Shown piece after piece: positions 1 to 64,000 of a stretch of 64,000 nt of DNA. Positions within the stretch are counted from its first letter, which is position 1; every line of letters begins with the position of its first letter. The position numbers and the translations under genes are program-made. Origin of the DNA: Hyphomonadaceae bacterium (GTDB lineage: Bacteria > Pseudomonadota > Alphaproteobacteria > Caulobacterales > Aquidulcibacteraceae); NCBI GenBank assembly GCA_019753175.1, contig JAIELK010000018.1:1-64000 (forward strand), read 5' to 3'. Under the pieces are notes generated by a model. That model was not told where the DNA came from. It saw only the letters and a list, made by a program, of their open reading frames with translations, and did no database searches.

Positions 1-200
1 GGGGCCAGCAAATAGAGCGTGAGCGGAAACCCGTACATCTCCGTGAAGAGCGCGACGATGAAGGCGGAAAAAGCGCCGAGGCTGCGCCAATCGCGCGCCG
101 ATTGCGGCTTGGCGAAACTGAGCGCGAAGACGATGAAAAAGACGGAATTGACGAAGGCCAAGAGCCAGAGGCCGTAGCCCGAGAAGGCATGATCAGTCAT
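1..200 (-). CDS. Isoprenylcysteine methyltransferase-like membrane protein (partial)
   Basis: Only the first 66 codons are in the window; the gene runs off the left edge. The start ATG at 200-198 overlaps the stop of the upstream DUF2933 gene (ATGACTGA), so the two are translationally coupled. The visible part has two hydrophobic helices separated by a charged loop (KPQSARDWRS), and the second helix carries FTEMYGFPLTLYLL. This layout is typical of the N-terminus of ICMT/PEMT-like integral membrane methyltransferases, which use S-adenosylmethionine. The SAM-binding C-terminal half is outside the window, so the assignment rests on the N-terminal pattern. A truncated SAM synthetase lies in the same cassette at 4,520-5,054. 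Confidence 0.6.
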   Translation of the reverse strand, partial: MTDHAFSGYGLWLLAFVNSVFFIVFALSFAKPQSARDWRSLGAFSAFIVALFTEMYGFPLTLYLLA

Positions 201-453
201 TGGCGGCTCCGTTTTCGCGCTGTTGGGCCTGGCCGTGCCCGCCATGACCGCCATGCATGAAGATGTGCATCAAAGGGCAGGCAAGCAGGATGAGGAGCGG
301 CCACGCCGCCAGTAGATGCGCGCCATGCTCGGCAATGATGTAATAGGCCCCGACGCCGAGCAGGGCGAACATGAGCAAGCGCACGAGCCAAGGCGCGCGC
401 GGGCGCCGGCTGGCGGGGGGCGCTGCGGGTTCGTGATGGGCGTGCATAGTCAT
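193..453 (-). CDS. DUF2933 small His-rich membrane protein
   Basis: An 86-residue protein with a His-containing N-terminus (MHAHHEP), a helix at about residues 24-42 and a second helix ending in a His/Gly tail (FMHGGHGGHG). This is the DUF2933 pattern, found repeatedly in copper and heavy-metal resistance loci. The His cluster could bind metal at the membrane face; that is inference. It is the first gene of the leftward transcription unit and is coupled to the methyltransferase-like gene by overlapping stop and start. It is divergent from the DUF5676/GAPDH/ATPase unit. The function of the family is not established. Confidence 0.75.
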   Translation of the reverse strand: MTMHAHHEPAAPPASRRPRAPWLVRLLMFALLGVGAYYIIAEHGAHLLAAWPLLILLACPLMHIFMHGGHGGHGQAQQRENGAAND

Positions 454-702
454 GAAGCCGGTGTCCTTTGGACGGCGTGTTTCGGTGAGCGCGCCGCGCC
501 GGGGCTGACAGGCGGGAAGGCGGCAGGTCGACCGCCCGGTTTGGTCACGCTCGCATTTCTATACGCGGCTCGCCGCCGGTTCCCTGAGATCCGGCGAATT
601 ACCAGCCTGCCTGTTCGCTTCAGGGTTACGGCCTTGAGCCGCGTATGGAGAGAAACAGCACGCGCCAAGTTGGGCGCGCTGCTTACAAGGAGGATGGACG
701 GC
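454..702. promoter_or_regulatory. Divergent intergenic region with nested inverted repeats
   Basis: This 249-bp spacer must hold promoters for both the leftward DUF2933 unit and the rightward DUF5676 unit. It contains a perfect 11-bp inverted repeat, atacgcggctc at 561-571 and gagccgcgtat at 636-646. Inside it lie ccctga/tcaggg (582-587/620-625) and gcgaa/ttcgc (594-598/614-618). The outer and second stems are separated by 10 nt on both sides. It could be paired operator half-sites, a cruciform or a structured leader. No MerR/CueR-type spaced promoter was recognised. Confidence 0.45.
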
Positions 703-993
703 ATGAGCCAGCAACCCAACGCCGACCGGCCATCAGGAATTGGAGTTTTGCCCTTGGGGATAGCCTTGGCCGTGACGCTGCTCGCCGCCTACGCGGCCTG
801 CTGGTTGGTCGCGGCCTCGCCCTACGCGGCGCCGTTCGCACACGCTTGGCTGCAATTGTTCTCAGCCGAGCCCCAAGGCTCGATGGCGCAACTGATTGAG
901 GGCAGCATCTTCAGCGCGGTCGCCGCCTGGTTCGCCGCGCTCATCTTTGCGCCGGTCTATAATCTCGTCGCGCGCGCCGACCGCATTATCTGA
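703..993 (+). CDS. DUF5676 family small membrane protein
   Basis: A 96-residue protein with two hydrophobic segments (about residues 15-40 and 66-90) ending in ALIFAPVYNLVARA, which matches the DUF5676 C-terminal pattern of small membrane proteins in metal-resistance clusters. The start at 703 was chosen because AAGGAGG at 687-693 gives 9-nt spacing; the earlier in-frame ATG at 694 sits directly on the Shine-Dalgarno and is unlikely. It is the first gene of the rightward unit, 31 bp before the type II GAPDH. Function unknown; a role in metal homeostasis is inferred from context only. Confidence 0.7.
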   Translation: MSQQPNADRPSGIGVLPLGIALAVTLLAAYAACWLVAASPYAAPFAHAWLQLFSAEPQGSMAQLIEGSIFSAVAAWFAALIFAPVYNLVARADRII

Positions 994-1024
994 CGCCCCG
1001 TCCGAGCCGCGCAAAGAGGAAGTC

Positions 1025-2017
1025 ATGACGATACGAGTGGGCGTCAACGGCTATGGCGTCATCGGCAAGCGCGTCGCCGATGCCGTCAAGCTGCAAACCG
1101 ACATGGAGCTCATAGGCGTTGGCGATGTGGCTGACGATTGGCGCATCGGCGTCGCACGCGCGCAGGGTGTTCCGATCTATCTCGCCTCGGGCGATGGCAG
1201 CGCTGGGTCGCTTGAGGACATGGCGCGCGCCGCCGACCTCGTGATTGATTGCACCCCCAAGGGCGTCGCCGCCAAGAACACCGCGCTCTATCGCCAGCTT
1301 GGTGTGAAATTCATCGTCCAAGGCGGCGAAAAGCATGGCGTCGCCGGCCATTCCTTTGTCGCTGATGTGAGCTATGCGAGCGCCCTCGATCGGCATTCGA
1401 CGCGTGTTGTGTCTTGCAACACGACTTCAATCGTGCGGGTGTTCGGCGCGTTGCGGCGCGCGGGCCTGTTGCGCCGAGCGCGCGGAACCTTACTGCGCCG
1501 CGCGCTCGATCCATGGGAAAGCCATCTCGGCGGCATCATGAACACGCTCGTGCCCGAAGCGCATGTTCCAAGCCACCAAGGACCGGATGCACGCACCGTC
1601 GATCCCGCGCTCGATGTCGTCACCATGGCGGTAAAAGTTCCCGAAACCCTCGGGCATATGCACTTCTGGTCAGCCGATCTTAATGGCGCGCCGACCCGTG
1701 AACAGGTGCGCGACGTGCTTTCGGCTTCGCCGCGCATTGCTTTTGTCCGCGAAGGCGATGGCTTGGGCGCCATCAACGCCGTTAAAGAGCGCATGCTCGA
1801 TCTTGGCCGACCGCGTGGCGACCTCTATGAAGTCGCCATTCTGGAGGAAGCGCTGACGGTCGAGAACGGCGAGTTGTTCTGCACTTACATGGTCGACAAT
1901 CAAGCGATCGTAATCCCCGAGACCATCGACGCCATTCGGGCTTTGATGGGCGGCGAGCCGGACGCGGCGGCCTCGATGGCCAAGACCAATCGCGCGCTCG
2001 CCATCGCCGCCGCATAA
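1025..2017 (+). CDS. Type II glyceraldehyde-3-phosphate dehydrogenase
   Basis: A 330-residue protein of the archaeal-type (type II) GAPDH family, which oxidises glyceraldehyde 3-phosphate with NAD(P). The Rossmann N-terminus reads VGVNGYGVIGKRVADAV. The catalytic Cys131 lies in SCNTTS, and the C-terminal VKVPETLGHMHFW block is typical of the family. Length is normal and no breaks are seen. AAGAGG just upstream supports the ATG at 1025. In bacteria this type is an additional enzyme rather than the housekeeping gapA and tends to occur in metal or arsenic islands. Here it sits between DUF5676 and a P1B ATPase, so a role in metal or metalloid stress is likely but unproven. Confidence 0.88.
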   Translation: MTIRVGVNGYGVIGKRVADAVKLQTDMELIGVGDVADDWRIGVARAQGVPIYLASGDGSAGSLEDMARAADLVIDCTPKGVAAKNTALYRQLGVKFIVQGGEKHGVAGHSFVADVSYASALDRHSTRVVSCNTTSIVRVFGALRRAGLLRRARGTLLRRALDPWESHLGGIMNTLVPEAHVPSHQGPDARTVDPALDVVTMAVKVPETLGHMHFWSADLNGAPTREQVRDVLSASPRIAFVREGDGLGAINAVKERMLDLGRPRGDLYEVAILEEALTVENGELFCTYMVDNQAIVIPETIDAIRALMGGEPDAAASMAKTNRALAIAAA

Positions 2018-2056
2018 ATACGAGCCGCCATCGCACGGCGAGCGGGAACACGTGAC

Positions 2057-4348
2057 ATGCAGACTGAAACGCTGACCTTCGACGATCTCACGACGCCGCT
2101 CGATCCCCTCGTCGTCGAGCGACACGTGAAGCGCACGGCTGGAGTAGCGGACGCCCGGGCCAATTTCGCATCGGGATCGGTCACGGTGACATTCGATCCC
2201 GCCAAAACCAGCGTCGCTCAAATCCGCGAGGCGGTGATCGCGTGCGGATTTCATTGTCGCGGCGCGTCCCGTCCAGCCCATATCGCTGGCGCGCACGAAC
2301 CGCCACACGAGCCTCATCGCCACGGCGAAGCGCCAGCTGATGGGTCGCGTGGGCGTCAAAGCGCCGACGACATGGGTCATGAGATGGGACATGGGCCCGG
2401 CATGGACATGGCCGCGATGGCGGCCGACATGCGCAACCGGTTTCTCATTGCGCTCGGTTTTTCCGTTCCAATCTTCCTCCTAGCGCCCATGGGCATGGAG
2501 GCGATGCGGATCGATCCGCCGTTTGGTTGGGATCTGGAAGTCACACTCTTCGTGCTCGCGAGCGGGGCCATCCTCTATCCTGGATGGCCTTTCTTTACGG
2601 CCGCCGTGCGCGCTCTGCGCCGCGGAGTCTTCAATATGGCCGTTCTGGTGCTGCTGAGCGTCGGCGCGGGTTATTTCTTCTCGATCGGCGCGACCTTTAT
2701 CTGGGGCGGCGCGCAGTTTTACGAGGCCTCCTCGGTCCTTCTCGTGTTCATCCTGCTCGGCCACTGGCTTGAGATGCGCGCGCGGGCAGGCGCGTCCGAG
2801 GCAATACGCAGGCTGATGGATTTGGCGCCGCCCATGGCGATTGTCGTGCGCGGTGGTGAGGAGGTCGTGGTCTCAACGGCGGAAGTGAAGCTCGACGATA
2901 TTGTCGTGGTGAAGCCCGGCGGCAAAGCCCCGGTTGATGGCGTCATCATCGAGGGGCGTTCGGACATCGATGAATCCATGCTTACGGGAGAATCGTTGCC
3001 CGTGAGCAAGAACGTTGGCGATGCGGTCATTGGCGGCACCATGAACAAGAGCGGCATGATCCGCTATCGCGCCACCAAGATCGGCGCCGACACCGCCTTG
3101 GCGCAGATCGTCAAGCTCGTGCAAGAAGCGCAGAACTCGAAGGCGCCGGCGCAATTGCTCGCCGATCGCGCCTCGCAGTGGCTGGTGATCGCGGCCATCG
3201 TCATCGCTGTTGTGACCTTCGCGGCGTGGCTGGCGCTTGGCCAGCCGCTTCTGTTTGCGCTGACTTTGGCCATCACAGTCTTGGTCATCGCTTGCCCCGA
3301 TGCGCTGGGACTGGCCACGCCTATGGCCATCATGGTCGGCACCGGCATCGGCGCGCGTCACGGCATCCTGATCAAGGATGCAGTCGCGCTGGAGGATTCC
3401 GCCAAGCTCGACGTGATCGTCTTCGACAAGACAGGCACGCTGACCTTGGGCGCGCCGAAAGTGGTTGAGGTCGTCGCAAGCGAGGGTCTAAGCGAAAACG
3501 AACTTGTCGCGCTGGCCGCCGCCGTCGAGGCCGGTTCAGAGCACCACATTGCTGTCGCCCTCAAGGAACGCGCCAAGGGCATGCCGCTGCCAGAGGTTTC
3601 TGACTTCGCTTCGTTCGAGGGCAAGGGCGTGAGCGGGCGCATCGGCGGCGCGACTATTCTTTCCGGCAACGCCATGCTCATGGCCGACAACAAGGTGGCG
3701 TTCGGCGCACTCGCCAGCGAAGCCGATCGTCTTCTGGGCTCTGGACGCACCGTCGCTCACGTCGCCCGCGACGGGGAATTAATCGGCCTTATCGCCATCG
3801 CGGACGCAGCGCGCCCGACCGCAGCGGCGGCGCTCGAGCGTCTCAAACGACAAGGCGTCGAAGTCGCGATGATGACCGGGGACAATCTGGCGACGGCCAA
3901 GCGCATTGCCGGCGAACTCGGGGTCGATATCGTCCTCGCCGAAGTCCTGCCCGGCCAGAAGGCGCAAAAAATTAAGGAGCTGCAAGCGCAGGGCAAAAAG
4001 GTTGGCATGGTTGGCGATGGCGTCAACGACGCGCCGGCGTTGACGCAGGCGGATGTCGGTTTTGCCATCGGCGCGGGCACAGACGTCGCGATGGAGAGCG
4101 CCGATGTCGTGTTGATGCGCAGCGATCCCTATGATGTCGTGCGCGCCATCGAATTGTCGCGCGCGACGCTGCGCAAGATGCATCAAAATCTATGGTGGGC
4201 CGCAGGCTACAATGTGCTGGCCTTCCCGTTGGCGGCAGGCGTGCTCTATCCGCTGCTGCTCAGCCCCGAAATCGCGGCGCTGTCAATGTCAGGAAGCTCG
4301 GTGATCGTGGCGGCCAACGCGCTGCTGCTGCGCTGGGTGAAGCTCTGA
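2057..4348 (+). CDS. Heavy-metal (copper-type) P1B ATPase with CPD motif
   Basis: A 763-residue P-type ATPase. Residues 1-70 look like a heavy-metal-associated fold but lack the metal-binding CxxC. Residues 75-115 are His/Met-rich ([24 protein letters not shown]). Then come the membrane domain, the TGES actuator loop, the phosphorylation site D457 in DKTGT and the hinge GDGVND near residue 653. The transmembrane ion motif is Cys413-Pro-Asp instead of the usual CPC or CPH. The last helices carry YN and MSGSS, closer to CopB than CopA types. It probably exports copper or a related metal using ATP. It starts 40 bp after the GAPDH gene. Confidence 0.9.
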
Positions 4349-4421
4349 GTCCATTCAAATTGATCGAACGAGCATCGCCGCCGCACGGGGGAGGGAGGTG
4401 GCCGCGCAACGGACGCAAGTC

Positions 4422-4556
4422 ATGAAATTGCTGACAATCGCAAGGGTCGGTGCGTTCGCTCTGGCTCTCGGCGCTTGCTCTCACATGAGTCAAGCCATGC
4501 TTTCTGACGCACGAGGGCGCCAACGGGCTTGTGGGCGCATAGCCGATGCCGAATGA
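4422..4556 (+). CDS. Putative truncated lipoprotein
   Basis: A 44-codon frame beginning with a convincing lipoprotein signal: MKLLTIARVG, a hydrophobic core, and LGAC with the lipidated Cys at residue 19. After about residue 28 the sequence turns into Arg-rich, low-information residues and stops. The 3' part overlaps, antisense, the broken end of the SAM synthetase fragment. It looks like the 5' remnant of a longer lipoprotein gene cut at the same junction. No strong ribosome binding site is visible. It may equally be a non-functional fragment. Confidence 0.35.
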   Translation: MKLLTIARVGAFALALGACSHMSQAMLSDARGRQRACGRIADAE

Positions 4557-5054
4557 GGTGTCGTTGGCGCGGGGCGCGCCACCCAACCGGTGGTCAAAGA
4601 GACTGCGTAATTGGCTTGAGCCTTGGCGCAGCACGGGGTGGATGCGCACGTGCCGCACCGGGTCAAGCGCATGGATATGGTCCCCAAGCCAGTCGCGCGC
4701 GCTTGCGACGGCGATCTCGTGCAAATGCTTGGCCCCGTCGTCTCCCGGCGAGACGGCGCGGCCGGCCAGATAAATGTCGATCGGCGCGGTCACGCGTCCG
4801 CCGCCGAAGGCGGAAAGCGATTGGCCGCCGCAGAGCAGCGCCTTGTCGACGTTATGATGCTGTATCTCGCCGAACGCGGCAATGTAGTGGCGACAGAGCG
4901 CGCGAGAGAGCGCCTCGGCCAAGCCATCGCAGATTGTGTCCGGATGCCCTCGGCCCTTGTGCTCCACAACCTCGACGCTCTCGGTTTGCGCGGGCTTCAC
5001 CGAGAGGACCAGATTCAGGTTCGGTCTGCCTGGAGGCGGCGGGTGAAGACTCAT
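4520..5054 (-). pseudogene. Archaeal-type methionine adenosyltransferase, N-terminal fragment
   Basis: The leftward reading frame starts with ATG at 5054, overlapping the copC stop (ATGA). It gives about 178 residues strongly resembling the N-terminal half of archaeal-type SAM synthetase (mat): ESVEVVEHKGRGHPDTICDG, HHNVDKALLCGG, FGGGRV, and ending at NDTSFGIGYAP. Family members are about 400 residues; here recognisable homology stops near 4,520. The frame then runs open but unrelated to 4,260, antisense to the ATPase gene. The enzyme would make S-adenosylmethionine from methionine and ATP. Without its C-terminal half it is almost certainly inactive. Confidence 0.75.
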
Positions 5055-5437
5055 CGCACGGTGAAGCGGATCTCGCCTGGCATCGTGTCGGTTCCGCCAG
5101 TCCCCGTTGCTGTGAAGCTCAAGCGATAAGCGCCATCGGCCAAGGCGGGCACAGCGATTGAGTAGGTGCGCCGGTGCGGTTCGCGCTCGAAGGTCAACTG
5201 GGTGACTACGCCGTGCGCGTCGGTGATGGAGAGTCTTTGCAGCGTGACTGCATGCTGGAAGGTAAGTGTCAGCGTTTGCGGGGCTTCGTCGAGCACGGCG
5301 CCGTCCGCTGGATTCGAGTAAGCCAGCATGGAATGGTTCGTGCCCGGCAGATGCGTGTTGTGGTCGTAGATCTGCGCTGATACTGGCGCGGCGAGCGCCG
5401 CTGCGGCCACGACTACCGCAAGAGCGATCTCTCTCAT
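5051..5437 (-). CDS. copC: CopC-family periplasmic copper-binding protein
   Basis: A 128-residue protein. ATG at 5437 has AGGAGG nearby upstream and is followed by a clear signal peptide (MREIALAVVVAAAALAAPVSAQ). The mature part has NHSMLAYSNPADGAVLDEAP and a beta-sandwich pattern ending in MPGEIRFTVR, the CopC fold. CopC proteins carry copper in the periplasm, often with an N-terminal His ligand; the His residues in YDHNTHLPGTNH are candidates. It follows a His-rich membrane peptide and overlaps the SAM synthetase fragment by ATGA, so all three were one leftward unit. No CopD partner is seen. Confidence 0.85.
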   Translation of the reverse strand: MREIALAVVVAAAALAAPVSAQIYDHNTHLPGTNHSMLAYSNPADGAVLDEAPQTLTLTFQHAVTLQRLSITDAHGVVTQLTFEREPHRRTYSIAVPALADGAYRLSFTATGTGGTDTMPGEIRFTVR

Positions 5438-5553
5438 GATTGCCTCCTTTGGCGCGGGGCCGCCCCACCGCCGGCATTCGGGGCGAGGCGCCTTTGCTGA
5501 GATTACGCAGGCGGCGTGGGCGCCCCTGGATTTGCGGCCGGCGAACGTCGCAT

Positions 5554-5835
5554 TCACTCCGCGCCCTGCTGAATGTCGCCTCGAGAAGGCGAATCAGCGC
5601 GGCCTTTCCACGACGAACGCCAGCAGGAACTGGTTGCTGCGACGGCGGTGGCGGCTTTGACGGGATCGCCCGTTTCATTCGCGGGCGTCTGTGTGGCGCC
5701 TATCGATCCGGGGGCATGGCGATGTCCCCGACGATGACCGCCGTGGCCGTGACCGTGGCCGTGGCCAAAGGTGTGCATGGCGACCATGGCCACCGCCAGC
5801 GCGATCCAGATCCAATTGTTCGCAAGCCAAGCCAT
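5554..5835 (-). CDS. Small His-rich membrane protein
   Basis: A 93-residue protein with one N-terminal transmembrane helix (WLANNWIWIALAVAMVAMHTF) followed at once by a His/Gly run (GHGHGHGHGGHRRGHRH). Such short helix-plus-His proteins are common beside copper ATPases and CopC. The remainder (about residues 45-93) is Ser/Arg-rich with no domain I recognise and may be a degraded tail. GGAGA precedes the ATG at 5835. It is the first gene of the leftward copC unit. A role in metal binding at the membrane is inferred from composition and context. Confidence 0.6.
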   Translation of the reverse strand: MAWLANNWIWIALAVAMVAMHTFGHGHGHGHGGHRRGHRHAPGSIGATQTPANETGDPVKAATAVAATSSCWRSSWKGRADSPSRGDIQQGAE

Positions 5836-5948
5836 GTGACGTCTCCAGGTTTGCGCAATCGCCGAGATCGAGACCAGGCATTGCGGGTGGCTGAGCGCGT
5901 ATACGCTGGACGCCGCACTTGGCGGGAGTGACGGGGGCCCGGCTTGGC

Positions 5949-5970
5949 GCGCTCATTGGTTTTTGAGCGC
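5949..5970. terminator. Possible hairpin after ppk2
   Basis: A 7-bp perfect stem, gcgctca (5949-5955) and tgagcgc (5964-5970), with an 8-nt T-rich loop. It lies about 50 bp beyond the leftward ppk2 stop and upstream of the His-rich gene. There is no clear U-tract on the exit side, so it is a weak terminator candidate. Confidence 0.25.
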
Positions 5971-6017
5971 CGGCCCCGGAAAAAGAACGGACCAGTGACC
6001 AGCTCTTCCTATGCCGA

Positions 6018-6806
6018 TCAGTCTGCAAGGGCGCCGTCTTCCAGTCTCTCGGGTTCGAACCGGAAGACGATTTCCTCATGCGGCTTGGCAGCGTGCTCAT
6101 CGCGGTCTGGGCACTCAACGTGTGAGAGGAGATGGGCGATGAGGTTGAGCCGCGCCGACTTCTTGTCGTCCGCCTTGACGACGTACCAGGGCGTGATCTC
6201 GTTTTGGGTGCGCAGAAGCATTTCGTTGCGGGCGGCGCTGTAGTCGTCCCAATGGTCGAGGGCGACGCTGTCGATGGGGCTCACCTTCCACTGCTTGAGC
6301 GGGTCGCGGCGGCGCGCCTCAAGGCGGCGTTCTTGTTCGCTCTTGGAGATGTCGAGGTAGTATTTGAGCATCTGGATGCCTGACCGAGCGAGCAGGCGCT
6401 CGAATGGAAGCACGGTTTCCATGAACTCGTCATATTGCGCCTCGGTGCAAAAACCCATGACGCGTTCGACGCCGGCGCGATTGTACCAGCTGCGGTTCAT
6501 CAGCACCATTTCTTGGTTCGTCGGCAGGTGGTGCGCATAGCGCTGAAAGTACCAGGAACGCGCGTCGTGGTCGGATGGCCGCCCGAGCGCCACCACGCGC
6601 GTCTCACGCGGGCTCAGATGCTGTACAATGCGTTTGATTGCGCCATCCTTGCCGGCCGCGTCGCGGCCTTCGATCACAATGAGAAGCCGATGATCGAACT
6701 TAATGAGGTGGCGCTGCAGCTTCACAAGCCCAATCTGCAGCTCTCTCAGTTGTGTGCGATATTGGTCATCGGAAGCGGCGTCGGCGTGTTTGTGTCGCTT
6801 TTTCAT
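6018..6806 (-). CDS. ppk2: Polyphosphate kinase 2 family protein
   Basis: A 262-residue PPK2. It has a Walker A loop GRDAAGKDG (residues 47-55), a lid/Walker B region with VLMNRSWYNRAGVERVMGF, and the family blocks KYYLDISKSEQERRL, DPLKQWKVSPID and VKADDKKSARLNLI. PPK2 enzymes phosphorylate nucleoside di- or monophosphates using polyphosphate. Full single-domain length suggests class I (NDP to NTP), which is inference. The start at 6806 begins the conserved region with a basic MKKRHKH leader; the frame extends much further upstream but without family similarity. It stands alone between the copper cassette and cfa. Confidence 0.9.
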   Translation of the reverse strand: MKKRHKHADAASDDQYRTQLRELQIGLVKLQRHLIKFDHRLLIVIEGRDAAGKDGAIKRIVQHLSPRETRVVALGRPSDHDARSWYFQRYAHHLPTNQEMVLMNRSWYNRAGVERVMGFCTEAQYDEFMETVLPFERLLARSGIQMLKYYLDISKSEQERRLEARRRDPLKQWKVSPIDSVALDHWDDYSAARNEMLLRTQNEITPWYVVKADDKKSARLNLIAHLLSHVECPDRDEHAAKPHEEIVFRFEPERLEDGALAD

Positions 6807-7284
6807 GGAGACCTCGTGGATTGATGATCGCCCAATATGGCTCGCGTCAGTTCCGTGCGGCGAGGAAGTCGGCGGTGGAAGAGACTGATGGCCTAAGTCG
6901 GCGCCGCATGAACCGGTGGACCACGAAAGTCGGAGAGGTTCTGAGGCCACTTGCACTTGCCGTCTGGCGGTGGGCGTGCCGGCCGGCGGCAGGCTCATCG
7001 ACGTCACTGCAAGGTCGACGCGAGGGCGGCCGGGCCGAACAAGAAGAGGGGCTCGAACGTGCGACACGATGCCTAAGAGAGGTCCCGCCAGATTGTGCTT
7101 CCGAGACTGATACGCATTGCACGCGCTCGCCCCTTGTTTGGCGTTCCAGGGGAAGACCCGCCGCCTGCGTATCTTCCGTTTAAGCGCACCCGTTTCATGG
7201 GAGCGCGCGGCGGCCGGCGCCAGTGCTGCGATTGAAATCGCGAAGCTCGCAACGCCGGCCGCCCTCGCCAAGGGCCGATACGCC
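6807..7284. other. Intergenic region, no gene seen
   Basis: This 478-bp spacer separates leftward ppk2 from rightward cfa and should contain both promoters. Frames on both strands are short, Arg/Ser-rich and unlike known proteins. I could not identify a convincing promoter, RNA gene or repeat. Confidence 0.5.
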
Positions 7285-8553
7285 ATGCTCGATTACGCCG
7301 CCAACCCGCCAGACAAGCCTGCTGGGAAATCCAGTCGGCGCAACCGCTTCAGTCCGTCCGAGGGTATCCTATGCGCGGCTTTGGAAAGGCTCATAAGCCG
7401 GGGCGCACTTGCGCTGCGCTTGCCCAGTGGGCGCGAACGTCGCTTCGGCGAAGATGGGGCAAGTCTCGTTGGCGTCGCGCTCGAAGACGCCAATGCGGTT
7501 CGGCGGCTCATGGCCAATGCCGAACTTGCACTTGGCGAACTTTACACCGATGGCCTCCTAGTCATCGACGGCGACGACATCGACGGGCTCCTGGCGCTCA
7601 TCCTGCAAAATCTTCGCGAGCATGGCTTCAGGACGCGCGCGGCACCTGCCGGCATACGCCTTGCGGAAGTCCCGCGCCGCGAGATCAACGGCAAGCGGCG
7701 CGCCCTGCGAAATGTTGCGCACCATTATGATATTTCCAATGAGTTCTATCGTCTCTTCCTCGACGAGGACCTGCAGTATTCCTGCGCCTATTTTGAAACC
7801 GGCGCTGAGACGCTCGAACAGGCGCAGGAGGCGAAAAAGGAGTTGATTGCAGCCAAGCTTTGCCTGCGCCCGGGCCTTTCGATCCTTGACATCGGTTGTG
7901 GCTGGGGCGGGCTTGCGCTCCACTTGGCGCGGACGCGCGGCGTCAATGTGCGCGGCATAACGCTGTCGCAGGCGCAATTGCCAGTGGCGCGCATGCGCGC
8001 CCAAGCGCAGGGCCTGGCGGCGCAAACAGAGTTCGCGCTCGAAGACTATCGAGAAACCAATGGCGCGTTCGACCGCATCGTCTCGGTCGGCATGTTCGAA
8101 CATGTCGGGCGCGGTCACTACGATGAGTTTTTCCGACAAATTGCGGCGCTTCTTGCTGAGGACGGCGTGGCCCTCTTGCATACGATCGGACGAGCGGATG
8201 GACCGGGGGCGACGAGCCCTTGGATCGACCGCTACATCTTTCCAGGCGGCCATATTCCAGCACTTTCCGAGATCATGCCGGCGATCGAGCGCGCGGGACT
8301 CTACGTGACCGACATCGAAGTGTGGCGGCTTCACTATGCCTTCACGCTGCGCGCCTGGCGCGAGCGCTTCGAAGCGCACCTGAACGACGTGCGCGCGATG
8401 TTCGATGAGAGTTTCTGCCGCATGTGGCGCTTCTATTTGGCTGCAAGCGAAGCGGCGTTTCGATACGGCGGCCATGAAGTGTTTCAAATTCAGCTTGCGC
8501 GTCGCCAGGACGCCGTCCCGCGAACACGCCGCTATCTGGAACGCACCGGTTGA
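7285..8553 (+). CDS. cfa: Cyclopropane-fatty-acyl-phospholipid synthase
   Basis: A 422-residue enzyme that transfers a methylene group from S-adenosylmethionine to unsaturated phospholipid acyl chains. The N-terminal domain is followed by NVAHHYDISNEFYRLFLDEDLQYSCAYF, the SAM motif LDIGCGWGG (D202-G209), SVGMFEHVG and the late YIFPGGHIPALSE block. This is the normal CFA synthase layout and length. The start at 7285 (MLDYAANPPDKP) was chosen because upstream in-frame sequence lacks similarity; its ribosome binding site is weak, so the start is uncertain. It is a further SAM-consuming gene in this accessory region. Confidence 0.92.
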   Translation: MLDYAANPPDKPAGKSSRRNRFSPSEGILCAALERLISRGALALRLPSGRERRFGEDGASLVGVALEDANAVRRLMANAELALGELYTDGLLVIDGDDIDGLLALILQNLREHGFRTRAAPAGIRLAEVPRREINGKRRALRNVAHHYDISNEFYRLFLDEDLQYSCAYFETGAETLEQAQEAKKELIAAKLCLRPGLSILDIGCGWGGLALHLARTRGVNVRGITLSQAQLPVARMRAQAQGLAAQTEFALEDYRETNGAFDRIVSVGMFEHVGRGHYDEFFRQIAALLAEDGVALLHTIGRADGPGATSPWIDRYIFPGGHIPALSEIMPAIERAGLYVTDIEVWRLHYAFTLRAWRERFEAHLNDVRAMFDESFCRMWRFYLAASEAAFRYGGHEVFQIQLARRQDAVPRTRRYLERTG

Positions 8554-8816
8554 GCCGGGCGACGGCCTCCGCATAGGGATGTGAGCGCGCACAGCCCAGG
8601 TTGCGCCAGTAGTGGGGAGGCGCGCGAGGGTTGGCTTCCAGGCTGGCGCGCTCACTCATCATACGCACGAACGGCGTGCTCCCCTCATCGGTCGAACACG
8701 GAGCAACGCAGCCAAGCTGTTGAGAAGGATCTGCACCTGAATCGCATTGACGATGCCGAGGCGGCGCAGGGGCTGACGCGCAAGGCCCGCGCGGCCGATC
8801 AGCCAGGCGCATATCG

Positions 8817-9326
8817 ATGAGCTTCGGCGCTCAACTGCGTCTTGTTTTGGTGATGGCGCTCTGGGCGTCCTGCTTTCCGCTAATAGCCCTTGGGCTTGAG
8901 CTTGCGCCGCTCTTGGCGTTCGCGGCGCTCCGAGCCGCGATCGGCGGGATCGCGCTCATTGGCGTCGCGGTCCTACTGCGCTGTCCTATGCCAAAAGGTC
9001 AGGCCGCCTGGGGCATGATTGTTCTTCTAGCCTTGAGCGCGACGTCGCTCGGTTTTCTCGGCATGTTTCACGGCGCGGCATTCCTGTCGCCTGGTATCGC
9101 CACGCTCATCTTCAGCACGCAGCCGCTCGCGGCGGCTTTGCTTGGGCGCCTCTTTTTTGGGCGAACGATTGAGCCGGCAGGGCGATGGCCGGGGCCCGGG
9201 TCAGGGATCGCCGCCCGGAGGGCGAAGACGTGCACCACGATTTGCGGACGGAGCGGCTTCGTGCGTCAGCACAAGAGGCCGGCCGCCGGAGGTGGCGGAC
9301 TCTGCCAATGGGCGGCAGAGACTTGA
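8817..9326 (+). pseudogene. Truncated EamA/DMT-family transporter
   Basis: The first about 118 residues form four hydrophobic helices typical of the N-terminal EamA repeat of drug/metabolite transporters (VLVMALWASCFPLIALGLEL, GIATLIFSTQPLAAALLGRL). After about 9,170 the reading frame becomes Arg/Gly-rich with no helices and stops at 9,326. A normal EamA protein has about 290 residues and ten helices. The second EamA repeat is absent, so this is a deletion remnant. The 8,554-8,816 spacer before it has no recognisable gene. Confidence 0.65.
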
Positions 9327-9385
9327 GCCGTATCAAGGGCGCTTGTGTGCGCTCACTCTAGGCTAATGACTTGCAGGAGGCGCTT

Positions 9386-10240
9386 ATGCCGGGCCACGCA
9401 CTCATTTCGCCGTCCGACCTCTCTGAATTGATGCGCGCCGAGCCGGTCGTCTTGATCGACACGCGCGACCCGGCGCAGTTCGACGAAGGCCACATTGCCG
9501 GCGCCGTGAACCTGCGAGAGGTGTTCACATTCCTGTCGACCGCATCGTCTGGCGGCCTTGCTGGTCTGCGCGAGACATTCGCGCAAGCCTTCGGTGCTGC
9601 GGGCCTCTCGGGAGGCGAAACCGCCGTCGTCTATGAGCAGTCGATGGAGTCGGGATTCGGTCAGTCCTGCCGCGGTTATGTGCTTCTACGCTATCTCGGC
9701 TATCCGAAAATCAAGGTGTTGCATGGAGGTTTCGCCGCTTGGCGCGCCGCGGGCCTTCCGATCACGGCGGACGCGACCGCGCCCAAGCCGAAACAATTTC
9801 CAATGGGGCAGGATGGGCTATCGGTGCTCGCGGACATCGACGCGATGAAGGCTGCGGTCGCCGATCCAAAGATCGTGAAACTGGATGTGCGCGACGTGGA
9901 CGAATGGATCGGAGAGAGTTCGTCGCCATACGGGAAGGACTTCTGCCCGCGCAAGGGGAGACTACCTGGCGCGGTCTGGATCGAATGGTATCGGATGATG
10001 AAGCCGACGCCGACCGGACAGATGTTCAAGTCGCCGGACGAAATTCTCGCGGAATGCGCCACAGTCGGGATCAGAAAAGACACGCCGGTGGTGATCTATT
10101 GCTTCAAGGGCGCGCGCGCCTCAAACACCTTCCTCGCGCTGGAAGAGGCCGGGGTGAAGGATGTGCGGATCTATTTCGGCTCTTGGAATGAATGGTCGCG
10201 TGATCCGGCTCTGCCTATTGAGACGGGCAGGCCTTACTAA
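9386..10240 (+). CDS. Tandem-rhodanese sulfurtransferase
   Basis: A 284-residue protein with two rhodanese domains. The N-terminal one (about 5-130: VVLIDTRDPAQFDEGHIAGAVN) lacks an active-site Cys. The C-terminal one (about 145-284: KLDVRDVDEWIGE) carries Cys239 in YCFKGARAS. This asymmetric arrangement is normal for thiosulfate/3-mercaptopyruvate sulfurtransferases, which pass sulfane sulfur from a donor to a thiophilic acceptor. AGGAGG at 9375-9380, 5 nt from ATG 9386, fixes the start over the upstream TTG. It has no obvious operon partner; substrate unknown. Confidence 0.88.
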   Translation: MPGHALISPSDLSELMRAEPVVLIDTRDPAQFDEGHIAGAVNLREVFTFLSTASSGGLAGLRETFAQAFGAAGLSGGETAVVYEQSMESGFGQSCRGYVLLRYLGYPKIKVLHGGFAAWRAAGLPITADATAPKPKQFPMGQDGLSVLADIDAMKAAVADPKIVKLDVRDVDEWIGESSSPYGKDFCPRKGRLPGAVWIEWYRMMKPTPTGQMFKSPDEILAECATVGIRKDTPVVIYCFKGARASNTFLALEEAGVKDVRIYFGSWNEWSRDPALPIETGRPY

Positions 10241-10470
10241 GCGACTTCCGCATTCTGCTCCTGTTGTGGCGTCGCCACCCGCACGACGGCGGCGCGAGAT
10301 GCGGTAGTCCCCGAAGCAAAGACGAGCGGACCCGCACGACCTGCATCGGGTCCGGGTCGGTTGGCGTGACGTAGCTTTGCTCCGACAATTATCGCTTGCT
10401 GCCGCGAAGAGGTTTAGGGGCGCGTTTGGTCGGCTAGGACGGGATGTGTCGCCCGGGCAAGAGAGAACGC

Positions 10471-11607
10471 ATGAGAACCGCACAAGCTTGCCTCAGCGCT
10501 GAACTCGTCCGGATGTGCCAACGCCGCGCGACGGTGGGCATTCAGTATGCGGCGCGCTTTGGCGACGACAATCCGATCGAAGGCGTCGCCGGCAGCGCGG
10601 ACGTGGCGGACCGCGCGCCTGTCGGCCCGGGGTCTGTCTTCCTGTCGTGCTCCTGCACGAAGCTTCTAACCAGCATTCTGATCCTCCAATTTGTGGATGG
10701 CGGCGCCTTGCGTCTGGACGACTCGCACCGCCGCTTTGTCCCTGAAAGCCCCTATCCCGCCGAGATAACGATCGAGATGCTGCTCGCCCATAGCGCGGGG
10801 GTTCCCAACCCGATGCCGCTTCGTTGGATCCACACGCAAGCGCAGGATGCGCACTTCAGCGAAGCTGAGGCGCTGGCAGCCGCACTGCGTCGTCATCCTC
10901 GACTCTCCAGCGCCCCCGGCGCGCGCGTCGGCTACAGCAATTTGGGATATTGGCTCTTGGGGACGTGTCTGGAGCGGACGAGCGGGCGAGGGTTTGCGGC
11001 GTTGCTGCAGACGAACATTGTGGCGCGCCTGAAGCTCGATGCGGCGGCGCTGAGTTGCGCCTTCCCGAACGTCACGCGGGCGGTTCGCGGGCATTTTCCG
11101 CGCTGGGGCGTTGCAACAGCGCTCGCACGAACGGCGGCGTCGCCCGAGATCTGGGACGGCGGAGACCGAGATTGGTTGCGCCTTGCCCCGCTTACGATGA
11201 ACGGCGCCGCGTTCGGCGGCGCATTCGCCACCGCATCGGGATATCTTGCCGTCCTGCGAGACCTGCTGGAGCCAAACCCTGCGCTTCTCTCCACCGCGAT
11301 CCGTCGGAAACTCTTTGAACCCTATCGCGACAAACGCGGACGCTTGTGGCCGGTAACGCTTGGTTTTCGCATCGGCGAACAAGACGGAGAGCGCTATTTC
11401 AGCAAGCCCGGCGGCGGCCCGGGCTTCAGCGGCGATGTCCGTCTCTTTCCGGGCAAGCGGCTGGCGACCGCTTGGCTGCGTAATGTCTATGCGTTCAGCG
11501 AGGCTGCCATCTGGGCTGTATCGCGCCGGCTGGACGCAGCGATCCTTCGCAGCGCGGACCTCAGCCGAAAGCCGGGCACAGCCAAAGACCGTAAACGGCG
11601 ACCGTGA
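10471..11607 (+). CDS. Beta-lactamase-fold serine hydrolase (class C-like)
   Basis: A 378-residue member of the beta-lactamase/penicillin-binding-protein-like family (PF00144). The nucleophile Ser61 and general base Lys64 form SCTK, Tyr155-Ser-Asn157 gives the YxN motif, and KPGGGPGFSG stands where the third motif (HxG/KTG) is expected. No signal peptide is evident, so it may be cytoplasmic. Such proteins are usually esterases or peptidases rather than antibiotic resistance enzymes. GAGAG precedes ATG 10471. The upstream gap contains a 7-bp inverted repeat GGACCCG/CGGGTCC (10328-10334/10347-10353). A membrane protein follows 57 bp downstream. Confidence 0.85.
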   Translation: MRTAQACLSAELVRMCQRRATVGIQYAARFGDDNPIEGVAGSADVADRAPVGPGSVFLSCSCTKLLTSILILQFVDGGALRLDDSHRRFVPESPYPAEITIEMLLAHSAGVPNPMPLRWIHTQAQDAHFSEAEALAAALRRHPRLSSAPGARVGYSNLGYWLLGTCLERTSGRGFAALLQTNIVARLKLDAAALSCAFPNVTRAVRGHFPRWGVATALARTAASPEIWDGGDRDWLRLAPLTMNGAAFGGAFATASGYLAVLRDLLEPNPALLSTAIRRKLFEPYRDKRGRLWPVTLGFRIGEQDGERYFSKPGGGPGFSGDVRLFPGKRLATAWLRNVYAFSEAAIWAVSRRLDAAILRSADLSRKPGTAKDRKRRP

Positions 11608-11664
11608 GCCGAATTTGCCGGCGCGGCGCAAGCGGTTAGACTGGAGCGCCCGGCCAATCGACAA

Positions 11665-12339
11665 ATGCCGCTTGGCCGGTGGTGGAGCCAGGACGTGCGA
11701 AGGGCCAACTACGCGGAGGGCGTCGTCGCCGCCGTAGCAATCTTTGCAATTTGCGCTGCCTGGCTTGCCGCGCCGCACTTGCCCCAGTGGTTCGCCCGCT
11801 TTTTCGGGTCTGCTCCGCCAGCGCTGTGTATCGCCGGATTGGGCGTCGCGGCTTTGGTGTTGACCCCGTTGCTGAAGCGGCGCGGTTGGTGGGGCGCATT
11901 CCGACTTGAGATGTTGCTTGTCGTCCCGTTGCTTGTGGCCGGCTTCGCCTTGGCGATCACCGTCGCGGACCGGCTCGCGGGCTTTCCGCCTGACCTGAAC
12001 GCGCCGCTGCCCTGGTCGCTGCTCTACTATCCTGCAATGGGTTTTGCGGCGCAGGTCGGACTGCACCTCGTTCCTCTTGCCGCAATCGTTCTTTGGGCGC
12101 CGCGTTTCGCGCAAGCGCGGCCGTGGATGACCATGGCGGCTGCGTCTGCGCCGGAAGCCATGCTGCAGGTGATGAGCAGCGAAAGCACCGTGGCGGCTTT
12201 CGTCGCCGCACACCTTGTCTTGTTCGGCGTGACCGAACTGCTTCTCCTCCGCAGGTACGGCTTCATCGCGATGTATGCGTTTCGATTGGGATACTACCTC
12301 TATTGGCACATTCTGTGGGCTGCCTGGCGCGCAGGCTGA
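11665..12339 (+). CDS. Hypothetical multi-pass membrane protein
   Basis: A 224-residue protein with about six hydrophobic helices. The polar loop FPPDLNAPLPWSLLYYPAMGF and the following helices with APEAML and AAHLVLFGVTELLLLRRYG vaguely recall intramembrane CPBP-type proteins, but the diagnostic EExxxR motif is not seen. It follows the serine hydrolase on the same strand and may be co-transcribed. I do not recognise the family, and no function is proposed. Confidence 0.6.
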   Translation: MPLGRWWSQDVRRANYAEGVVAAVAIFAICAAWLAAPHLPQWFARFFGSAPPALCIAGLGVAALVLTPLLKRRGWWGAFRLEMLLVVPLLVAGFALAITVADRLAGFPPDLNAPLPWSLLYYPAMGFAAQVGLHLVPLAAIVLWAPRFAQARPWMTMAAASAPEAMLQVMSSESTVAAFVAAHLVLFGVTELLLLRRYGFIAMYAFRLGYYLYWHILWAAWRAG

Positions 12340-12491
12340 CGGCAGCTTCTCTGCGATCTCGCACCTGGCGGGCCGGGAAGGCGGACAAGAGCGTCAAGCG
12401 CGATCACGGGGGCCGGGTGGGACGCCTGCTGGAGCAACTTGCTGGCCAATCTCGATCTCCAATCCACTGCCACTGAGAGCACAAAGCTTCC

Positions 12492-12530
12492 TTAACCAAA
12501 ACAATCGAGGCACGATACACGCTTACGTGT
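12492..12530 (+). promoter_or_regulatory. Candidate promoter/operator of the nuclease-translocase cassette
   Basis: About 60 bp before the NurA-type gene, TTAACC (12492-12497) and GATACA (12514-12519) are spaced by 16 bp, a modest sigma70-like pair. A perfect inverted repeat ACACG-ctta-CGTGT (12517-12530) overlaps the -10 element, the position expected for a repressor site. The local sequence is AT-richer than its surroundings. This is an eye-read candidate only. Confidence 0.3.
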
Positions 12531-12589
12531 GAGTCGGCTTAGGTGCGGCCAACCTGCGCTTGCGCGGCCACGATGGCAGGGACGGAGTA

Positions 12590-13732
12590 ATGCTTGATCC
12601 CAGAAGTCAGTCCGACCTCAAGGAAGCCATTGCCGAGTGCATCGGCACGGATCACGGCGTGCTTGAGGCGTTGCGGGCTGAGATCGGGCAACTGAAGCCC
12701 GGCGTCCGCAAAATCCAACCACGATCGACAACGTCGATCTCGCTCGTCGGCACCGATGGCGGAAACAATCAGCTTCAGTTCGATCCGTTCTTGATCCAAC
12801 TCATCCGGGTCGTGGACTCTAGCGCGAATGAATACTGCCTAGAGGCCGTTTCGCCGACCACGCCTGTTAGCAAGCTAGTCCGTCGCCACCTCGATGAGAA
12901 TCAGCTGCCCAAAACCGCCCTTGGCGAGATGATGGCTTACCTGGGGGTTTCGTCGCTCGTCCAACTCTCGCACATGATCCGGTCGAACGAGGGTGGTCGG
13001 CCCGTCTCGCCGAGCTGGGTTCAAGTTTATCGCGAGCTTGTAGAGTGGGCGACGCTCTTCTCGTTGCTCAACAAGGATTTCGGTACTGATACGCTGATTG
13101 TCTGCGATGGACTGCTGAGGAGCAAGGTTTTCGCGAAAGACCTTTTCGCTCGCCTTCGGCAAGGGATACGCGAGCGAATTGAAGCTCAATGGAACAAGAG
13201 TCGGCGTCGCATCTATTTGGCCGGAGTCGCGAAGCACTCAAAAGTGCTGACTCGATATCGGCTCGCCATGTCACTCGAAGGCGTGATGCAAGTCGATTAC
13301 CCCGCGTATGCCGAAGTTCCCCGCGAGATCGAAGAAAAGGCCTACGTCTGGTCGGAATTTGCGCGAGGCGACGAAGAGGCCGAAGGCGGCGGCGAGATCA
13401 ACAAGTTTGTTGGCGGCAAGATGTTCTTGGTCAAGTTCGGATCGTCACCGCGTGATCCGATATGGCCGGTTGATATATTCGAAGCACAGATTGCAGACGC
13501 CCAGGTCGTCATTGGTTCGATGCTCGCGGATGCGATCAATGGCTTTCCGGTGCCTCACTATCCTCGGTGCCTTCAAAAGGCGCACGAGAATGCGGCTCTT
13601 GTCGATTTCGACTACGATATTCTTCAGGACTTCATTTACGAGGGTGTGCGCGGGAGCCTTGGAAACCAAGGGCCTGCGCTAGATGCGTTCCAGCTTCAGG
13701 ATGCTGACCCTGCACAAAAGCGCTACGGCTGA
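12590..13732 (+). CDS. NurA-domain nuclease
   Basis: A 380-residue protein with the NurA nuclease signature: an acidic motif VGTDGGNNQLQFDPF near residue 52, a second DTLIVCDGLLRSKVF block, GVAKHSKVL, and a C-terminal PHYPRCLQKAHENAAL. NurA enzymes are Mn-dependent 5'-3' exonucleases/endonucleases that work with the hexameric HerA translocase, whose gene follows 11 bp downstream. The start at 12590 (MLDPRSQSDL) was preferred over an upstream TTG. By eye the gene is less GC-rich than its neighbours, consistent with transfer. HerA-NurA pairs are standard in archaea for end resection; here, with a methyltransferase beside an integrase, a role in defence is inferred. Confidence 0.8.
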   Translation: MLDPRSQSDLKEAIAECIGTDHGVLEALRAEIGQLKPGVRKIQPRSTTSISLVGTDGGNNQLQFDPFLIQLIRVVDSSANEYCLEAVSPTTPVSKLVRRHLDENQLPKTALGEMMAYLGVSSLVQLSHMIRSNEGGRPVSPSWVQVYRELVEWATLFSLLNKDFGTDTLIVCDGLLRSKVFAKDLFARLRQGIRERIEAQWNKSRRRIYLAGVAKHSKVLTRYRLAMSLEGVMQVDYPAYAEVPREIEEKAYVWSEFARGDEEAEGGGEINKFVGGKMFLVKFGSSPRDPIWPVDIFEAQIADAQVVIGSMLADAINGFPVPHYPRCLQKAHENAALVDFDYDILQDFIYEGVRGSLGNQGPALDAFQLQDADPAQKRYG

Positions 13733-13743
13733 GGAGCGTTAGC

Positions 13744-15838
13744 ATGGCCGCGTTCGAACTTTTTCCCAAAGACAAAGTCGTCGGCATTTTTCGGGGCTTC
13801 CAGCAAGGCGGCCTCGAATTTCATGCCGATCTAGTCATGCCCTATCGGAATGATTTTCAGAACATCCCGATGCACGGACAGTTTGTGCTGGTTCAGTTGG
13901 AAACTCCTGATGAAGCGGTGATGGGCCGCATCGCCTCCTTCTCTTCTGAAGGCAAACTCTCGTTTGGGTCAGGTGAAGAATTCAACATCCGGGCCGTTCG
14001 AGAAGAACGCCCCATCCCTGAAGACCTACGCGAGCAATACCTAAAGTATCGGATCAACATTCGAGTGCTCGGCGTAATCCGACGCAATGGCAACGGTCTT
14101 ACTTTTGTGCCCTCTCATCGGCGCCTGCCACACGTTGGCAGCAAGGTTGCGTTTCCATCAAACGAAGTGTTGCGAGAAATTGCGGGCCATAACATCGATG
14201 GAGCAGCCATCGGCCATTTGGCGTTTGGCGAATATATCTACTACGGAGGCACCGATGGGCGCGACGCCGCCGACTGGATGCAAATTGTTGCGCCCGAAGT
14301 TCAAGTTCGCTTCCCGGTCCAATCGCTGGTCTCGCGTAGGAGCTTCATCTTTGCGCGTGCAGGCTTCGGCAAGTCGAATCTGAACAAGCTGCTTTTCGCA
14401 GAGTTGTATCGCGAAACGCCGACCGTCCCCAAACGCAACGGTAGGAATGCGCCTGTCGGCACCGTCGTGTTCGATCCCGATGGCGAGTATTTCTGGCCCG
14501 ATGATAAAGGGCGTCCTGGCCTATGCGACGTGCCCTCCCTCGAAGACAAGCTCGTTGTTTTCACAGAGCGCAGACACAGCAGTGCGTTCTACCAATCCTT
14601 TGTTGCAGGTGGCATCAAGCTGGACATTCGGCGCCTGAGGCCATCGGATGTGATCGCGATTGCGCTCAGTCCCGAACGGCAAGAGCAGCAGAATGTCCGC
14701 AAACTGCGTGGCTTGCCTCAACCCCGTTGGGAGCAGTTAGTCAATCTCATCGACGAGCACGGCAACACCGCTTCGATGGATGAGCTTTGTCAAATTCTCG
14801 ATCTTGACCGGGATCGGCAGGAAGCTGAAGCGCTCGCCGCTCGCAGCAACATGACAACGATTGTCCGAATGCTGCATGACAAGAGCAGTCAGCTCATGGA
14901 CATGCATGATTCATGCGCTTTCTCAGGGAAAACTGTGTGTGATCGATGTCTCGCAGATGCGCGGTGGCCAATCGCTCATCTTGTCTGGGCTGATCCTGCG
15001 GCGCATCTTTGATCGGAACCAAGAGGAATTCACTGCCGCTGATCCGAAGACCATCCCGACTATCGCGGTGGTGGAAGAAGCTCAGTCAGTGCTCAATGAG
15101 AACGCGCAAGCCGCAGAGCCGTATATCGCTTGGGTGAAGGAAGGGCGGAAGTACGACCTCGGAGCGCTACTCATTACGCAGCAGCCCGGCAGCATCCCCG
15201 TCGAAATTTTGAGCCAAGGCGACAACTGGTTCATCTTCCATTTGTTGTCGGCTGCGGACTTGGGCTCCCTGAAAAGGGCAAACGCGCATTTTAGCGACGA
15301 CTTGTTGAGTTCGCTGCTGAACGAGCCAATCCCCGGTCAGGGTGTGTTTTGGAGTTCTGTCGGCGGCAAGCCGTATCCTGTGAGCTTGCGAGCGGAGTCT
15401 TTCGAGCGGCAGTTCAGTTTGAGGGACCGAGACAACAATGGTTCGGCGGCCAATACTTTCGCGAGAGTGCTACGCTCTGAAATCGTCGAACCAATTCAGT
15501 CCGATCCAAACGCGACCACCGCCGCCGCTCCCGGCGTCTTCCCCGATCAAGGAGGGGATCAGCACCTTGATGTTAAGGCGAGCATGGAGGCGCGGGCAAT
15601 CGCCGGGCTGCGCTCGAATGAAGACATCATGTGTAAGTTGCAGGGCACTGACGGCATAGCGTGGTTCGGCGTTCAGAAGGCGCTCATGGACGCCCTCCCT
15701 GATCACATCGATGACCGTCAGCAGTTGGCGTACAACTTGGTTCCGCGTGCGCTTGACGCGATATTCGGCCCGCAAAAATGGGAGACGTACAAGAACCCCA
15801 CGACTAACAGGACGTGGGTGCGGCGCAAGGGTGGTTGA
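13744..15838 (+). pseudogene. HerA-type DNA translocase ATPase, frameshifted
   Basis: Two overlapping frames (13,744-15,012 and 14,861-15,838) encode one HerA/FtsK-superfamily ATPase. The N-terminal HAS-barrel-like region is followed by Walker A at A206-S211 (ARAGFGKSN), and FDPDGEYFWPDDKG. The second frame supplies CVIDVSQMRG, Walker B (VVEEAQ) and LLITQQPGS. The break is a tandem duplication of CATG at 14,901-14,908. Removing one copy joins the frames seamlessly into a protein of about 696 residues with normal motif order. HerA hexamers pump DNA and drive NurA. As read the gene is disrupted; a recent mutation or a sequencing error both fit, since no other lesion exists. Confidence 0.8.
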
Positions 15839-15840
15839 GA

Positions 15841-16938
15841 GTGCCGCGATTTGACAAAGATGAGATCGCGCTAAACGCCATCTGCCCTTACTTCACAATG
15901 TTCCCTCTGGAATTCCCGCTCGGAATTCTAGCGAGGCATGCGACGCAAGGCGAAACCGTGCTTGACCCGTTTTGCGGTCGGGGGACCACAAACTTCGCTG
16001 CGCGATTGTTGGGTCTCTATTCGATGGGAGTGGATTCTAGTCCGGTTGCGTCGTCAATCACTGCTTCGAAGCTAGCTAGCGTCAGTGCCGATGAGATCGT
16101 GAAAGAAGCGGCAAAAATACTCCAACGCAAGCGCCACAGCGAACTTCCCACCGGCGAATTTTGGCGGTTGGCATATCACAAGAACGTTCTGCTCGATCTC
16201 TGCAAACTCAGGGAAGCATTTCTTGAAGACTGTTCTTCCCCTGCGCGGCGGGCTCTGAGAGGCCTCGTGATGGGAGCGCTTCACGGCCCCCAACAAAAGT
16301 CCTTTGACAGCTACCTGTCCAATCAATGCCCGCGCACCTACGCGCCGAAGCCGGCCTATGCAACGCGCTTCTGGAAAGAGCGCGGGCTCAAGCCTCGCGA
16401 TGTCGATGTTGCAGATGTCATTGGGCGACGTGCAAAGCGTTTCTTCGAACGTGACATTGGCGGTCGCGGCGTTGCGAGATTGGGCGACAGCCGCACGGCG
16501 CGCGCGCTTCGGCGCAATGGAAGAGGTTTTGACTGGGTTGTAACCTCGCCTCCTTATTATGGGATGCGGACCTATATTCCCGATCAATGGCTGCGGAACT
16601 GGTTTGTTGGTGGCACAGAGAGCGTTGACTATTCGAGCGCAAAGCAGCTTGCGCACGGCAGCCCCACCGACTTCGCCGCTGATATGGGGCTAGTTTGGGC
16701 GAACTGCCGCGCCGTGTGTGAGGATGACTCGAAGATGGTTATACGCTTCGGCGGCATCGCAGACCGAAATCACGACCCGAAGGAGATTGTCCGCATGTCG
16801 CTTGAGGGTTCTGGATGGGAAATCCAAACGATCAAGGCAGCGGGGAAAGCTTCGGATGGGAAGCGGCAGGCCGACACGTTTTTGACGACCAAATCCAAAC
16901 CGATTGAAGAATGCGTTGTTTGGGCGCGCGCTGCATGA
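15841..16938 (+). CDS. DNA methyltransferase (N6-adenine or N4-cytosine type)
   Basis: A 365-residue SAM-dependent DNA methyltransferase. Motif I is DPFCGRGTT (from D42), and the catalytic motif IV is SPPY at residues 236-239. Thus motif I precedes motif IV with about 190 residues between, where a target-recognition region could lie. The SPPY form fits N4-cytosine or N6-adenine modification. The GTG at 15841, two bases after the HerA stop and preceded by AAGGGTGG, was chosen over an ATG at 15814. Close coupling to nurA and herA suggests it marks self DNA against the nuclease-translocase, an inference. The 3' end overlaps the convergent Sel1 gene. Confidence 0.85.
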   Translation: MPRFDKDEIALNAICPYFTMFPLEFPLGILARHATQGETVLDPFCGRGTTNFAARLLGLYSMGVDSSPVASSITASKLASVSADEIVKEAAKILQRKRHSELPTGEFWRLAYHKNVLLDLCKLREAFLEDCSSPARRALRGLVMGALHGPQQKSFDSYLSNQCPRTYAPKPAYATRFWKERGLKPRDVDVADVIGRRAKRFFERDIGGRGVARLGDSRTARALRRNGRGFDWVVTSPPYYGMRTYIPDQWLRNWFVGGTESVDYSSAKQLAHGSPTDFAADMGLVWANCRAVCEDDSKMVIRFGGIADRNHDPKEIVRMSLEGSGWEIQTIKAAGKASDGKRQADTFLTTKSKPIEECVVWARAA

Positions 16939-17707
16939 AGCGGCGGAATGTGGACACACTAGCCGGAAAGTCGATGTGCCCGAAGTCGCGCATGTAGTCG
17001 TTTAGGGTTTCAAGGACGCTGCGGCGATACTGTACCTTCGGATTGGGCTTTCCGTCACGGTAAACGTGCGCGTGATAGCTCTTGATGCTATTGTGAAGTT
17101 TGGGAAGCTTCTGGCGGACGGGGCGAGAGCCAACACCCTTGAAAAAGAGCCGGGCGCGCGCTGTCATGATTTCGACCGAGGGGCAATCGCGCGCTTCTTC
17201 ATACCAATCAAGGGCGCGAAATGCGTCGATCTCGCATCCAGCACCGCGCTCATAACACTGACCCAAATAGTACATGGCGATAGGATCCCCGCCGCGCGCG
17301 CCGCGCTCCGCCCACTCGAAGGCGAGGTCGCCATCTTGCGGGTAGCCTGCAGCGCCTTTCAGATACAGGCGCGCCAAAGTGGCGAAGGATCGTACATGAT
17401 GTTCTTCGAACAGGATCGCGAGTCCATGCTGTGCTACGCGCATCCAATGCGGCTCGGCCTCCTCGGCCATCTGATCGATTAGGAACCAGGCGTAGTCCTG
17501 ATCTTTCTGGTGTGTGAGCACCCTTTGCGCCAAGTCGGCCCCGGCGTCCCGCACGCGCGCCAGGTAGGCCTCAATCTCCTGTTGGGCAGCGCTCGCCCGC
17601 GCCTCGATTTCGCGCCGTACTTCTTGTTCAAAGGGGAGGCCGCGCGAGGCGTCCGCAAGTGAAGAAAGCGCGGCGTCGTCCAGTTGCTGAAACGGTGAGT
17701 TGGTCAT
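16832..17707 (-). CDS. Sel1/TPR-repeat protein, possibly truncated
   Basis: A 291-residue frame. ATG at 17707 has GGAGG a few bases upstream. Residues 1-70 are acidic and helical; residues 100-180 contain two Sel1-like repeats (LARLYLKGAAGYPQDGDLAFEWAERGA, YYLGQCYERGAGCEIDAFRALDWYEEA). The last about 35 codons lie antisense to the methyltransferase 3' end and look like shadow sequence, so the native C-terminus may have been lost. Sel1 repeats mediate protein-protein contacts. It lies between the methyltransferase and the integrase in the island, but transcription opposes the cassette. Its function is unknown. Confidence 0.65.
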   Translation of the reverse strand: MTNSPFQQLDDAALSSLADASRGLPFEQEVRREIEARASAAQQEIEAYLARVRDAGADLAQRVLTHQKDQDYAWFLIDQMAEEAEPHWMRVAQHGLAILFEEHHVRSFATLARLYLKGAAGYPQDGDLAFEWAERGARGGDPIAMYYLGQCYERGAGCEIDAFRALDWYEEARDCPSVEIMTARARLFFKGVGSRPVRQKLPKLHNSIKSYHAHVYRDGKPNPKVQYRRSVLETLNDYMRDFGHIDFPASVSTFRRFMQRAPKQRILQSVWIWSSKTCRPAASHPKLSPLP

Positions 17708-17813
17708 CGGAACCTCCGACAACCGGCATGGAGGCACTCGCTGCGGCCTGCAATCGTGGGGAGGACGCGTGCCAATAAGTGATAATGTCCGCCGACAGAA
17801 AGCGATGCTGCAA

Positions 17814-18872
17814 TCACCCCTGCGTCTTCCGCTGCAGCACCGCGTGCAGGCCTTCAGGGCGCAGCTGCGTGTAGCGCTTCAGCGTCTTCCAGTCCTTGTG
17901 CCCGGTCACAAGCGGCACCTGTTCGATCGTGAGGCCTGCTTCAAACAGGCGGCTGGTTGCCTCATGCCGCAGGTCATGGAAACGCAAGTCGATGATCTGG
18001 AGGTCTTTGCACGCACGTCTGAACGCGCTGCCGACTGATCTTCCATTGCACGGAAAACAGCGCGGACCGTTCAGACGCAGATCACGTTGATCGAGCAGCA
18101 ACTGATAGGCGTCATAGCCGGTCGCCGAGAGGAGTGGCACACGCTGGTCGTTGCCTGCCTTCTTTCGGGGGTCTTTCCGGTCCGGCACCATGATGGTTCG
18201 CCTGCGCGCATCCAGCGTGTCCCATGTCACCCGGAAGATTTCGTCCTGGCGCATGCCGGTTGCTATCGCGAATTGTACAAGCCGCGTCATGGGGAAGGCG
18301 GGCCGCTCGGTCCTGTCGAAGTGTCCGAAGAGGCGTTCCAGTTCTTCCTCTGTTGGCCTGCGGTCCCGCTCATCCGGCTGGCCCACGAGCCCGAGGCGCC
18401 TGAGCCCGAGCCGCGCAGCGTTCACAGCCTCCACATCAACGGCCACGCCATGCACGGCCGCCGCATGCTTGAGGATCGTGCCAATGAAGGAAATATCGAC
18501 CGCGAGGGTTGCGGGCCCGGCGCCCTCCAAGGCCCGTTCGCGCCCGTACTGGATGAGCTTGTCCCGCGTGAGGTGGGTGAGGGGCGTGAGGCCCAAGCGC
18601 TTCCGGAGCGCCCGGAGCGTATGATCCTTCGAGCGGCGAAGCGGCTTGCCGACTGTGTGCAGGTCATCGATATGCAGATCGATCAGACTGCCGAACGTGT
18701 TCTTGCGGGAGAGGCGGACAATGGCCGGGTTCAGCTGGCGGTCCACCGCCAGCTCAGCTTCACGCGCCCAGTCTTCCGCGTCCATCTTGCGGATAAAGGT
18801 CTTGGAGAGCGCATGCCCATTTCTGCGGATTTGCACCCGCCATTTGCCCCGGCGTTTTGCGATGGTCGCCAC
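17814..18872 (-). CDS. Tyrosine recombinase / phage-type integrase
   Basis: A 352-residue integrase. The N-terminal region has an arm-binding pattern (KRRGKWRVQIRRNGHALSKT), then a core-binding domain, then the catalytic domain with Arg (ATGMRQDEI), Lys in the DRKDPRKKAGNDQR stretch, HDLRHEA, TGHKDW and the nucleophile Tyr in KRYTQL. GTG at 18872 has GGAGG at the ideal 8-nt spacing; a TTG at 18887 overlaps that site and is less likely. It is transcribed away from dusA, whose 5' end it abuts. dusA is an established integration hotspot for this type of element. It probably mobilised the nurA-herA island. Confidence 0.92.
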   Translation of the reverse strand: MATIAKRRGKWRVQIRRNGHALSKTFIRKMDAEDWAREAELAVDRQLNPAIVRLSRKNTFGSLIDLHIDDLHTVGKPLRRSKDHTLRALRKRLGLTPLTHLTRDKLIQYGRERALEGAGPATLAVDISFIGTILKHAAAVHGVAVDVEAVNAARLGLRRLGLVGQPDERDRRPTEEELERLFGHFDRTERPAFPMTRLVQFAIATGMRQDEIFRVTWDTLDARRRTIMVPDRKDPRKKAGNDQRVPLLSATGYDAYQLLLDQRDLRLNGPRCFPCNGRSVGSAFRRACKDLQIIDLRFHDLRHEATSRLFEAGLTIEQVPLVTGHKDWKTLKRYTQLRPEGLHAVLQRKTQG

Positions 18873-18913
18873 GACGCTCGCCTCCAATCAGCGCGCCTCA
18901 AGACACCTGGCGT

Positions 18914-19000
18914 GGGCACAATCCGGGCACAAGCAGCCCGAAAACACGTGCTAACGAGCGGAATCAAAGGCGAACAAATGGGCACAAATGCGTGTGCCCA
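18914..19000. repeat. GGGCACA repeat cluster, likely integrase-binding/att region
   Basis: Between integrase and dusA, GGGCACAA occurs at 18914-18921, 18925-18932 and 18980-18987. The first two are 11 bp apart, one DNA turn. The third is half of a perfect palindrome, TGGGCACA (18979-18986) and TGTGCCCA (18993-19000), with a 6-nt spacer. Such arm- or core-type arrays are expected at att sites of tyrosine integrases. A second copy marking the other island end was not found in the window. Confidence 0.5.
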
Positions 19001-19023
19001 AGCTGTTGAGGGTCTTAGAAAAT

Positions 19024-20034
19024 ATGCCGGAAAACAATAGGATGCGCTTCTCCGTCGCTCCAATGATGGATTGGACGGATCGGCATTGCCGGGCGTTTCA
19101 TCGTCAGCTGACACGCCGGGCGTTGCTCTACACCGAAATGCTCACGGCAGACGCCGTGATCCATGGCGATCGCCATCGCTTGCTTGGCTATGATCCGATC
19201 GAGCATCCAGTGGCGTTGCAGCTGGGCGGCAGCGATCCAGCGAAGATGCGCGAAGCCGCGGCCATAGGGGCGGCTTTCGGTTACGACGAGATCAACCTCA
19301 ACATCGGCTGCCCGTCGGATCGCGTACAATCGGGCCGGTTCGGCGCTTGTCTGATGCTGGAACCGGATCTGGTGGCGAGCTTATGGAGCGCGGCCAAGGA
19401 GGGCGCCGGCGATGTGCCCGTCACCATCAAGTCCCGCATCGGCGTTGACGAGCAGGCGCCGCGCGAAGCGTTGTTCGCGTTGGCCGATGCTTGCGCGCAG
19501 GCGGGCTGCACGACCTTCATCGTGCATGCGCGCAAGGCGTGGCTCGCGGGGCTCTCACCGAAGCAGAACCGCGACATTCCTCCGCTCGACTACGACCTGG
19601 TGCACGCACTCAAGCGCGAGCGACCTGCTCTGGCGGTTGTCTTGAACGGCGGGCTACGCGATCTCGATCATGCGCTGGCCGAGCAGGGCGCGCTGGACGG
19701 CGTGATGCTGGGACGCGTTGCCTACCAGAATCCGGCGATCCTGCTTGAGGTGGATCCGCGCGTGTTCGCGGCGCGGGCGCCGAACCCGGATCGCGCCGCG
19801 GCGGTGGAAGCCTACCTCCCTTATGTCGAAGCGATGCTGGCGCGCGGCGTGCCGCTGCATGCGATGACACGCCACATGCTGGGCCTGTTCAACGGCTTGC
19901 CTGGCGGGAGACGTTGGCGCCGGACGCTATCTGAGCGGGCGGTAAAGCCTAACGCCGGCGTGGAGGTGATCCAAGACGCGCTCGGGGCTGTTGGCGTCGA
20001 TCCTGCTCTGTCGGCTGCGACCGTCTTAGCCTGA
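19024..20034 (+). CDS. dusA: tRNA dihydrouridine synthase A
   Basis: A 336-residue TIM-barrel flavoenzyme that reduces uridines in the tRNA D-loop using FMN and NADPH. It has FSVAPMMDWTDRHCR, DEINLNIGCPSDRVQ with the catalytic Cys, GRFGACLM, HARKAWLAGLSPKQNR and VVLNGG. ATG at 19024 has GAGGG 11 nt upstream; MRFSVAP at 19042 is an alternative start. The 5' coding region around PMMDWTDRHC is the usual attachment site for dusA-specific integrases. The upstream 5' end may thus be island-supplied, leaving an intact gene after integration. Confidence 0.95.
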   Translation: MPENNRMRFSVAPMMDWTDRHCRAFHRQLTRRALLYTEMLTADAVIHGDRHRLLGYDPIEHPVALQLGGSDPAKMREAAAIGAAFGYDEINLNIGCPSDRVQSGRFGACLMLEPDLVASLWSAAKEGAGDVPVTIKSRIGVDEQAPREALFALADACAQAGCTTFIVHARKAWLAGLSPKQNRDIPPLDYDLVHALKRERPALAVVLNGGLRDLDHALAEQGALDGVMLGRVAYQNPAILLEVDPRVFAARAPNPDRAAAVEAYLPYVEAMLARGVPLHAMTRHMLGLFNGLPGGRRWRRTLSERAVKPNAGVEVIQDALGAVGVDPALSAATVLA

Positions 20035-20049
20035 CCTCGTCGGCCGGAC

Positions 20050-20256
20050 CTAAGGGGCAGGCGAAGTCTCGCGCAGGCGCGCTGGCAAACTCTCCATGAC
20101 CGCGTCGCGCTCGGCATCGCTGAGCTGGCCCCAGGTCGCGATCTCGCGAAGCGTGCGCCCGCAGCCGATGCAGAGGCCGGTTTGGCCACTCACGGCGCAG
20201 ACCTTGATGCAGGGCGTCCTTATCGACGCCGGCACGTTGGCTGGGTGACTAGACAT
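20050..20256 (-). CDS. DUF1289 Cys-rich small protein
   Basis: A 68-residue protein with the DUF1289 pattern: TPCIKVCAVSGQTGLCIGCG, four closely spaced Cys likely binding a metal ion, followed by RTLREIATWGQLSDAERDAVM. Family members are short and of unknown function. It is convergent with dusA, with 15 bp between their stops. The in-frame sequence further upstream runs antisense to the acyl-CoA dehydrogenase gene and is not part of it. Confidence 0.85.
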   Translation of the reverse strand: MSSHPANVPASIRTPCIKVCAVSGQTGLCIGCGRTLREIATWGQLSDAERDAVMESLPARLRETSPAP

Positions 20257-20365
20257 ATTGATAAACGATAATGCCGAAGGTATTGTGGAGGTCAATGCGT
20301 CCAATTGAGCGGTAGGCGGCATCTTCACGTCAGGGAGGGTGTCTGTGCTCCGGGAGGCTCGAGAC

Positions 20366-20617
20366 ATGAAAGCGTGGGTTCTGGCCGTCTTGGCGAATGC
20401 GGCGTTGGCGCCAGCAGCCTTTGCCGGCGAGTCGGAGAATCCGTGCCGGCCCGACGTGCTGGAGCGCGCAGCGGCCGCGCCCGCGGCGACGACAAGCGCA
20501 TGCCCCACTGCTGCTCGCGAAAGCAGCGCTGAGGAGCCGCAAACGCGCGAAGCGCGGCGCCGTAGCGGAAGCCGGATTCCCGACGCTGAGTTGATAGGTC
20601 CGCGCCTCGTTCTATAG
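20366..20617 (+). CDS. Small secreted hypothetical protein
   Basis: An 83-residue protein. ATG 20366 follows GGGAGG and is followed by a signal peptide (MKAWVLAVLANAALAPAAFAGES). The mature part is Ala/Arg/Glu-rich with two Cys and ends in RIPDAELIGPRLVL. No domain is recognised. It lies 42 bp before the acyl-CoA dehydrogenase gene. Confidence 0.45.
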   Translation: MKAWVLAVLANAALAPAAFAGESENPCRPDVLERAAAAPAATTSACPTAARESSAEEPQTREARRRSGSRIPDAELIGPRLVL

Positions 20618-20658
20618 TTAGCTGCATCGCGCACTCGTTGCGCACTGAAGGCTGACAC

Positions 20659-21849
20659 ATGAACCTTGAATTCTCCGCTGAAGAGCTGGCGTTCCGCGAC
20701 GAGGTGCGCGCGTTCATAGAAGCAAACTATCCGCAGCACTTGAAAGGAAAGGGCCTGCGCGAGGATTTGTCCAAGGCGGATTTCCTCGCCTGGCACAAGA
20801 TCCTCGGCAAGAAGGGCTGGTCGGCCCCGGCTTGGCCGAAGGAATACGGCGGCACGGGCTGGACCGCGACTCAGCGGTACATCTGGCTTGAAGAAAACGC
20901 GCGCGCGGAAACCATTCCGCCGCTGCCGTTCGGCGTCTCCATGGTCGGCCCGGTGATCTACACGTTCGGCACGCCGGAGCAGAAGCAGCGTTTCCTGCCC
21001 GGCATTCTCTCGGGCGAGGTATGGTGGGCGCAAGGCTATAGCGAACCGGGCGCGGGCTCCGATCTCGCCAGCCTGAAGACACGCGCGGTGCGGGAGGGCG
21101 ATCATTACATCGTCAACGGCCAGAAGACGTGGACGACGCTCGGCCAGCACGCCGATTGGGGCTTCTTCCTGGTGCGCACCGATCCCGCCGCCAAGGCGCA
21201 GGAAGGCATCTCGTTTCTGCTCATCGACATGACATCGCCCGGCGTCAGCGTCCGCCCGATCAAGCTCTTGGATGGCGGCTATGAAGTGAACGACGTGTTT
21301 CTCGACAACGTCAAAGTCCCCGTTGATCAGCGCATCTATGAGGAAAACAAGGGCTGGACCTGCGCGAAGTTTCTGCTCGCGCACGAACGCGCCGGCATTG
21401 CCGGGGTGGCGCGCTCCAAGCGCAATGTCGAGAAGCTGAAATCAATCGCGAAATCGGAGATTGGCGACGACGGCCGGCCGTTGATCGAGGATGACATCTT
21501 CCGCCGCAAGCTGGCGGAACTGGAGATCGATCTCTCCGCGCTTGAGATGACGGAGCTGCGCGTGCTCGCACGCGAGCAGGCCGGCAAAGGACCGGGGCCA
21601 GAGAGTTCGCTCCTGAAGATCAAGGGCACCGAGATACAACAACGCTTGACCGAGCTGACGCTCGAAGCGGTTGGCAATTATGCGCAACCCTATCTGCGCG
21701 ATCTGCCGGGCGGCAACGAGTTCCCGGTTGGGCCCGATTACGCGCGCGCGGCCGCGCCGATCTATTTCAATTGGCGCAAAGCCTCGATCTATGGCGGCTC
21801 GAACGAAATCCAGCGCAACATCATCGCCAAGATGGTGCTGGGGCTTTAA
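20659..21849 (+). CDS. Acyl-CoA dehydrogenase (subunit-like, ends YGGSNEIQ)
   Basis: A 396-residue acyl-CoA dehydrogenase. The N-terminal helical domain starts LEFSAEELAFRDEVRAFI; the middle domain has QGYSEPGAGSDLASLKTRA; the C-terminal domain ends IYGGSNEIQRNIIAKMVLGL. These FAD enzymes introduce the alpha,beta double bond of acyl-CoAs. The RxQFG motif that normally helps bind FAD in the C-terminal domain is absent here but present in the neighbouring acyl-CoA dehydrogenase at 22,099. Together they resemble the two chains of an alpha2-beta2 enzyme like ChsE1/ChsE2. Substrate unknown. Confidence 0.9.
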   Translation: MNLEFSAEELAFRDEVRAFIEANYPQHLKGKGLREDLSKADFLAWHKILGKKGWSAPAWPKEYGGTGWTATQRYIWLEENARAETIPPLPFGVSMVGPVIYTFGTPEQKQRFLPGILSGEVWWAQGYSEPGAGSDLASLKTRAVREGDHYIVNGQKTWTTLGQHADWGFFLVRTDPAAKAQEGISFLLIDMTSPGVSVRPIKLLDGGYEVNDVFLDNVKVPVDQRIYEENKGWTCAKFLLAHERAGIAGVARSKRNVEKLKSIAKSEIGDDGRPLIEDDIFRRKLAELEIDLSALEMTELRVLAREQAGKGPGPESSLLKIKGTEIQQRLTELTLEAVGNYAQPYLRDLPGGNEFPVGPDYARAAAPIYFNWRKASIYGGSNEIQRNIIAKMVLGL

Positions 21850-21851
21850 GG

Positions 21852-22085
21852 ATGGCGATCTATTCCGTCGCGCTGGTTTGGCTGCTCAGAGTGATGGCGG
21901 TGCTCTTGCTGCTTAGTGCACTCGACATAGGCTTGGGCAGGTATCTCATCTTGCCTCCTGGGGCCTCGGCGCTGGATGTCTGGTTGTCGCGCGCCAGCGA
22001 GGCGCTGCCAATTCTTGCACAGGGCCTCCTTTGCTTGGGGCTGGCCGAGATGCTTGTTCTCTCTCGTAGACTTTCAGCCAAATGA
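21852..22085 (+). CDS. Small two-helix membrane protein
   Basis: A 77-residue protein with two hydrophobic helices (VALVWLLRVMAVLLLLSAL and ALPILAQGLLCLGLAEMLVL). It starts 2 bp after one acyl-CoA dehydrogenase and ends 13 bp before the next, so it is co-transcribed with both. I do not recognise the family. Confidence 0.55.
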   Translation: MAIYSVALVWLLRVMAVLLLLSALDIGLGRYLILPPGASALDVWLSRASEALPILAQGLLCLGLAEMLVLSRRLSAK

Positions 22086-22098
22086 TGGGCCGCGTGAT

Positions 22099-23241
22099 AT
22101 GAACTTCGACTACACCGACGAACAGAACATGCTGCGCGACTCGATCGCGAAATGGGCCGCGGGTCAGTACGATTTCGACAAGCGCCGCGCCGCGCTGGCG
22201 AGCGAAGACGGCTGGAAAGCCAATTGGGCGACGTTTGCTGAACTTGGTCTGCTGGCGGCGCCTTTGCCTGAAGCCTATGGCGGCTTGGGCGGCGGCGCGA
22301 TCGATGTCAGCGTGGTTGCCGAGGAGTTCGGCAAGGCGCTGGTGGTCGAGCCTTACGTGCCGACCGTCGTGATCGCCGCCGGCGCGCTGGCGCACGCCGG
22401 CAACGAAGCGCAGCGCCAGGAGCATCTGAACGCTATCGCCGCTGGCGAGCGCGTGGTCGCGTTCGCGCAAGCCGAACCGAAGAGCCGGTGGTCGCTGAAT
22501 GATGTCAGCACGAGCGCGCGCAAGGACGGCGCGGGCTACGTGCTCAACGGGCAGAAGGCGGTCGCGCTCGGCGCGCCGCAAGCGGATCACCTCCTGGTGA
22601 CAGCGCGCACCGCCGGCGGCCAGCGCGATGCGAAGGGCGTGTCGCTGTTCCTGGTGCCGAAGGCGGCCAAGGGGGTGTCGACGCGCGACTACCCGACCAT
22701 GGACGGGTCGCGCGGCGCGGAAATCTACCTTGAAAGCGTCAGCGTCGGCGCCGAGCACCTGATTGGCGCCGTCGACAACGCATTGCCGTTGATCGAGCGT
22801 CTGGTCGACGAGGCCAAGGCCGCCTATTGCCATGAGGCGGTCGGCGCCATGCGGATGATGTGTTCGCTGACGCAAGAGTACGCCAAGACGCGCAAGCAGT
22901 TCGGCCGCGCCATCGCCGAATTCCAGGTGCTGCAACATCGCATGGTCGACATGTTCATGGCGGCCGAGGAATCCTATTCGATGGCGCTGCGCGCGACCAT
23001 CAAGCTCGGCGAGAGTGATGCCGAGCGCGCCAAGGCGGTCTCCGCCGCGAAAGTGTCGATCGGCAAGGCGGCGCGCTTTGTCGGCCAGGCGGCGGTGCAG
23101 ACCCATGGCGGCATGGGCGTCACCGACGAGATGCGCGTCGGTCATTACTTCAAGCGCGTCACCATGCTCGATTCCACGTTCGGCAACGTCGACTTCCACT
23201 TGAAGCGCTACATGGCGTTGAGCGAAACGAAGGCGGCGTAA
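22099..23241 (+). CDS. Acyl-CoA dehydrogenase (subunit-like, with QFG motif)
   Basis: A 380-residue acyl-CoA dehydrogenase beginning MNFDYTDEQNMLRDSIAKW. It carries the YAKTRKQFGRAIAEFQ block that binds FAD across subunits and ends QTHGGMGVTDEMRVGHYFKR...KRYMAL, without the GGSNEIQ-type tail. The complementary features of this and the 20,659 protein suggest they form one heteromeric enzyme. Such pairs are known in steroid side-chain and other branched or bulky acyl-CoA degradation; the substrate here is unknown. ATG at 22099 is the only plausible start, 13 bp after the small membrane protein. Confidence 0.9.
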   Translation: MNFDYTDEQNMLRDSIAKWAAGQYDFDKRRAALASEDGWKANWATFAELGLLAAPLPEAYGGLGGGAIDVSVVAEEFGKALVVEPYVPTVVIAAGALAHAGNEAQRQEHLNAIAAGERVVAFAQAEPKSRWSLNDVSTSARKDGAGYVLNGQKAVALGAPQADHLLVTARTAGGQRDAKGVSLFLVPKAAKGVSTRDYPTMDGSRGAEIYLESVSVGAEHLIGAVDNALPLIERLVDEAKAAYCHEAVGAMRMMCSLTQEYAKTRKQFGRAIAEFQVLQHRMVDMFMAAEESYSMALRATIKLGESDAERAKAVSAAKVSIGKAARFVGQAAVQTHGGMGVTDEMRVGHYFKRVTMLDSTFGNVDFHLKRYMALSETKAA

Positions 23242-23245
23242 GGCT

Positions 23246-25015
23246 TCAGGCTTTGCGTCTGAGCACGCGCCGAACGCCCATGATCGCGAGCGTGGTTAGC
23301 GCCATCAGTACGAGGGCTGCGAGCGCGATCAACCACCAATAGAAGCTCAATTGCTTCATCATTGCGTTGTGGGCGACTTGGCGCTGCACGTCATATCCGG
23401 GCGGCAGATCCAATACGCCGACGCGGTCGGCATACGTTTCGTAGTCGGCAATCATCGAGGCGAGGATGTCTGGCGCCGATGCCGCGAGGTTGTTGGTTTC
23501 GCCGGGATCGCGTTCGATGTGGTAGAGACGCCAGCTTCCATCGCCGAGCGGAGGCGGTGTTCGAACGATCTTGTACTCGCCGCGATAGAGCGCGGCATGC
23601 CCCGAAACCTCGACGCCGATGCTCGCGCTTGAGTCGCGCGCGGCTGGCGTGGCGCCGCTGAGCACCGGATTGAGGCTCACCCCGTCCATCTCCGGCGGAT
23701 CGAGCGGCAGGCTGGCGCGCTCCAGCAGCGTTGGCGTGATGTCGGTGACGAAAGCGCGAGTATCCACGCGTTGCGGCGCGATGTGGGGGCCAGCGATGAT
23801 GAGCGGCACGCGCAGCCCGCCTTCAGCGGCGGTGAACTTGTAAAGCGCCCCGGTGGCGGTGGCGTTGGCCCACTCCGGACCGATAAACACGAATGAGCGC
23901 CGCTCGCCGATGTCCTCGACGCGCCGCGTGTAGCCGCGAAACCGCATCCACTGCACGAAGCGCGGGTCGGCGGTCGGCGCGCTCGGTTCAGGGCCGTTGT
24001 CGGATGTCACGACGAAGATCGTGTTCTCGGCCAGCCGGCGGCGCTCAAGGTGCTGTATCAACCGCCCGAGGTGATGATCCATCGCCTCCAACATGCCAGC
24101 ATGCACTTCCATGCTCGCGGCATAGAGCGCGCGCTCATCGTCGGAGAGGCTTGCCCATGCGCGGAAGCCCGCGGGGTCGGCGTTCTGCTGCGCGTCGGCG
24201 GGGACGAGACCAAGTTCTCTCGCGCGCTCCCAGCGCTGCGCGCGCAGCGCTTCCCAGCCAGCGGCGTAAACGCCGCGATAATTGGCGGTGAACTCGCGCG
24301 GGGCTTGGACCGGGATGTGTACCGCTTGGAATGCGAGATAGGCGAAGAACGGCGATTGTCCGCGCGCGGGGTCTCCGTCGATGTACTCGATCATGCGATC
24401 GACGATGAACGCACTGGAGTAGAAGTCCGCGGGCAGTGTTGCGCGTTGGCCGTCCTCGAACCAATCGGCGCGGCGATAGTACGGCATGTAGGGCCGCTGT
24501 TCCCAATTGTCGGCGCCGGAGGCGTCGAGCACGAACGAGCGATCGAAGCCGTGCGAGTCAGGCAGATCGCCTTCGCCGTGGCCCAAGTGCCATTTGCCAG
24601 TGGCGTAGGTCCGGTAGCCGCTAGTGCGCAGACGCTGCGCCAGCGTGACCACGCCGGGCTCTAGCCGCATGGTGTAGCCTGGTTGTCCGCGCAGCTCTGG
24701 CGGCAACACTTCGACGATGGTCGCATGCCCGGTGCGATGCGCGTCCATGCCAGTCAGCAGCATGGCGCGCGAGGGCGAGCAGAGCGGCGATGACGAATAG
24801 CGCGAGAATTGCGCGCCGCGCCGCGCCAGCGCGTCGATGTTGGGTGTGCGCGCTTCGCCGCCGTAAGCCCCGAGATCGGTGAAGCCCGCATCGTCGATGA
24901 CCACTACGACGATATTCGGGCGCGGCGGGCTCGTGCTTTGCGCCGCGGCGGGGCTGCTCACGCTCAGCGCGAGCGCAGCCAACGTCACCGCGAAACACCT
25001 GTGCCAGCCGCTCAT
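23246..25015 (-). CDS. Arylsulfatase-type sulfatase, membrane anchored
   Basis: A 589-residue type I sulfatase. It has a signal peptide (residues 1-25), metal ligands D41-D42 in VVIDDAGFTDLG, and the formylglycine site C79-S-P-S-R83. KWHLGHGE, VTSDNGPEPS and the alkaline-phosphatase fold follow. A C-terminal helix (about 553-582) ending in RRVLRRKA suggests anchoring with the enzyme in the periplasm. It cleaves sulfate esters; the substrate is not evident. Cys79 needs conversion to formylglycine. The SUMF1-fold protein 1.6 kb upstream lacks the catalytic Cys residues and is probably not its activator. It converges with the acyl-CoA dehydrogenase operon. Confidence 0.92.
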   Translation of the reverse strand: MSGWHRCFAVTLAALALSVSSPAAAQSTSPPRPNIVVVVIDDAGFTDLGAYGGEARTPNIDALARRGAQFSRYSSSPLCSPSRAMLLTGMDAHRTGHATIVEVLPPELRGQPGYTMRLEPGVVTLAQRLRTSGYRTYATGKWHLGHGEGDLPDSHGFDRSFVLDASGADNWEQRPYMPYYRRADWFEDGQRATLPADFYSSAFIVDRMIEYIDGDPARGQSPFFAYLAFQAVHIPVQAPREFTANYRGVYAAGWEALRAQRWERARELGLVPADAQQNADPAGFRAWASLSDDERALYAASMEVHAGMLEAMDHHLGRLIQHLERRRLAENTIFVVTSDNGPEPSAPTADPRFVQWMRFRGYTRRVEDIGERRSFVFIGPEWANATATGALYKFTAAEGGLRVPLIIAGPHIAPQRVDTRAFVTDITPTLLERASLPLDPPEMDGVSLNPVLSGATPAARDSSASIGVEVSGHAALYRGEYKIVRTPPPLGDGSWRLYHIERDPGETNNLAASAPDILASMIADYETYADRVGVLDLPPGYDVQRQVAHNAMMKQLSFYWWLIALAALVLMALTTLAIMGVRRVLRRKA

Positions 25016-25326
25016 CGCCCACCCCTCCCGCCGGTCAGGCTAATGCGCGATGAGCGCGCGCGCCATCGCCTTCACGCGCCGACGCACGAAAAATGAACGC
25101 CGAGGTCACGCGCCCGCAAGAGGGCGCCGTTAGTTGAACAGGGGTCCCAACTGCTCTCCCGCGAATGAAGCAGTATGCCGCGGGTGGGGGGCGATAAATC
25201 TTGGTGTGTCCGCGTTGAGCGGCTTCTACTTTTGGTCGGACACGCCGCCATCCCCCGCTTTCACGGGAGTCGGCCGGGATGACGGAGGCGATGAATCTCA
25301 CCTAGATCGCGATGATTTGCTCGCAC
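25016..25326. repeat. Intergenic region with REP-like palindrome
   Basis: This 311-bp spacer holds no gene I can support. At 25249-25281 a palindromic unit reads CATCCC (25249-25254) to GGGATG (25276-25281), with an inner hairpin cccg-ctttca-cggg (25254-25267). It resembles the short interspersed palindromes (cccgctttcgcggg type) common in alphaproteobacterial intergenic DNA. Other copies are not seen in this window, so repeat status is inferred from the motif. Confidence 0.4.
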
Positions 25327-25650
25327 CTATTGAGCGCGAGACAACGCTCCGGTCGAGTAACCGAAAAAAATCAGCGCGGCGCAAACAACGAATAGCAAAC
25401 GCACGCCCCACACGCGTAGTTTCACTCCCGAATGGGATGGAAGACCGACTGGAAGACCGAGGAAAATGGCTCCCATTAGAGGAAACCAATTCCCGAGGCC
25501 TGGATAGAAACGCATTAGCGGCTTGCCAATCTTGGACCACTCCGCGGGGTGCTTTTGTTCCAAATGGCTCATCAAATTCGCGGAAGCGACCAAGTATGCC
25601 ATGGTCGCGGCGGCTATGACCAAGTTGAACGGCGTCCAATCAGCTGCCAT
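25327..25650 (-). CDS. Hypothetical small membrane protein
   Basis: A 107-residue protein with three hydrophobic segments (NLVIAAATMAYLVASANLM, LGNWFPLMGAIFLGLPVGL, VWGVRLLFVVCAALIFFGY) and a polar loop EQKHPAEWSKIGKP. The loop pattern resembles small uncharacterised inner-membrane proteins of UspB-like size, but I cannot assign a family. It lies between the sulfatase and the lipoprotein pair, on the same strand as both. Confidence 0.5.
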   Translation of the reverse strand: MAADWTPFNLVIAAATMAYLVASANLMSHLEQKHPAEWSKIGKPLMRFYPGLGNWFPLMGAIFLGLPVGLPSHSGVKLRVWGVRLLFVVCAALIFFGYSTGALSRAQ

Positions 25651-25772
25651 CCCCCGACGTTAGCGCCAGCTCGGCAATGTCTCAATCGAGTGTGATCATC
25701 CCGTAGCGCAGCCTCCGCGCCATGCTCGACGCCGGCTGCGCGAGGACGCATCAGTCGCCGAGCGCGAACGCG

Positions 25773-26630
25773 TCAGCGCATCGCGAAAACGCAAGGCTGT
25801 TCGCTTGTTTGCGGCTCCCAGGGATCTTCCTGCGGCGGGTTCCGCGCCCAGCCGCGCTGACCGTTGGCGCGGGTGTATTCGACCCAGAGTCCAGCTCTCG
25901 GATCGTCGGTTTCCGGATCCCAGCGGACCGCCACGCTGTCGGGACTGTAAATGCCGCCGTGTGCTTCACCCCGCCACCAGATCGTATAGTCGCCATCATA
26001 GGTGAGCAGGTAGATCACCTCGCCGGCCGTAAAGCGTTCCGTGGTCTCGAGCACGACGCCGCGCAGCGGGGCAGAGAGGGCTCTGGCCTCTCCGGGTTGC
26101 ACGCACTCCGCGGCCGGGATTGTTGCAACGACCGGCGCCCTCGCGTCGGGGCGCGCATAGATTGGCGTGGCGACAGGGACACGTATCGGGCGGGGTTCGC
26201 AGCCGCCATCAAGACACTCGGTGCTCACCTCGCCGGTGCTCTCATAGATGCGGTCGGGCGGCGGGGTATGCGCCAGGGGTTGCGGATTGGTGAGCGTGGC
26301 GCTCCAGGGCAACGCTCGCGCGTCGGCGCTCATGGCCCACTTGAAGCAAAGCCCCGCTCTCTCCCCCAGTCCACCAGAGCAGGAATCTTGCGCAAAGCAC
26401 TGCGCTTCGCGACCGCCGACCTCCACCCAACCCCGACCGTCGTCATCGCTTTTGAAATAGCAGGTCGGCCCCGGCGATGGCGGATTGGGCGATGCGGTGA
26501 CAGGTTCGGCAGGCGCTGAGGCTGGCGCCGCAGCAACCGACGGCTCTTCCTGCCTCGCGCACCCCGACAGTGCGCCTGAAAGCGCAACGCCGACGATGAG
26601 CGAAATCCAGAGCGCGCGTGACACGCTCAT
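25773..26630 (-). CDS. SH3-like-domain lipoprotein
   Basis: A 285-residue lipoprotein (signal ending ALSGC). A Pro/Ala-rich linker is followed by a Cys-containing segment (CYFKSDDDGRGW to LCFKW), then a domain from about residue 150: VPVATPIYARPDARAPVVATIP, IWWRGEAHGG and VEYTRANGQRGWARN. The latter matches, block for block, the first half of the upstream neighbour (IYARPDARAPVVATI vs VELRDRPHPDAAVVATV; TRANGQRGWA vs RRANGERGYA), so they are paralogous. The pattern recalls bacterial SH3 domains. The start overlaps the upstream gene's stop (ATGA), giving a coupled pair. Likely periplasmic; role unknown. Confidence 0.7.
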   Translation of the reverse strand: MSVSRALWISLIVGVALSGALSGCARQEEPSVAAAPASAPAEPVTASPNPPSPGPTCYFKSDDDGRGWVEVGGREAQCFAQDSCSGGLGERAGLCFKWAMSADARALPWSATLTNPQPLAHTPPPDRIYESTGEVSTECLDGGCEPRPIRVPVATPIYARPDARAPVVATIPAAECVQPGEARALSAPLRGVVLETTERFTAGEVIYLLTYDGDYTIWWRGEAHGGIYSPDSVAVRWDPETDDPRAGLWVEYTRANGQRGWARNPPQEDPWEPQTSEQPCVFAMR

Positions 26631-27958
26631 CGCTCCCGCGCCACGCGGAAGCCAGTGTCGGGGCCGAGATCGTGGTCCCAGCCGCCGCCGCGTCCGCCGA
26701 GCACGTCTAAACCCGAAGCCCATGAAGAACCAATGATGGCGTGGCGCCCGTCCCCTGGCGCATACGGATCTTGCAGCCACTCGCCGACATTGCCGATCGT
26801 ATCGTAGAGGCCGTAAGCGTTCGGCTGGAATGAGCCGACGGGCATGGTTCTTTGCGGCATGCACGCATTGTACGCCACGCCATTGCGTGCGCCCGGCGTG
26901 CAGACCGGCTCTTCATTGCCCCAGGAATAGTTTTGACGTCGCCCGCCAGGGAACGCCGCCGCGGTCCACTCGTCGGTGGTCAACAGGCGATAGCGCTGCC
27001 CCGTGCGCCGGCTCAGCCATTGCACATAGGCCTGCGCGTCGACCCATCTCACACCCATGACCGGACGATTGCCGCGCCCCCAACCCTGATCGTTCGGCGT
27101 GCTTCCAGTGCAGCCGCCGCCGGCGACGCACGCGTCCCACTCGGCGAACGTCACCTCGTACTGACCGGCGGCGAAGCTCTGTTCGGGGATCCACACCATT
27201 GAGGGGCAATCGGCGCAATCACGGAACGGCCGCGGCCTTGGATAGGACGCTGTGCTGGGCTCGGCTTGGCTTCTCAGTTCCTGGCATTGCCAGGTGATGT
27301 CGTGGGCAGCGCAATCTGAAAGAGTGGGAACAACTCTCGCCGGATCACACACATCATCTCTGCCCCACCAGCAAGAGAATGCGTCCTTCCTGGCATAGCC
27401 ACGCTCGCCATTGGCGCGCCGCACTTCGAACCATTCGCCGGCGCCAGCTGCTTCGTCCGCCGCGCTTGGCAAGTCCCAGCTGATGGGTGGCGAGTCCCAG
27501 CTGATGTAGTCGGCATCGCCCACATCGAGATCGTAAGAAAATATCTCGCCGCGAAACCACACCGCGACTGTCGGATTATCATCCACCGCTCTTGAGTCGA
27601 TCATGTAGACGACATCACCCGCGCGCAGTCCAATTTGTGCTTGTCGAACGACGCCACGCTTCGGCCTCATGCGATAATGGGTGCCAACCCAGCTTACCCA
27701 TTCGCTCCCGGGCACGGTGGCGACAACAGCAGCGTCGGGATGGGGGCGGTCGCGAAGTTCAACGGATGCACTCGCAACCACATCGAGGCAGCCCGAACAG
27801 GGCTCCTCCACCTCGTAGAAGCCGTTCACAACGGGCGGCCCGCCATCAGGGAGGAATTCTTGGGCCGGCGGTGCACCGCTGCCGACCACGTCGCCCAATT
27901 GTGCGCAGGCGCCCACAAGCAACAGCAACGCCGCTGCCGCGACGGAACGAACTTGCAT
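26627..27958 (-). CDS. Lipoprotein with SH3-like and SUMF1 (formylglycine-enzyme-like) domains
   Basis: A 443-residue lipoprotein (signal LLLLVGAC). Residues 45-210 form an SH3-like region paralogous to the neighbour. Residues 245-443 are a SUMF1/FGE-sulfatase fold: MVWIPEQSFAAGQYEVTFAEWDACV, GNRPVMGVRWVDAQAYVQWLSRRTG, RYRLLTTDEWTAAAFPGG, YGLYDTIGNVGEWLQD and a GFRVAR end. True formylglycine-generating enzymes carry active-site Cys in the final segment; here that stretch (GRGGGWDHDLGPDTGF) has none. It is therefore more likely a binding or structural member of the family. Confidence 0.82.
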   Translation of the reverse strand: MQVRSVAAAALLLLVGACAQLGDVVGSGAPPAQEFLPDGGPPVVNGFYEVEEPCSGCLDVVASASVELRDRPHPDAAVVATVPGSEWVSWVGTHYRMRPKRGVVRQAQIGLRAGDVVYMIDSRAVDDNPTVAVWFRGEIFSYDLDVGDADYISWDSPPISWDLPSAADEAAGAGEWFEVRRANGERGYARKDAFSCWWGRDDVCDPARVVPTLSDCAAHDITWQCQELRSQAEPSTASYPRPRPFRDCADCPSMVWIPEQSFAAGQYEVTFAEWDACVAGGGCTGSTPNDQGWGRGNRPVMGVRWVDAQAYVQWLSRRTGQRYRLLTTDEWTAAAFPGGRRQNYSWGNEEPVCTPGARNGVAYNACMPQRTMPVGSFQPNAYGLYDTIGNVGEWLQDPYAPGDGRHAIIGSSWASGLDVLGGRGGGWDHDLGPDTGFRVARER

Positions 27959-28097
27959 GCGCTTCCTCCCCAGGCGATTCGCGTCAATTCACGCTATGCG
28001 CTCTCCGGAGCGTCGTCATCTGCGCCGTCAAATACCTGATCGTTCTCATGTCCGATTCCGGCGAGACGGGCGCGCCGGCACGGCGTAGAGTGCGCCC

Positions 28098-29534
28098 ATG
28101 CTCGACGCTGAAACCTGTCACGCCGCCTGCGAGGCCAAGGACCGCCGCTTCGACGGGCGCTTTTTCGTCGGGGTGAAGTCCACCGGCATCTACTGCCGTT
28201 GCATCTGCTCGGCGCGCACGCCCAAGCGCGTCAATCGTGCGTTCTGGCCGTCCGCGGCGGCGGCGGAAGCGGCGGGGTTTCGCCCGTGCCTCATCTGCCG
28301 GCCCGAGCGCGCGCCGGGCTTGGCGCCGATCGACGCGCCGGCGCGGCTTGCGGCGGCGGCGTACCAGCGCATCGAAGCGGGCGCGCTCGAAGAGCAGGGG
28401 CTGGAAACGCTGGCGCGCGAGCTTGGCGTCACCGCGCGGCATCTGCGCCCGGTGATGAAGGCAGCATTCGGCGCGAGCCCGATCGAGATCGCGCAGACCG
28501 GGCGCTTACTGGCGGCGCGGCGGCTGCTGAACGAAACCGGTTTGAGCGTCACCGAGATTGCGTTCGCGTCTGGTTTCCGATCGTTGCGCCGCTTCAACGC
28601 CACGATGAAGCAGCGCTACGGCGCACCACCGACGGCGATGCGTGGGCGCAAGGCGGTTGCGCGCGGCGAGAGTTTCACCGTGACGCTGAGTCCGCGCGGC
28701 GAGTATGCGTTCGCGCCGGTGCTCGATTTTCTGCGGGCTCGCTCGCTCGCGGGGATCGAACGCTGCGACGCCTCCTCGTACGCGCGCGTGCTGCGTATCG
28801 GGGATGCGCTGGGCTGGCTCAGCGTGTCGACGAACGAACGCGGACTGGCGTTGAAACTCTCGGAAAATCTGGCGCCGCACTTGCGGCCCTTGGTGGCGCA
28901 GGTGCGCGGCGCGTTCGATCTCGACGCCGATATGGTCGCGGTCGATGCGCATCTGGCGCGCGATGCCGAACTAAAGAAGGACGTGAAGCGCGAGCCGGGC
29001 GTGCGCGTGCCGGGCATGCTCGACGGCTTCGAGTGCGCCGTGCGCGCGGTGCTGGGCCAGCAAGTGACGGTCGCCGGGGCGAGGACGTTGACGGACCGGC
29101 TGGTCGCGACGTTTGGGGAACGGTTGGGTGATCCAACGGCGGCGACGATAGAACTGTACGGCGCCTTCCCAACTTCTGCCGCCCTCGCCGACGCTGGGGT
29201 TGCCGCCATCGCAAAGATCGGCTTGCCGAGGAAGCGCGCGGAAACTGTGCACGCACTCGCGGTCGCGCACGCGGAAGGCAGGCTCCCGCTGATGCGCGGT
29301 GCGATCGCGGCTGGACGCGAAGCGCTTGCGGCGATCCCCGGCATCGGTCCGTGGACGATCGAGTATGTCGCGCTGCGTGCGCTCGGCGATCCTGACGCTT
29401 ACCCCGCCACCGACATCGCACTCGTCAACGCTCTGGGGCGCAAAGGCGAGACGCTTGAACATCTGAAACCTTGGCGCGCCTACGCCGCGATCAGGCTCTG
29501 GCGGCGCGCCGCAACGAGAGGTGCGCGCAAATGA
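28098..29534 (+). CDS. Ada-type regulator fused to AlkA DNA glycosylase
   Basis: A 478-residue fusion for alkylated-DNA repair. Residues 1-75 are the Ada methyl-phosphotriester domain, with candidate zinc/acceptor Cys33, Cys37, Cys64 and Cys67. Residues 80-180 form an AraC-type HTH (SVTEIAFASGFRSLRRFNATMKQRYG). Residues 190-470 are an AlkA-like 3-methyladenine glycosylase with the HhH motif IPGIGPWTIEYVALRALGDPD and the catalytic Asp in PATDIALVNAL. It likely both activates the adaptive response and excises lesions. It overlaps ogt by ATGA, so the methyltransferase function is supplied by the next gene. Confidence 0.93.
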   Translation: MLDAETCHAACEAKDRRFDGRFFVGVKSTGIYCRCICSARTPKRVNRAFWPSAAAAEAAGFRPCLICRPERAPGLAPIDAPARLAAAAYQRIEAGALEEQGLETLARELGVTARHLRPVMKAAFGASPIEIAQTGRLLAARRLLNETGLSVTEIAFASGFRSLRRFNATMKQRYGAPPTAMRGRKAVARGESFTVTLSPRGEYAFAPVLDFLRARSLAGIERCDASSYARVLRIGDALGWLSVSTNERGLALKLSENLAPHLRPLVAQVRGAFDLDADMVAVDAHLARDAELKKDVKREPGVRVPGMLDGFECAVRAVLGQQVTVAGARTLTDRLVATFGERLGDPTAATIELYGAFPTSAALADAGVAAIAKIGLPRKRAETVHALAVAHAEGRLPLMRGAIAAGREALAAIPGIGPWTIEYVALRALGDPDAYPATDIALVNALGRKGETLEHLKPWRAYAAIRLWRRAATRGARK

Positions 29535-30007
29535 TCTCTTGCATTCACGACAGCCCGATCGGTCCCCTTACGCTGCACTCGAACGGCGCGGCGCTGACCG
29601 GCCTGGAATTCGATGAGCCGCGCTATCCCTTGCCGTCGTCGCCGCCGGGCGAGGACGCGGTGCTGGCCCAGGCGCGGCGCGAGCTTGACGCCTATTTCGC
29701 CGGCAAACTCAGAGCCTTCAGCGTGCCGCTGGCGCCCACGGGTACGCCGTTTCAGCTCAAGGTCTGGATGGCGCTGCGCGCGATCCCCTATGGTGCGACG
29801 CGCAGTTACGGCCAGCAGGCGGCGGCGATCGGCCAGCCCAAGGCAGTGCGGGCGGTGGGGCTGGCCAATGGCAAGAACCCGATCTCGATCATTGTGCCGT
29901 GCCATCGCGTGATAGGCGCTGGCGGGGCGCTGACCGGCTTCGGCGGCGGCCTCGCCCGCAAGCAGGCGCTGCTTGACTTGGAACAGAGGCAAACGCTGCT
30001 GCGCTAG
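29531..30007 (+). CDS. ogt: Methylated-DNA--protein-cysteine methyltransferase
   Basis: A 158-residue O6-methylguanine/O4-methylthymine repair protein. PISIIVPCHRVIG contains the acceptor Cys124, and ALRAIPYGATRSYGQQAAAIG is the DNA-binding helix region. It transfers the methyl group to itself in a suicide reaction. ATG overlaps the upstream Ada-AlkA stop, so the two are translationally coupled and jointly produced. Confidence 0.95.
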   Translation: MISCIHDSPIGPLTLHSNGAALTGLEFDEPRYPLPSSPPGEDAVLAQARRELDAYFAGKLRAFSVPLAPTGTPFQLKVWMALRAIPYGATRSYGQQAAAIGQPKAVRAVGLANGKNPISIIVPCHRVIGAGGALTGFGGGLARKQALLDLEQRQTLLR

Positions 30008-30100
30008 CTGCGCATTACCAAGGATCAACCGTCTTCTCCCATCGCGTCCCGCCGCGGGCTCTGCTAGGAGGCCCGCTCCGAGCCTTGAGGGAGACTGCGG

Positions 30101-30556
30101 ATGTGGAAAGTGGCGGCTGTGGCGGCATGCGTGCTGGCTTTGGCGGCGCCAGGGGTGGCGCGCGCGCAAGACGAAGCAGGCTGGAGTTACGCCTACACCA
30201 ACGGGGTGGCGACCGCGACCGAGCGCGATGATCGCGGCCGCGTGGTCGCGACGATCACGTGCCGTCCGCCGACGGGCGACATCGTCATTTCCGATTTCGC
30301 TCTGGCGCGTGAGGCGCGGCGCGCGACGACTTCCGCCGTGCGCATCGGCGCGATGAGCGTCAACGTCCCGAGCAGCGTCGAAGGCCGCGGCCGCAACCGC
30401 GCGCTGACGATCAATCTGCCGCAGCGCCCGCCGATCCTGGCGGCGGTGCAGCCGACCGATCAGCTGAGCGTTACCGTCAATGGCGAGACCCGTACCTTCG
30501 CGCGCGGCGGCCCCGACAAGATGAAGGAAGTCGCCTACGCCTGCTGGGGCGGGTGA
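30101..30556 (+). CDS. Periplasmic hypothetical protein
   Basis: A 151-residue protein with a clean signal peptide (MWKVAAVAACVLALAAPGVARAQ). The mature part is beta-rich: WSYAYTNGVATATERD, ITCRPPTGDIVISDFAL and a C-terminal YACWGG. Two Cys (in ITC and YAC) could form a disulfide. No family is recognised. It is convergent with the CaiB gene, with 3 bp between them, and lies 93 bp after ogt. Confidence 0.65.
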   Translation: MWKVAAVAACVLALAAPGVARAQDEAGWSYAYTNGVATATERDDRGRVVATITCRPPTGDIVISDFALAREARRATTSAVRIGAMSVNVPSSVEGRGRNRALTINLPQRPPILAAVQPTDQLSVTVNGETRTFARGGPDKMKEVAYACWGG

Positions 30557-30559
30557 CGC

Positions 30560-31753
30560 TCACGCCGCTGCGCCGCTCGCAAGCATGGCGTCGATCTCCG
30601 GCGCGGCGTAGCCAAGTTCGGTAAGCACCGCGCGTGTGTGTTCGCCCAGGCGCGGCGACGGGCCTTTGGGGCCGTCGTCAGCGCCGGGAAAGCGTACCGG
30701 CGAGGCCGGCGCCTTCATCGCGCCGCCATCGTGCAACGGCGTGTCGACCACGCAGCCCGCGGCGATTGCTTGCGGATCGCTCGCCGCCTCGCGCGGCGTG
30801 AGCATCGGCGACCAGATCAGCTCTTCCGCATCCATCGCGACGGCCAGCTGCTCCAAAGGATATTGCGCGAACGCCGTGTCCAGCAGCGCGATGAGCGCCT
30901 CAGCATGGTCGCGGCGGGCGCGGGCGCTGGTGAAGCGGGGATCAGTGGCGATGTCGTCGAGCTTCAGGGCTCTCGCAAGCTTGGGCCAATCTTTCTCGCC
31001 CTGGCGCGTGAGCAAGCTGATCCAGCGGTCGTCGGCGGTCTTGAAGAAATTGATCAGCGGTTGCGGCGCTTGCGTGCGGGGCTTGTTCGAGGAGACCCGG
31101 CCAATGCCGTGTTGCAGAGCCAGGTCGGACGCCGCTGCGTAGTGCGCCGCGCGCAGCAACGAGGCTTCAACCAGGCGGCCTTTGCCAGTACGCTCGCGCT
31201 CGAACAGTGCGGCCAAGATTCCGGCGACGGTCGCCATCGAAGCGACGTGGTCGCCGAAGGCGGTGCGCAGCGCGATCGGTTCGCCGCCCTTGGGGCTGAA
31301 CATCGCCGCAACGCCGGAGCGCGCCCAGAACGAGGCTGAGTCCATGCCGGGGCGATCAGCGTCGGGGCCGATCAAGCCGTAGCCGGTGACCGTGGCGTAG
31401 ACGAGTTTCGGAAACCGCGCGAGCAGGGCGTCATGGTCAAGCCCCGCGCGCCTAAGCCCTCCTGGGCGAACATTGGTGAGAAACACGTCGGCGCGTTCGA
31501 CAAGCCGCAGCAAGGCTTCGCGGCCTGCCTCCAGTGCGGTGTCGAGCACGATCGCGCGCTTGCCGCGATTATCCATGTCGAAGACAGGATTGCCTTCGCG
31601 CTCGACGCCGACCGAAGCGAAGAACATGCGGATCGGATCGCCGCCGGGCGGCTCGACCTTGATGATGTCTGCGCCCCAATCGGCCATGATGCCGCCGGCG
31701 CCAGGCGCCGCTACGTAAGTGGCGTACTCAACAACGCGTAAACCCTCGAGCAT
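30560..31753 (-). CDS. CaiB/BaiF (family III) CoA-transferase
   Basis: A 397-residue family III CoA-transferase. It begins MLEGLRVVEYATYVAAPGAG and has WGADIIKVEPPGGDPIR, the RGKRAIVLD block and the SGVAAMFSPKGGEPIA region. These enzymes move CoA between carboxylic acids via an enzyme-bound Asp. Length is normal. The acceptor is not deducible. Relatives include alpha-methylacyl-CoA racemase, which would fit a branched acyl-CoA pathway with the nearby acyl-CoA dehydrogenase pair. Confidence 0.9.
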   Translation of the reverse strand: MLEGLRVVEYATYVAAPGAGGIMADWGADIIKVEPPGGDPIRMFFASVGVEREGNPVFDMDNRGKRAIVLDTALEAGREALLRLVERADVFLTNVRPGGLRRAGLDHDALLARFPKLVYATVTGYGLIGPDADRPGMDSASFWARSGVAAMFSPKGGEPIALRTAFGDHVASMATVAGILAALFERERTGKGRLVEASLLRAAHYAAASDLALQHGIGRVSSNKPRTQAPQPLINFFKTADDRWISLLTRQGEKDWPKLARALKLDDIATDPRFTSARARRDHAEALIALLDTAFAQYPLEQLAVAMDAEELIWSPMLTPREAASDPQAIAAGCVVDTPLHDGGAMKAPASPVRFPGADDGPKGPSPRLGEHTRAVLTELGYAAPEIDAMLASGAAA

Positions 31754-31859
31754 GGATATGGTTTCTCATTCGCAACGATGGCGATCAAGCATTCCTTAAA
31801 GGTGGCGGTGAAGGGTGGACAGCTGGCGGCGAGAGTCGCGGGAATCCGGAATAGAGGCC

Positions 31860-33002
31860 ATGTCGATCGTCACCATGCGCGCGAACCTGACTGAGTCGGA
31901 CGTAAGAACGCTGGTCAAAGGCCCGAGCGAGGAATTGCGCGCGCAGGCCGCGCACAAGATTTGCCGCTGCATCGAGGACGCTCAGCTCTCGGCCGAGGAG
32001 CGTCAGCACGCCGAGGGCATTATCGTCATCATGGCCCAAGATGCAGCCGTGCTCGTGCGCCGGGCGCTGGCGGTGGCGTTGAAGAGCTCGCCGAAATTGC
32101 CGCGAGAGATCGCCAACAAGCTGGCGCGCGACGTTGAGTCGGTGGCGCTGCCGGTGATCATGAACTCGCCGACCCTGAGCGACTCCGACTTGGTGGAGAT
32201 CATCCGCACGTGTCCGCCGACCAAGCAATTGGCGGTGGCGAGCCGGGAATCCTTGACCGTCACCGTGACTGGAGCGATCGCTGAATACGCCGTTCCTGAG
32301 GCGGTTGAGCGCGCGTTGGCTAATGACAACGCCATCTTCAACGAGGGCGGCCTCGAAACCGCCATCGACCGCTTCGAAGGCGTGTCTGAGGTCATGGCGG
32401 CAATGGTGCATCGCAACCAATTGCCGGTGGCGGTCGCAGAGAAGCTGGTGTCGATCGTCTCCGGCAGTCTGTTCGACCACCTCGTGAACAATCACGAACT
32501 GCCGCCTCAGATCGCGATTGACCTGGCCATGGGCTCGCGCGAGCGTGCGACGCTCGACATCGTCGAGCAGGCTGGGCGCCAGCGTGATTTGGTCGGCTTC
32601 TGCAAACAGCTCAATCTCAACGGCCGTCTCACGCCCTCGCTGCTGATGCGCGGCCTGTGCCTCGGGCACATGGGGTTCGTGGAGCACGCTATGGCCGAGC
32701 TGGCCGGGCTAACCCATCATCGAATGTGGCTGCTGATGCACGACAGTGGGCCTCTGGGCTTGAAGGCGGCGTTCGATCGCGCGGGTTTGCCGCCGCGCTT
32801 GTTCCAGTCCTTCCGAGCGGCCGTGGAGGTCTATCACAGCATTGAGCGCGAAGGCGCGTCGCACGATCGGAGCCTGTTCCGAAAACGCATGCTCGAGCGA
32901 ACGCTGACCCTGTTCCAGTCCGTACCGAAGGACGATCTCGACTACCTGCTCGACAAGCTCGACGCCTATGCGGCCGGCGAGGATCGCGCCGCTGCGTTTT
33001 AG
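31860..33002 (+). CDS. DUF2336 helical-repeat protein
   Basis: A 380-residue all-helical protein of the DUF2336 family, largely restricted to alphaproteobacteria. It has an N-terminal block (ELRAQAAHKICRCIEDAQLSAEERQ), HEAT-like alternations such as VESVALPVIMNSPTLSDSDLVEII, and a late LFDHLVNNHELPPQIAIDLAMG. The start at 31860 (MSIVTMRANLTE) was preferred over the 31815 start, whose extra codons look non-native. The function is unknown; neighbouring degenerate-EAL and HPt genes suggest signalling. Confidence 0.85.
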   Translation: MSIVTMRANLTESDVRTLVKGPSEELRAQAAHKICRCIEDAQLSAEERQHAEGIIVIMAQDAAVLVRRALAVALKSSPKLPREIANKLARDVESVALPVIMNSPTLSDSDLVEIIRTCPPTKQLAVASRESLTVTVTGAIAEYAVPEAVERALANDNAIFNEGGLETAIDRFEGVSEVMAAMVHRNQLPVAVAEKLVSIVSGSLFDHLVNNHELPPQIAIDLAMGSRERATLDIVEQAGRQRDLVGFCKQLNLNGRLTPSLLMRGLCLGHMGFVEHAMAELAGLTHHRMWLLMHDSGPLGLKAAFDRAGLPPRLFQSFRAAVEVYHSIEREGASHDRSLFRKRMLERTLTLFQSVPKDDLDYLLDKLDAYAAGEDRAAAF

Positions 33003-33655
33003 CGTAGGCTCGTTTCCGCGAACGGTCCGCCGCCGCGGTCGAAACCGGCTATCGCCAAGCTGCGCGCTATCGCCGCCGTGGCGACAGTCTCCGCCGTCAG
33101 CGTCAGACCGGCGGCCCTTGCCGCCAACAGCCGCTGGCCGAACGGACTTCGATCGGCGTCTTCCACGGCGAGAAACGGGTCGAGCGGGACGGGCGCATCG
33201 ACTACAAGTTCCGTAAACACGCCGCGTGCGCGCCCGCCGAGGGGCAGCGGGCAGGCCGCGTCGCCACGCAAGGCGACACCCCAGCCCGCGGCTCGAAGCC
33301 GCTCCGCCATGCCCTGGCCAGCCAACACCAGCGCGCACTCGTCCAGTTCGAAGCTCAGGCCACGACGCGTGAGGCCGGCCTCGATGGCGGCTTCGCTCAG
33401 CATTTCCGCCTCAAGCGTGGCGTGTAGCGCGGCAGGCACCTCTAACGACAGCGGCGCGTGAGCGCCCCGCTCGCGCCAAGCCATGCGCGCAGCGCGCAAA
33501 AGCCGCGCCAGGTTGGCGAAGCCGAAAACTTCAATCCCATCGCCGCGCGGCCGCACGACCCCGCCGGTGAGTGCGCCGACGCGCAGGTCCACGCGCGCGC
33601 CAATCGCGAAAGCGAGCGGTTCCGGCGCGGGTCGGGGAAACGGGATGACGGTCAT
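32999..33655 (-). CDS. Degenerate EAL-domain protein
   Basis: A 218-residue protein whose second half follows the EAL phosphodiesterase pattern without its catalytic signature: LSFELDECALVL, RLRAAGWGVALRGD and LTAETVATAAIARSLAIAGFDRGGGPFAE, the last matching the C-terminal AENVE...GCDxxQGxxF block. The EAL motif and metal-binding acidic residues are missing, so it cannot hydrolyse c-di-GMP and may instead bind a partner. The stop overlaps the DUF2336 3' end by 4 bp in convergent orientation. Confidence 0.6.
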   Translation of the reverse strand: MTVIPFPRPAPEPLAFAIGARVDLRVGALTGGVVRPRGDGIEVFGFANLARLLRAARMAWRERGAHAPLSLEVPAALHATLEAEMLSEAAIEAGLTRRGLSFELDECALVLAGQGMAERLRAAGWGVALRGDAACPLPLGGRARGVFTELVVDAPVPLDPFLAVEDADRSPFGQRLLAARAAGLTLTAETVATAAIARSLAIAGFDRGGGPFAETSLR

Positions 33656-33721
33656 GGCGGCGGGACGACGTTATGCCAGAGCGCGGTTAAGGAACCGCCG
33701 CCCGACGCGGTAAACCAGATC

Positions 33722-34213
33722 TCAAGACTCCGGCGTGGCGAACTTTGCGACCCGCGCCCTGAGTTCCGCCAGCAGCGCGTCTCCAAGGGGAGTCGAGGCA
33801 TCCTTTAAGCCGGCGCGCGCGGCGGCGCGTATCGCGTCGACGTGGCTCGCGATCAGGGCCATGCGGGGCGGCGGCGGGGGCTGAGGCGTCGCCTCGATCA
33901 GCCGGCAAAGCGAATGCGCAAGTTCAGACACCAATGGGTAACCATAGGTCGCACCCATGCCTCTGAGATCGTGGGCGACGATCAGAAACGCCTCCAGGCG
34001 TGAGGCGCTGTCAGGCGCTTCTTCGAGAGCCAGCCGCGCGCTCTGCAGTTTGTCGATGTCGCGGTCGAACCAAGCCTCCATCGATTCCGCCAAAGCCGTT
34101 AGGGCGTCCTCGGCGCGCTCGACCGCCTTTGCATCGAAGACCGGGCGAGAGAGAGCCAAGCCTCTTAGGCCAGCGTCTCGCGGATCGACGAACTGAGCGG
34201 CAGGCTTGGTCAT
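33722..34213 (-). CDS. Histidine phosphotransfer (HPt) domain protein
   Basis: A 163-residue protein. The helical bundle carries VAHDLRGMGATYGYPLVSELAHSL with the predicted phospho-acceptor His81, the standard HPt signature. HPt proteins relay phosphate between receiver domains. No kinase or receiver gene is adjacent in this window, so partners are unknown. It lies between NAD kinase and the degenerate EAL gene, all on the minus strand. Confidence 0.8.
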   Translation of the reverse strand: MTKPAAQFVDPRDAGLRGLALSRPVFDAKAVERAEDALTALAESMEAWFDRDIDKLQSARLALEEAPDSASRLEAFLIVAHDLRGMGATYGYPLVSELAHSLCRLIEATPQPPPPPRMALIASHVDAIRAAARAGLKDASTPLGDALLAELRARVAKFATPES

Positions 34214-34258
34214 GGGGCCAGCATTGCCGCTGGACGTGAACGGATCATTGACGGCGGG

Positions 34259-35017
34259 TCAGACGCTGAACTGTTCGCGCAGCACGCGCTCGTCGAGCGC
34301 ATGGCCTTGGTCAAACAGCAGCGTAAGTGAGACCGCGCTGTCTTCGTGGATTTCCACGGCGAGGACATCGCGCGTCTCGAGGTTGTCGGCGGAGGCGCTC
34401 ACCGGGCGTCGGTCGGCCTCGAGCACCTCGATGCGGACGTGTGCGCGGCGCGGCAGCAAGGCGCCGCGCCAACGCCGCGGGCGGAAGGCGCTGATCGGCG
34501 TCAGCGCGAGCAGCCGGGAGTCGATGGGCAGGATGGGGCCGTGAGCCGAGAAGTTGTAGGCGGTGGAGCCGGCGGGAGTCGCCACCATCACGCCGTCGCA
34601 AAGCAGCTCAGCCATCCGCTCGGCGCCATCCACGGAGATACGGAGTTTTGCGGTCTGCGCGGTTTGGCGCAGCAGCGAGACTTCGTTGAAAGCGCGCTCC
34701 TCCACCACGGCGCCGCCGACCGTCGCGCACCGCGCCACCAGAGGCCGGATGCGCACCTTCTCCGCTTTGGCGATCCGGTCCGGCAGATCGCTTTCCACGT
34801 ATTCGTTCATCAGGAAGCCCACGGTGCCGCGATGCATGCCGTACACGGGCTTCTTGTCTTTGAGCCGCCGGCGCAGCGTGTCGAGCATGTGGCCGTCGCC
34901 GCCGAGCGCGACGATGACATCGGCGGCGTCCTCGCCTGCATCGCCATACAGGCTGGCAAGCCGCTGCAATGCGTCCTGAGCTTCCGGGCGTGGGCTGGCG
35001 GTGAAAGCAAGCTTCAT
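34259..35017 (-). CDS. nadK: NAD kinase
   Basis: A 252-residue NAD kinase, which makes NADP from NAD and ATP. It has VIVALGGDGHMLDTLRR (GGDG motif), MHRGTVGFLMNEY, FNEVSLLRQTAQTAKLRISVDG and the TPAGSTAYNFSAHGPILP block. The length fits short proteobacterial NadK. ATG at 35017 begins MKLAFTASPRPEA as expected. Confidence 0.94.
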   Translation of the reverse strand: MKLAFTASPRPEAQDALQRLASLYGDAGEDAADVIVALGGDGHMLDTLRRRLKDKKPVYGMHRGTVGFLMNEYVESDLPDRIAKAEKVRIRPLVARCATVGGAVVEERAFNEVSLLRQTAQTAKLRISVDGAERMAELLCDGVMVATPAGSTAYNFSAHGPILPIDSRLLALTPISAFRPRRWRGALLPRRAHVRIEVLEADRRPVSASADNLETRDVLAVEIHEDSAVSLTLLFDQGHALDERVLREQFSV

Positions 35018-35126
35018 GCGTTGTGCTCTTTAGCGCCGCGCATTGGCGCCGTCCCGGTCAATCGTCGCCCGGTTGAGCGTGCGCGGACTTGGGGCTAGGG
35101 TGATTAACCAAAGGAGCACACAAACC

Positions 35127-35891
35127 ATGGCCGACGATGCGGGCGTTTCAGTGAGAAGCCAAGTCAGCGCCGAGGAGTGGCAGGCGCGGGTTGATTGTGC
35201 GGCGCTCTACCGGCTGGTCGCGCTGTACGGCTGGGACGACATGATCTTCACGCACATATCGATGCGCGTGCCTGGCCCCGACCACCATTTCCTCATCAAC
35301 CCCTACGGGATGTTTTTTGAAGAGATCACCGCATCGTCGCTAGTGAAGGTCGATCTCGACGGCAATATCGTCGCGCCGACGCCGTATTACATCAATCCGG
35401 CTGGGTTTACGATCCACTCGGCGATCCACGCCGCGCGCGAAGACGCATTGTGCGTGATCCACCTGCACACCGACGCGGGCGTCGGTGTTTCGGCCCAGAA
35501 AGAGGGCCTGCTGCCGATCTCGCAGAACGCGCTGCTGGTGCTGCCGAACTTGGCCTTCCACACGTATGAGGGCGTCGCCCTGAACCTCGACGAACGCGAG
35601 CGGCTGGTGGCCGATCTCGGCGACAAGAAACTGATGCTGCTGCGCAATCACGGTACGCTCGCCGTGGGTTTGAACGCTGCCGACGCGTTCTTGGGCATCT
35701 TCTTTCTCGAGCGTGCGTGCGCACAGCAAGTCAATGCGTTGAGCGGAGGGCGGGAATGCGTGCTGATTGCGCCGGACGCGGCTCAAGAGGAGACGCGTGG
35801 ACAGTCCAAGGGGCTGGCGATGGTGTCGGGGCTGGCGTGGCCGGGCCTCAAGCGCAAGCTCGACCGTCAGTTGCCGGGCTACGATACCTAG
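35127..35891 (+). CDS. Class II aldolase/adducin family protein
   Basis: A 254-residue protein of the class II aldolase fold. Zinc-ligand candidates are His in CVIHLHTDAG and RNHGTLAVG. GWDDMIFTHISMRVPG and YGMFFEEITASSL match the family. Members act as aldolases or decarboxylases on sugar phosphates or are non-enzymatic; the substrate is not deducible. AAAGGAGC upstream supports the ATG at 35127. The 3' end overlaps the next gene by about 55 bp in another frame. Confidence 0.88.
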   Translation: MADDAGVSVRSQVSAEEWQARVDCAALYRLVALYGWDDMIFTHISMRVPGPDHHFLINPYGMFFEEITASSLVKVDLDGNIVAPTPYYINPAGFTIHSAIHAAREDALCVIHLHTDAGVGVSAQKEGLLPISQNALLVLPNLAFHTYEGVALNLDERERLVADLGDKKLMLLRNHGTLAVGLNAADAFLGIFFLERACAQQVNALSGGRECVLIAPDAAQEETRGQSKGLAMVSGLAWPGLKRKLDRQLPGYDT

Positions 35892-36547
35892 CCGCCATTG
35901 CAGTCTCGCTGACGCCGGCGCCGGCGTGCGCCAGCGCTTGGATCGCTGCGGAGAGCCAGGAAATCTGGACCAACGTCGCGGGCTCTCGCGACGATTTGCG
36001 CTTCTACGAAAGCGCCGCGTACTGGGAGGAGCCGATTGGCGATGCTGCCGCCATTGTGGTGTCGCCCTGGGTCGAGCAGAACCAGACCTCCGCCGAAGGT
36101 TGGCGGGCCGAAGCGCTGTTCGGTTTGAAACACAAGCTCGTTGAACAGGAGCGAACCGTTGTCGCTGTGCAAGCCAGTGGCGTCTGGGCGTCTGAACCGG
36201 CCGGCGGTTGCGATGAGGGCGGTGGCGAGCTGCGCGTACTTGGCGGGCGGTCGTTCGGCGAGACCGGCTTCGTCAACGTGGAAGCGGCGACGCGGGCGCT
36301 GAGCGGCGGCTGTCGCGGCGAGCGCTTGGACCTGACCCTAGGGTATCGCCCATTTACGAACTGGTTGGGGATGGCGCAGATATTTGCCGACCGCCCGCTC
36401 GATGGCGATGACGCCGTCAGAGGCCAGCTGAGTTTGGTTCGCTTCGGCGAATCCGGCCGCGGCGTGCAGATCGGCGTCCGGGCTCGCCTGGATGGGGAGG
36501 CTGAGACCGCCGTGGTGCTCGGTTTCTGGGGCGCGCCGCGCGACTAA
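35837..36547 (+). CDS. Secreted hypothetical protein, possibly outer-membrane beta-barrel
   Basis: A frame of about 236 residues. The first in-frame candidate near a signal peptide is GTG 35837, leading to LRYLAAIAVSLTPAPACASA. Mature sequence has alternating aromatic/hydrophobic strands (WIAAESQEIWTN, DDLRFYESAAYWEEP, FVNVEAATRAL, LDLTLGYRPF) and ends with short strands (VQIGVRARLDGEAETAVVLGFW), as in small outer-membrane barrels. The start is uncertain because it overlaps the aldolase gene and lacks a good ribosome binding site. Its role is unknown. Confidence 0.55.
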   Translation: MAGPQAQARPSVAGLRYLAAIAVSLTPAPACASAWIAAESQEIWTNVAGSRDDLRFYESAAYWEEPIGDAAAIVVSPWVEQNQTSAEGWRAEALFGLKHKLVEQERTVVAVQASGVWASEPAGGCDEGGGELRVLGGRSFGETGFVNVEAATRALSGGCRGERLDLTLGYRPFTNWLGMAQIFADRPLDGDDAVRGQLSLVRFGESGRGVQIGVRARLDGEAETAVVLGFWGAPRD

Positions 36548-36617
36548 AGAGCCGGCAGCATTGCTCGTCCGTAGTTAGGACACACATCGACAAAGCATCT
36601 CGTGTAAGAGCCATTTC

Positions 36618-37766
36618 ATGTTCGGGTTCATCAGGCGCTATGGCTTCGCTGCGGCGGTCGCCATCGGATTGGCTGCCATGACCGCCATCGTATTCGGCAA
36701 GACGGTATTCGATGCCATCACGGAATCGGCGGTGTCGGGCGCTCGCGGCGCTCCGGGCGCTGGCGGTCCGCCGGGACGCGGCGCCGGCGGCGGTATGACC
36801 GCCACCGTTGTGGCCGCACCCGCGACGCTGCATGCCTTCAGCGACGGCATCCAGGCGATCGGCACGGCGCAGGCGCGAGAGAGCATCGTGCTGACGCCGA
36901 AAGTTGCCGACACCATTCGCGCCATTCGCTTCGACTCCGGCGATCGCGTTCGCCGCGGCCAAGTGCTGGTGGAGATGTCGAGCGTCGAACAGGCGGCGGG
37001 CTTAGAAGAAGCGCGCGCAGCCTATCAGGCCGCGCAGGACGAGTTGGGCCGTTATCAGGAGCTGTTCGATCGGGGTTTTGCCTCGCAGGCGCGTCTCGAT
37101 GCCGTGCAAGCGGCAGCCGACGCAGCAGAAGCCCGGCTCAACGCCAACACCTCGCGTATCGCCGACAGAACCATCCGCGCGCCCTTTGCCGGGCTCGTCG
37201 GTCTGCGTACCGCGAGCCCGGGGCAATATGTGCGGCCGGGCGAGCAGATCGGCACGCTCGACGACCTCTCGGAAATCAAGCTCGACTTCGATGTGCCGGA
37301 GACGCAATTGACGCGGCTTACCGTTGGCGTTGAGATCGTCGCACACGCCGCCGCCTTCACCGGTCGCACGTTCCGAGGGCAGATCGCCACTGTAGACAGC
37401 CGCGTCGACACCACGACGCGCACGGTGCGCGTCCGCGCCATGTTGCCAAACGCCGACGAAGCGTTGCGGCCAGGCATGTTGTTGACGGTTGAGGTGCGCG
37501 CCAATCCGCGCGAGGCCCTGGCCGTGCCTGAGATCGCAGTCATGGACGAAGGCGAGACTGCGTTCGTCTACCGCGTGGCCACGGGAGAGAACGGCGCGCG
37601 GGCTGAGCGCGTTCCCGTACGCGTCGGGCAGCGCAGCGGCGGTTGGGCCGAGATTGTCGAAGGTTTGGCGGTGAACGATCTGGTGATCACGGAGGGCGTG
37701 CAGAGCGTGCGGCCGGGGCAGCCGGTGCGCGTCGCTGACGGAGCGCAGCAACAGCGGAGGAGCTGA
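36618..37766 (+). CDS. RND efflux periplasmic adaptor (membrane fusion protein)
   Basis: A 382-residue adaptor. The N-terminal helix ([18 protein letters not shown]) anchors it; a Gly/Pro-rich linker follows. Lipoyl/beta-barrel blocks are [15 protein letters not shown] and [29 protein letters not shown], and residues about 130-170 form the coiled-coil hairpin. It bridges the permease encoded 4 bp downstream to an outer-membrane channel, whose gene is not in the window. Confidence 0.92.
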
Positions 37767-37770
37767 CGCG

Positions 37771-40700
37771 ATGACGCTTTCCGATCTCTCGGTGCGCCGG
37801 CCGGTCCTCGCGACGGTGTTCTCGCTGATCATCATCGCGTTCGGCGCGATCGCCTTTACGACGTTGCCGTTGCGCGAATTGCCGGACGTCGACCGGCCGG
37901 TCGTTTCCGTCACGACCGTCTATCCGGGCGCCTCGGCGCAAGTCGTGGAAAACCAGATCACGCGGATCATCGAGGATCAGCTCTCCGGCATCGACGGCAT
38001 CGACATCATCTCAGCCTCTAGCCGCGACGGGCGTTCCTCAATCAGCGTCGAATTCACGCTCGACCGCGATCTGGAGGACGCCACAAACGATGTTCGCAAC
38101 GCCGTCGATCGTGCGCGCGGGCAGTTGCCGGCCGATGTCGATCCGCCGAGCGTGCGCAAGGCCGACGCCGATGCTGAGTCCATTTTGTGGTTCTCTCTGG
38201 AATCCACCAGGCTAGATCGCATTGCACTGACGGATTACGCCGAGCGCTATGTCGTCGATCGGCTGGCGATCTTGGATGGCGTCGCCAACGTGCAGGTCGG
38301 CGGGGGTTTGCGCCCCGCTTTGCGCATCTGGCTCAACACCGATGCGCTCGCGGCGCGCGGGCTCACGGTCCAGGATGTCGAGGCGGCGCTGCGGTCACAG
38401 AATGTCGAACTGCCGGCGGGATACGTGCAGAGCCAGGACCGCGACTATCAAGTGCGGGTGCCGCGCGCATTCGAGACACCGGAGGAGTTTGCCCGCCTGC
38501 CCTTGCGCGGCACGGGTGAAGACGAGGCGGTGGTGCGGCTGGGCGATGTCGCGCGCATCGAAATGGCCCCGGAGGAATCGCGGCGACTGTTCCGTGGCAA
38601 TGGCGTCGAACAGGTCGGCATCGGCATCGTTCGCCAATCGCAATCGAACGCGCTCGACGTGGCGCAGGTGGTCAAGGACGAAATCGAGCGCATCCGGCCA
38701 AGCCTGCCCGAAGGCACGAACCTCGTGCTCACCTTCGATTCCACGCTTTTCATTGAGCGCGCGATCGAGCGAGTCGGCCAATCGTTGTTGGAAGCGACGC
38801 TGCTCGTGGTGCTGGTCATCTACTTGTTCTTGGGGTCGTGGCGCGCTGCTTTCGTCCCGGCGGCGGTGATCCCGGTGTGCTTGGTCGGCGCCTTCCTGGT
38901 GATGTCGCTGTTCGGCTACTCGATCAACTTGCTGACGCTACTCGCCCTGGTGCTGGCGATCGGTTTGGTTGTCGATGACTCCATCGTCGTTCTGGAAAAC
39001 GTGCAGCGGCGGGTTGACACGCTCGGCGAGCCGCCCTTGATCGCCGCCGAACGCGGATCACGACAAGTGTTTTTCGCCGTGGTGGCGACGTCGGCGGTGC
39101 TGGTGGCGGTGTTTGCACCGCTGCTGTTCGTCGGCGGTTATGTCGGGCGGTTGTTCATCGAGTTGGCGGTTACGATTGCCGGCGTGGTCGTGATCTCGGC
39201 CTTCGCGGCCCTCTCGCTGTCGCCGATGATGTGCTCGAAACTGGTGAAGCCGGTGAAGAGCAGCACCAAGCTCTCGCGCGCCGTCGACGGTGTGCTGAAC
39301 GGCCTGCGCGCCTCCTATCGTGCGTCGCTAGAGGCAGTGCTTAAGGCCAAGGCCTTGGTGGTCGTGGTTTTCATCGGCGTCATCGCGCTCGGCGTGGTGA
39401 TGTTCAATCAGCTCTCATCCGAACTCACGCCGCCTGAGGACCGCGGCGTGCTGGTCGCATCGATCAATGGCCCTGAGGGCGCAGGCTTCGACTACATGAG
39501 CCGCGTGGTGCGCCAAGTGGAAACGGTCCTGCTCGAATATGTCGAGAGCGGCGAGGCGACGCGGGTGCTGATGGTCGCGCCGGGGTTCGGCGATGTCGGC
39601 ACCAACCGCTTCTCTTCAGGATTTGCGCGTATCTCGCTCGCCAACTGGGAGGACCGTCACCGCACGGCCGCAGAGATCGAGACCGAACTGAACCGGCGCC
39701 TCGCTTCCATTTCAGGGGCGACAGTGCGTGTCCGCGCCATGGGCGCGTTTGCGGCGCGCGGTGGCGGCGGCGGGGACGGCGCATCCATCGTGTTGCTGGG
39801 TTCGACCTACGAACAGCTTGCTGCCATCGGCAACCGCATCGTCGACCGACTGCGCGACAATCCCAACTTCCAGCGGCCGCGCCTGGATTATGAACCGACT
39901 GCGCCGCGTGTGCTCGTGGATATCGATCGCGAGCGGGCCGCGGCGTTGGGCGTATCGGTGCAGACCATTGGCCGCACGCTTGAGGCGACCATGGGTTCGC
40001 GGCGCGTGAACACCATCACCGATCGCGGTGAAGAATACTACGTGTTCCTTCAGGCCGAGCGCGAAGCCCGCTCCGACATATCCGATCTCGCCACCCGCTA
40101 TGTGCGCTCGGACCGCACCGGTGAGCTCGTGCCGTTGTCGACGCTGGTCACTCTGCGCACCGAAGGCGACGCCAGCGAGCGCCGGCGCATGAACCGCCAG
40201 GCGTCGATCACCGTCGCGACCTCGATCCCAGGGAGCTACGCAATCGGCGATGCGCTAGAGGAGCTTGAGACCATCGCGCTTGAAGAGATTGGCGACGAAG
40301 CCGTGGCCATCGACTACACCGGCGCCGCCCGGCAGTACAAACAGGCGACGAGCGCGATCTTGTTCGCGTTCGGCTTCGCGCTGTTGATCGTGTTCCTGGT
40401 GTTGGCCGCGCAATTCGAGAGCTTCGTCCATCCGTTCGTGATCATGCTGTCGGTGCCATTGGCGGTGACCGGCGGCCTGTTCGGGCTTTTCTTGTTTGAT
40501 CAGACGCTCAATATTTACAGCCAGATCGGCCTCATCATCCTGATTGCGCTCGCCGCCAAAAACGGCATCCTGATTGTCGAGTTCGCCAATCAATTGCGTG
40601 ACGAGGGGAAGTCGATCCGCGACGCGATCATCGAAGCGGCCGATCTGCGCATCCGCCCGGTGCTGATGACGTCGATTGCGACCATCGCCGGCGCAATCCC

Positions 40701-40905
40701 GCTCCTGATCCCGCATGGCGCCGGGTCCGAGAGCCGGCTCGCCATCGGCGTGGTGATCGTCTTCGGCTTGCTGGTCGCCACCGCGCTGACGCTGTTCGTG
40801 GTGCCCGCGTTCTACGACATGCTGGCGCGGTTCACGCGCTCGCCGGATGCGACCGCGCGAGAAATCGAAGCGTTCGACAAAGGCGTGACGCAGGCGGCCG
40901 AATAG
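37771..40905 (+). CDS. RND multidrug efflux permease (AcrB/HAE1 type)
   Basis: A 1044-residue proton-driven transporter. It has twelve helices and two large periplasmic loops. The proton relay is present: [13 protein letters not shown] (paired Asp in TM4) and [14 protein letters not shown] (Lys in TM10). The [13 protein letters not shown] start and [20 protein letters not shown] are typical of HAE1 pumps. It likely extrudes hydrophobic compounds together with the adaptor. No local regulator or TolC homologue is seen. Confidence 0.95.
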
Positions 40906-41403
40906 TCAAGGCGCTGGCGTCGTCTCGACCTTGAGGTAGGCGATGAGGTCGCGTCGCTGCGTCTCATCGCGAACGCCGGCGAACGCCATGCGGTTACCAG
41001 GCAGGAAGGTCTGCGGGTTTTGCAGCCAGTTATCGAGCTGAGCGGCGTCCCAGATGAAATCCGCGTCCTGCACCGCTTGCGAGTAATTGAAGCCGGCGAC
41101 ACCGCCGATCTCACGCCCGAAGACGCCATGCAGGTTGGGACCAACGCGATTCGGTCCGCCCGCATCGAGCGTGTGGCAGGATCGGCACTGCGCGAAAACG
41201 CGGCGGCCGGCTTCATAATTGGCTTCGTTGTACGGCGCGGGGAGCGCGGCGATGGCGGCTTGAATCGCGGCGGGGTCCCTGGCTCCTGGCGCAACAGCCG
41301 GCGTCGTCGGCTGCGAAGCGGGAGCTTGCGTGTCGGCTTGTTGCTCAGGTTGGCCGCAGGCGGCAACAGCGAGCAATACGGTGGAAAGCAACAGGTGACG
41401 CAT
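40906..41403 (-). CDS. Class I cytochrome c, lipoprotein-anchored
   Basis: A 165-residue protein with a lipobox (LLAVAAC, Cys16), a Pro/Ala/Thr-rich linker, and a cytochrome c domain. Heme-binding C73-R-S-C-H77 and the axial Met in FLPGNRMAFAG identify it; LDAGGPNRVGPNLHGVFGR is the usual surrounding sequence. A membrane-tethered electron carrier is expected. It is convergent with and directly abuts the RND permease gene. Confidence 0.92.
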   Translation of the reverse strand: MRHLLLSTVLLAVAACGQPEQQADTQAPASQPTTPAVAPGARDPAAIQAAIAALPAPYNEANYEAGRRVFAQCRSCHTLDAGGPNRVGPNLHGVFGREIGGVAGFNYSQAVQDADFIWDAAQLDNWLQNPQTFLPGNRMAFAGVRDETQRRDLIAYLKVETTPAP

Positions 41404-41496
41404 GACAACCCCAGCGCAGCGGTAGCCTGCATCAAAGCCGGTGTCGGCCCATTATGCAAAGCGACTTGGCGCCTCAGGCGCCGCCGACGCGGGCCG

Positions 41497-42726
41497 TCAG
41501 ATCACGCCGGCGTCGCGCCAAGCCAGAAGCTCGGCGTCGCTGGCGTGAAGCCACTCGCTCAGCACGGCGTCCGTGTTCTCTCCTAGACGAGGTGGAGCAT
41601 GCCGCGTCTGCGGCGGCGTCTCCGACATGCGAATGGGGCTCGCAGCGAGGCGCAGCGGCGCGCCGTCTTCCCGCACCACTTTTTCGACCATACCGCGTGC
41701 TTGGACCTGAGCGTTGGCGTACACTTGCGCGAGGGTGCTGATGGGCCCGCACGGCACGTGAGCCGCCTCGAGTGCCTCCACCCACGCGGCCGTCGTGCGC
41801 CGCGCCAGGATCGGCGCAAGCGCTGCGGTCAGGTCACTCCGATGAACGACGCGCGCCGCGTTCGTCGCAAAGCGAAAGTCTTCGGCAAGTTCAATGTCGG
41901 CGACCCTGCAAAAGTTGCGGAATTGGCCGTCATTGCCGATCGCGAGAATGAGATGACCGTCTGCGGTGGCGAACACCTGATAGGGTGCGATAACGGCGTG
42001 TTGATTGCCCACACGCTCAGGCGCAGCGCCGCAGGCCAGGTAGCTGGCGCCGAGATTTGCCAACATCGCGACTTGCGAGTCGAGCAGGGACTGGTCGATG
42101 TGCTGACCTTTGCCGGTGCGTTCGGCATGGCGCAGGGCGGCGAGCAGTGCGGTCACGGCATACATCCCGGCGAAGAGATCGGCGATCGCTACCGCGCACT
42201 TCATGGGTTCACCGTCTGGTTCGCCTGTGACGCTCATGAGCCCGCCCATGCCCTGAATGATGTAATCGTAGCCGGGGCGCAGGGCGTAGGGGCCAGTCTG
42301 GCCGAAGCCGGTGATGGAACAATACACGATGCTTGGATTGAGGGCGGCGATGCTTGCGTAGTCCAGCCCGTACTTCTTGAGCCCGCCGACCTTGTAATTC
42401 TCGACAAGAATGTGGGCGCGTTGCGCGAGCCGGCGCACGATCGCTGCGCCCTCTGGCTTTGCGATGTCGATCGTGACTGAGCGCTTGTTGCGATTGGCGG
42501 CGAGGTAATAGGCCGCGTCGCCACGCGCGCCGTCAGCATCTTCCAGAAACGGCGGTCCCCAGCTGCGTGTGTCATCACCCGCGCCGGGCCGCTCGATCTT
42601 GATGACGTCAGCGCCAAGGTCGCCAAGGATTTGCGTTGCCCAGGGACCTGCGAGCACCCGCGAGAGATCGAGCACGCGAACGCCGTCAAGGGAAGCGGGT
42701 CGGATTGTTACGCTGGCGGCTGTCAT
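41497..42726 (-). CDS. CaiB/BaiF (family III) CoA-transferase
   Basis: A 409-residue CoA-transferase with LDLSRVLAGPWATQILGDLGADVIKIERPG, NRNKRSVTIDIAKPEG and the GYDYIIQGMGG block. It is the second such enzyme in the window and clearly a different subgroup from the one at 30,560, with longer and better conserved motifs of the succinyl-CoA or formyl-CoA transferase kind. The substrate is unknown. It is divergent from the GFA gene, with only 28 bp between them. Confidence 0.92.
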   Translation of the reverse strand: MTAASVTIRPASLDGVRVLDLSRVLAGPWATQILGDLGADVIKIERPGAGDDTRSWGPPFLEDADGARGDAAYYLAANRNKRSVTIDIAKPEGAAIVRRLAQRAHILVENYKVGGLKKYGLDYASIAALNPSIVYCSITGFGQTGPYALRPGYDYIIQGMGGLMSVTGEPDGEPMKCAVAIADLFAGMYAVTALLAALRHAERTGKGQHIDQSLLDSQVAMLANLGASYLACGAAPERVGNQHAVIAPYQVFATADGHLILAIGNDGQFRNFCRVADIELAEDFRFATNAARVVHRSDLTAALAPILARRTTAAWVEALEAAHVPCGPISTLAQVYANAQVQARGMVEKVVREDGAPLRLAASPIRMSETPPQTRHAPPRLGENTDAVLSEWLHASDAELLAWRDAGVI

Positions 42727-42754
42727 GAGCGTTGGGCGGTGTTAGAGTGAGTTC

Positions 42755-43216
42755 ATGATTGGAGTCAAAGAGGCCGTTGCGACCGGCGGCTGTCAGTGCG
42801 GCAAGGTGCGGTATGCGCTTTATGTGCCGCCCGAGCGCTGCCACGTGTGTCATTGCCGGATGTGCCAGCGCGCTACCGGCGGTTTGTTTGCCGCGCTCGC
42901 GGGCGCGCCCAAGCACACCTTTGCATGGACCGAAGGCGAGCCTGCAGTGTTCGCAAGCTCAAATCTCGCGACGCGGGGGTTCTGTCGTGATTGCGGGACG
43001 CCGCTTTCGTTCAGCTATAACCGGCCGGATGCGCATTTCTACGTCACCATTGGCTCGTTGGACGACCCCTCTGCGGCGCCCATCGAACGTCAGTTTGGCA
43101 TTGAATCCAAGATTCCATGGGTCCAATTCCGCGACGACACGCCAAGCGAGGCCACCGGCGCAAGTCCGCAGGCAGCGGCGTTCTTTGTCGGCATGCAGAA
43201 TAATCAGCGGACCTGA
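42755..43216 (+). CDS. GFA/CENP-V family zinc-binding protein
   Basis: A 153-residue protein with the glutathione-dependent formaldehyde-activating (GFA) fold. Cys ligands are C13 and C15 (GGCQCGKVRY), C29, C32, C34 and C37 (CHVCHCRMC), and a later pair in GFCRDCGTPL. Many members are uncharacterised despite the family name. It sits upstream of the tRNA pair and appears monocistronic. Confidence 0.88.
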   Translation: MIGVKEAVATGGCQCGKVRYALYVPPERCHVCHCRMCQRATGGLFAALAGAPKHTFAWTEGEPAVFASSNLATRGFCRDCGTPLSFSYNRPDAHFYVTIGSLDDPSAAPIERQFGIESKIPWVQFRDDTPSEATGASPQAAAFFVGMQNNQRT

Positions 43217-43320
43217 GCGCTGAGCACGCCTGCGTTTGTACTAGACGCTGCGCCAGCCCCCTCGGCGCGACCTGGATCAGTCTTGCGCGACGGCGCGCGA
43301 ACCGCCAAAGGAACCGTCAA

Positions 43321-43395
43321 GGGCGGTTAGCTCAGCGGTAGAGCGTCTCGTTTACACCGAGAGGGTCGGGGGTTCGATCCCCTCATCGCCCACCA
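43321..43395 (+). tRNA. tRNA-Val (TAC)
   Basis: A 75-nt cloverleaf with encoded CCA. The acceptor stem GGGCGGT pairs with ATCGCCC (one G-U). The anticodon arm TCTCG-TTTACAC-CGAGA gives anticodon TAC, and the T-arm contains GGTTCGATCC. D-loop sequence AGCTCAGCGGTAGAGC is canonical. Confidence 0.95.
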
Positions 43396-43478
43396 GGTTC
43401 GCCCGGGACTTGTGGGGCGCCGCGTCGCTTGACCGCCGCCGCTGCTTGGCCTAACTCCCCGCCTCTCGCGCATCAGAC

Positions 43479-43555
43479 GCGGGTGTAGCTCAGTCGGTTA
43501 GAGCGCCGGCCTGTCACGCCGGAGGTCGCGGGTTCGAGCCCCGTCACTCGCGCCA
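43479..43555 (+). tRNA. tRNA-Asp (GTC)
   Basis: A 77-nt cloverleaf with encoded CCA. The acceptor stem GCGGGTG pairs with CACTCGC, discriminator G. The anticodon arm CCGGC-CTGTCAC-GCCGG gives GTC. The T-arm is GCGGGTTCGAGCCCCGT. It follows tRNA-Val by 83 bp. Confidence 0.95.
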
Positions 43556-43609
43556 TTCGCCACGACTGGCCCCTGTCCCTGGGTCTGAACGACGCCGGCC
43601 GGGGATGCG

Positions 43610-45178
43610 ATGATTGAAGACCTAGCGAGCGGCGGATTGGAGCGCGAAGCGCGCGCTGACATCTGTGTCATTGGGGCGGGTCCCGCGGGCATTACACTGG
43701 CCCTGGAGCTGGCGGCTCGTGGCAGGCGTGTCATCCTGGCGGAGGCCGGCGGCCTGCTTCCCGAAACGGAAACTCAAGCGCTCTATGGCGGCGAGTGTGT
43801 AGGCCACCCAATGGCGTTGGATGAGGGACGCTATCGGGTTCTAGGGGGAGCAGCGACGCAGTGGACGGGCCGGTGCGCCCCCCTCGACGACATTGATTTC
43901 GAACGCCGCGAATGGGTGGCGCATTCAGGCTGGCCGATCGGCGCGGAGACGCTCAAGCCATACTACGCGGCAGCGGCGCGGTATTGCGGGTTCAGCGCCC
44001 CCTGGGGGGCCGGTGACTTGTCGGTGGAGGCCCCGCCCTTCGATCCGGACCGCATCGCGGCGCAGGTTTGGCGCTACGCACCGCAAGGTCGCGTGCGCCG
44101 ATACCGGGATTGGGGACGCGACTATTTTGAGGATTTGCGTCGAGCACCTGGCTTGCGCGTTATCCTGCACGCCAATGCAGTGGAGTTCGAACCGCAATCG
44201 AGACGGATCGCCGCCGTGTCGTTCGCGTCTCTCCACGGTCAGCGGCTGCGCGTGACGGCGGATGCCTTCGTATTGTGTTGCGGCGGCGCTGAAAACGCGA
44301 GGCTCCTTCTCGTGTGCCGAGAGCAAGCGCCGGAACTCCTGGGGGGCGGCGACTGGATCGGGCGCTGCTTCATGCAGCATCCGCGGGGCGTCATTGCGAC
44401 AGTGAGAGCGGATCGGGCTGCCTCTGAGAGGCTGCAGGATGCCTTCAACGTGTTGGCGCGCAGAAGCGGCCTCCAAACCGAGCTCGGTTTCGCGCTGTCC
44501 CCATCCGTGCAGCGGCGCGAGAACCTGCTCAATGCAAGCGCGATCCTCACCTATACGGCGGATCCGAACGCGCCATGGGAGCGCTTGAAGCAAGCCGTGC
44601 GCGGCGACGTCGGCGCGCTCGCAGCGGCGCTGGGACGCCCCCGCGCCATCGCGCGGAATCTCTGGCGACGGGGCGTGCTCGGTCATCATCCGCTGCTGGA
44701 GACGCAAGCGATCGCGGTGGTGGCCGATCTCGAGCAGGCGCCTGATCCCGAGAGCAGGGTGACGTTGGGCGCCGAAAAGGATGCACTGGGCATGCCGCGA
44801 TTGCGTGTGGATTGGCGCATCGGTGCGCAGGAGCGCGCAACCGCCGCACGCTTTGCAGTCGTGCTGGCGGAGGAGTTTTCTCGGCTGCGTCTCGGTGAGC
44901 TGACGCCGGCGCCCTGGGCGTCGTCGCCCGGTCTGATGCCGACGGAGGCCTTGTCGGGGACCTTTCATCACATCGGTGCGGCGCGAATGTCCGAGGGGCC
45001 GGCGACGGGCGTCGTGGATGCGGATTGCCGTGTGCACGGTGTGGACAACCTGTTCGTTCAGGGTTGCGCGGTCTTTCCGACCGGGGGGCACGCGAACCCA
45101 ACCTTCACCATTGTCGCGCTAGCGCTACGCCAAGCCGATTTTCTGGCGCCCCCGCCCACCGATGTGCGGGCACACTAG
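43610..45178 (+). CDS. GMC-type FAD oxidoreductase
   Basis: A 522-residue flavoprotein of the glucose-methanol-choline family. The FAD-binding Rossmann motif GAGPAG is at residues 22-27. FVLCCGGAENARLLL and a C-terminal HHIGAARM ... VQGCAVFPTGGHANPTFT supply the flavin and catalytic His/Asn regions. It probably oxidises an alcohol or sugar-like substrate. It starts 54 bp after tRNA-Asp and is followed by a glycosyltransferase, suggesting a modification of a cell-surface or secondary compound, which is inference. Confidence 0.88.
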   Translation: MIEDLASGGLEREARADICVIGAGPAGITLALELAARGRRVILAEAGGLLPETETQALYGGECVGHPMALDEGRYRVLGGAATQWTGRCAPLDDIDFERREWVAHSGWPIGAETLKPYYAAAARYCGFSAPWGAGDLSVEAPPFDPDRIAAQVWRYAPQGRVRRYRDWGRDYFEDLRRAPGLRVILHANAVEFEPQSRRIAAVSFASLHGQRLRVTADAFVLCCGGAENARLLLVCREQAPELLGGGDWIGRCFMQHPRGVIATVRADRAASERLQDAFNVLARRSGLQTELGFALSPSVQRRENLLNASAILTYTADPNAPWERLKQAVRGDVGALAAALGRPRAIARNLWRRGVLGHHPLLETQAIAVVADLEQAPDPESRVTLGAEKDALGMPRLRVDWRIGAQERATAARFAVVLAEEFSRLRLGELTPAPWASSPGLMPTEALSGTFHHIGAARMSEGPATGVVDADCRVHGVDNLFVQGCAVFPTGGHANPTFTIVALALRQADFLAPPPTDVRAH

Positions 45179-45235
45179 AACCGCTCGCTTCGTACGCTGC
45201 CGCATCCGGTTGCGAGGCGGCGGACTCCGGTTAGC

Positions 45236-46543
45236 GTGGCGGGCCGCTTGTTGGGTGGGGTCGATGTGTCGTTTGTAAGAGAAACCCAGGCCGCGCTTCG
45301 GGCGAAACAGGCGATCCTGCTTTCGCGTCAGCGAATCGTGGGCGCGACCAGCGGCAGCAGCCTCTATGTTTTGTCGCTGATGCGCGTGCTGCGGGACGCG
45401 GGGTATGCGGTGCATTTCCGTGGGGTGTCGCCCAAGTTGTTCGGCCGGTGGCCGCTCGTGCGCCTGCGGGCGGAAATGCGGGTTTTCGAGACGATCGGCA
45501 TACGCGGCGGCACGCGCCTTGGCCGTTGGTTTTGGTGCACCAATCCGATAGTCTATGCGAGGGCGTTTGTCGCGGGGCTCGAGCGCTTGCTCGTCGGCGC
45601 CGGTTTGCTGGGGCGGGGCTGGACGCGCCGTGCCGAGGATTCCTTGCGCGCGGTGAGTGAGTTGGCGGATGCGCTCTACGTTGCCGAACACACTCAACAG
45701 GCCGATGTGATTGTCTGCGACTACGCATTCTTGACGCCGCTGGCGCGCGACGCGCGATCGCGCCCGGCTCCTATCCTGGTGATCATGCACGATCTAATGT
45801 CCTCGAATGCCGCCGACGCGATGACTGCGTATGCGCTCGATGCAACTGAGGAGTTTCAACTGCTTTCGCAGGCAGACGCGATCGTCGCGATCCAGCCCGA
45901 AGAGGCCGCTGTTGTCAGAAGCAGGCTACCCGAGACGACGACGTTGCTGGCGCCGTGCGCCGTGAATTGCGTCTCTGAGCCTCAGCCCGGCGCTGGCGAC
46001 GAGCTGCTCTTCATCGGTTCGAACACCTTTTTCAACGCGGAAGGTTTGGAGTGGTTTTTGGCGCAATGCTGGCCGGCGATCCGCGCCCGGCGCCCGGATG
46101 TTCGCCTTCGCGTCGTGGGATCGGTGTGCCGACGATTGGGCGCGCTTCCGGAAGGCGTCGTAGCCCTTGGCGTGATCGACGACCTCAGGGACGTTTACGC
46201 GAGCGCCGGAGTTGTCATCGTGCCGCTGCTCGGTGGCGCAGGGCTGAAGATCAAGTTGGTTGAGGCGCTGGGGGCGGGCAAATCTGTCGTCGCGACCGCG
46301 GCCGCGACGAAGGGCGTCGAGGACTATGTGACCCCGGCGGTGATCATCGAGGACGAGGCAGACCGATTCGCCGGGGCAGTCCTCGTGCTCCTGGATGACC
46401 GCTCCAAACGCGAGGCCCTCGGGCGCGCGGCCCTTGCGGCCGCGTCCCGTCACTTCTCGGAGGCGCAGTGTTACGAGGAGCTGCGCCAGTGGCTCGGCCA
46501 GCAGACGCGCAGCGACGCCATCCCCGCCAGCCGGCTCGCCTGA
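45236..46543 (+). CDS. Glycosyltransferase (GT4-like)
   Basis: A 435-residue protein with the GT-B fold pattern. Near the N-terminus SGSSLYVLSLMRVLRDAGYAVHF resembles the acceptor side. The C-terminal donor site reads VVIVPLLGGAGLKIKLVEALGAGKSVVAT, followed by ALGRAALAAASRHFS. It would transfer a sugar from a nucleotide donor. GTG 45236 is the first possible start; TTG codons shortly downstream are alternatives. It lies 57 bp after the GMC oxidoreductase and 110 bp before nuoA. Confidence 0.82.
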   Translation: MAGRLLGGVDVSFVRETQAALRAKQAILLSRQRIVGATSGSSLYVLSLMRVLRDAGYAVHFRGVSPKLFGRWPLVRLRAEMRVFETIGIRGGTRLGRWFWCTNPIVYARAFVAGLERLLVGAGLLGRGWTRRAEDSLRAVSELADALYVAEHTQQADVIVCDYAFLTPLARDARSRPAPILVIMHDLMSSNAADAMTAYALDATEEFQLLSQADAIVAIQPEEAAVVRSRLPETTTLLAPCAVNCVSEPQPGAGDELLFIGSNTFFNAEGLEWFLAQCWPAIRARRPDVRLRVVGSVCRRLGALPEGVVALGVIDDLRDVYASAGVVIVPLLGGAGLKIKLVEALGAGKSVVATAAATKGVEDYVTPAVIIEDEADRFAGAVLVLLDDRSKREALGRAALAAASRHFSEAQCYEELRQWLGQQTRSDAIPASRLA

Positions 46544-46653
46544 GGATCGATGGTTGCGTCGGGATGCGGCGGCGACTAGCGTCCGCGCCGATTTCACCGC
46601 TGCGGCGCATGGCTCCATGGCGCTGCAGCGGCGTACGCCTTAGGTGACGCCGC

Positions 46654-47031
46654 ATGGGTCTCGACCTCACTGACTACCTACCAATTGTCATCTTTTTCGC
46701 CATCGCTCTGGTGATGGGCGCGGGGTTCCTGATCGCCGCCTGGGTGGTGGCCCCCAAGAGCCCCGACAAGGAAAAGGTGTCGGCCTACGAATGCGGCTTC
46801 AACGCCTTCGACGACGCGCGCATGAAGTTCGACGTGCGCTTCTATCTGGTGTCGATCCTGTTTATCATCTTCGATCTTGAAGTGGCGTTCCTGTTTCCGT
46901 GGGCGATCACCTTGACGGATATGCCCACGGAAACCGCTCAGTTCGCATTCTGGTCGATGATGGCGTTCCTCGGCGTGCTGACGGTGGGCTTCATCTACGA
47001 ATGGAAGAAAGGCGCGCTCGAATGGGAGTAA
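46654..47031 (+). CDS. nuoA: NADH-quinone oxidoreductase subunit A
   Basis: A 125-residue, three-helix membrane subunit of complex [43 protein letters not shown] is the family hallmark, split here by position about 45-85. It is the first gene of the nuo operon and overlaps nuoB by 10 bp. Confidence 0.96.
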
Positions 47032-47585
47032 TCACTCCAGCTGGCGGCGCCGCGCGCTCAAGCGTCGAAGGCGGCTATCCTGTCCGCGAGGACGATCCAT
47101 TCTACACCGGGCTCTCCGATCAATTGGCGGACAAGGGCTTCCTCGTGGCCGCAGCCGATGATCTCATCACTTGGGCGCGCACAGGTTCGCTGATGTGGAT
47201 GACGTTCGGTCTAGCTTGTTGCGCAGTCGAGATGATGCAGGCGTCGATGCCGCGTTACGATCTTGAACGCTTTGGCTTTGCCCCGCGCGCGAGCCCACGC
47301 CAAAGCGATGTGATGATCGTCGCCGGAACACTCACCAACAAGATGGCGCCGGCGCTGCGCAAGGTCTACGACCAGATGCCGAATCCGCGCTACGTCATCT
47401 CGATGGGCTCGTGCGCCAATGGCGGCGGCTACTACCATTACAGCTATGCCGTGGTGCGAGGATGCGATCGCATCGTCCCGGTCGACATCTATGTTCCAGG
47501 GTGTCCGCCTACGGCAGAGGCGCTTGTTTATGGCGTGCTGCAGTTGCAGCGGAAGATCCGACGCGAGGGGAACATCGAGCGATGA
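47022..47585 (+). CDS. nuoB: NADH-quinone oxidoreductase subunit B
   Basis: A 187-residue peripheral subunit that carries cluster N2, the last iron-sulfur centre before quinone. Cys ligands are in [21 protein letters not shown] and [16 protein letters not shown] 47022 ([13 protein letters not shown]) lies inside the nuoA end, so the two are coupled. It overlaps nuoC by ATGA. Confidence 0.96.
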
Positions 47586-48178
47586 GTGCGGGGCTTTCTG
47601 ATCTCGCTGCACACATTGCGTCGACGATGACCAACGCCATCGTCAGGCACGACGTGCCAATGGGGGAGCTCACGCTGGTCGCCCGCGCCGAGCATATTGT
47701 CACGGTGCTGACCTTTCTGCGTGACGATCCGCGCTGCAGGTTCACCACCTTCGTCGATCTCTGCGGCGTCGATTATCCCGAACGAGAGAAGCGCTTTGAT
47801 GTGGTCTATCACCTGCTGTCGATGCCGCTGAATCAGCGCATCCGTATCAAGGTCGAGACCGATGAGGACACCGCCGTGCCGTCGGTGGCGGGGCTGTTCC
47901 CATGCGCCGACTGGTTTGAGCGCGAAGCGTTCGATATGTACGGGATTGTGTTCTCAAACCACCCCGATCTACGTCGCATCCTTACCGATTACGGTTTCCA
48001 GGGTTTCCCGCTGCGCAAGGACTTCCCGCTCACCGGCACTGTCGAAGTACGCTACGACGCTGAGCAACAGCGCGTGGTTTACGAGCCGGTGAAGCTGCAG
48101 CAGGCGTACCGCAATTTCGACTTTTTGAGCCCTTGGGAAGGCATGACGTTACCCGGGGATGAGAAGGCCAATGGCTGA
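47582..48178 (+). CDS. nuoC: NADH-quinone oxidoreductase subunit C
   Basis: A 198-residue subunit of the peripheral arm (30 kDa type). [24 protein letters not shown] and [36 protein letters not shown] are the conserved blocks. It is separate from nuoD, as in most alphaproteobacteria. It overlaps nuoD by 8 bp. Confidence 0.96.
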
Positions 48179-49373
48179 CGATCTCTCCAGCGCGTCGGAA
48201 GAAAAGCGCACCTTCACCATCAATTTCGGCCCGCAGCATCCGGCCGCGCACGGCGTTTTGCGCCTGGTGCTGGAGCTTGACGGCGAAGTGGTGGAGCGCG
48301 TCGATCCGCATATCGGCTTGCTGCATCGCGGCACCGAAAAGCTGATCGAGTACAAGACCTATCTGCAGGCGCTGCCCTACTTCGATCGGCTCGACTACGT
48401 CGCACCGATGAACCAGGAGCACGCATACTGCCTGGCGATCGAGAAGCTCGCCGGTATTGAGGTGCCGCGGCGCGCCTCCATCATCCGCGTGCTCTACTCC
48501 GAAATTGGACGCATCCTGAATCACATCCTCAATGTCACCACCCAGGCGCTGGATGTCGGCGCATTGACTCCCCCTCTTTGGGGGTTCGAAGAGCGCGAGA
48601 AACTGATGGTGTTCTATGAACGCGCGTCGGGCTCGCGCATGCACGCAGCGTACTTTCGCGCCGGCGGCGTCCACCAGGATTTGCCGGATGCTTTGATCGA
48701 CGACATTGAGTCCTGGTGCAAGCAGTTCCCGCGCGTCATCGACGACATCGAGGGCTTGCTCACCGACAATCGTATCTTCAAGCAACGCAACGTCGATATC
48801 GGCGTCGTCAGCCAGGAAGACGCGCTCAAATGGGGCTTCTCGGGGGTCATGGTGCGGGGTTCGGGGTTGGCCTGGGACCTGCGCCGCAGTCAGCCCTATG
48901 AGATCTATTCCGAGTTGGATTTCAAGATTCCGCTCGGCAAGAACGGCGATTGCTACGACCGCTATCTCTGTCGCGTCGAGGAGATACGCGAGTCCACCAA
49001 GATCATGCTCCAATGCATCGACTTGCTGCGCAAGACGCGTGGGCCGGTGATGCCGGAGAACTCGAAGTTCGCTCCGCCTCGGCGCGCCGAGATGAAGAGC
49101 TCGATGGAGGCGCTCATTCATCACTTCAAGCTTTACACCGAGGGCTATCACGTGCCCGCGGGGGAGACCTACGCCGCGGTGGAGGCGCCAAAAGGCGAGT
49201 TCGGCGTTTACCTGGTGTCGGACGGAACCAACAAGCCATACCGCCTCAAGATACGTGCGCCTGGTTTTCCGCACCTTGCCGCTATGGATCACCTGTGCAG
49301 GGGTCACATGCTGGCCGATGTGTCCGCCGTGCTGGGTTCGCTCGATATCGTGTTTGGTGAGATCGACCGGTGA
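48171..49373 (+). CDS. nuoD: NADH-quinone oxidoreductase subunit D
   Basis: A 400-residue quinone-site subunit (49 kDa type). [55 protein letters not shown] and a C-terminal DIVFGEIDR define it. ATG 48171 (MADDLSS) with AGAAGG nearby was chosen. The stop TGA overlaps the GTG start of the next gene. Confidence 0.96.
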
Positions 49374-49804
49374 ACGGCGCGCATACGCCGCTCATGCTGT
49401 GGATCGAGGCCGTCGTGGCGCTCGTGATCATGCTCGCGTTCGTGCTGCATTGCGTTGTCGCTTTCAAACCGCAACACGTTGAGCATCATCCCGCGCGCGT
49501 GCGCATAGGCGCGGCGATCCAAGGACTGACCATCGGGCTGTTGATCGGCTTCGTCGTGGCGCCGCTCCGCATGCAATACATGGACGTGATCGATGCGCGC
49601 TCGGCGCCGGGCCTGTCGACGCTCTCGTTTGTGCCGGCGTTGATCATGCTCATCGCCATCCGGCGTGGAGCGCTGCTCAAAGTCCCCGTGCTCAGGAAGT
49701 ATCTGCGCGCCTATCGCCGTGCCGGCCTGTTGAAGGCGCGGGACGACGCCGATAAGGCGCTCGCGAAGCTTGACCAGATCGAAGGCCGAGGAGCAACGAT
49801 ATGA
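49370..49804 (+). CDS. Membrane protein embedded in nuo operon
   Basis: A 144-residue protein starting at GTG 49370 (GTGA overlap with nuoD). Helices at about residues 8-30, 45-65 and 80-96 are followed by a basic C-terminal helical region ([30 protein letters not shown]). I do not recognise a family. Its position inside the complex I operon with tight coupling on both sides suggests co-expression with, and possibly attachment to, complex I. Confidence 0.65.
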
Positions 49805-49995
49805 GCGATGCGCCGACCCCTGTGAGCGCGTTGGCGATGCAAGGCTGGGAGGTTGCGCACTACAGCGCAGCCATCGATTCCGGCGGTTTGTTCCAGCATT
49901 GCTTCCTCATGCGTAAGGGCGGGCGCTACAAGGTGTTGATGGTGCGCGACAAGATGATGGGCGAAGGCTTCGTCGCTGAAGAACGGGACGTCTAA
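49801..49995 (+). CDS. Small conserved-looking protein in nuo operon
   Basis: A 64-residue soluble protein (ALAMQGWEVAHYSAAIDSGGLFQHCFLMRKGGRYKVLMVRDKMMGEGFVAEE). It overlaps its upstream neighbour by ATGA and precedes the SnoaL-like gene by 1 bp. No family recognised. The alternating hydrophobic pattern suggests a small beta-sheet fold. Confidence 0.6.
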   Translation: MSDAPTPVSALAMQGWEVAHYSAAIDSGGLFQHCFLMRKGGRYKVLMVRDKMMGEGFVAEERDV

Positions 49996-49996
49996 G

Positions 49997-50329
49997 ATGA
50001 GTCCGTCCGACGTCGTGCAGCGGCAACTCGAGGCATACAATGCGCAAGATCTCGACGCATTCTGCGCCACCTACGCCGACGATTGCGTGATTGCTGATCT
50101 CAACGGCGCTGTCGCCCAGGCCGGTTCGGATCAGATTCGCGCGCGTTACGCCAAGACCTTTGCTGACTTTCCCAACAACCGCGCCTGGATCGTCGGCCGC
50201 ATGGCGCTCGGCGATGTCGTCATCGATCACGAGAAGGGCGAACGCTCGCCGCAGGGGCCGTTCTTTGAGGCGCTCGTCGTTTATACGGTGAAAAAGGGGC
50301 GCATTGCGCGCGTCGACTTTGTGAAGTGA
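49997..50329 (+). CDS. SnoaL/NTF2-like protein
   Basis: A 110-residue protein with the cone-shaped NTF2 fold pattern: VVQRQLEAYNAQDLDAFCATYADDCVIADLNG, IRARYAKTFADFPNNRAWIVGRMALGD and VVYTVKKGRIARVDFVK. Members are enzymes (isomerases, hydrolases) or ligand-binding proteins. It sits between the small 49,801 gene and nuoE; a direct role in complex I is not established. Confidence 0.8.
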   Translation: MSPSDVVQRQLEAYNAQDLDAFCATYADDCVIADLNGAVAQAGSDQIRARYAKTFADFPNNRAWIVGRMALGDVVIDHEKGERSPQGPFFEALVVYTVKKGRIARVDFVK

Positions 50330-50336
50330 GAGAGCC

Positions 50337-50990
50337 ATGAGCGTCCGTCGTCTCGCCGCCGAGCAGCCTGAGCGCTTCGCCTTCACGCCAGCGACCATGG
50401 AGCAGGTGCGCTGGTGGGTTGCGAAGTACCCGCCGGACCGCAAGCAGTCGGCGGTGATCCCGATTATGTGGCTGGTGCAGAAGCAGGAAGGCTGGGTGAG
50501 CGAACCAGCGATCCAGGCGATCGCAGAGCTTCTGGAAATGCCGAAAATCCGCGTGCTGGAGGTCGCAACCTTCTACACGATGTTTCATCTCGCCCCGGTT
50601 GGAAAACACCACTTGCAGGTGTGCGGCACCACGCCGTGCATGCTGCGCGGGGCCGAGGAACTCAAGGATGTGTGCAAGCGGCGCATCGGAGAAAAGCATG
50701 CTGTTAGCGCTGACGGACTCTTCTCCTGGGAAGAGGTGGAGTGCGTAGGGGCGTGCGTGAACGCGCCCGTGGTCGCCATCGACGACTATTATCATGAGGA
50801 CCTCAGCGCAGAGGCGCTCGAAACCCTGATGGACAAGCTGGCTCGCGGCGAAGCGATCTCGCCGGGCTCGGCGCGCGGGCGGCAGACGTCGGAGCCAGAG
50901 GGCGGAACGGCGGTTCTTAGCGATCCCTCGCTCTATGACGGCTCGTTGGCGCGGCTGGTCAAGTTGCCGGGCCTGCCGGAGAAGGCGTGA
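50337..50990 (+). CDS. nuoE: NADH-quinone oxidoreductase subunit E
   Basis: A 217-residue subunit holding the [2Fe-2S] cluster N1a. Ligand motifs are QVCGTTPCMLRG and VECVGACVNAP. The C-terminal about 40 residues (SARGRQTSEPEGG on) extend beyond the core fold, as is common in alphaproteobacteria. Its end overlaps the next small gene by 4 bp. Confidence 0.95.
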   Translation: MSVRRLAAEQPERFAFTPATMEQVRWWVAKYPPDRKQSAVIPIMWLVQKQEGWVSEPAIQAIAELLEMPKIRVLEVATFYTMFHLAPVGKHHLQVCGTTPCMLRGAEELKDVCKRRIGEKHAVSADGLFSWEEVECVGACVNAPVVAIDDYYHEDLSAEALETLMDKLARGEAISPGSARGRQTSEPEGGTAVLSDPSLYDGSLARLVKLPGLPEKA

Positions 50991-51241
50991 GCGGCGAACG
51001 ACCCTCCGGGCTGCCGCGGGTGAGGCCGCGGCTGCCGTTTGAGCCGGTGCAATCGCCCTTGACCGGACAGACCGGCAAGTTGTTCTTGCTCGCGCTGCTG
51101 ATGGCGGCGTGCGTGGCGGCGGCGGCGTACATGCTGCTGGTGGCGCGCATGCCATGGACGGATATGCGGGTTGTGGGTCCGGCAATCGGTGCGCTTTGGT
51201 TTGGCTTGCGCATTTTCATGAACCTCACGCCCAAGCTTTGA
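50987..51241 (+). CDS. Small membrane protein between nuoE and nuoF
   Basis: An 84-residue protein beginning at GTG 50987 (GTGA overlap with nuoE). After a Pro/Arg-rich start it has two helices (LFLLALLMAACVAAAAYMLLV and VVGPAIGALWFGLRIFM). It is coupled to complex I genes on both sides. The family is unrecognised. Confidence 0.6.
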   Translation: MSGERPSGLPRVRPRLPFEPVQSPLTGQTGKLFLLALLMAACVAAAAYMLLVARMPWTDMRVVGPAIGALWFGLRIFMNLTPKL

Positions 51242-51253
51242 GGACGGGACTAA

Positions 51254-52564
51254 ATGCTGGCGGACAAGGATCGCATCTTCCTGAATCTCTACGGCCGTCA
51301 TGGCTCGGACCTGGAAAGCGCGAAGCGGCGTGGGGCTTGGAACGGCGCCAAGGACATGCTCGGCGCCGGGCGCGACTGGATCATCCAGCAGGTTAAGGAC
51401 TCAGGCTTGCGCGGGCGCGGTGGCGCGGGCTTTCCGACGGGCCTCAAATGGTCGTTCATGCCGAAAGAAGTGAAGGACCGGCCGCACTATCTCGTGGTCA
51501 ACGCCGACGAGTCCGAACCGGGCACCTGCAAGGATCGCGACATCATGCGTCACGATCCGCATCTCTTGATCGAGGGGTGCCTGGTCGCCGCCTTCGCGAT
51601 GCAGGCGCACGCCTGCTACATCTATATCCGCGGCGAGTACGTGGCCGAGCGCGAGGCGATGGAGCGGGCGATCAAGGAGGCGTACGAAGCCAAGCTGATC
51701 GGCAAGAACAATGTGCATGGCTGGGATTTCGATCTCTACATGCATCACGGCGCGGGCGCTTATATTTGCGGCGAGGAAACCGCGCTGTTGGAGAGCCTCG
51801 AAGGCAAGAAGGGCCAGCCGCGCCTGAAGCCGCCGTTTCCGGCCAATGTCGGGCTCTATGGCTGCCCCACCACAGTCAACAATGTCGAGAGCATCGCCGT
51901 CGTGCCGACGATTTTGCGGCGCGGCGCGAAATGGTTCGCCGGTATCGGCCGCGCCAACAATACAGGCACGAAGGTGTTCTGCATCTCGGGTCACGTAAAC
52001 AGGCCGTGCAACGTCGAAGAAGCGATGAGCATTCCGCTCAAGCAGCTGATCGAGGAGCATTGCGGCGGCGTGCGCGGCGGCTGGGGCAATCTGAAAGCGG
52101 TGATCCCCGGCGGCTCGTCGGTGCGCATGATCAACGCGCAAGAGAGCGAAACCATGCTGATGGATTTCGACTCGCTCGCCGCCGCGCCGCATCGTTCAGG
52201 CCTGGGCACTGCGGCGGTGATTGTCATGGATCAATCCACCGACATGATCCGCGCCATCGCCCGCATCGCCTATTTCTACAAGCACGAAAGCTGCGGCCAG
52301 TGCACGCCATGCCGGGAAGGCACGGGCTGGATGTGGCGTGTGCTCGAGCGCATGGCCAAGGGCGAGGCCGACCACAGCGAAATCGATCTCTTGCTCGATG
52401 TCGCCGGCCAGGTGGAAGGCCACACCATCTGCGCGCTGGGCGACGCCGCGGCCTGGCCGATCCAGGGGCTGATGCGCTGCTTCCGCAGCGAGATCGAACA
52501 ACGCATCGACCGCTACCGCGCCGCCAAGGGCGTGCACCAGGTGCGCCTGGTGGCGGCGGAGTAG
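51254..52564 (+). CDS. nuoF: NADH-quinone oxidoreductase subunit F
   Basis: A 436-residue NADH-binding subunit with FMN and cluster N3. [16 protein letters not shown] binds [22 protein letters not shown] carries the 4Fe-4S ligands. [17 protein letters not shown] is also typical. It is 12 bp after the small membrane gene. Confidence 0.96.
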
Positions 52565-52569
52565 GCGCG

Positions 52570-52899
52570 ATGAAGCACTTTCTCCTCATATACGAGTATG
52601 AGCCCGACTATTTGGAGAAGCGTGCTGCAGTGCGTGCTACACACCTTGAACTCGCGCGGGCGTCTGTTGCGCGCGACGAACTCCAACTTGGCGGTGCGGT
52701 TTCGGAATCCGCAATGGATGATGGCGGCGCAGATTGGGAAGAGCCGCCGTTTGGCCTGCTGGTATTCAAGGCCGAGACGCCACAAGTGGCGATAGACTTC
52801 GCCCGCGCCGATCCTTACGTCACGAATGGCGTCGTCAGTTCATGGCGCGTGCGCGAGTGGGTGACGGTAGTCGGCCCACTCGCGCTGACCAAGGTCTGA
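52570..52899 (+). CDS. YciI-family protein
   Basis: A 109-residue protein with a ferredoxin-like fold pattern: MKHFLLIYEYEPDYLEKRAAVRATHLELARASV and LLVFKAETPQVAIDFARADPYVTNGVVSSWRVREW. YciI proteins are small putative hydrolases or dimeric ligand binders. It starts 5 bp after nuoF and so is in the operon. Confidence 0.8.
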   Translation: MKHFLLIYEYEPDYLEKRAAVRATHLELARASVARDELQLGGAVSESAMDDGGADWEEPPFGLLVFKAETPQVAIDFARADPYVTNGVVSSWRVREWVTVVGPLALTKV

Positions 52900-52902
52900 T
52901 TC

Positions 52903-53271
52903 TTAGCGACAGAGATTACGATCCGGGCTCGCGCCTGGGCCGCCGGATGGGCCCGGCGGGTTCTCCCAGTTTGTGCCGCGTCCGCCTGCCGGTCCCGGTG
53001 GATTGCCGTCGCGGTCACGCCACCAGCAGGCGCGCGCCGGGCTCCAGTAGGCGCCATGCCAGTAGTGATGGCGATGCGGATGCGCGTAGCCATACCAGCG
53101 CCGATCGGGAGAGGCGCCGGGCCCGCCGCGCCGACCGGGCGGATTTTCCCAATTCGTTCCGGGGCCGCCGCGCCAACCCGGTGGGTTGTGATCGCGGTCG
53201 CGATGCGCATAGGCGGGCGCGGCAGCGGCGAACAATGCAACGGCTGCAAGCGCTCCTGTGACAAGCCTCAT
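52903..53271 (-). CDS. Secreted Gly/Pro/Asn-rich repeat protein, opposite strand in nuo operon
   Basis: A 122-residue protein with an excellent ribosome binding site (GGAGG, 8 nt from ATG 53271) and a clear signal peptide (ALAAVALFAAAAPAYA). The mature part holds two repeats of about 25 residues, GTNWENPPGRRGGPGASPD and GTNWENPPGPSGGPGASPD, separated by a Tyr/His/Trp-rich stretch (YGYAHPHRHHYWHGAYW). It is transcribed against the surrounding nuo genes. I do not know the family. Confidence 0.7.
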   Translation of the reverse strand: MRLVTGALAAVALFAAAAPAYAHRDRDHNPPGWRGGPGTNWENPPGRRGGPGASPDRRWYGYAHPHRHHYWHGAYWSPARACWWRDRDGNPPGPAGGRGTNWENPPGPSGGPGASPDRNLCR

Positions 53272-53434
53272 TTCTTGACCTCCATTTCGCCCTCCACGAT
53301 CCAAACGCAGCGGAGACCTGGACCCGTCGGCGCACACCGTCACAGCCGCGTGATCAGGCCGTACAGCGCGGCCTTCGGCCCCCTTGCGGCGCGGCAATAA
53401 ATGGGCCATGCGCGTCGCGCGAGAGCGGACCTTA

Positions 53435-55507
53435 ATGACCAAGATTCTCGTCGACGGCGCGGAAGTCGACGTTCCTCCGGAATACACCTTGCTGCAGGCG
53501 TGCGAGGCCGCCGGCGCCGAGATTCCGCGCTTCTGCTACCACGAGCGGCTGTCGATCGCCGGCAATTGCCGCATGTGCCTGATCGAGGTGAAGGTCGGCG
53601 GCAAATCTGGCCCGAAACCAGTGGCTTCCTGCGCTCAGCAGGTGAAGGACTTGCCGCCAGCACGCGACAACATGTTGAACGAACTGGTCACCAAGAGCGC
53701 GACCGTCGCCAAGGCGCGCAACGGGGTGATGGAGTTCCTGCTGATCAATCACCCGTTGGACTGCCCGATCTGCGACCAGGGCGGGGAGTGTGACCTACAG
53801 GATCAGGCCGTCGCCTATGGCCGCAGCGGCTCGCGCTTCGAAGAGAACAAGCGCGCGGTCGAAGAGAAGTTCATGGGGCCGCTGGTGAAGACGGTGATGA
53901 CGCGCTGCATCCAGTGCACGCGCTGCATCCGTTTCGCCACCGAGGTTGCTGGCGTGCCGGAATTGGGCGCGACAGGCCGCGGCGAGGATATGGAGGTCAC
54001 GACCTATCTGGAAGCATCGCTGAGCAGCGAGCTTTCGGCGAACGTCATCGATCTGTGTCCGGTCGGCGCGCTCACCTCCAAGCCTTACGCCTTCAATGCA
54101 CGGCCGTGGGAGTTGACCAAGACCGAGTCCGTGGATGTGATGGACGCGCTCGGTTCGGCGATCCGCGTCGACGCGCGCGGCGAGGCGGTGTTGCGGGTGC
54201 TGCCGCGCGTCAACGACGAGATCAACGAGGAGTGGATCTCCGACAAGACGCGCTACGCCGAGGATGGATTGTCGCGACAGCGCCTCGATCGGCCCTATGT
54301 ACGCGTGAACGGCAAGCTGCGTGCGGCAAGCTGGGATGAAGCGCTGCAGGCGGCTGCGCGGGCGCTGGCGGTCGGCGGCGACCGCATCGGGGCTATCGCC
54401 GGAGACCTTGCCTGCGCCGAAAGCATGAAGGCGACGCTCGATCTCTTCAGAGTGCTTGGCTCGGCCAATACTGATTGCAGGCCCGACGGCGCTAAACTCG
54501 GCGGCGGCGCGCGCCAAGGTTATTTGTTCAACTCGACCATCGCCGGCATTGATGATGCCGATGCGATCCTACTGGTGGGAACCAACCCGCGCGTGGAAGC
54601 GCCAGTGCTCAACGCGCGCATCCGCAAGGCGTGGCTGCGCGGCGCCGAAGTCGCAGTCATCGGCGAGGCCACGGATCTTACCTACCGATACGCACACATT
54701 GGCGCCGGCCCGCAATCGCTGGGTCAGCTGGGTGCCGTCGCGGAGCTGCTGAAGAACGCGCAGCGGCCGATGATCATTGTTGGTCAAGGCGCGCTGGCGC
54801 GGCCGGACGGCGCGCAGGTGCTGCGCGCGGTGGGGCGGTTGGCGGCGCAGCTTGGCGTGGTGCGCGAGGCCTGGAACGGCTTCAATGTGCTGCACACAGC
54901 AGCGGCGCGCGTTGGCGGACTCGATCTCGGCTTTTTGCCGGCGCAGGGCGGCAAGAGCGCCGAAGAGATGAGCCAGGGCGGGCTCGATGCGCTGCTGCTG
55001 TTGGGCGTCGACGAGGCGCCGCTGCCCAGCACCGGCACGGTCATTTATGTTGGCACGCATGGCGACGCCGGCGCACATCGCGCGGACATCATCTTGCCCG
55101 GCGTGGCGTACACCGAAAAGGACGCGACCTGGGTCAACACCGAAGGGCGCGTTCAGTACGGGCGTCGGGCAACGTTCCCGAAAGGCGATGCCAAGGAAGA
55201 TTGGACCATCCTGCGCGCGCTGTCGGCGGTGATGGGCAAAACGCTTCCTTACGACTCACTGGCACAGCTGCGCGCCAAGATGATCGCGGACCATCCAAGC
55301 TTCGGTCAGGTCGACTACGCACCCGGCGCGGCGGACGCGACGCGTTTTGACCCTGCGCAGTTGGGCGCCGACGGGTCGATCTCGAACGAACCGTTCCGCA
55401 GCCCGATTACCGACTTCTACCTGACCAACCCCATCGCCCGCGCTTCGGTGACGATGGCCGAGTGCTCGCGGCTCAAGCGCGGCGCGGAAAGGGTGGCGGC
55501 AGAATGA
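53435..55507 (+). CDS. nuoG: NADH-quinone oxidoreductase subunit G
   Basis: A 690-residue iron-sulfur subunit. N-terminal 2Fe-2S ligands lie in [21 protein letters not shown], 4Fe-4S ligands in [19 protein letters not shown] and [13 protein letters not shown], and the rest is a molybdopterin-oxidoreductase-like domain lacking a cofactor. ATG 53435 ([15 protein letters not shown]) was chosen over upstream codons. It overlaps nuoH by ATGA. Confidence 0.96.
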
Positions 55508-56613
55508 GCCCCGACCTCGACTACATCGCGTGGTTCGGAATTGACTGGCCGGTCGAGGTCGAGTGGGCGCTTGTGAAGACAGGTCAGATCCTTGCGATCA
55601 TGATCCTGTTGCTGATCTCACTCGCCTTCCTACTGCTGTTCGACCGCAAGGTCTGGGCGGCGGTGCAGCTGCGCAAAGGACCGAACGTGGTCGGACCGTT
55701 CGGCCTGCTGCAAAGCTTCGCGGATTTCTTCAAGTTCGTGTTCAAGGAAATCGTTATCCCCGCGGGTGCGAACAAGACGGTGTTCATCCTGGCGCCGCTG
55801 ATCACGTTCGTGCTGGCGTTCGTGGCGTGGGCGGCGGTCCCGTGGGGGCCAGGCATCGTCATCGCCGACTTGAATGTTGGAATCTTGTACCTGTTCGCGA
55901 TCTCATCGCTCGGCGTCTACGGCATCATCATGGGCGGCTGGGCGTCGAACTCCAAGTACCCGTTCCTGGGCGGCCTGCGTTCGGCCGCGCAAATGGTGAG
56001 CTACGAAGTCTCGATCGGCTTCATTATCATCACCGTGTTGCTGCTGGTGGGGTCGCTGAACCTCACGGACATTGTTGATGCTCAGCGTGAGGGCATCTGG
56101 ATGTGGCACGGCTTCCGGCTGTTCAATGTCCAGGAATTCCCGAGCAACCTGCTGGTCGGCGCGATCATGCTGGCCATGCTGGTGATGTTCTTTGTTTCCG
56201 CCCTGGCGGAGACGAACCGGCCGCCGTTCGATTTGCCGGAGGCGGAGTCCGAGCTCGTCGCGGGCTACCAGGTCGAGTACTCGTCAACGCCGTATTTGCT
56301 CTTCATGATCGGCGAATACCTGAACATCGTGCTGATGTGCGCGATGACGACGATCCTGTTCCTCGGCGGCTGGCACTTGCCATGGGGGCCGGTCGACCAT
56401 CCCGCGCTCGGCATGCTGGTGTTCTACGTCAAGCTCTGGATCATGTTCTTTATGTTTGCGATGGTGAAGGCCATCGTGCCGCGCTACCGCTACGACCAGC
56501 TGATGCGGCTGGGGTGGAAGATTTTCCTGCCGACTTCGCTCGTGGCGGTCGCGGCGATCGCGTACTACGTCACCTTCATGCAGCCCGCCGCTGCGATCAC
56601 GGCGGGAGGGTAG
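55504..56613 (+). CDS. nuoH: NADH-quinone oxidoreductase subunit H
   Basis: A 369-residue membrane subunit with eight helices that forms the quinone entry channel. [24 protein letters not shown] and [21 protein letters not shown] are signature loops. It is coupled to nuoG and ends 5 bp before nuoI. Confidence 0.96.
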
Positions 56614-56618
56614 GGCCG

Positions 56619-57107
56619 ATGTCTCGCATACTCCAAGCCGCCAAGGGCGCGATGATGCTCGACATGCTGGGCGGGTTCATGCTCGGCATGAAGTACTTCT
56701 TCCGGCGCAAGGCGACGGTGAACTACCCGTTCGAAAAGAACCCGCTTTCGCCGCGCTTTCGCGGTGAGCACGCCTTGCGCCGTTACGCCAACGGCGAAGA
56801 GCGCTGCATCGCCTGCAAGCTCTGTGAGGCAATCTGTCCCGCTCAGGCCATCACCATTGAAGCCGAGCCGCGCGCGGACGGATCGCGCCGCACCACGCGC
56901 TATGACATCGACATGGTGAAGTGCATCTATTGCGGCTTTTGCCAGGAGGCGTGCCCGGTCGACGCCATCGTCGAGGGTCCGAACTTTGAGTTCGCGACCG
57001 AGACGCGCGAAGAGCTGTATTACGATAAGGAACGTTTGCTTGCGAACGGCGACCGCTGGGAGCGCGAGATCGCTAAGAGTTTGGAACTGGACGCGCCGTA
57101 TCGGTGA
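56619..57107 (+). CDS. nuoI: NADH-quinone oxidoreductase subunit I
   Basis: A 162-residue subunit with two ferredoxin-type 4Fe-4S clusters (N6a/N6b): [17 protein letters not shown] and [33 protein letters not shown] starts it at 56619, after a GGGAGG-containing region. Confidence 0.96.
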
Positions 57108-57128
57108 CGCGCGCGGGAGGGACGGGGA

Positions 57129-57734
57129 ATGCTGGCGGCGATCGCCTTTTATGTACTGGCCGCGGTAGCGGTGATCTCTGCCTTCGCGGTTATCGCGGCG
57201 CGCAATCCCGTGCACTCGGTGTTGTTTCTGATCCTGACCTTCTTCACGGCCGCCGGCCTGTTCGTGCTGTTGGGCGCAGAGTTCTTGGCGATGTTGTTGG
57301 TGGTCGTTTACGTCGGCGCCGTCGCCGTGCTGTTCTTGTTCGTGGTGATGATGCTCGACGTTGACTTCGCCGAGCTGAAACAGGGCTTTCTTTCATACAT
57401 GCCCGTCGGCGCGCTGGTGGCGGCGGTGCTGTTGGCGGAGCTGGTGCTGGTGGCGTTCGCGGCCAGCGGCGCTCGTGGCGCACCGTTGGCGATCGCGGAG
57501 ACGTCCGGCGGGGTCACCAACGCCGAAGCCATCGGGCTAGTGCTCTATACCGAGTACCTGCTCGCGTTTCAGCTCGCCGGCCTCGTGCTCTTGGTTGCGA
57601 TGATTGGCGCGATCGTCTTGACGCTGCGCCATCGGCCGGGCGTCAAGAAACAGGATATCTCAGCCCAGGTCGGGCGGCGGCGCTCCGAGGCCGTTGAGCT
57701 CAAGGACATTCGTCCAGGCCAGGGGCTTGGCTGA
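57129..57734 (+). CDS. nuoJ: NADH-quinone oxidoreductase subunit J
   Basis: A 201-residue, five-helix membrane subunit ([54 protein letters not shown]). The conserved [16 protein letters not shown] helix contains the pi-bulge region of TM3 known in complex I. It is followed by a charged tail. Its stop overlaps the nuoK start (TGATG). Confidence 0.95.
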
Positions 57735-58042
57735 TGGACATCACGCTCACGCATTACCTGGTGGTTGCCGCCTTACTGTTCACCATCGGGGTGTTCGGCA
57801 TCTTCGTAAACCGCAAGAACGTCATCATCATTCTGATGTCGATCGAGCTCGTGCTCTTGTCGGTGAACATCAATCTGGTCGCGTTTTCCGCTTTCTTACA
57901 GAACATCGAGGGCCAGATTTTCGCGATGATGGTGCTCACCGTTGCTGCCGCGGAGGCTGCGGTCGGTCTCGCCATCTTGGTGACCTATTTCCGCAATCGC
58001 GGCGGCATCGCTGTCGAAGACATCAATCAGATGAGGGGCTGA
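57734..58042 (+). CDS. nuoK: NADH-quinone oxidoreductase subunit K
   Basis: A 102-residue, three-helix subunit of the proton path. The TM2 Glu in [17 protein letters not shown] and the later Glu in [15 protein letters not shown] are the conserved residues. It has the normal length. Confidence 0.96.
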
Positions 58043-58046
58043 GGGG

Positions 58047-60107
58047 GTGCAGTTCTCAACCGAAGCCTTGATCGTGCTCGCGCCGCTCTTTGCGGCCGCG
58101 ATCGCGGGACTCTTGCAGCGGCTCATCGGCGATCGTGTCGCCATGACGGTTACCACCGGTTCAGTGGGCCTTTCACTGGCGCTGTCGCTGCCGATCTTCG
58201 CTGACTTTGTCTGGGGCGAGGGCCACGAGCGCGTGATTGAGCTGTTTCGGTTCATCGACGTCGCCGGATTCACTTCCATCTGGAGCGTGCGTATCGACAC
58301 GCTCTCGGCGATCATGCTGGTGGTGGTGACATCGGTCAGCTTTCTGGTGCACGTCTATTCCTGGGGCTATATGGCTGAAGACCCGCACCGTGCGCGGTTC
58401 TTCTCCTACCTTTCGTTCTTTACTTTCGCGATGCTTTCGCTGGTTACGGCCAACGACTTCTTGCAGCTGTTCTTCGGTTGGGAGGGCGTCGGTGTCGCAT
58501 CCTATCTTCTGATCGGGTTTTGGTACCAGAAACGCAGCGCCAATGACGCGGCGATCAAAGCGTTCATCACCAATCGTATTGGTGATTTTGGTTTCGCGCT
58601 CGGCATCATGGCGGCGTTCTTCTGCTACGGCTCGATCCAGTTCGACGAAGTCTTCCATGCGGCCGCAGCAAACCCCGCGATGATGCTTGGCGTTGGCGAA
58701 GTGCAATTCCGCGCCGTGGAGGTGATTGCGTTTCTGCTGTTCATCGGCGCGATGGGGAAGAGCGCGCAGTTCTTTCTCCATGTGTGGTTGCCCGACGCCA
58801 TGGAGGGCCCCACGCCGGTCTCGGCGCTGATCCATGCCGCGACCATGGTCACCGCAGGCGTCTTCATGGTGTGCCGCGCGGGTGAACTTTATCACCTGGC
58901 GCCGCTGGCTTCCGGCTTCGTCACCATCGTCGGCGCGACTACGGCGTTGTTCGCCGCCACCGTGGGCTTGGCGCAAAACGACATCAAGCGCGTGGTCGCC
59001 TATTCGACCTGTTCGCAACTCGGCTACATGTTCTTCGCGGCCGGCGTCGGCGCCTACAACGCGGCGATGTTCCATCTGTTCACACATGCCTTCTTCAAGG
59101 CGTTGCTGTTCTTAGGCGCGGGGTCGGTGATCCACGGTCTGCACCATGAACAGGACATGCGCTATATGGGCGGCGTCCGCAAACCGATGCCGATCACATG
59201 GGCGATGATGTTGATTGGCACATTTGCGCTGATCGGCTTCGGCCTACCACTCGAAGGACTGAAGATCGGCTTTGCGGGGTTCTACTCGAAAGATGCGATC
59301 ATCGAGGCGGCTTACGCTTCGCACGGGATCGGCGCGCAGTTTGCGTTCTGGTGCGGCGTGACCGCTGCGTTGCTGACCAGTTTCTATTCGTGGCGTTTGG
59401 CGTTCATGACCTTCGAGGGCCGTTATCGAGGCAACCCGCACGCGCACCACCACGATGCAAGTGGCACGGACCATCACCACCATGACCACGAAGAGGCAAA
59501 GTCGACAGCGGCGCACGCCGATCATGCCCATGAAGCGCCAACCGACGGCTCGGCGCCTGCTCATGAGTCGCCATGGGTGATGCTGGCGCCGCTGCTTGTC
59601 CTGGCGGCGGGCGCCGTCTTTGCCGGCTGGCTCTTCTACCCGTACTTCCTAGGCTACCATGCTGAGGCGTTTTGGGGGCAGGCAGTGCCGCTTGAGCACG
59701 AGCGCCACGACTTCCCGGTGTGGGTGCTTTGGGCGCCCGTCGTGGTAACGCTGATCGGTCTTGCGCTGGCCATCATCTTTTATCTTTGGGCGCCAGCCGC
59801 GCCACGAGCCATGGCGAGGGGGCCAGTGTGGGCCTTCCTCTACAACAAATGGTATTTCGACGAGATCTACGACTTCGTGTTTGTCAAAGGCGCCCGCGCC
59901 ATTGGCGATTTGTTCTGGAAGGTCGGGGATCGGCGCGTAATTGACGGGCTTGGGCCCGACGGCGTGACGTCGGTGTCGCGCTGGTTCTCGCGCGGGCTGC
60001 GCCGCGTGCAGACAGGTTTCGTCTATCACTACAGCTTCATCATGCTGATCGCCGCGGTCGCTTTTGGCGCCTATGCCATCTTCGCCGGCTTCGGGGGCGC
60101 GCCATGA
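58047..60107 (+). CDS. nuoL: NADH-quinone oxidoreductase subunit L, with His-rich loop
   Basis: A 686-residue antiporter-like subunit starting at GTG 58047. Conserved regions include [47 protein letters not shown] and the long lateral C-terminal helix. Residues 461-508 form a His-rich loop ([27 protein letters not shown]) between helices. It overlaps nuoM by ATGA. Confidence 0.96.
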
Positions 60108-61615
60108 GCGAGTTCATGGCTGGCTGGCCGATCCTCTCGATCGTCACTTTCCTGCCGGCGGCAGGCGCGCTGCTGATCTTGCTCTCGCGCGTGTCGCTCG
60201 GCGGCGACAACGAAGGTTACGATAACGGTGTGCGGCTTCTGGCGCTGATCGTCACCATCGCAACGTTCATCGTATCGCTGTTCGCTTTCGCGGCGTTCGA
60301 CCCGAACGCGACCGAGCTTCAGCTTGTAGAATATGTCCCATGGGCGTTTGAGGCGGCGTACTCGATGGGCGTCGACCAATTGTCGATGTCGCTCGTGCTG
60401 CTGACGACGTTCCTGACGCCGCTCTGCATCCTCGCGAGTTGGTCCATCTCGAAGCAGGTCTCCAGCTACATGGTGCTGTTCCTGATCCTGGAGACGCTAA
60501 TGATTGGCGTCTTCTGCGCGCAGGATATCATTCTCTTCTACGTCTTCTTCGAGGGCGGTCTCATCCCGATGTTCATCCTCATCGGCGTGTGGGGTGGCGA
60601 ACGGCGGGTCTATGCCGCGTTCAAGTTCTTCCTCTACACGCTCTTGGGCTCGCTGCTGATGCTGGTGGCGATCGTGGCGATGATTGCGATCGCCGGCACG
60701 AGTAGCGTCCCCGAACTGACGGCGTTCGCAGCCGGCGATGGTTTCGACCCAGCGCTACAGATTTGGCTCTGGCTTGCCTTCTTCGCCTCATTCGCGGTGA
60801 AGATGCCGATGTGGCCGGTGCATACCTGGTTGCCAGACGCCCACGTCGAGGCGCCGACCGCCGCCTCGGTGGTGCTGGCGGCGATCCTGTTGAAGATGGG
60901 CGGTTACGGCTTCCTGCGTTTCTCGCTGCCAATGTTCCCGGATGCGAGCGCGTACTTTACTCCGCTCGTGTTCGCACTGTCGGTGATCGCCATTGTGTGG
61001 GCGTCGCTGGTGGCGTTCCGCCAGCTCGATATGAAGAAGCTGATCGCGTACTCGTCGGTCGCGCACATGGGCTTCGTTACCATGGGCATCTTCGCCGGCA
61101 ACGAGCAGGGCATTCAGGGCGCGATCTTTCAGATGCTGTCGCACGGCGTGATTTCCGGCGCGCTCTTTCTCTGTGTCGGCGTCGTTTATGATCGCGTGCA
61201 CACGCGCGAGATCGCGTTCTATGGTGGCCTGGTGCATAGGATGCCGGTTTACGCCGCGATCTTCATGCTTTTCACCATGGGCAATGTCGGCTTGCCCGGC
61301 ACGAGCGGCTTTCCCGGTGAAATTCTAACCATGGTGGGCGCCTTCGAAGTGAACGCCTGGGTGGCGGCCGGCGCCTGCCTGGGCGTCATCCTTTCCGCCG
61401 CCTACGCTCTGACGCTTTACCGCAAGGTCGCCTTCGGCACGATCGAGAACCCCAAGCTTGGATCGATCGCCGACATTGACGCGCGTGAGTGGATCACCTT
61501 CGCGCCGTTGGTGATCGCGACCCTGATCATGGGATTGGCCCCCAGCATCGTGCTCGACTTCACCGCGCCTTCGGCTCAAGCGATTGCGGCGGCGTTTGCC
61601 GGAGGCGCCCCATGA
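60104..61615 (+). CDS. nuoM: NADH-quinone oxidoreductase subunit M
   Basis: A 503-residue antiporter-like proton-pumping subunit. [20 protein letters not shown] and [18 protein letters not shown] are the family blocks, with [16 protein letters not shown] late. It is coupled to nuoN by overlapping stop and start. Confidence 0.96.
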
Positions 61616-63066
61616 GCCCGCTTCAGGATCTCATCGCATCCGGCCCCCATCTCTTGCCGGAGGCCGTGCTTGTCGTTTTCGCGCTCGGCGCGCTGTTTTT
61701 CGGCGCTCTGCTCGGCGCAGATCGCTGGTTTGGCCTGACTTCGACAGCCGGCGTGGCTGCGCTCGTCGCGGCTGGGGCGCTGGCGATCGCCCGCCAACCT
61801 GTCGCTCCGGTGGATGTATTTCTCGGCGCGATGGTGATCGACGGCGTCAGCGCTTTCGCCAAGGCGCTGATCGCCTTCGCAGCGGCGGCGACGCTGTTCT
61901 TGGGGGCTGTCCATTTCAACGCCACGCGCGAGCGCCGGTTCGAGTTCCCGATTCTTGTGTGTTTGGCCGTGCTGGGGATGTTCGTGATGGTGTCCGCGCA
62001 GGATCTCATCACGCTGTACATCGGCGTCGAGCTGCAGAGTTTGTCGGCCTACGTTCTCGCCGCTTGGCGCCGCGACGATGCGTTCTCCTCGGAAGCTGGA
62101 CTCAAGTATTTCGTGTTAAGCGCGATTTCCTCGGGTTTGCTGTTGTTCGGCGCGTCGTTTGTCTACGGCTTCACCGGTTCGATCGACTTTGACGTCATTG
62201 CGGCGGCGGTGAGCGAGGGCGCAGGCGGCGTTGGTCTCGTATTTGGCCTGGTGCTGATGCTGTGCGCACTGGCTTTCAAGATGTCGGCGGCGCCGTTTCA
62301 CATGTGGACGCCGGATGTCTACGAGGGCGCGCCGACGCCCGTGACGGCGTTTTTTGCCGCCGCACCGAAAGTCGCGGCCGTCACATTGATGGCGCGCGTC
62401 TTGTACGAGCCGTTCGCTGGCCTTGAGGCGCAATGGCAGCAGGTGATCGCGGCGTTGGCGGCGATCTCCATGGTGTGGGGCGCCTTCGGCGCGCTGCTGC
62501 AAACCAATCTGAAGCGGCTCATGGCGTATTCTTCGATCGCCAATATGGGCTTTGCGCTGATGGGTTTGGCGGCGGGCCTTGAACAAGGGCCTGCGTCAGC
62601 GCTCATCTATCTGGCGCTTTATGTGCCCGCCAATATCGGCATCTTCGCGCTGATCCTGGCGATGCGCCGCGACGGCGCGCCTGCCGAAACCGTCGCGGAC
62701 CTTGCGGGGCTCGCGCAGAAGCGGCCTTGGATGGCGGCGCTGTTCACGATGCTGCTGTTCTCGATCGCGGGCGTGCCGCCGTTCGCCGGGTTCATTGGCA
62801 AACTCTTGGTGTTCCAAGCTTCGGTTGACGCAGGCCTGGTTTGGCTCGCCGTTCTCGGCGGCGTCGCCGCCGTCGTTGCCGCGGCCTACTATCTTCGCCT
62901 CTTGGCCTCGATCTGGTTCCAGCCGCCGGCGGCTGCGCTGCAACCGGCGGGCAACGCCAACCTGATCACCGCTACGTTCGCCGCCGCGCTGACGTTCCCG
63001 ATCCTCGTCGTCGCGCTGGGTTCGATCGAGCGGTGGGCAGAGGCGGCGGTGCGGATGTGGTTTTGA
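61612..63066 (+). CDS. nuoN: NADH-quinone oxidoreductase subunit N
   Basis: A 484-residue antiporter-like subunit, the last of the 14. [47 protein letters not shown] and [18 protein letters not shown] identify it. ATG 61612 overlaps the nuoM end. Confidence 0.96.
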
Positions 63067-63079
63067 AAAGGCACCCGCG

Positions 63080-63805
63080 ATGATCGACGCCGACGCGCCG
63101 ATCGAGACGTTCGAGGAGATCGATTCCACCGTGCTTGAAGCACGTCGGCGTGCTGAACGTGGCCAGAGGAATCCGGTTTGGCTTATCGCCAAACGCCAGA
63201 CCGCGGGTCGCGGTCGTCGCGGTCGCGCATGGGCGTCGCTCGAAGGCAATCTGTTAGCCACCTACCTTGGACCAACGGACCATCCCCCCGCCGACATCGC
63301 GCTGCTCGGCTTTGCGACAGCGCTTGCGATCGCCGACGCCATCGACGGCGAGCTTGGCGCTGCGCGCACGACGCTGAAATGGCCCAATGACGTCATGGTC
63401 GACGGTGCTAAGGCTGCGGGCATCCTGATCGATAATGGCGGGTCTTGGTTGGCGCTGGCGTTTGGGGTGAATCTGGCGTCGTCCCCGAAACAGATCGACC
63501 AGCCCACGACGAGCTTGGCCGAGGCGCTGGCCGCCGCCGCGCCCGCGCCGCTGGTTTTCTTCGAACGCCTGCGCCCCCATCTGCGTCACTGGTTCGGCCA
63601 ACTGCAGCGGGTGGGGTTTGAACCGCTACGGGCGGCTTGGCTTGCCCGCGCGCACGGTTTGGGAGCGCTCGCGCGCGTTGCTTTGGGCGAAGCGACGGTC
63701 GAAGGGCGGCTAACGGGTCTATCCTCGCGCGGCGAATTGGAATTGGGTACACCTTCGGGTCGGCGTCTCATCGCCGCCGGAGATGTGATTTTCACCGTGG
63801 TTTAG
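63080..63805 (+). CDS. birA: Biotin--[acetyl-CoA-carboxylase] ligase
   Basis: A 241-residue biotin protein ligase lacking the N-terminal repressor [17 protein letters not shown] binds biotinyl-AMP and [17 protein letters not shown] is the active region. It activates biotin and attaches it to biotin-dependent carboxylases. It is 13 bp after nuoN, in the usual alphaproteobacterial nuo-birA-coaX order. Confidence 0.95.
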
Positions 63806-63809
63806 GCTC

Positions 63810-64000
63810 ATGCTGCTCGCCATTGATGTCGGCAACACCAATACCAAGTTTGCGGTCCATGACGGCCAGTCCTGGCGCGGCCAATGGCGCGCGTCCACCG
63901 ACTCGAGCCGCACCGCGGACGAGTACGCCCCGTGGCTCACCCAGATCATGGGGCTGTCCAACCTGGGCTTTGACCAAATCAGCGCCTGCATCATCTCAAC
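63810..64000 (+). CDS. coaX: Type III pantothenate kinase (partial, 5' end)
   Basis: The first 63 codons are present before the window ends. [19 protein letters not shown] is the phosphate-binding start of CoaX (ASKHA fold), which phosphorylates pantothenate in CoA synthesis. The ATG lies 4 bp after the birA stop. Position after nuoN-birA supports the call. Confidence 0.9.

Follow-up and report, generated by a model that had tools for sequence, protein, structure and literature searches.

The very probable right end of a dusA-specific genomic island in a Hyphomonadaceae genome, and the recurrent geometry of its putative integrase arm sites

Genomic islands specific for dusA, reported from Alphaproteobacteria, carry their integrase beside the 5' end of dusA, supply the gene with a new start, are bounded by imperfect attL and attR sites of 21 bp and extend over tens of kb with varied cargo; kinship of the dusA-associated integrases to Rci has also been reported (Farrugia et al. 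2015, PMC4482086). The SGI1-related element IMEVchUSA3 of Vibrio likewise has dusA as its target, with a new dusA N-terminus and promoter reported, and elements of this kind carry rdfN, which is PrtN-like, together with an IncC mobilisation module; tandem dusA elements were reported earlier as well (PMC8409611). In the Cluster K mycobacteriophages, putative arm-site pairs flank the core, and a tentative connection was drawn between differences in the arm word and residues 17 and 19 of the integrase (PMC3203893). The island that we describe here is of the kind described by Farrugia et al. (2015), with which it shares the place of the integrase, the new dusA start, the imperfect 21-bp sites, a length of tens of kb and a varied cargo; the words "arm", "inverted", "tandem", "nitrate" and "copper" do not occur in the main text of that paper, whereas here we find paired arm-type sites in a constant arrangement and, apparently, a nar and copper cargo. 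With IMEVchUSA3 our locus shares the target gene and the new dusA N-terminus, but its genome yields no match to PF11112, and with Cluster K it shares the pairs flanking the core, although that comparison concerned another integrase family and few genomes, whereas here 77 integrases reveal one exceptionless alignment column. In the literature that we searched, outside of which most subscription journals lie, we found no paper on arm sites at dusA integrases, the mycobacteriophages providing a precedent: the arm geometry and the correlation with integrase residue 26 go beyond the literature found, while the island itself is of a known type.

We analysed bases 1-64,000 (hereafter the window) of a 175,402-bp contig, C5, from a genome of 3.13 Mb in 40 contigs, with a completeness of 99.94% and a single dusA. 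A dusA-specific genomic island very probably has its right end (attR) in the window and its distal end on contig C15. The features at this end are as follows:

16832-17737, minus strand: Sel1-repeat protein beside the integrase (Pfam search)
17814-18887, minus strand: tyrosine integrase of the dusA-specific kind (Pfam PF00589, PHROG 1 integrase, invariant residues, AlphaFold model)
18914-18931, plus strand: putative outer arm-site pair GGGCACA-ATCC-GGGCACA in an 11-bp register, -149/-138 from the core (motif search)
18980-18986, plus strand: putative inner arm site in direct orientation, -83 (also in the relative L083)
18993-18999, minus strand: putative inner arm site, inverted, the right half of a "palindrome" (inverted copy in L083 at other spacing)
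19024-20034, plus strand: intact dusA, whose first codons (MPENNRMRFSVAP replacing native MKQLDRRFCIAP) would be island-supplied (Pfam PF01207)
19055-19075, plus strand: candidate attR core of 21 bp, 18 of them identical to C15:59962-59982 (core comparison)

The integrase ORF matches the Pfam family Phage_integrase (PF00589) with an E-value of 1.6e-19 and dusA matches Dus (PF01207) with 6e-75. The integrase would comprise 357 aa from TTG 18887 or 352 aa from GTG 18872, the latter being probably the start because homologues begin MA(T/S)F; for dusA, the start is probably 19024 rather than 18988, since comparison with relatives shows their start codons in agreement with it. These choices of start leave a gap of 137-152 bp between the two divergent genes. 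Residues R213, H304, R307, H330 and Y339, which we assigned as the catalytic pentad by motif and by eye, are invariant in the integrase alignment, as the RHRH/Y residues of tyrosine recombinases. The AlphaFold model (mean pLDDT 86.2; 74-87 across the first five blocks of ten) has a lambda-integrase fold, with an N-terminal domain of three strands (3-7, 10-17 and 20-26) and a helix (29-44), and its structure matches are led by lambda integrase: the full-length chain 1z1b aligns with Z 16.2 and rmsd 10.5 over 293 residues. The same three strands and helix form the N-terminal domain of the arm-binding-domain tyrosine recombinases (PMC8138268). Matches to the integrase further include one phage match annotated as shufflon-specific recombinase and plasmid matches, mostly in Escherichia and Salmonella records, which would agree with the kinship to Rci noted above. 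When GTDB genomes were scanned with an alignment of three integrases, 217 relatives were found, of which the best 80 were kept; the nearest among these, L083, is 73% identical.

The spacer between integrase and dusA contains GGGCACAA at 18914, 18925 and 18980, as well as the inverted copy, and the arrangement TGGGCACA-AATGCG-TGTGCCCA spans 18979-19000. As a single word the repeat is not rare: the window holds 5 matches where 1.66 would be expected, and at least that number was reached in 5 out of 100 shuffled sequences. The paired arrangement far exceeds chance, with GGGCACAN4GGGCACA (at most 1 mismatch) occurring only twice in the 3.13-Mb genome, in the window spacer and on C15, and its reversed control pattern not at all. 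A first-pass annotation had already placed a tyrosine integrase some 150 bp from an intact dusA and had counted three copies of the repeat, two of them at 11-bp spacing, all of which agrees with our coordinates. It had further interpreted the spacer as an att region with arm- and core-type sites: the arm sites stand, while GGGCACA is not the core, which lies at 19055-19075. The 8-bp palindrome that it described is likewise present, yet is no separate element and consists of two opposed copies of the same word; L083, the closest relative, has them further apart, so that a fixed hairpin can be dismissed. From their placement, the GGGCACA repeats look like arm-type sites of the integrase in a fixed geometry.

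As the window begins at base 1 of its contig, the distal att site could only be found on another contig. The first-pass annotation had found no such site within the window and had suggested looking to the left of it for a direct repeat of the dusA 5' segment; in the same genome we located exactly one other match to the 20-base dusA core with at most 3 mismatches, at C15:59964-59983, which extends to 18 of 21 identical bp between C5:19055-19075 and C15:59962-59982. At C15:59970 stands a truncated dusA-like start (MKQLDRRFCIAPMMDW) that runs through the core and then into a stop codon, and two GGGCACA words 11 bp apart follow, the first at +50 from the first base of the core. Joining the C15 dusA-like start to the dusA body in silico restores an open dusA N-terminus, MKQLDRRFCIAPMMDWTDRHCR, and the present start, MPENNRMRFSVAP, would be the island's replacement. 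A search for an overlap between the end of C15 and the start of C5 gave none, and no contig spans both ends of the island. Immediately to the left of the distal site we observed a fragment of EF-Tu comprising about half of the GTP-binding domain (C15:59086-59712; L018:7087-7713), and further left consecutive genes for DUF5682, MoxR-type AAA and DUF5691 proteins (C15:52826-57647; L018:827-5648), of which the DUF5682 gene was found in none of 20 relatives searched.

We also looked for an empty dusA site by comparing C15 and C5 with 11 dusA neighbourhoods of the genus, in several of which the upstream sequence covers no more than a few kb: none was collinear with the left flank of C15. Outside its island part, C15 matched these neighbourhoods at two places alone, through an EF-Tu-type domain of G004 (30% over 111 aa) and through a 48%-identical stretch in G007 that sits within the island of that genome. 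In G001 and G010, a block that stands at 28-30.5 kb in the window is instead found upstream of dusA; thus, the dusA region has been rearranged in the genus.

The sequences show the two att sites with their matching arm words, the geometry across the family and the swap of the dusA start, and suggest the following course. The integrase would recombine a circular attP with the core that is conserved at the 5' end of dusA. Once integrated, the island would provide dusA with start codons of its own and leave the original start stranded at the far end (attL). In doing so, the three-stranded N-terminal domain would bind the GGGCACA arms, while the core-binding and catalytic domains would act at the core; the attP would have its outer pair at -149/-138 and its distal pair at +50/+61, with single sites between them at -83 (inner) and -70 (inverted). 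Binding of the GGGCACA words by the integrase is what we infer from this arrangement. Telling against this reading are the unjoined contig ends, the left flank of C15 without a collinear counterpart and, as set out below, the nar-nrdJ blocks that relatives carry away from dusA, the lack of a PF11112 match, the loci that have no exact 11-bp pair and the imperfectly paired words of G031 and G033.

Within the window, the following cargo precedes the integrase:

896-2017: type II GAPDH, left cargo module (1-9184)
2057-4348: copper P-type ATPase, left cargo module (1-9184)
4260-5678, minus strand: partial AdoMet-synthetase-like ORF, left cargo module
6018-7286, minus strand: PPK2, left cargo module
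8817-9326: EamA transporter, left cargo module (1-9184)
9371-12339, plus strand: rhodanese, beta-lactamase-fold hydrolase and one further ORF, island cargo by position
12560-16938, plus strand: segment of low GC content (about 55-57%) with an ORF, two overlapping ORFs that together make up a HerA-type ATPase, and a fragment of a DNA methylase

Rightwards from the C15 site, the order of genes is moaA, a SnoaL-like protein, a Crp-type regulator and a NarK-type transporter with a second transporter domain fused to it, followed by narG, narH, narJ, a weakly matching protein of outer-membrane type, narI, hemerythrin and carbonic anhydrase, and finally by a class II ribonucleotide reductase, TauE, a MoCF protein and moeA before the contig ends. 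At the other end, positions 1-4.5 kb and 7.4-9.2 kb of the window are collinear with relatives at mostly 76-82% DNA identity, the interval between them being unaligned, and synteny with G086, G018, G008, G085 and G089 places contig C36 (10,551 bp, reversed) to the left of C5:1 across a gap of about 2.1 kb. Part of contig C39 probably lies beyond C36; its placement is less sure than that of C36 because contig C30 also matched part of the C39-placing query, at 71-78%. We thus infer the order C15 - (C39) - C36 - C5 within the island. Should the contigs be joined in this syntenic order, the cargo would combine nitrate respiration genes with the copper module, and the island would measure at least 52 kb, this being the sum of C15:59970-82525, C36 and C5:1-19063 without C39 and the gaps. 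The copper cassette, which the first-pass annotation thought might belong to the island, would then indeed be included, with module 1-9184 standing between the two att sites.

Members of the genus have in common a module of about 20 kb with ribose-phosphate diphosphokinase, an RbbA-type ABC transporter, GAPDH-II and the copper ATPase, which corresponds to window 1-9184 plus C36 (L264); GAPDH-II was found in 8 of 30 genus genomes. This module is 97-98% identical at the DNA level between G086 and G018, G085 or G008 over 12.7-15.2 kb, whereas G085 and G018 reach only 76% identity in their nrdJ regions, which points to a recent transfer of the module. We further noted that the copper ATPase gene has at its end a stretch of 186 bp (4161-4346; L269:1-186) with 100% identity to G018, against about 80% in the surrounding module. 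Class II nrdJ (at least 70% identity) is present in 18 of the 30 genus genomes, our own counted, and the nar-nrdJ block is also found away from dusA in relatives: in G007 and G009, it stands on contigs other than that of dusA. A tblastx comparison of cargo with the 80 database loci, which admitted weak matches, gave no convincing common cargo among the matches listed, save for moaA in the element beside the L083 island.

In the low-GC segment, the HerA-type ATPase in two overlapping ORFs occupies 13744-15838, with an ORF at 12560-13732 upstream and the methylase fragment at 15814-16938 downstream; this stretch of 55-57% GC looks like a decayed defence-type cassette. A Pfam search with the small ORFs at 11-18 kb returned nothing. 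The split appearance of the HerA gene speaks for the possibility that the island is now fixed, with an integrase module complete by sequence and excision lost for want of a directionality factor or transfer genes, a state to which we give appreciable weight, clearly short of even. Also in its favour, the whole genome contains no match to the PrtN-type directionality factor (PF11112, E 0.1), a search in which 14 control genomes likewise had none above the cut-off, and no mobilisation gene was found among the ORFs scanned; set against this, integrase ORF, arms and core are all intact, the directionality factor may be of another family, and the contig gaps and C39 fall outside the annotated part. 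We regard the island as presumably still able to excise.

We then compared the arm geometry across the integrase family. The record titles of the 80 relatives name what we take to be alphaproteobacterial groups, except for L085, L097 and L135, whose titles give only "bacterium", Pseudomonadota and Proteobacteria. In 73 of the 80, dusA directly adjoins the integrase, and of the remaining 7, four have contigs that end within 280 bp of the integrase. Our set of integrase-dusA spacers consisted of 78 sequences (76 different), including the window and four genus loci, to which L083 was added by hand (79 loci). In 66 of the 76 distinct spacers, six bases recur exactly, in direct orientation and 11 bp apart, compared with 2.3 in shuffles and 1 of 76 equal stretches taken from within integrase genes; 32 spacers exhibit such a repeat at 10-bp spacing, and neither spacing is seen in 7 of the 79 loci. 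The 11-bp pair starts between -152 and -147 from the core in 64 of the 79 loci, while 5 have it at other positions and 10 lack it. For distal sites, we used core matches from 50 of the 80 genomes and from 5 genus genomes, some sites stemming from the same genome, and left out chance matches in unrelated genes (L174, L180, L183, L200, L206, L216), dusA ends and duplicates (L219; G003 C380), while L171 gave no row. In all 25 distal sites read among the matches listed, one of which (G040 C68, L212) has no preceding dusA-like start, the first base of an arm word falls precisely at +50; after this, +61 is the offset met with most often (8 of 25). The words themselves vary, with GTGTGC the commonest, alongside GGGTGC/CGGTGC, CCATCAC, GGTCAC, AGGCACA and GGGCACA, in lists that we drew up after inspecting the sites. 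Proximal and distal words of the same island match with a mean of 6.80 of 7 positions when both strands are allowed, against 6.45 on permutation, the former value being reached in 0 of 300 permutations, in a comparison weakened by the complementarity of GTGTGC and GCACAC, by distal partners picked by hand with 4 left out, and by G033, whose other site fits better; our case is built rather on word position and on the count of the pair over the whole genome. In G005 (L049, G005:C12:1-20000, about 6274-6948), the integrase match ends near residue 136 and is followed by what to the eye resembles a small ORF of AlpA type.

These comparisons also bear on the idea that the C15 site is the relic of another dusA element, the true distal end being elsewhere or lost. 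Several dusA-type att sites per genome are indeed common: in G048, which has a clean stack of two islands, the element bounded on either side by GGTCAC/GGTCACA gives way to the beginning of a GTGTGC/GTGTGCA element, whose GTGTGC word is also found at the dusA end on another contig, and further dusA cores are present in G031, G033 and G005. Added to this, no contig links C15 with C5. Nevertheless, the genome is nearly complete, with one dusA and a single other core match, and the GGGCACA word is found at just two proximal sites, those of the window and of L083, out of 77 classified and, among the matches listed, at no distal site other than C15 (0 of 24), so that we consider a relic very improbable. 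As to stacking elsewhere, the GGGCACA island of L083 adjoins a distal site with GGTCACA words, while G031 and G033 hold several att sites with words that do not pair cleanly: a clean three-island stack in G031 was rejected, with the words at the second junction mismatching the GGTCACA distal site, and at the G033 junction we looked for clear proximal words and saw none.

We also compared arm words with the integrase sequence. Over 64 loci, the distance between arm words correlates with that between integrase residues 14-60 (Mantel r 0.49, 999 permutations), and r remains 0.42 with catalytic-domain distance removed; the catalytic domain itself has no positive correlation with the arm word once residues 14-60 are accounted for (-0.19). 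That the GGGCACA words are instead operators for a regulator of int or dusA, for which their place between two divergent genes is the expected one, is most improbable, given that the same pair recurs at +50 of the far end, remote from both genes, and that word position stays constant while the word varies and tracks the N-terminal domain of the integrase.

Within that domain, all 58 GTGTGC loci have Tyr at residue 26 (357-aa numbering), two of these rows being an identical sequence, whereas 0 of 19 others do, all 19 of which carry Ala, Ser, Thr, Val or Lys. No other column of the alignment parts the GTGTGC loci without error, the next making 3 errors in 76 distinct sequences. On a tree of 77 integrases (76 different) built without the N-terminal part, and leaving out the partial L049 and L050 as well as L096, L097, L104, L106, L112 and L118, word class and residue 26 each changed at least 4 times; independent pairs on supported branches number 3, all concordant, which is too few for significance (p 0.25). 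Residue 26 corresponds to residue 21 in the numbering of the AlphaFold model and sits in the third strand. By analogy with lambda- and Tn916-type integrases and with the arm-binding-domain tyrosine recombinases (PMC8138268), this strand may contact the arm word. We tentatively propose, at a confidence just under even, a code in the third strand in which Tyr26 would specify GTGTGC, a small residue 26 GGGTGC/CGGTGC, Lys26 CCATCAC, and His25 and Lys29 with a small residue 26 GGGCACA; the words would change over time but keep their places (the pair at about -149, a word at +50), and islands differing in their words could in this way stack at one dusA and excise independently. Lys29 is not exclusive to the GGGCACA type, as it is present in two GTGTGC loci.

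Our findings give this island two mapped ends and suggest that genes for nitrate respiration, for cofactors and for copper share one dusA island. The fixed arm geometry would make the far ends of dusA islands findable across contig breaks, and the correlation with residue 26 would make arm recognition by dusA integrases testable through single substitutions.
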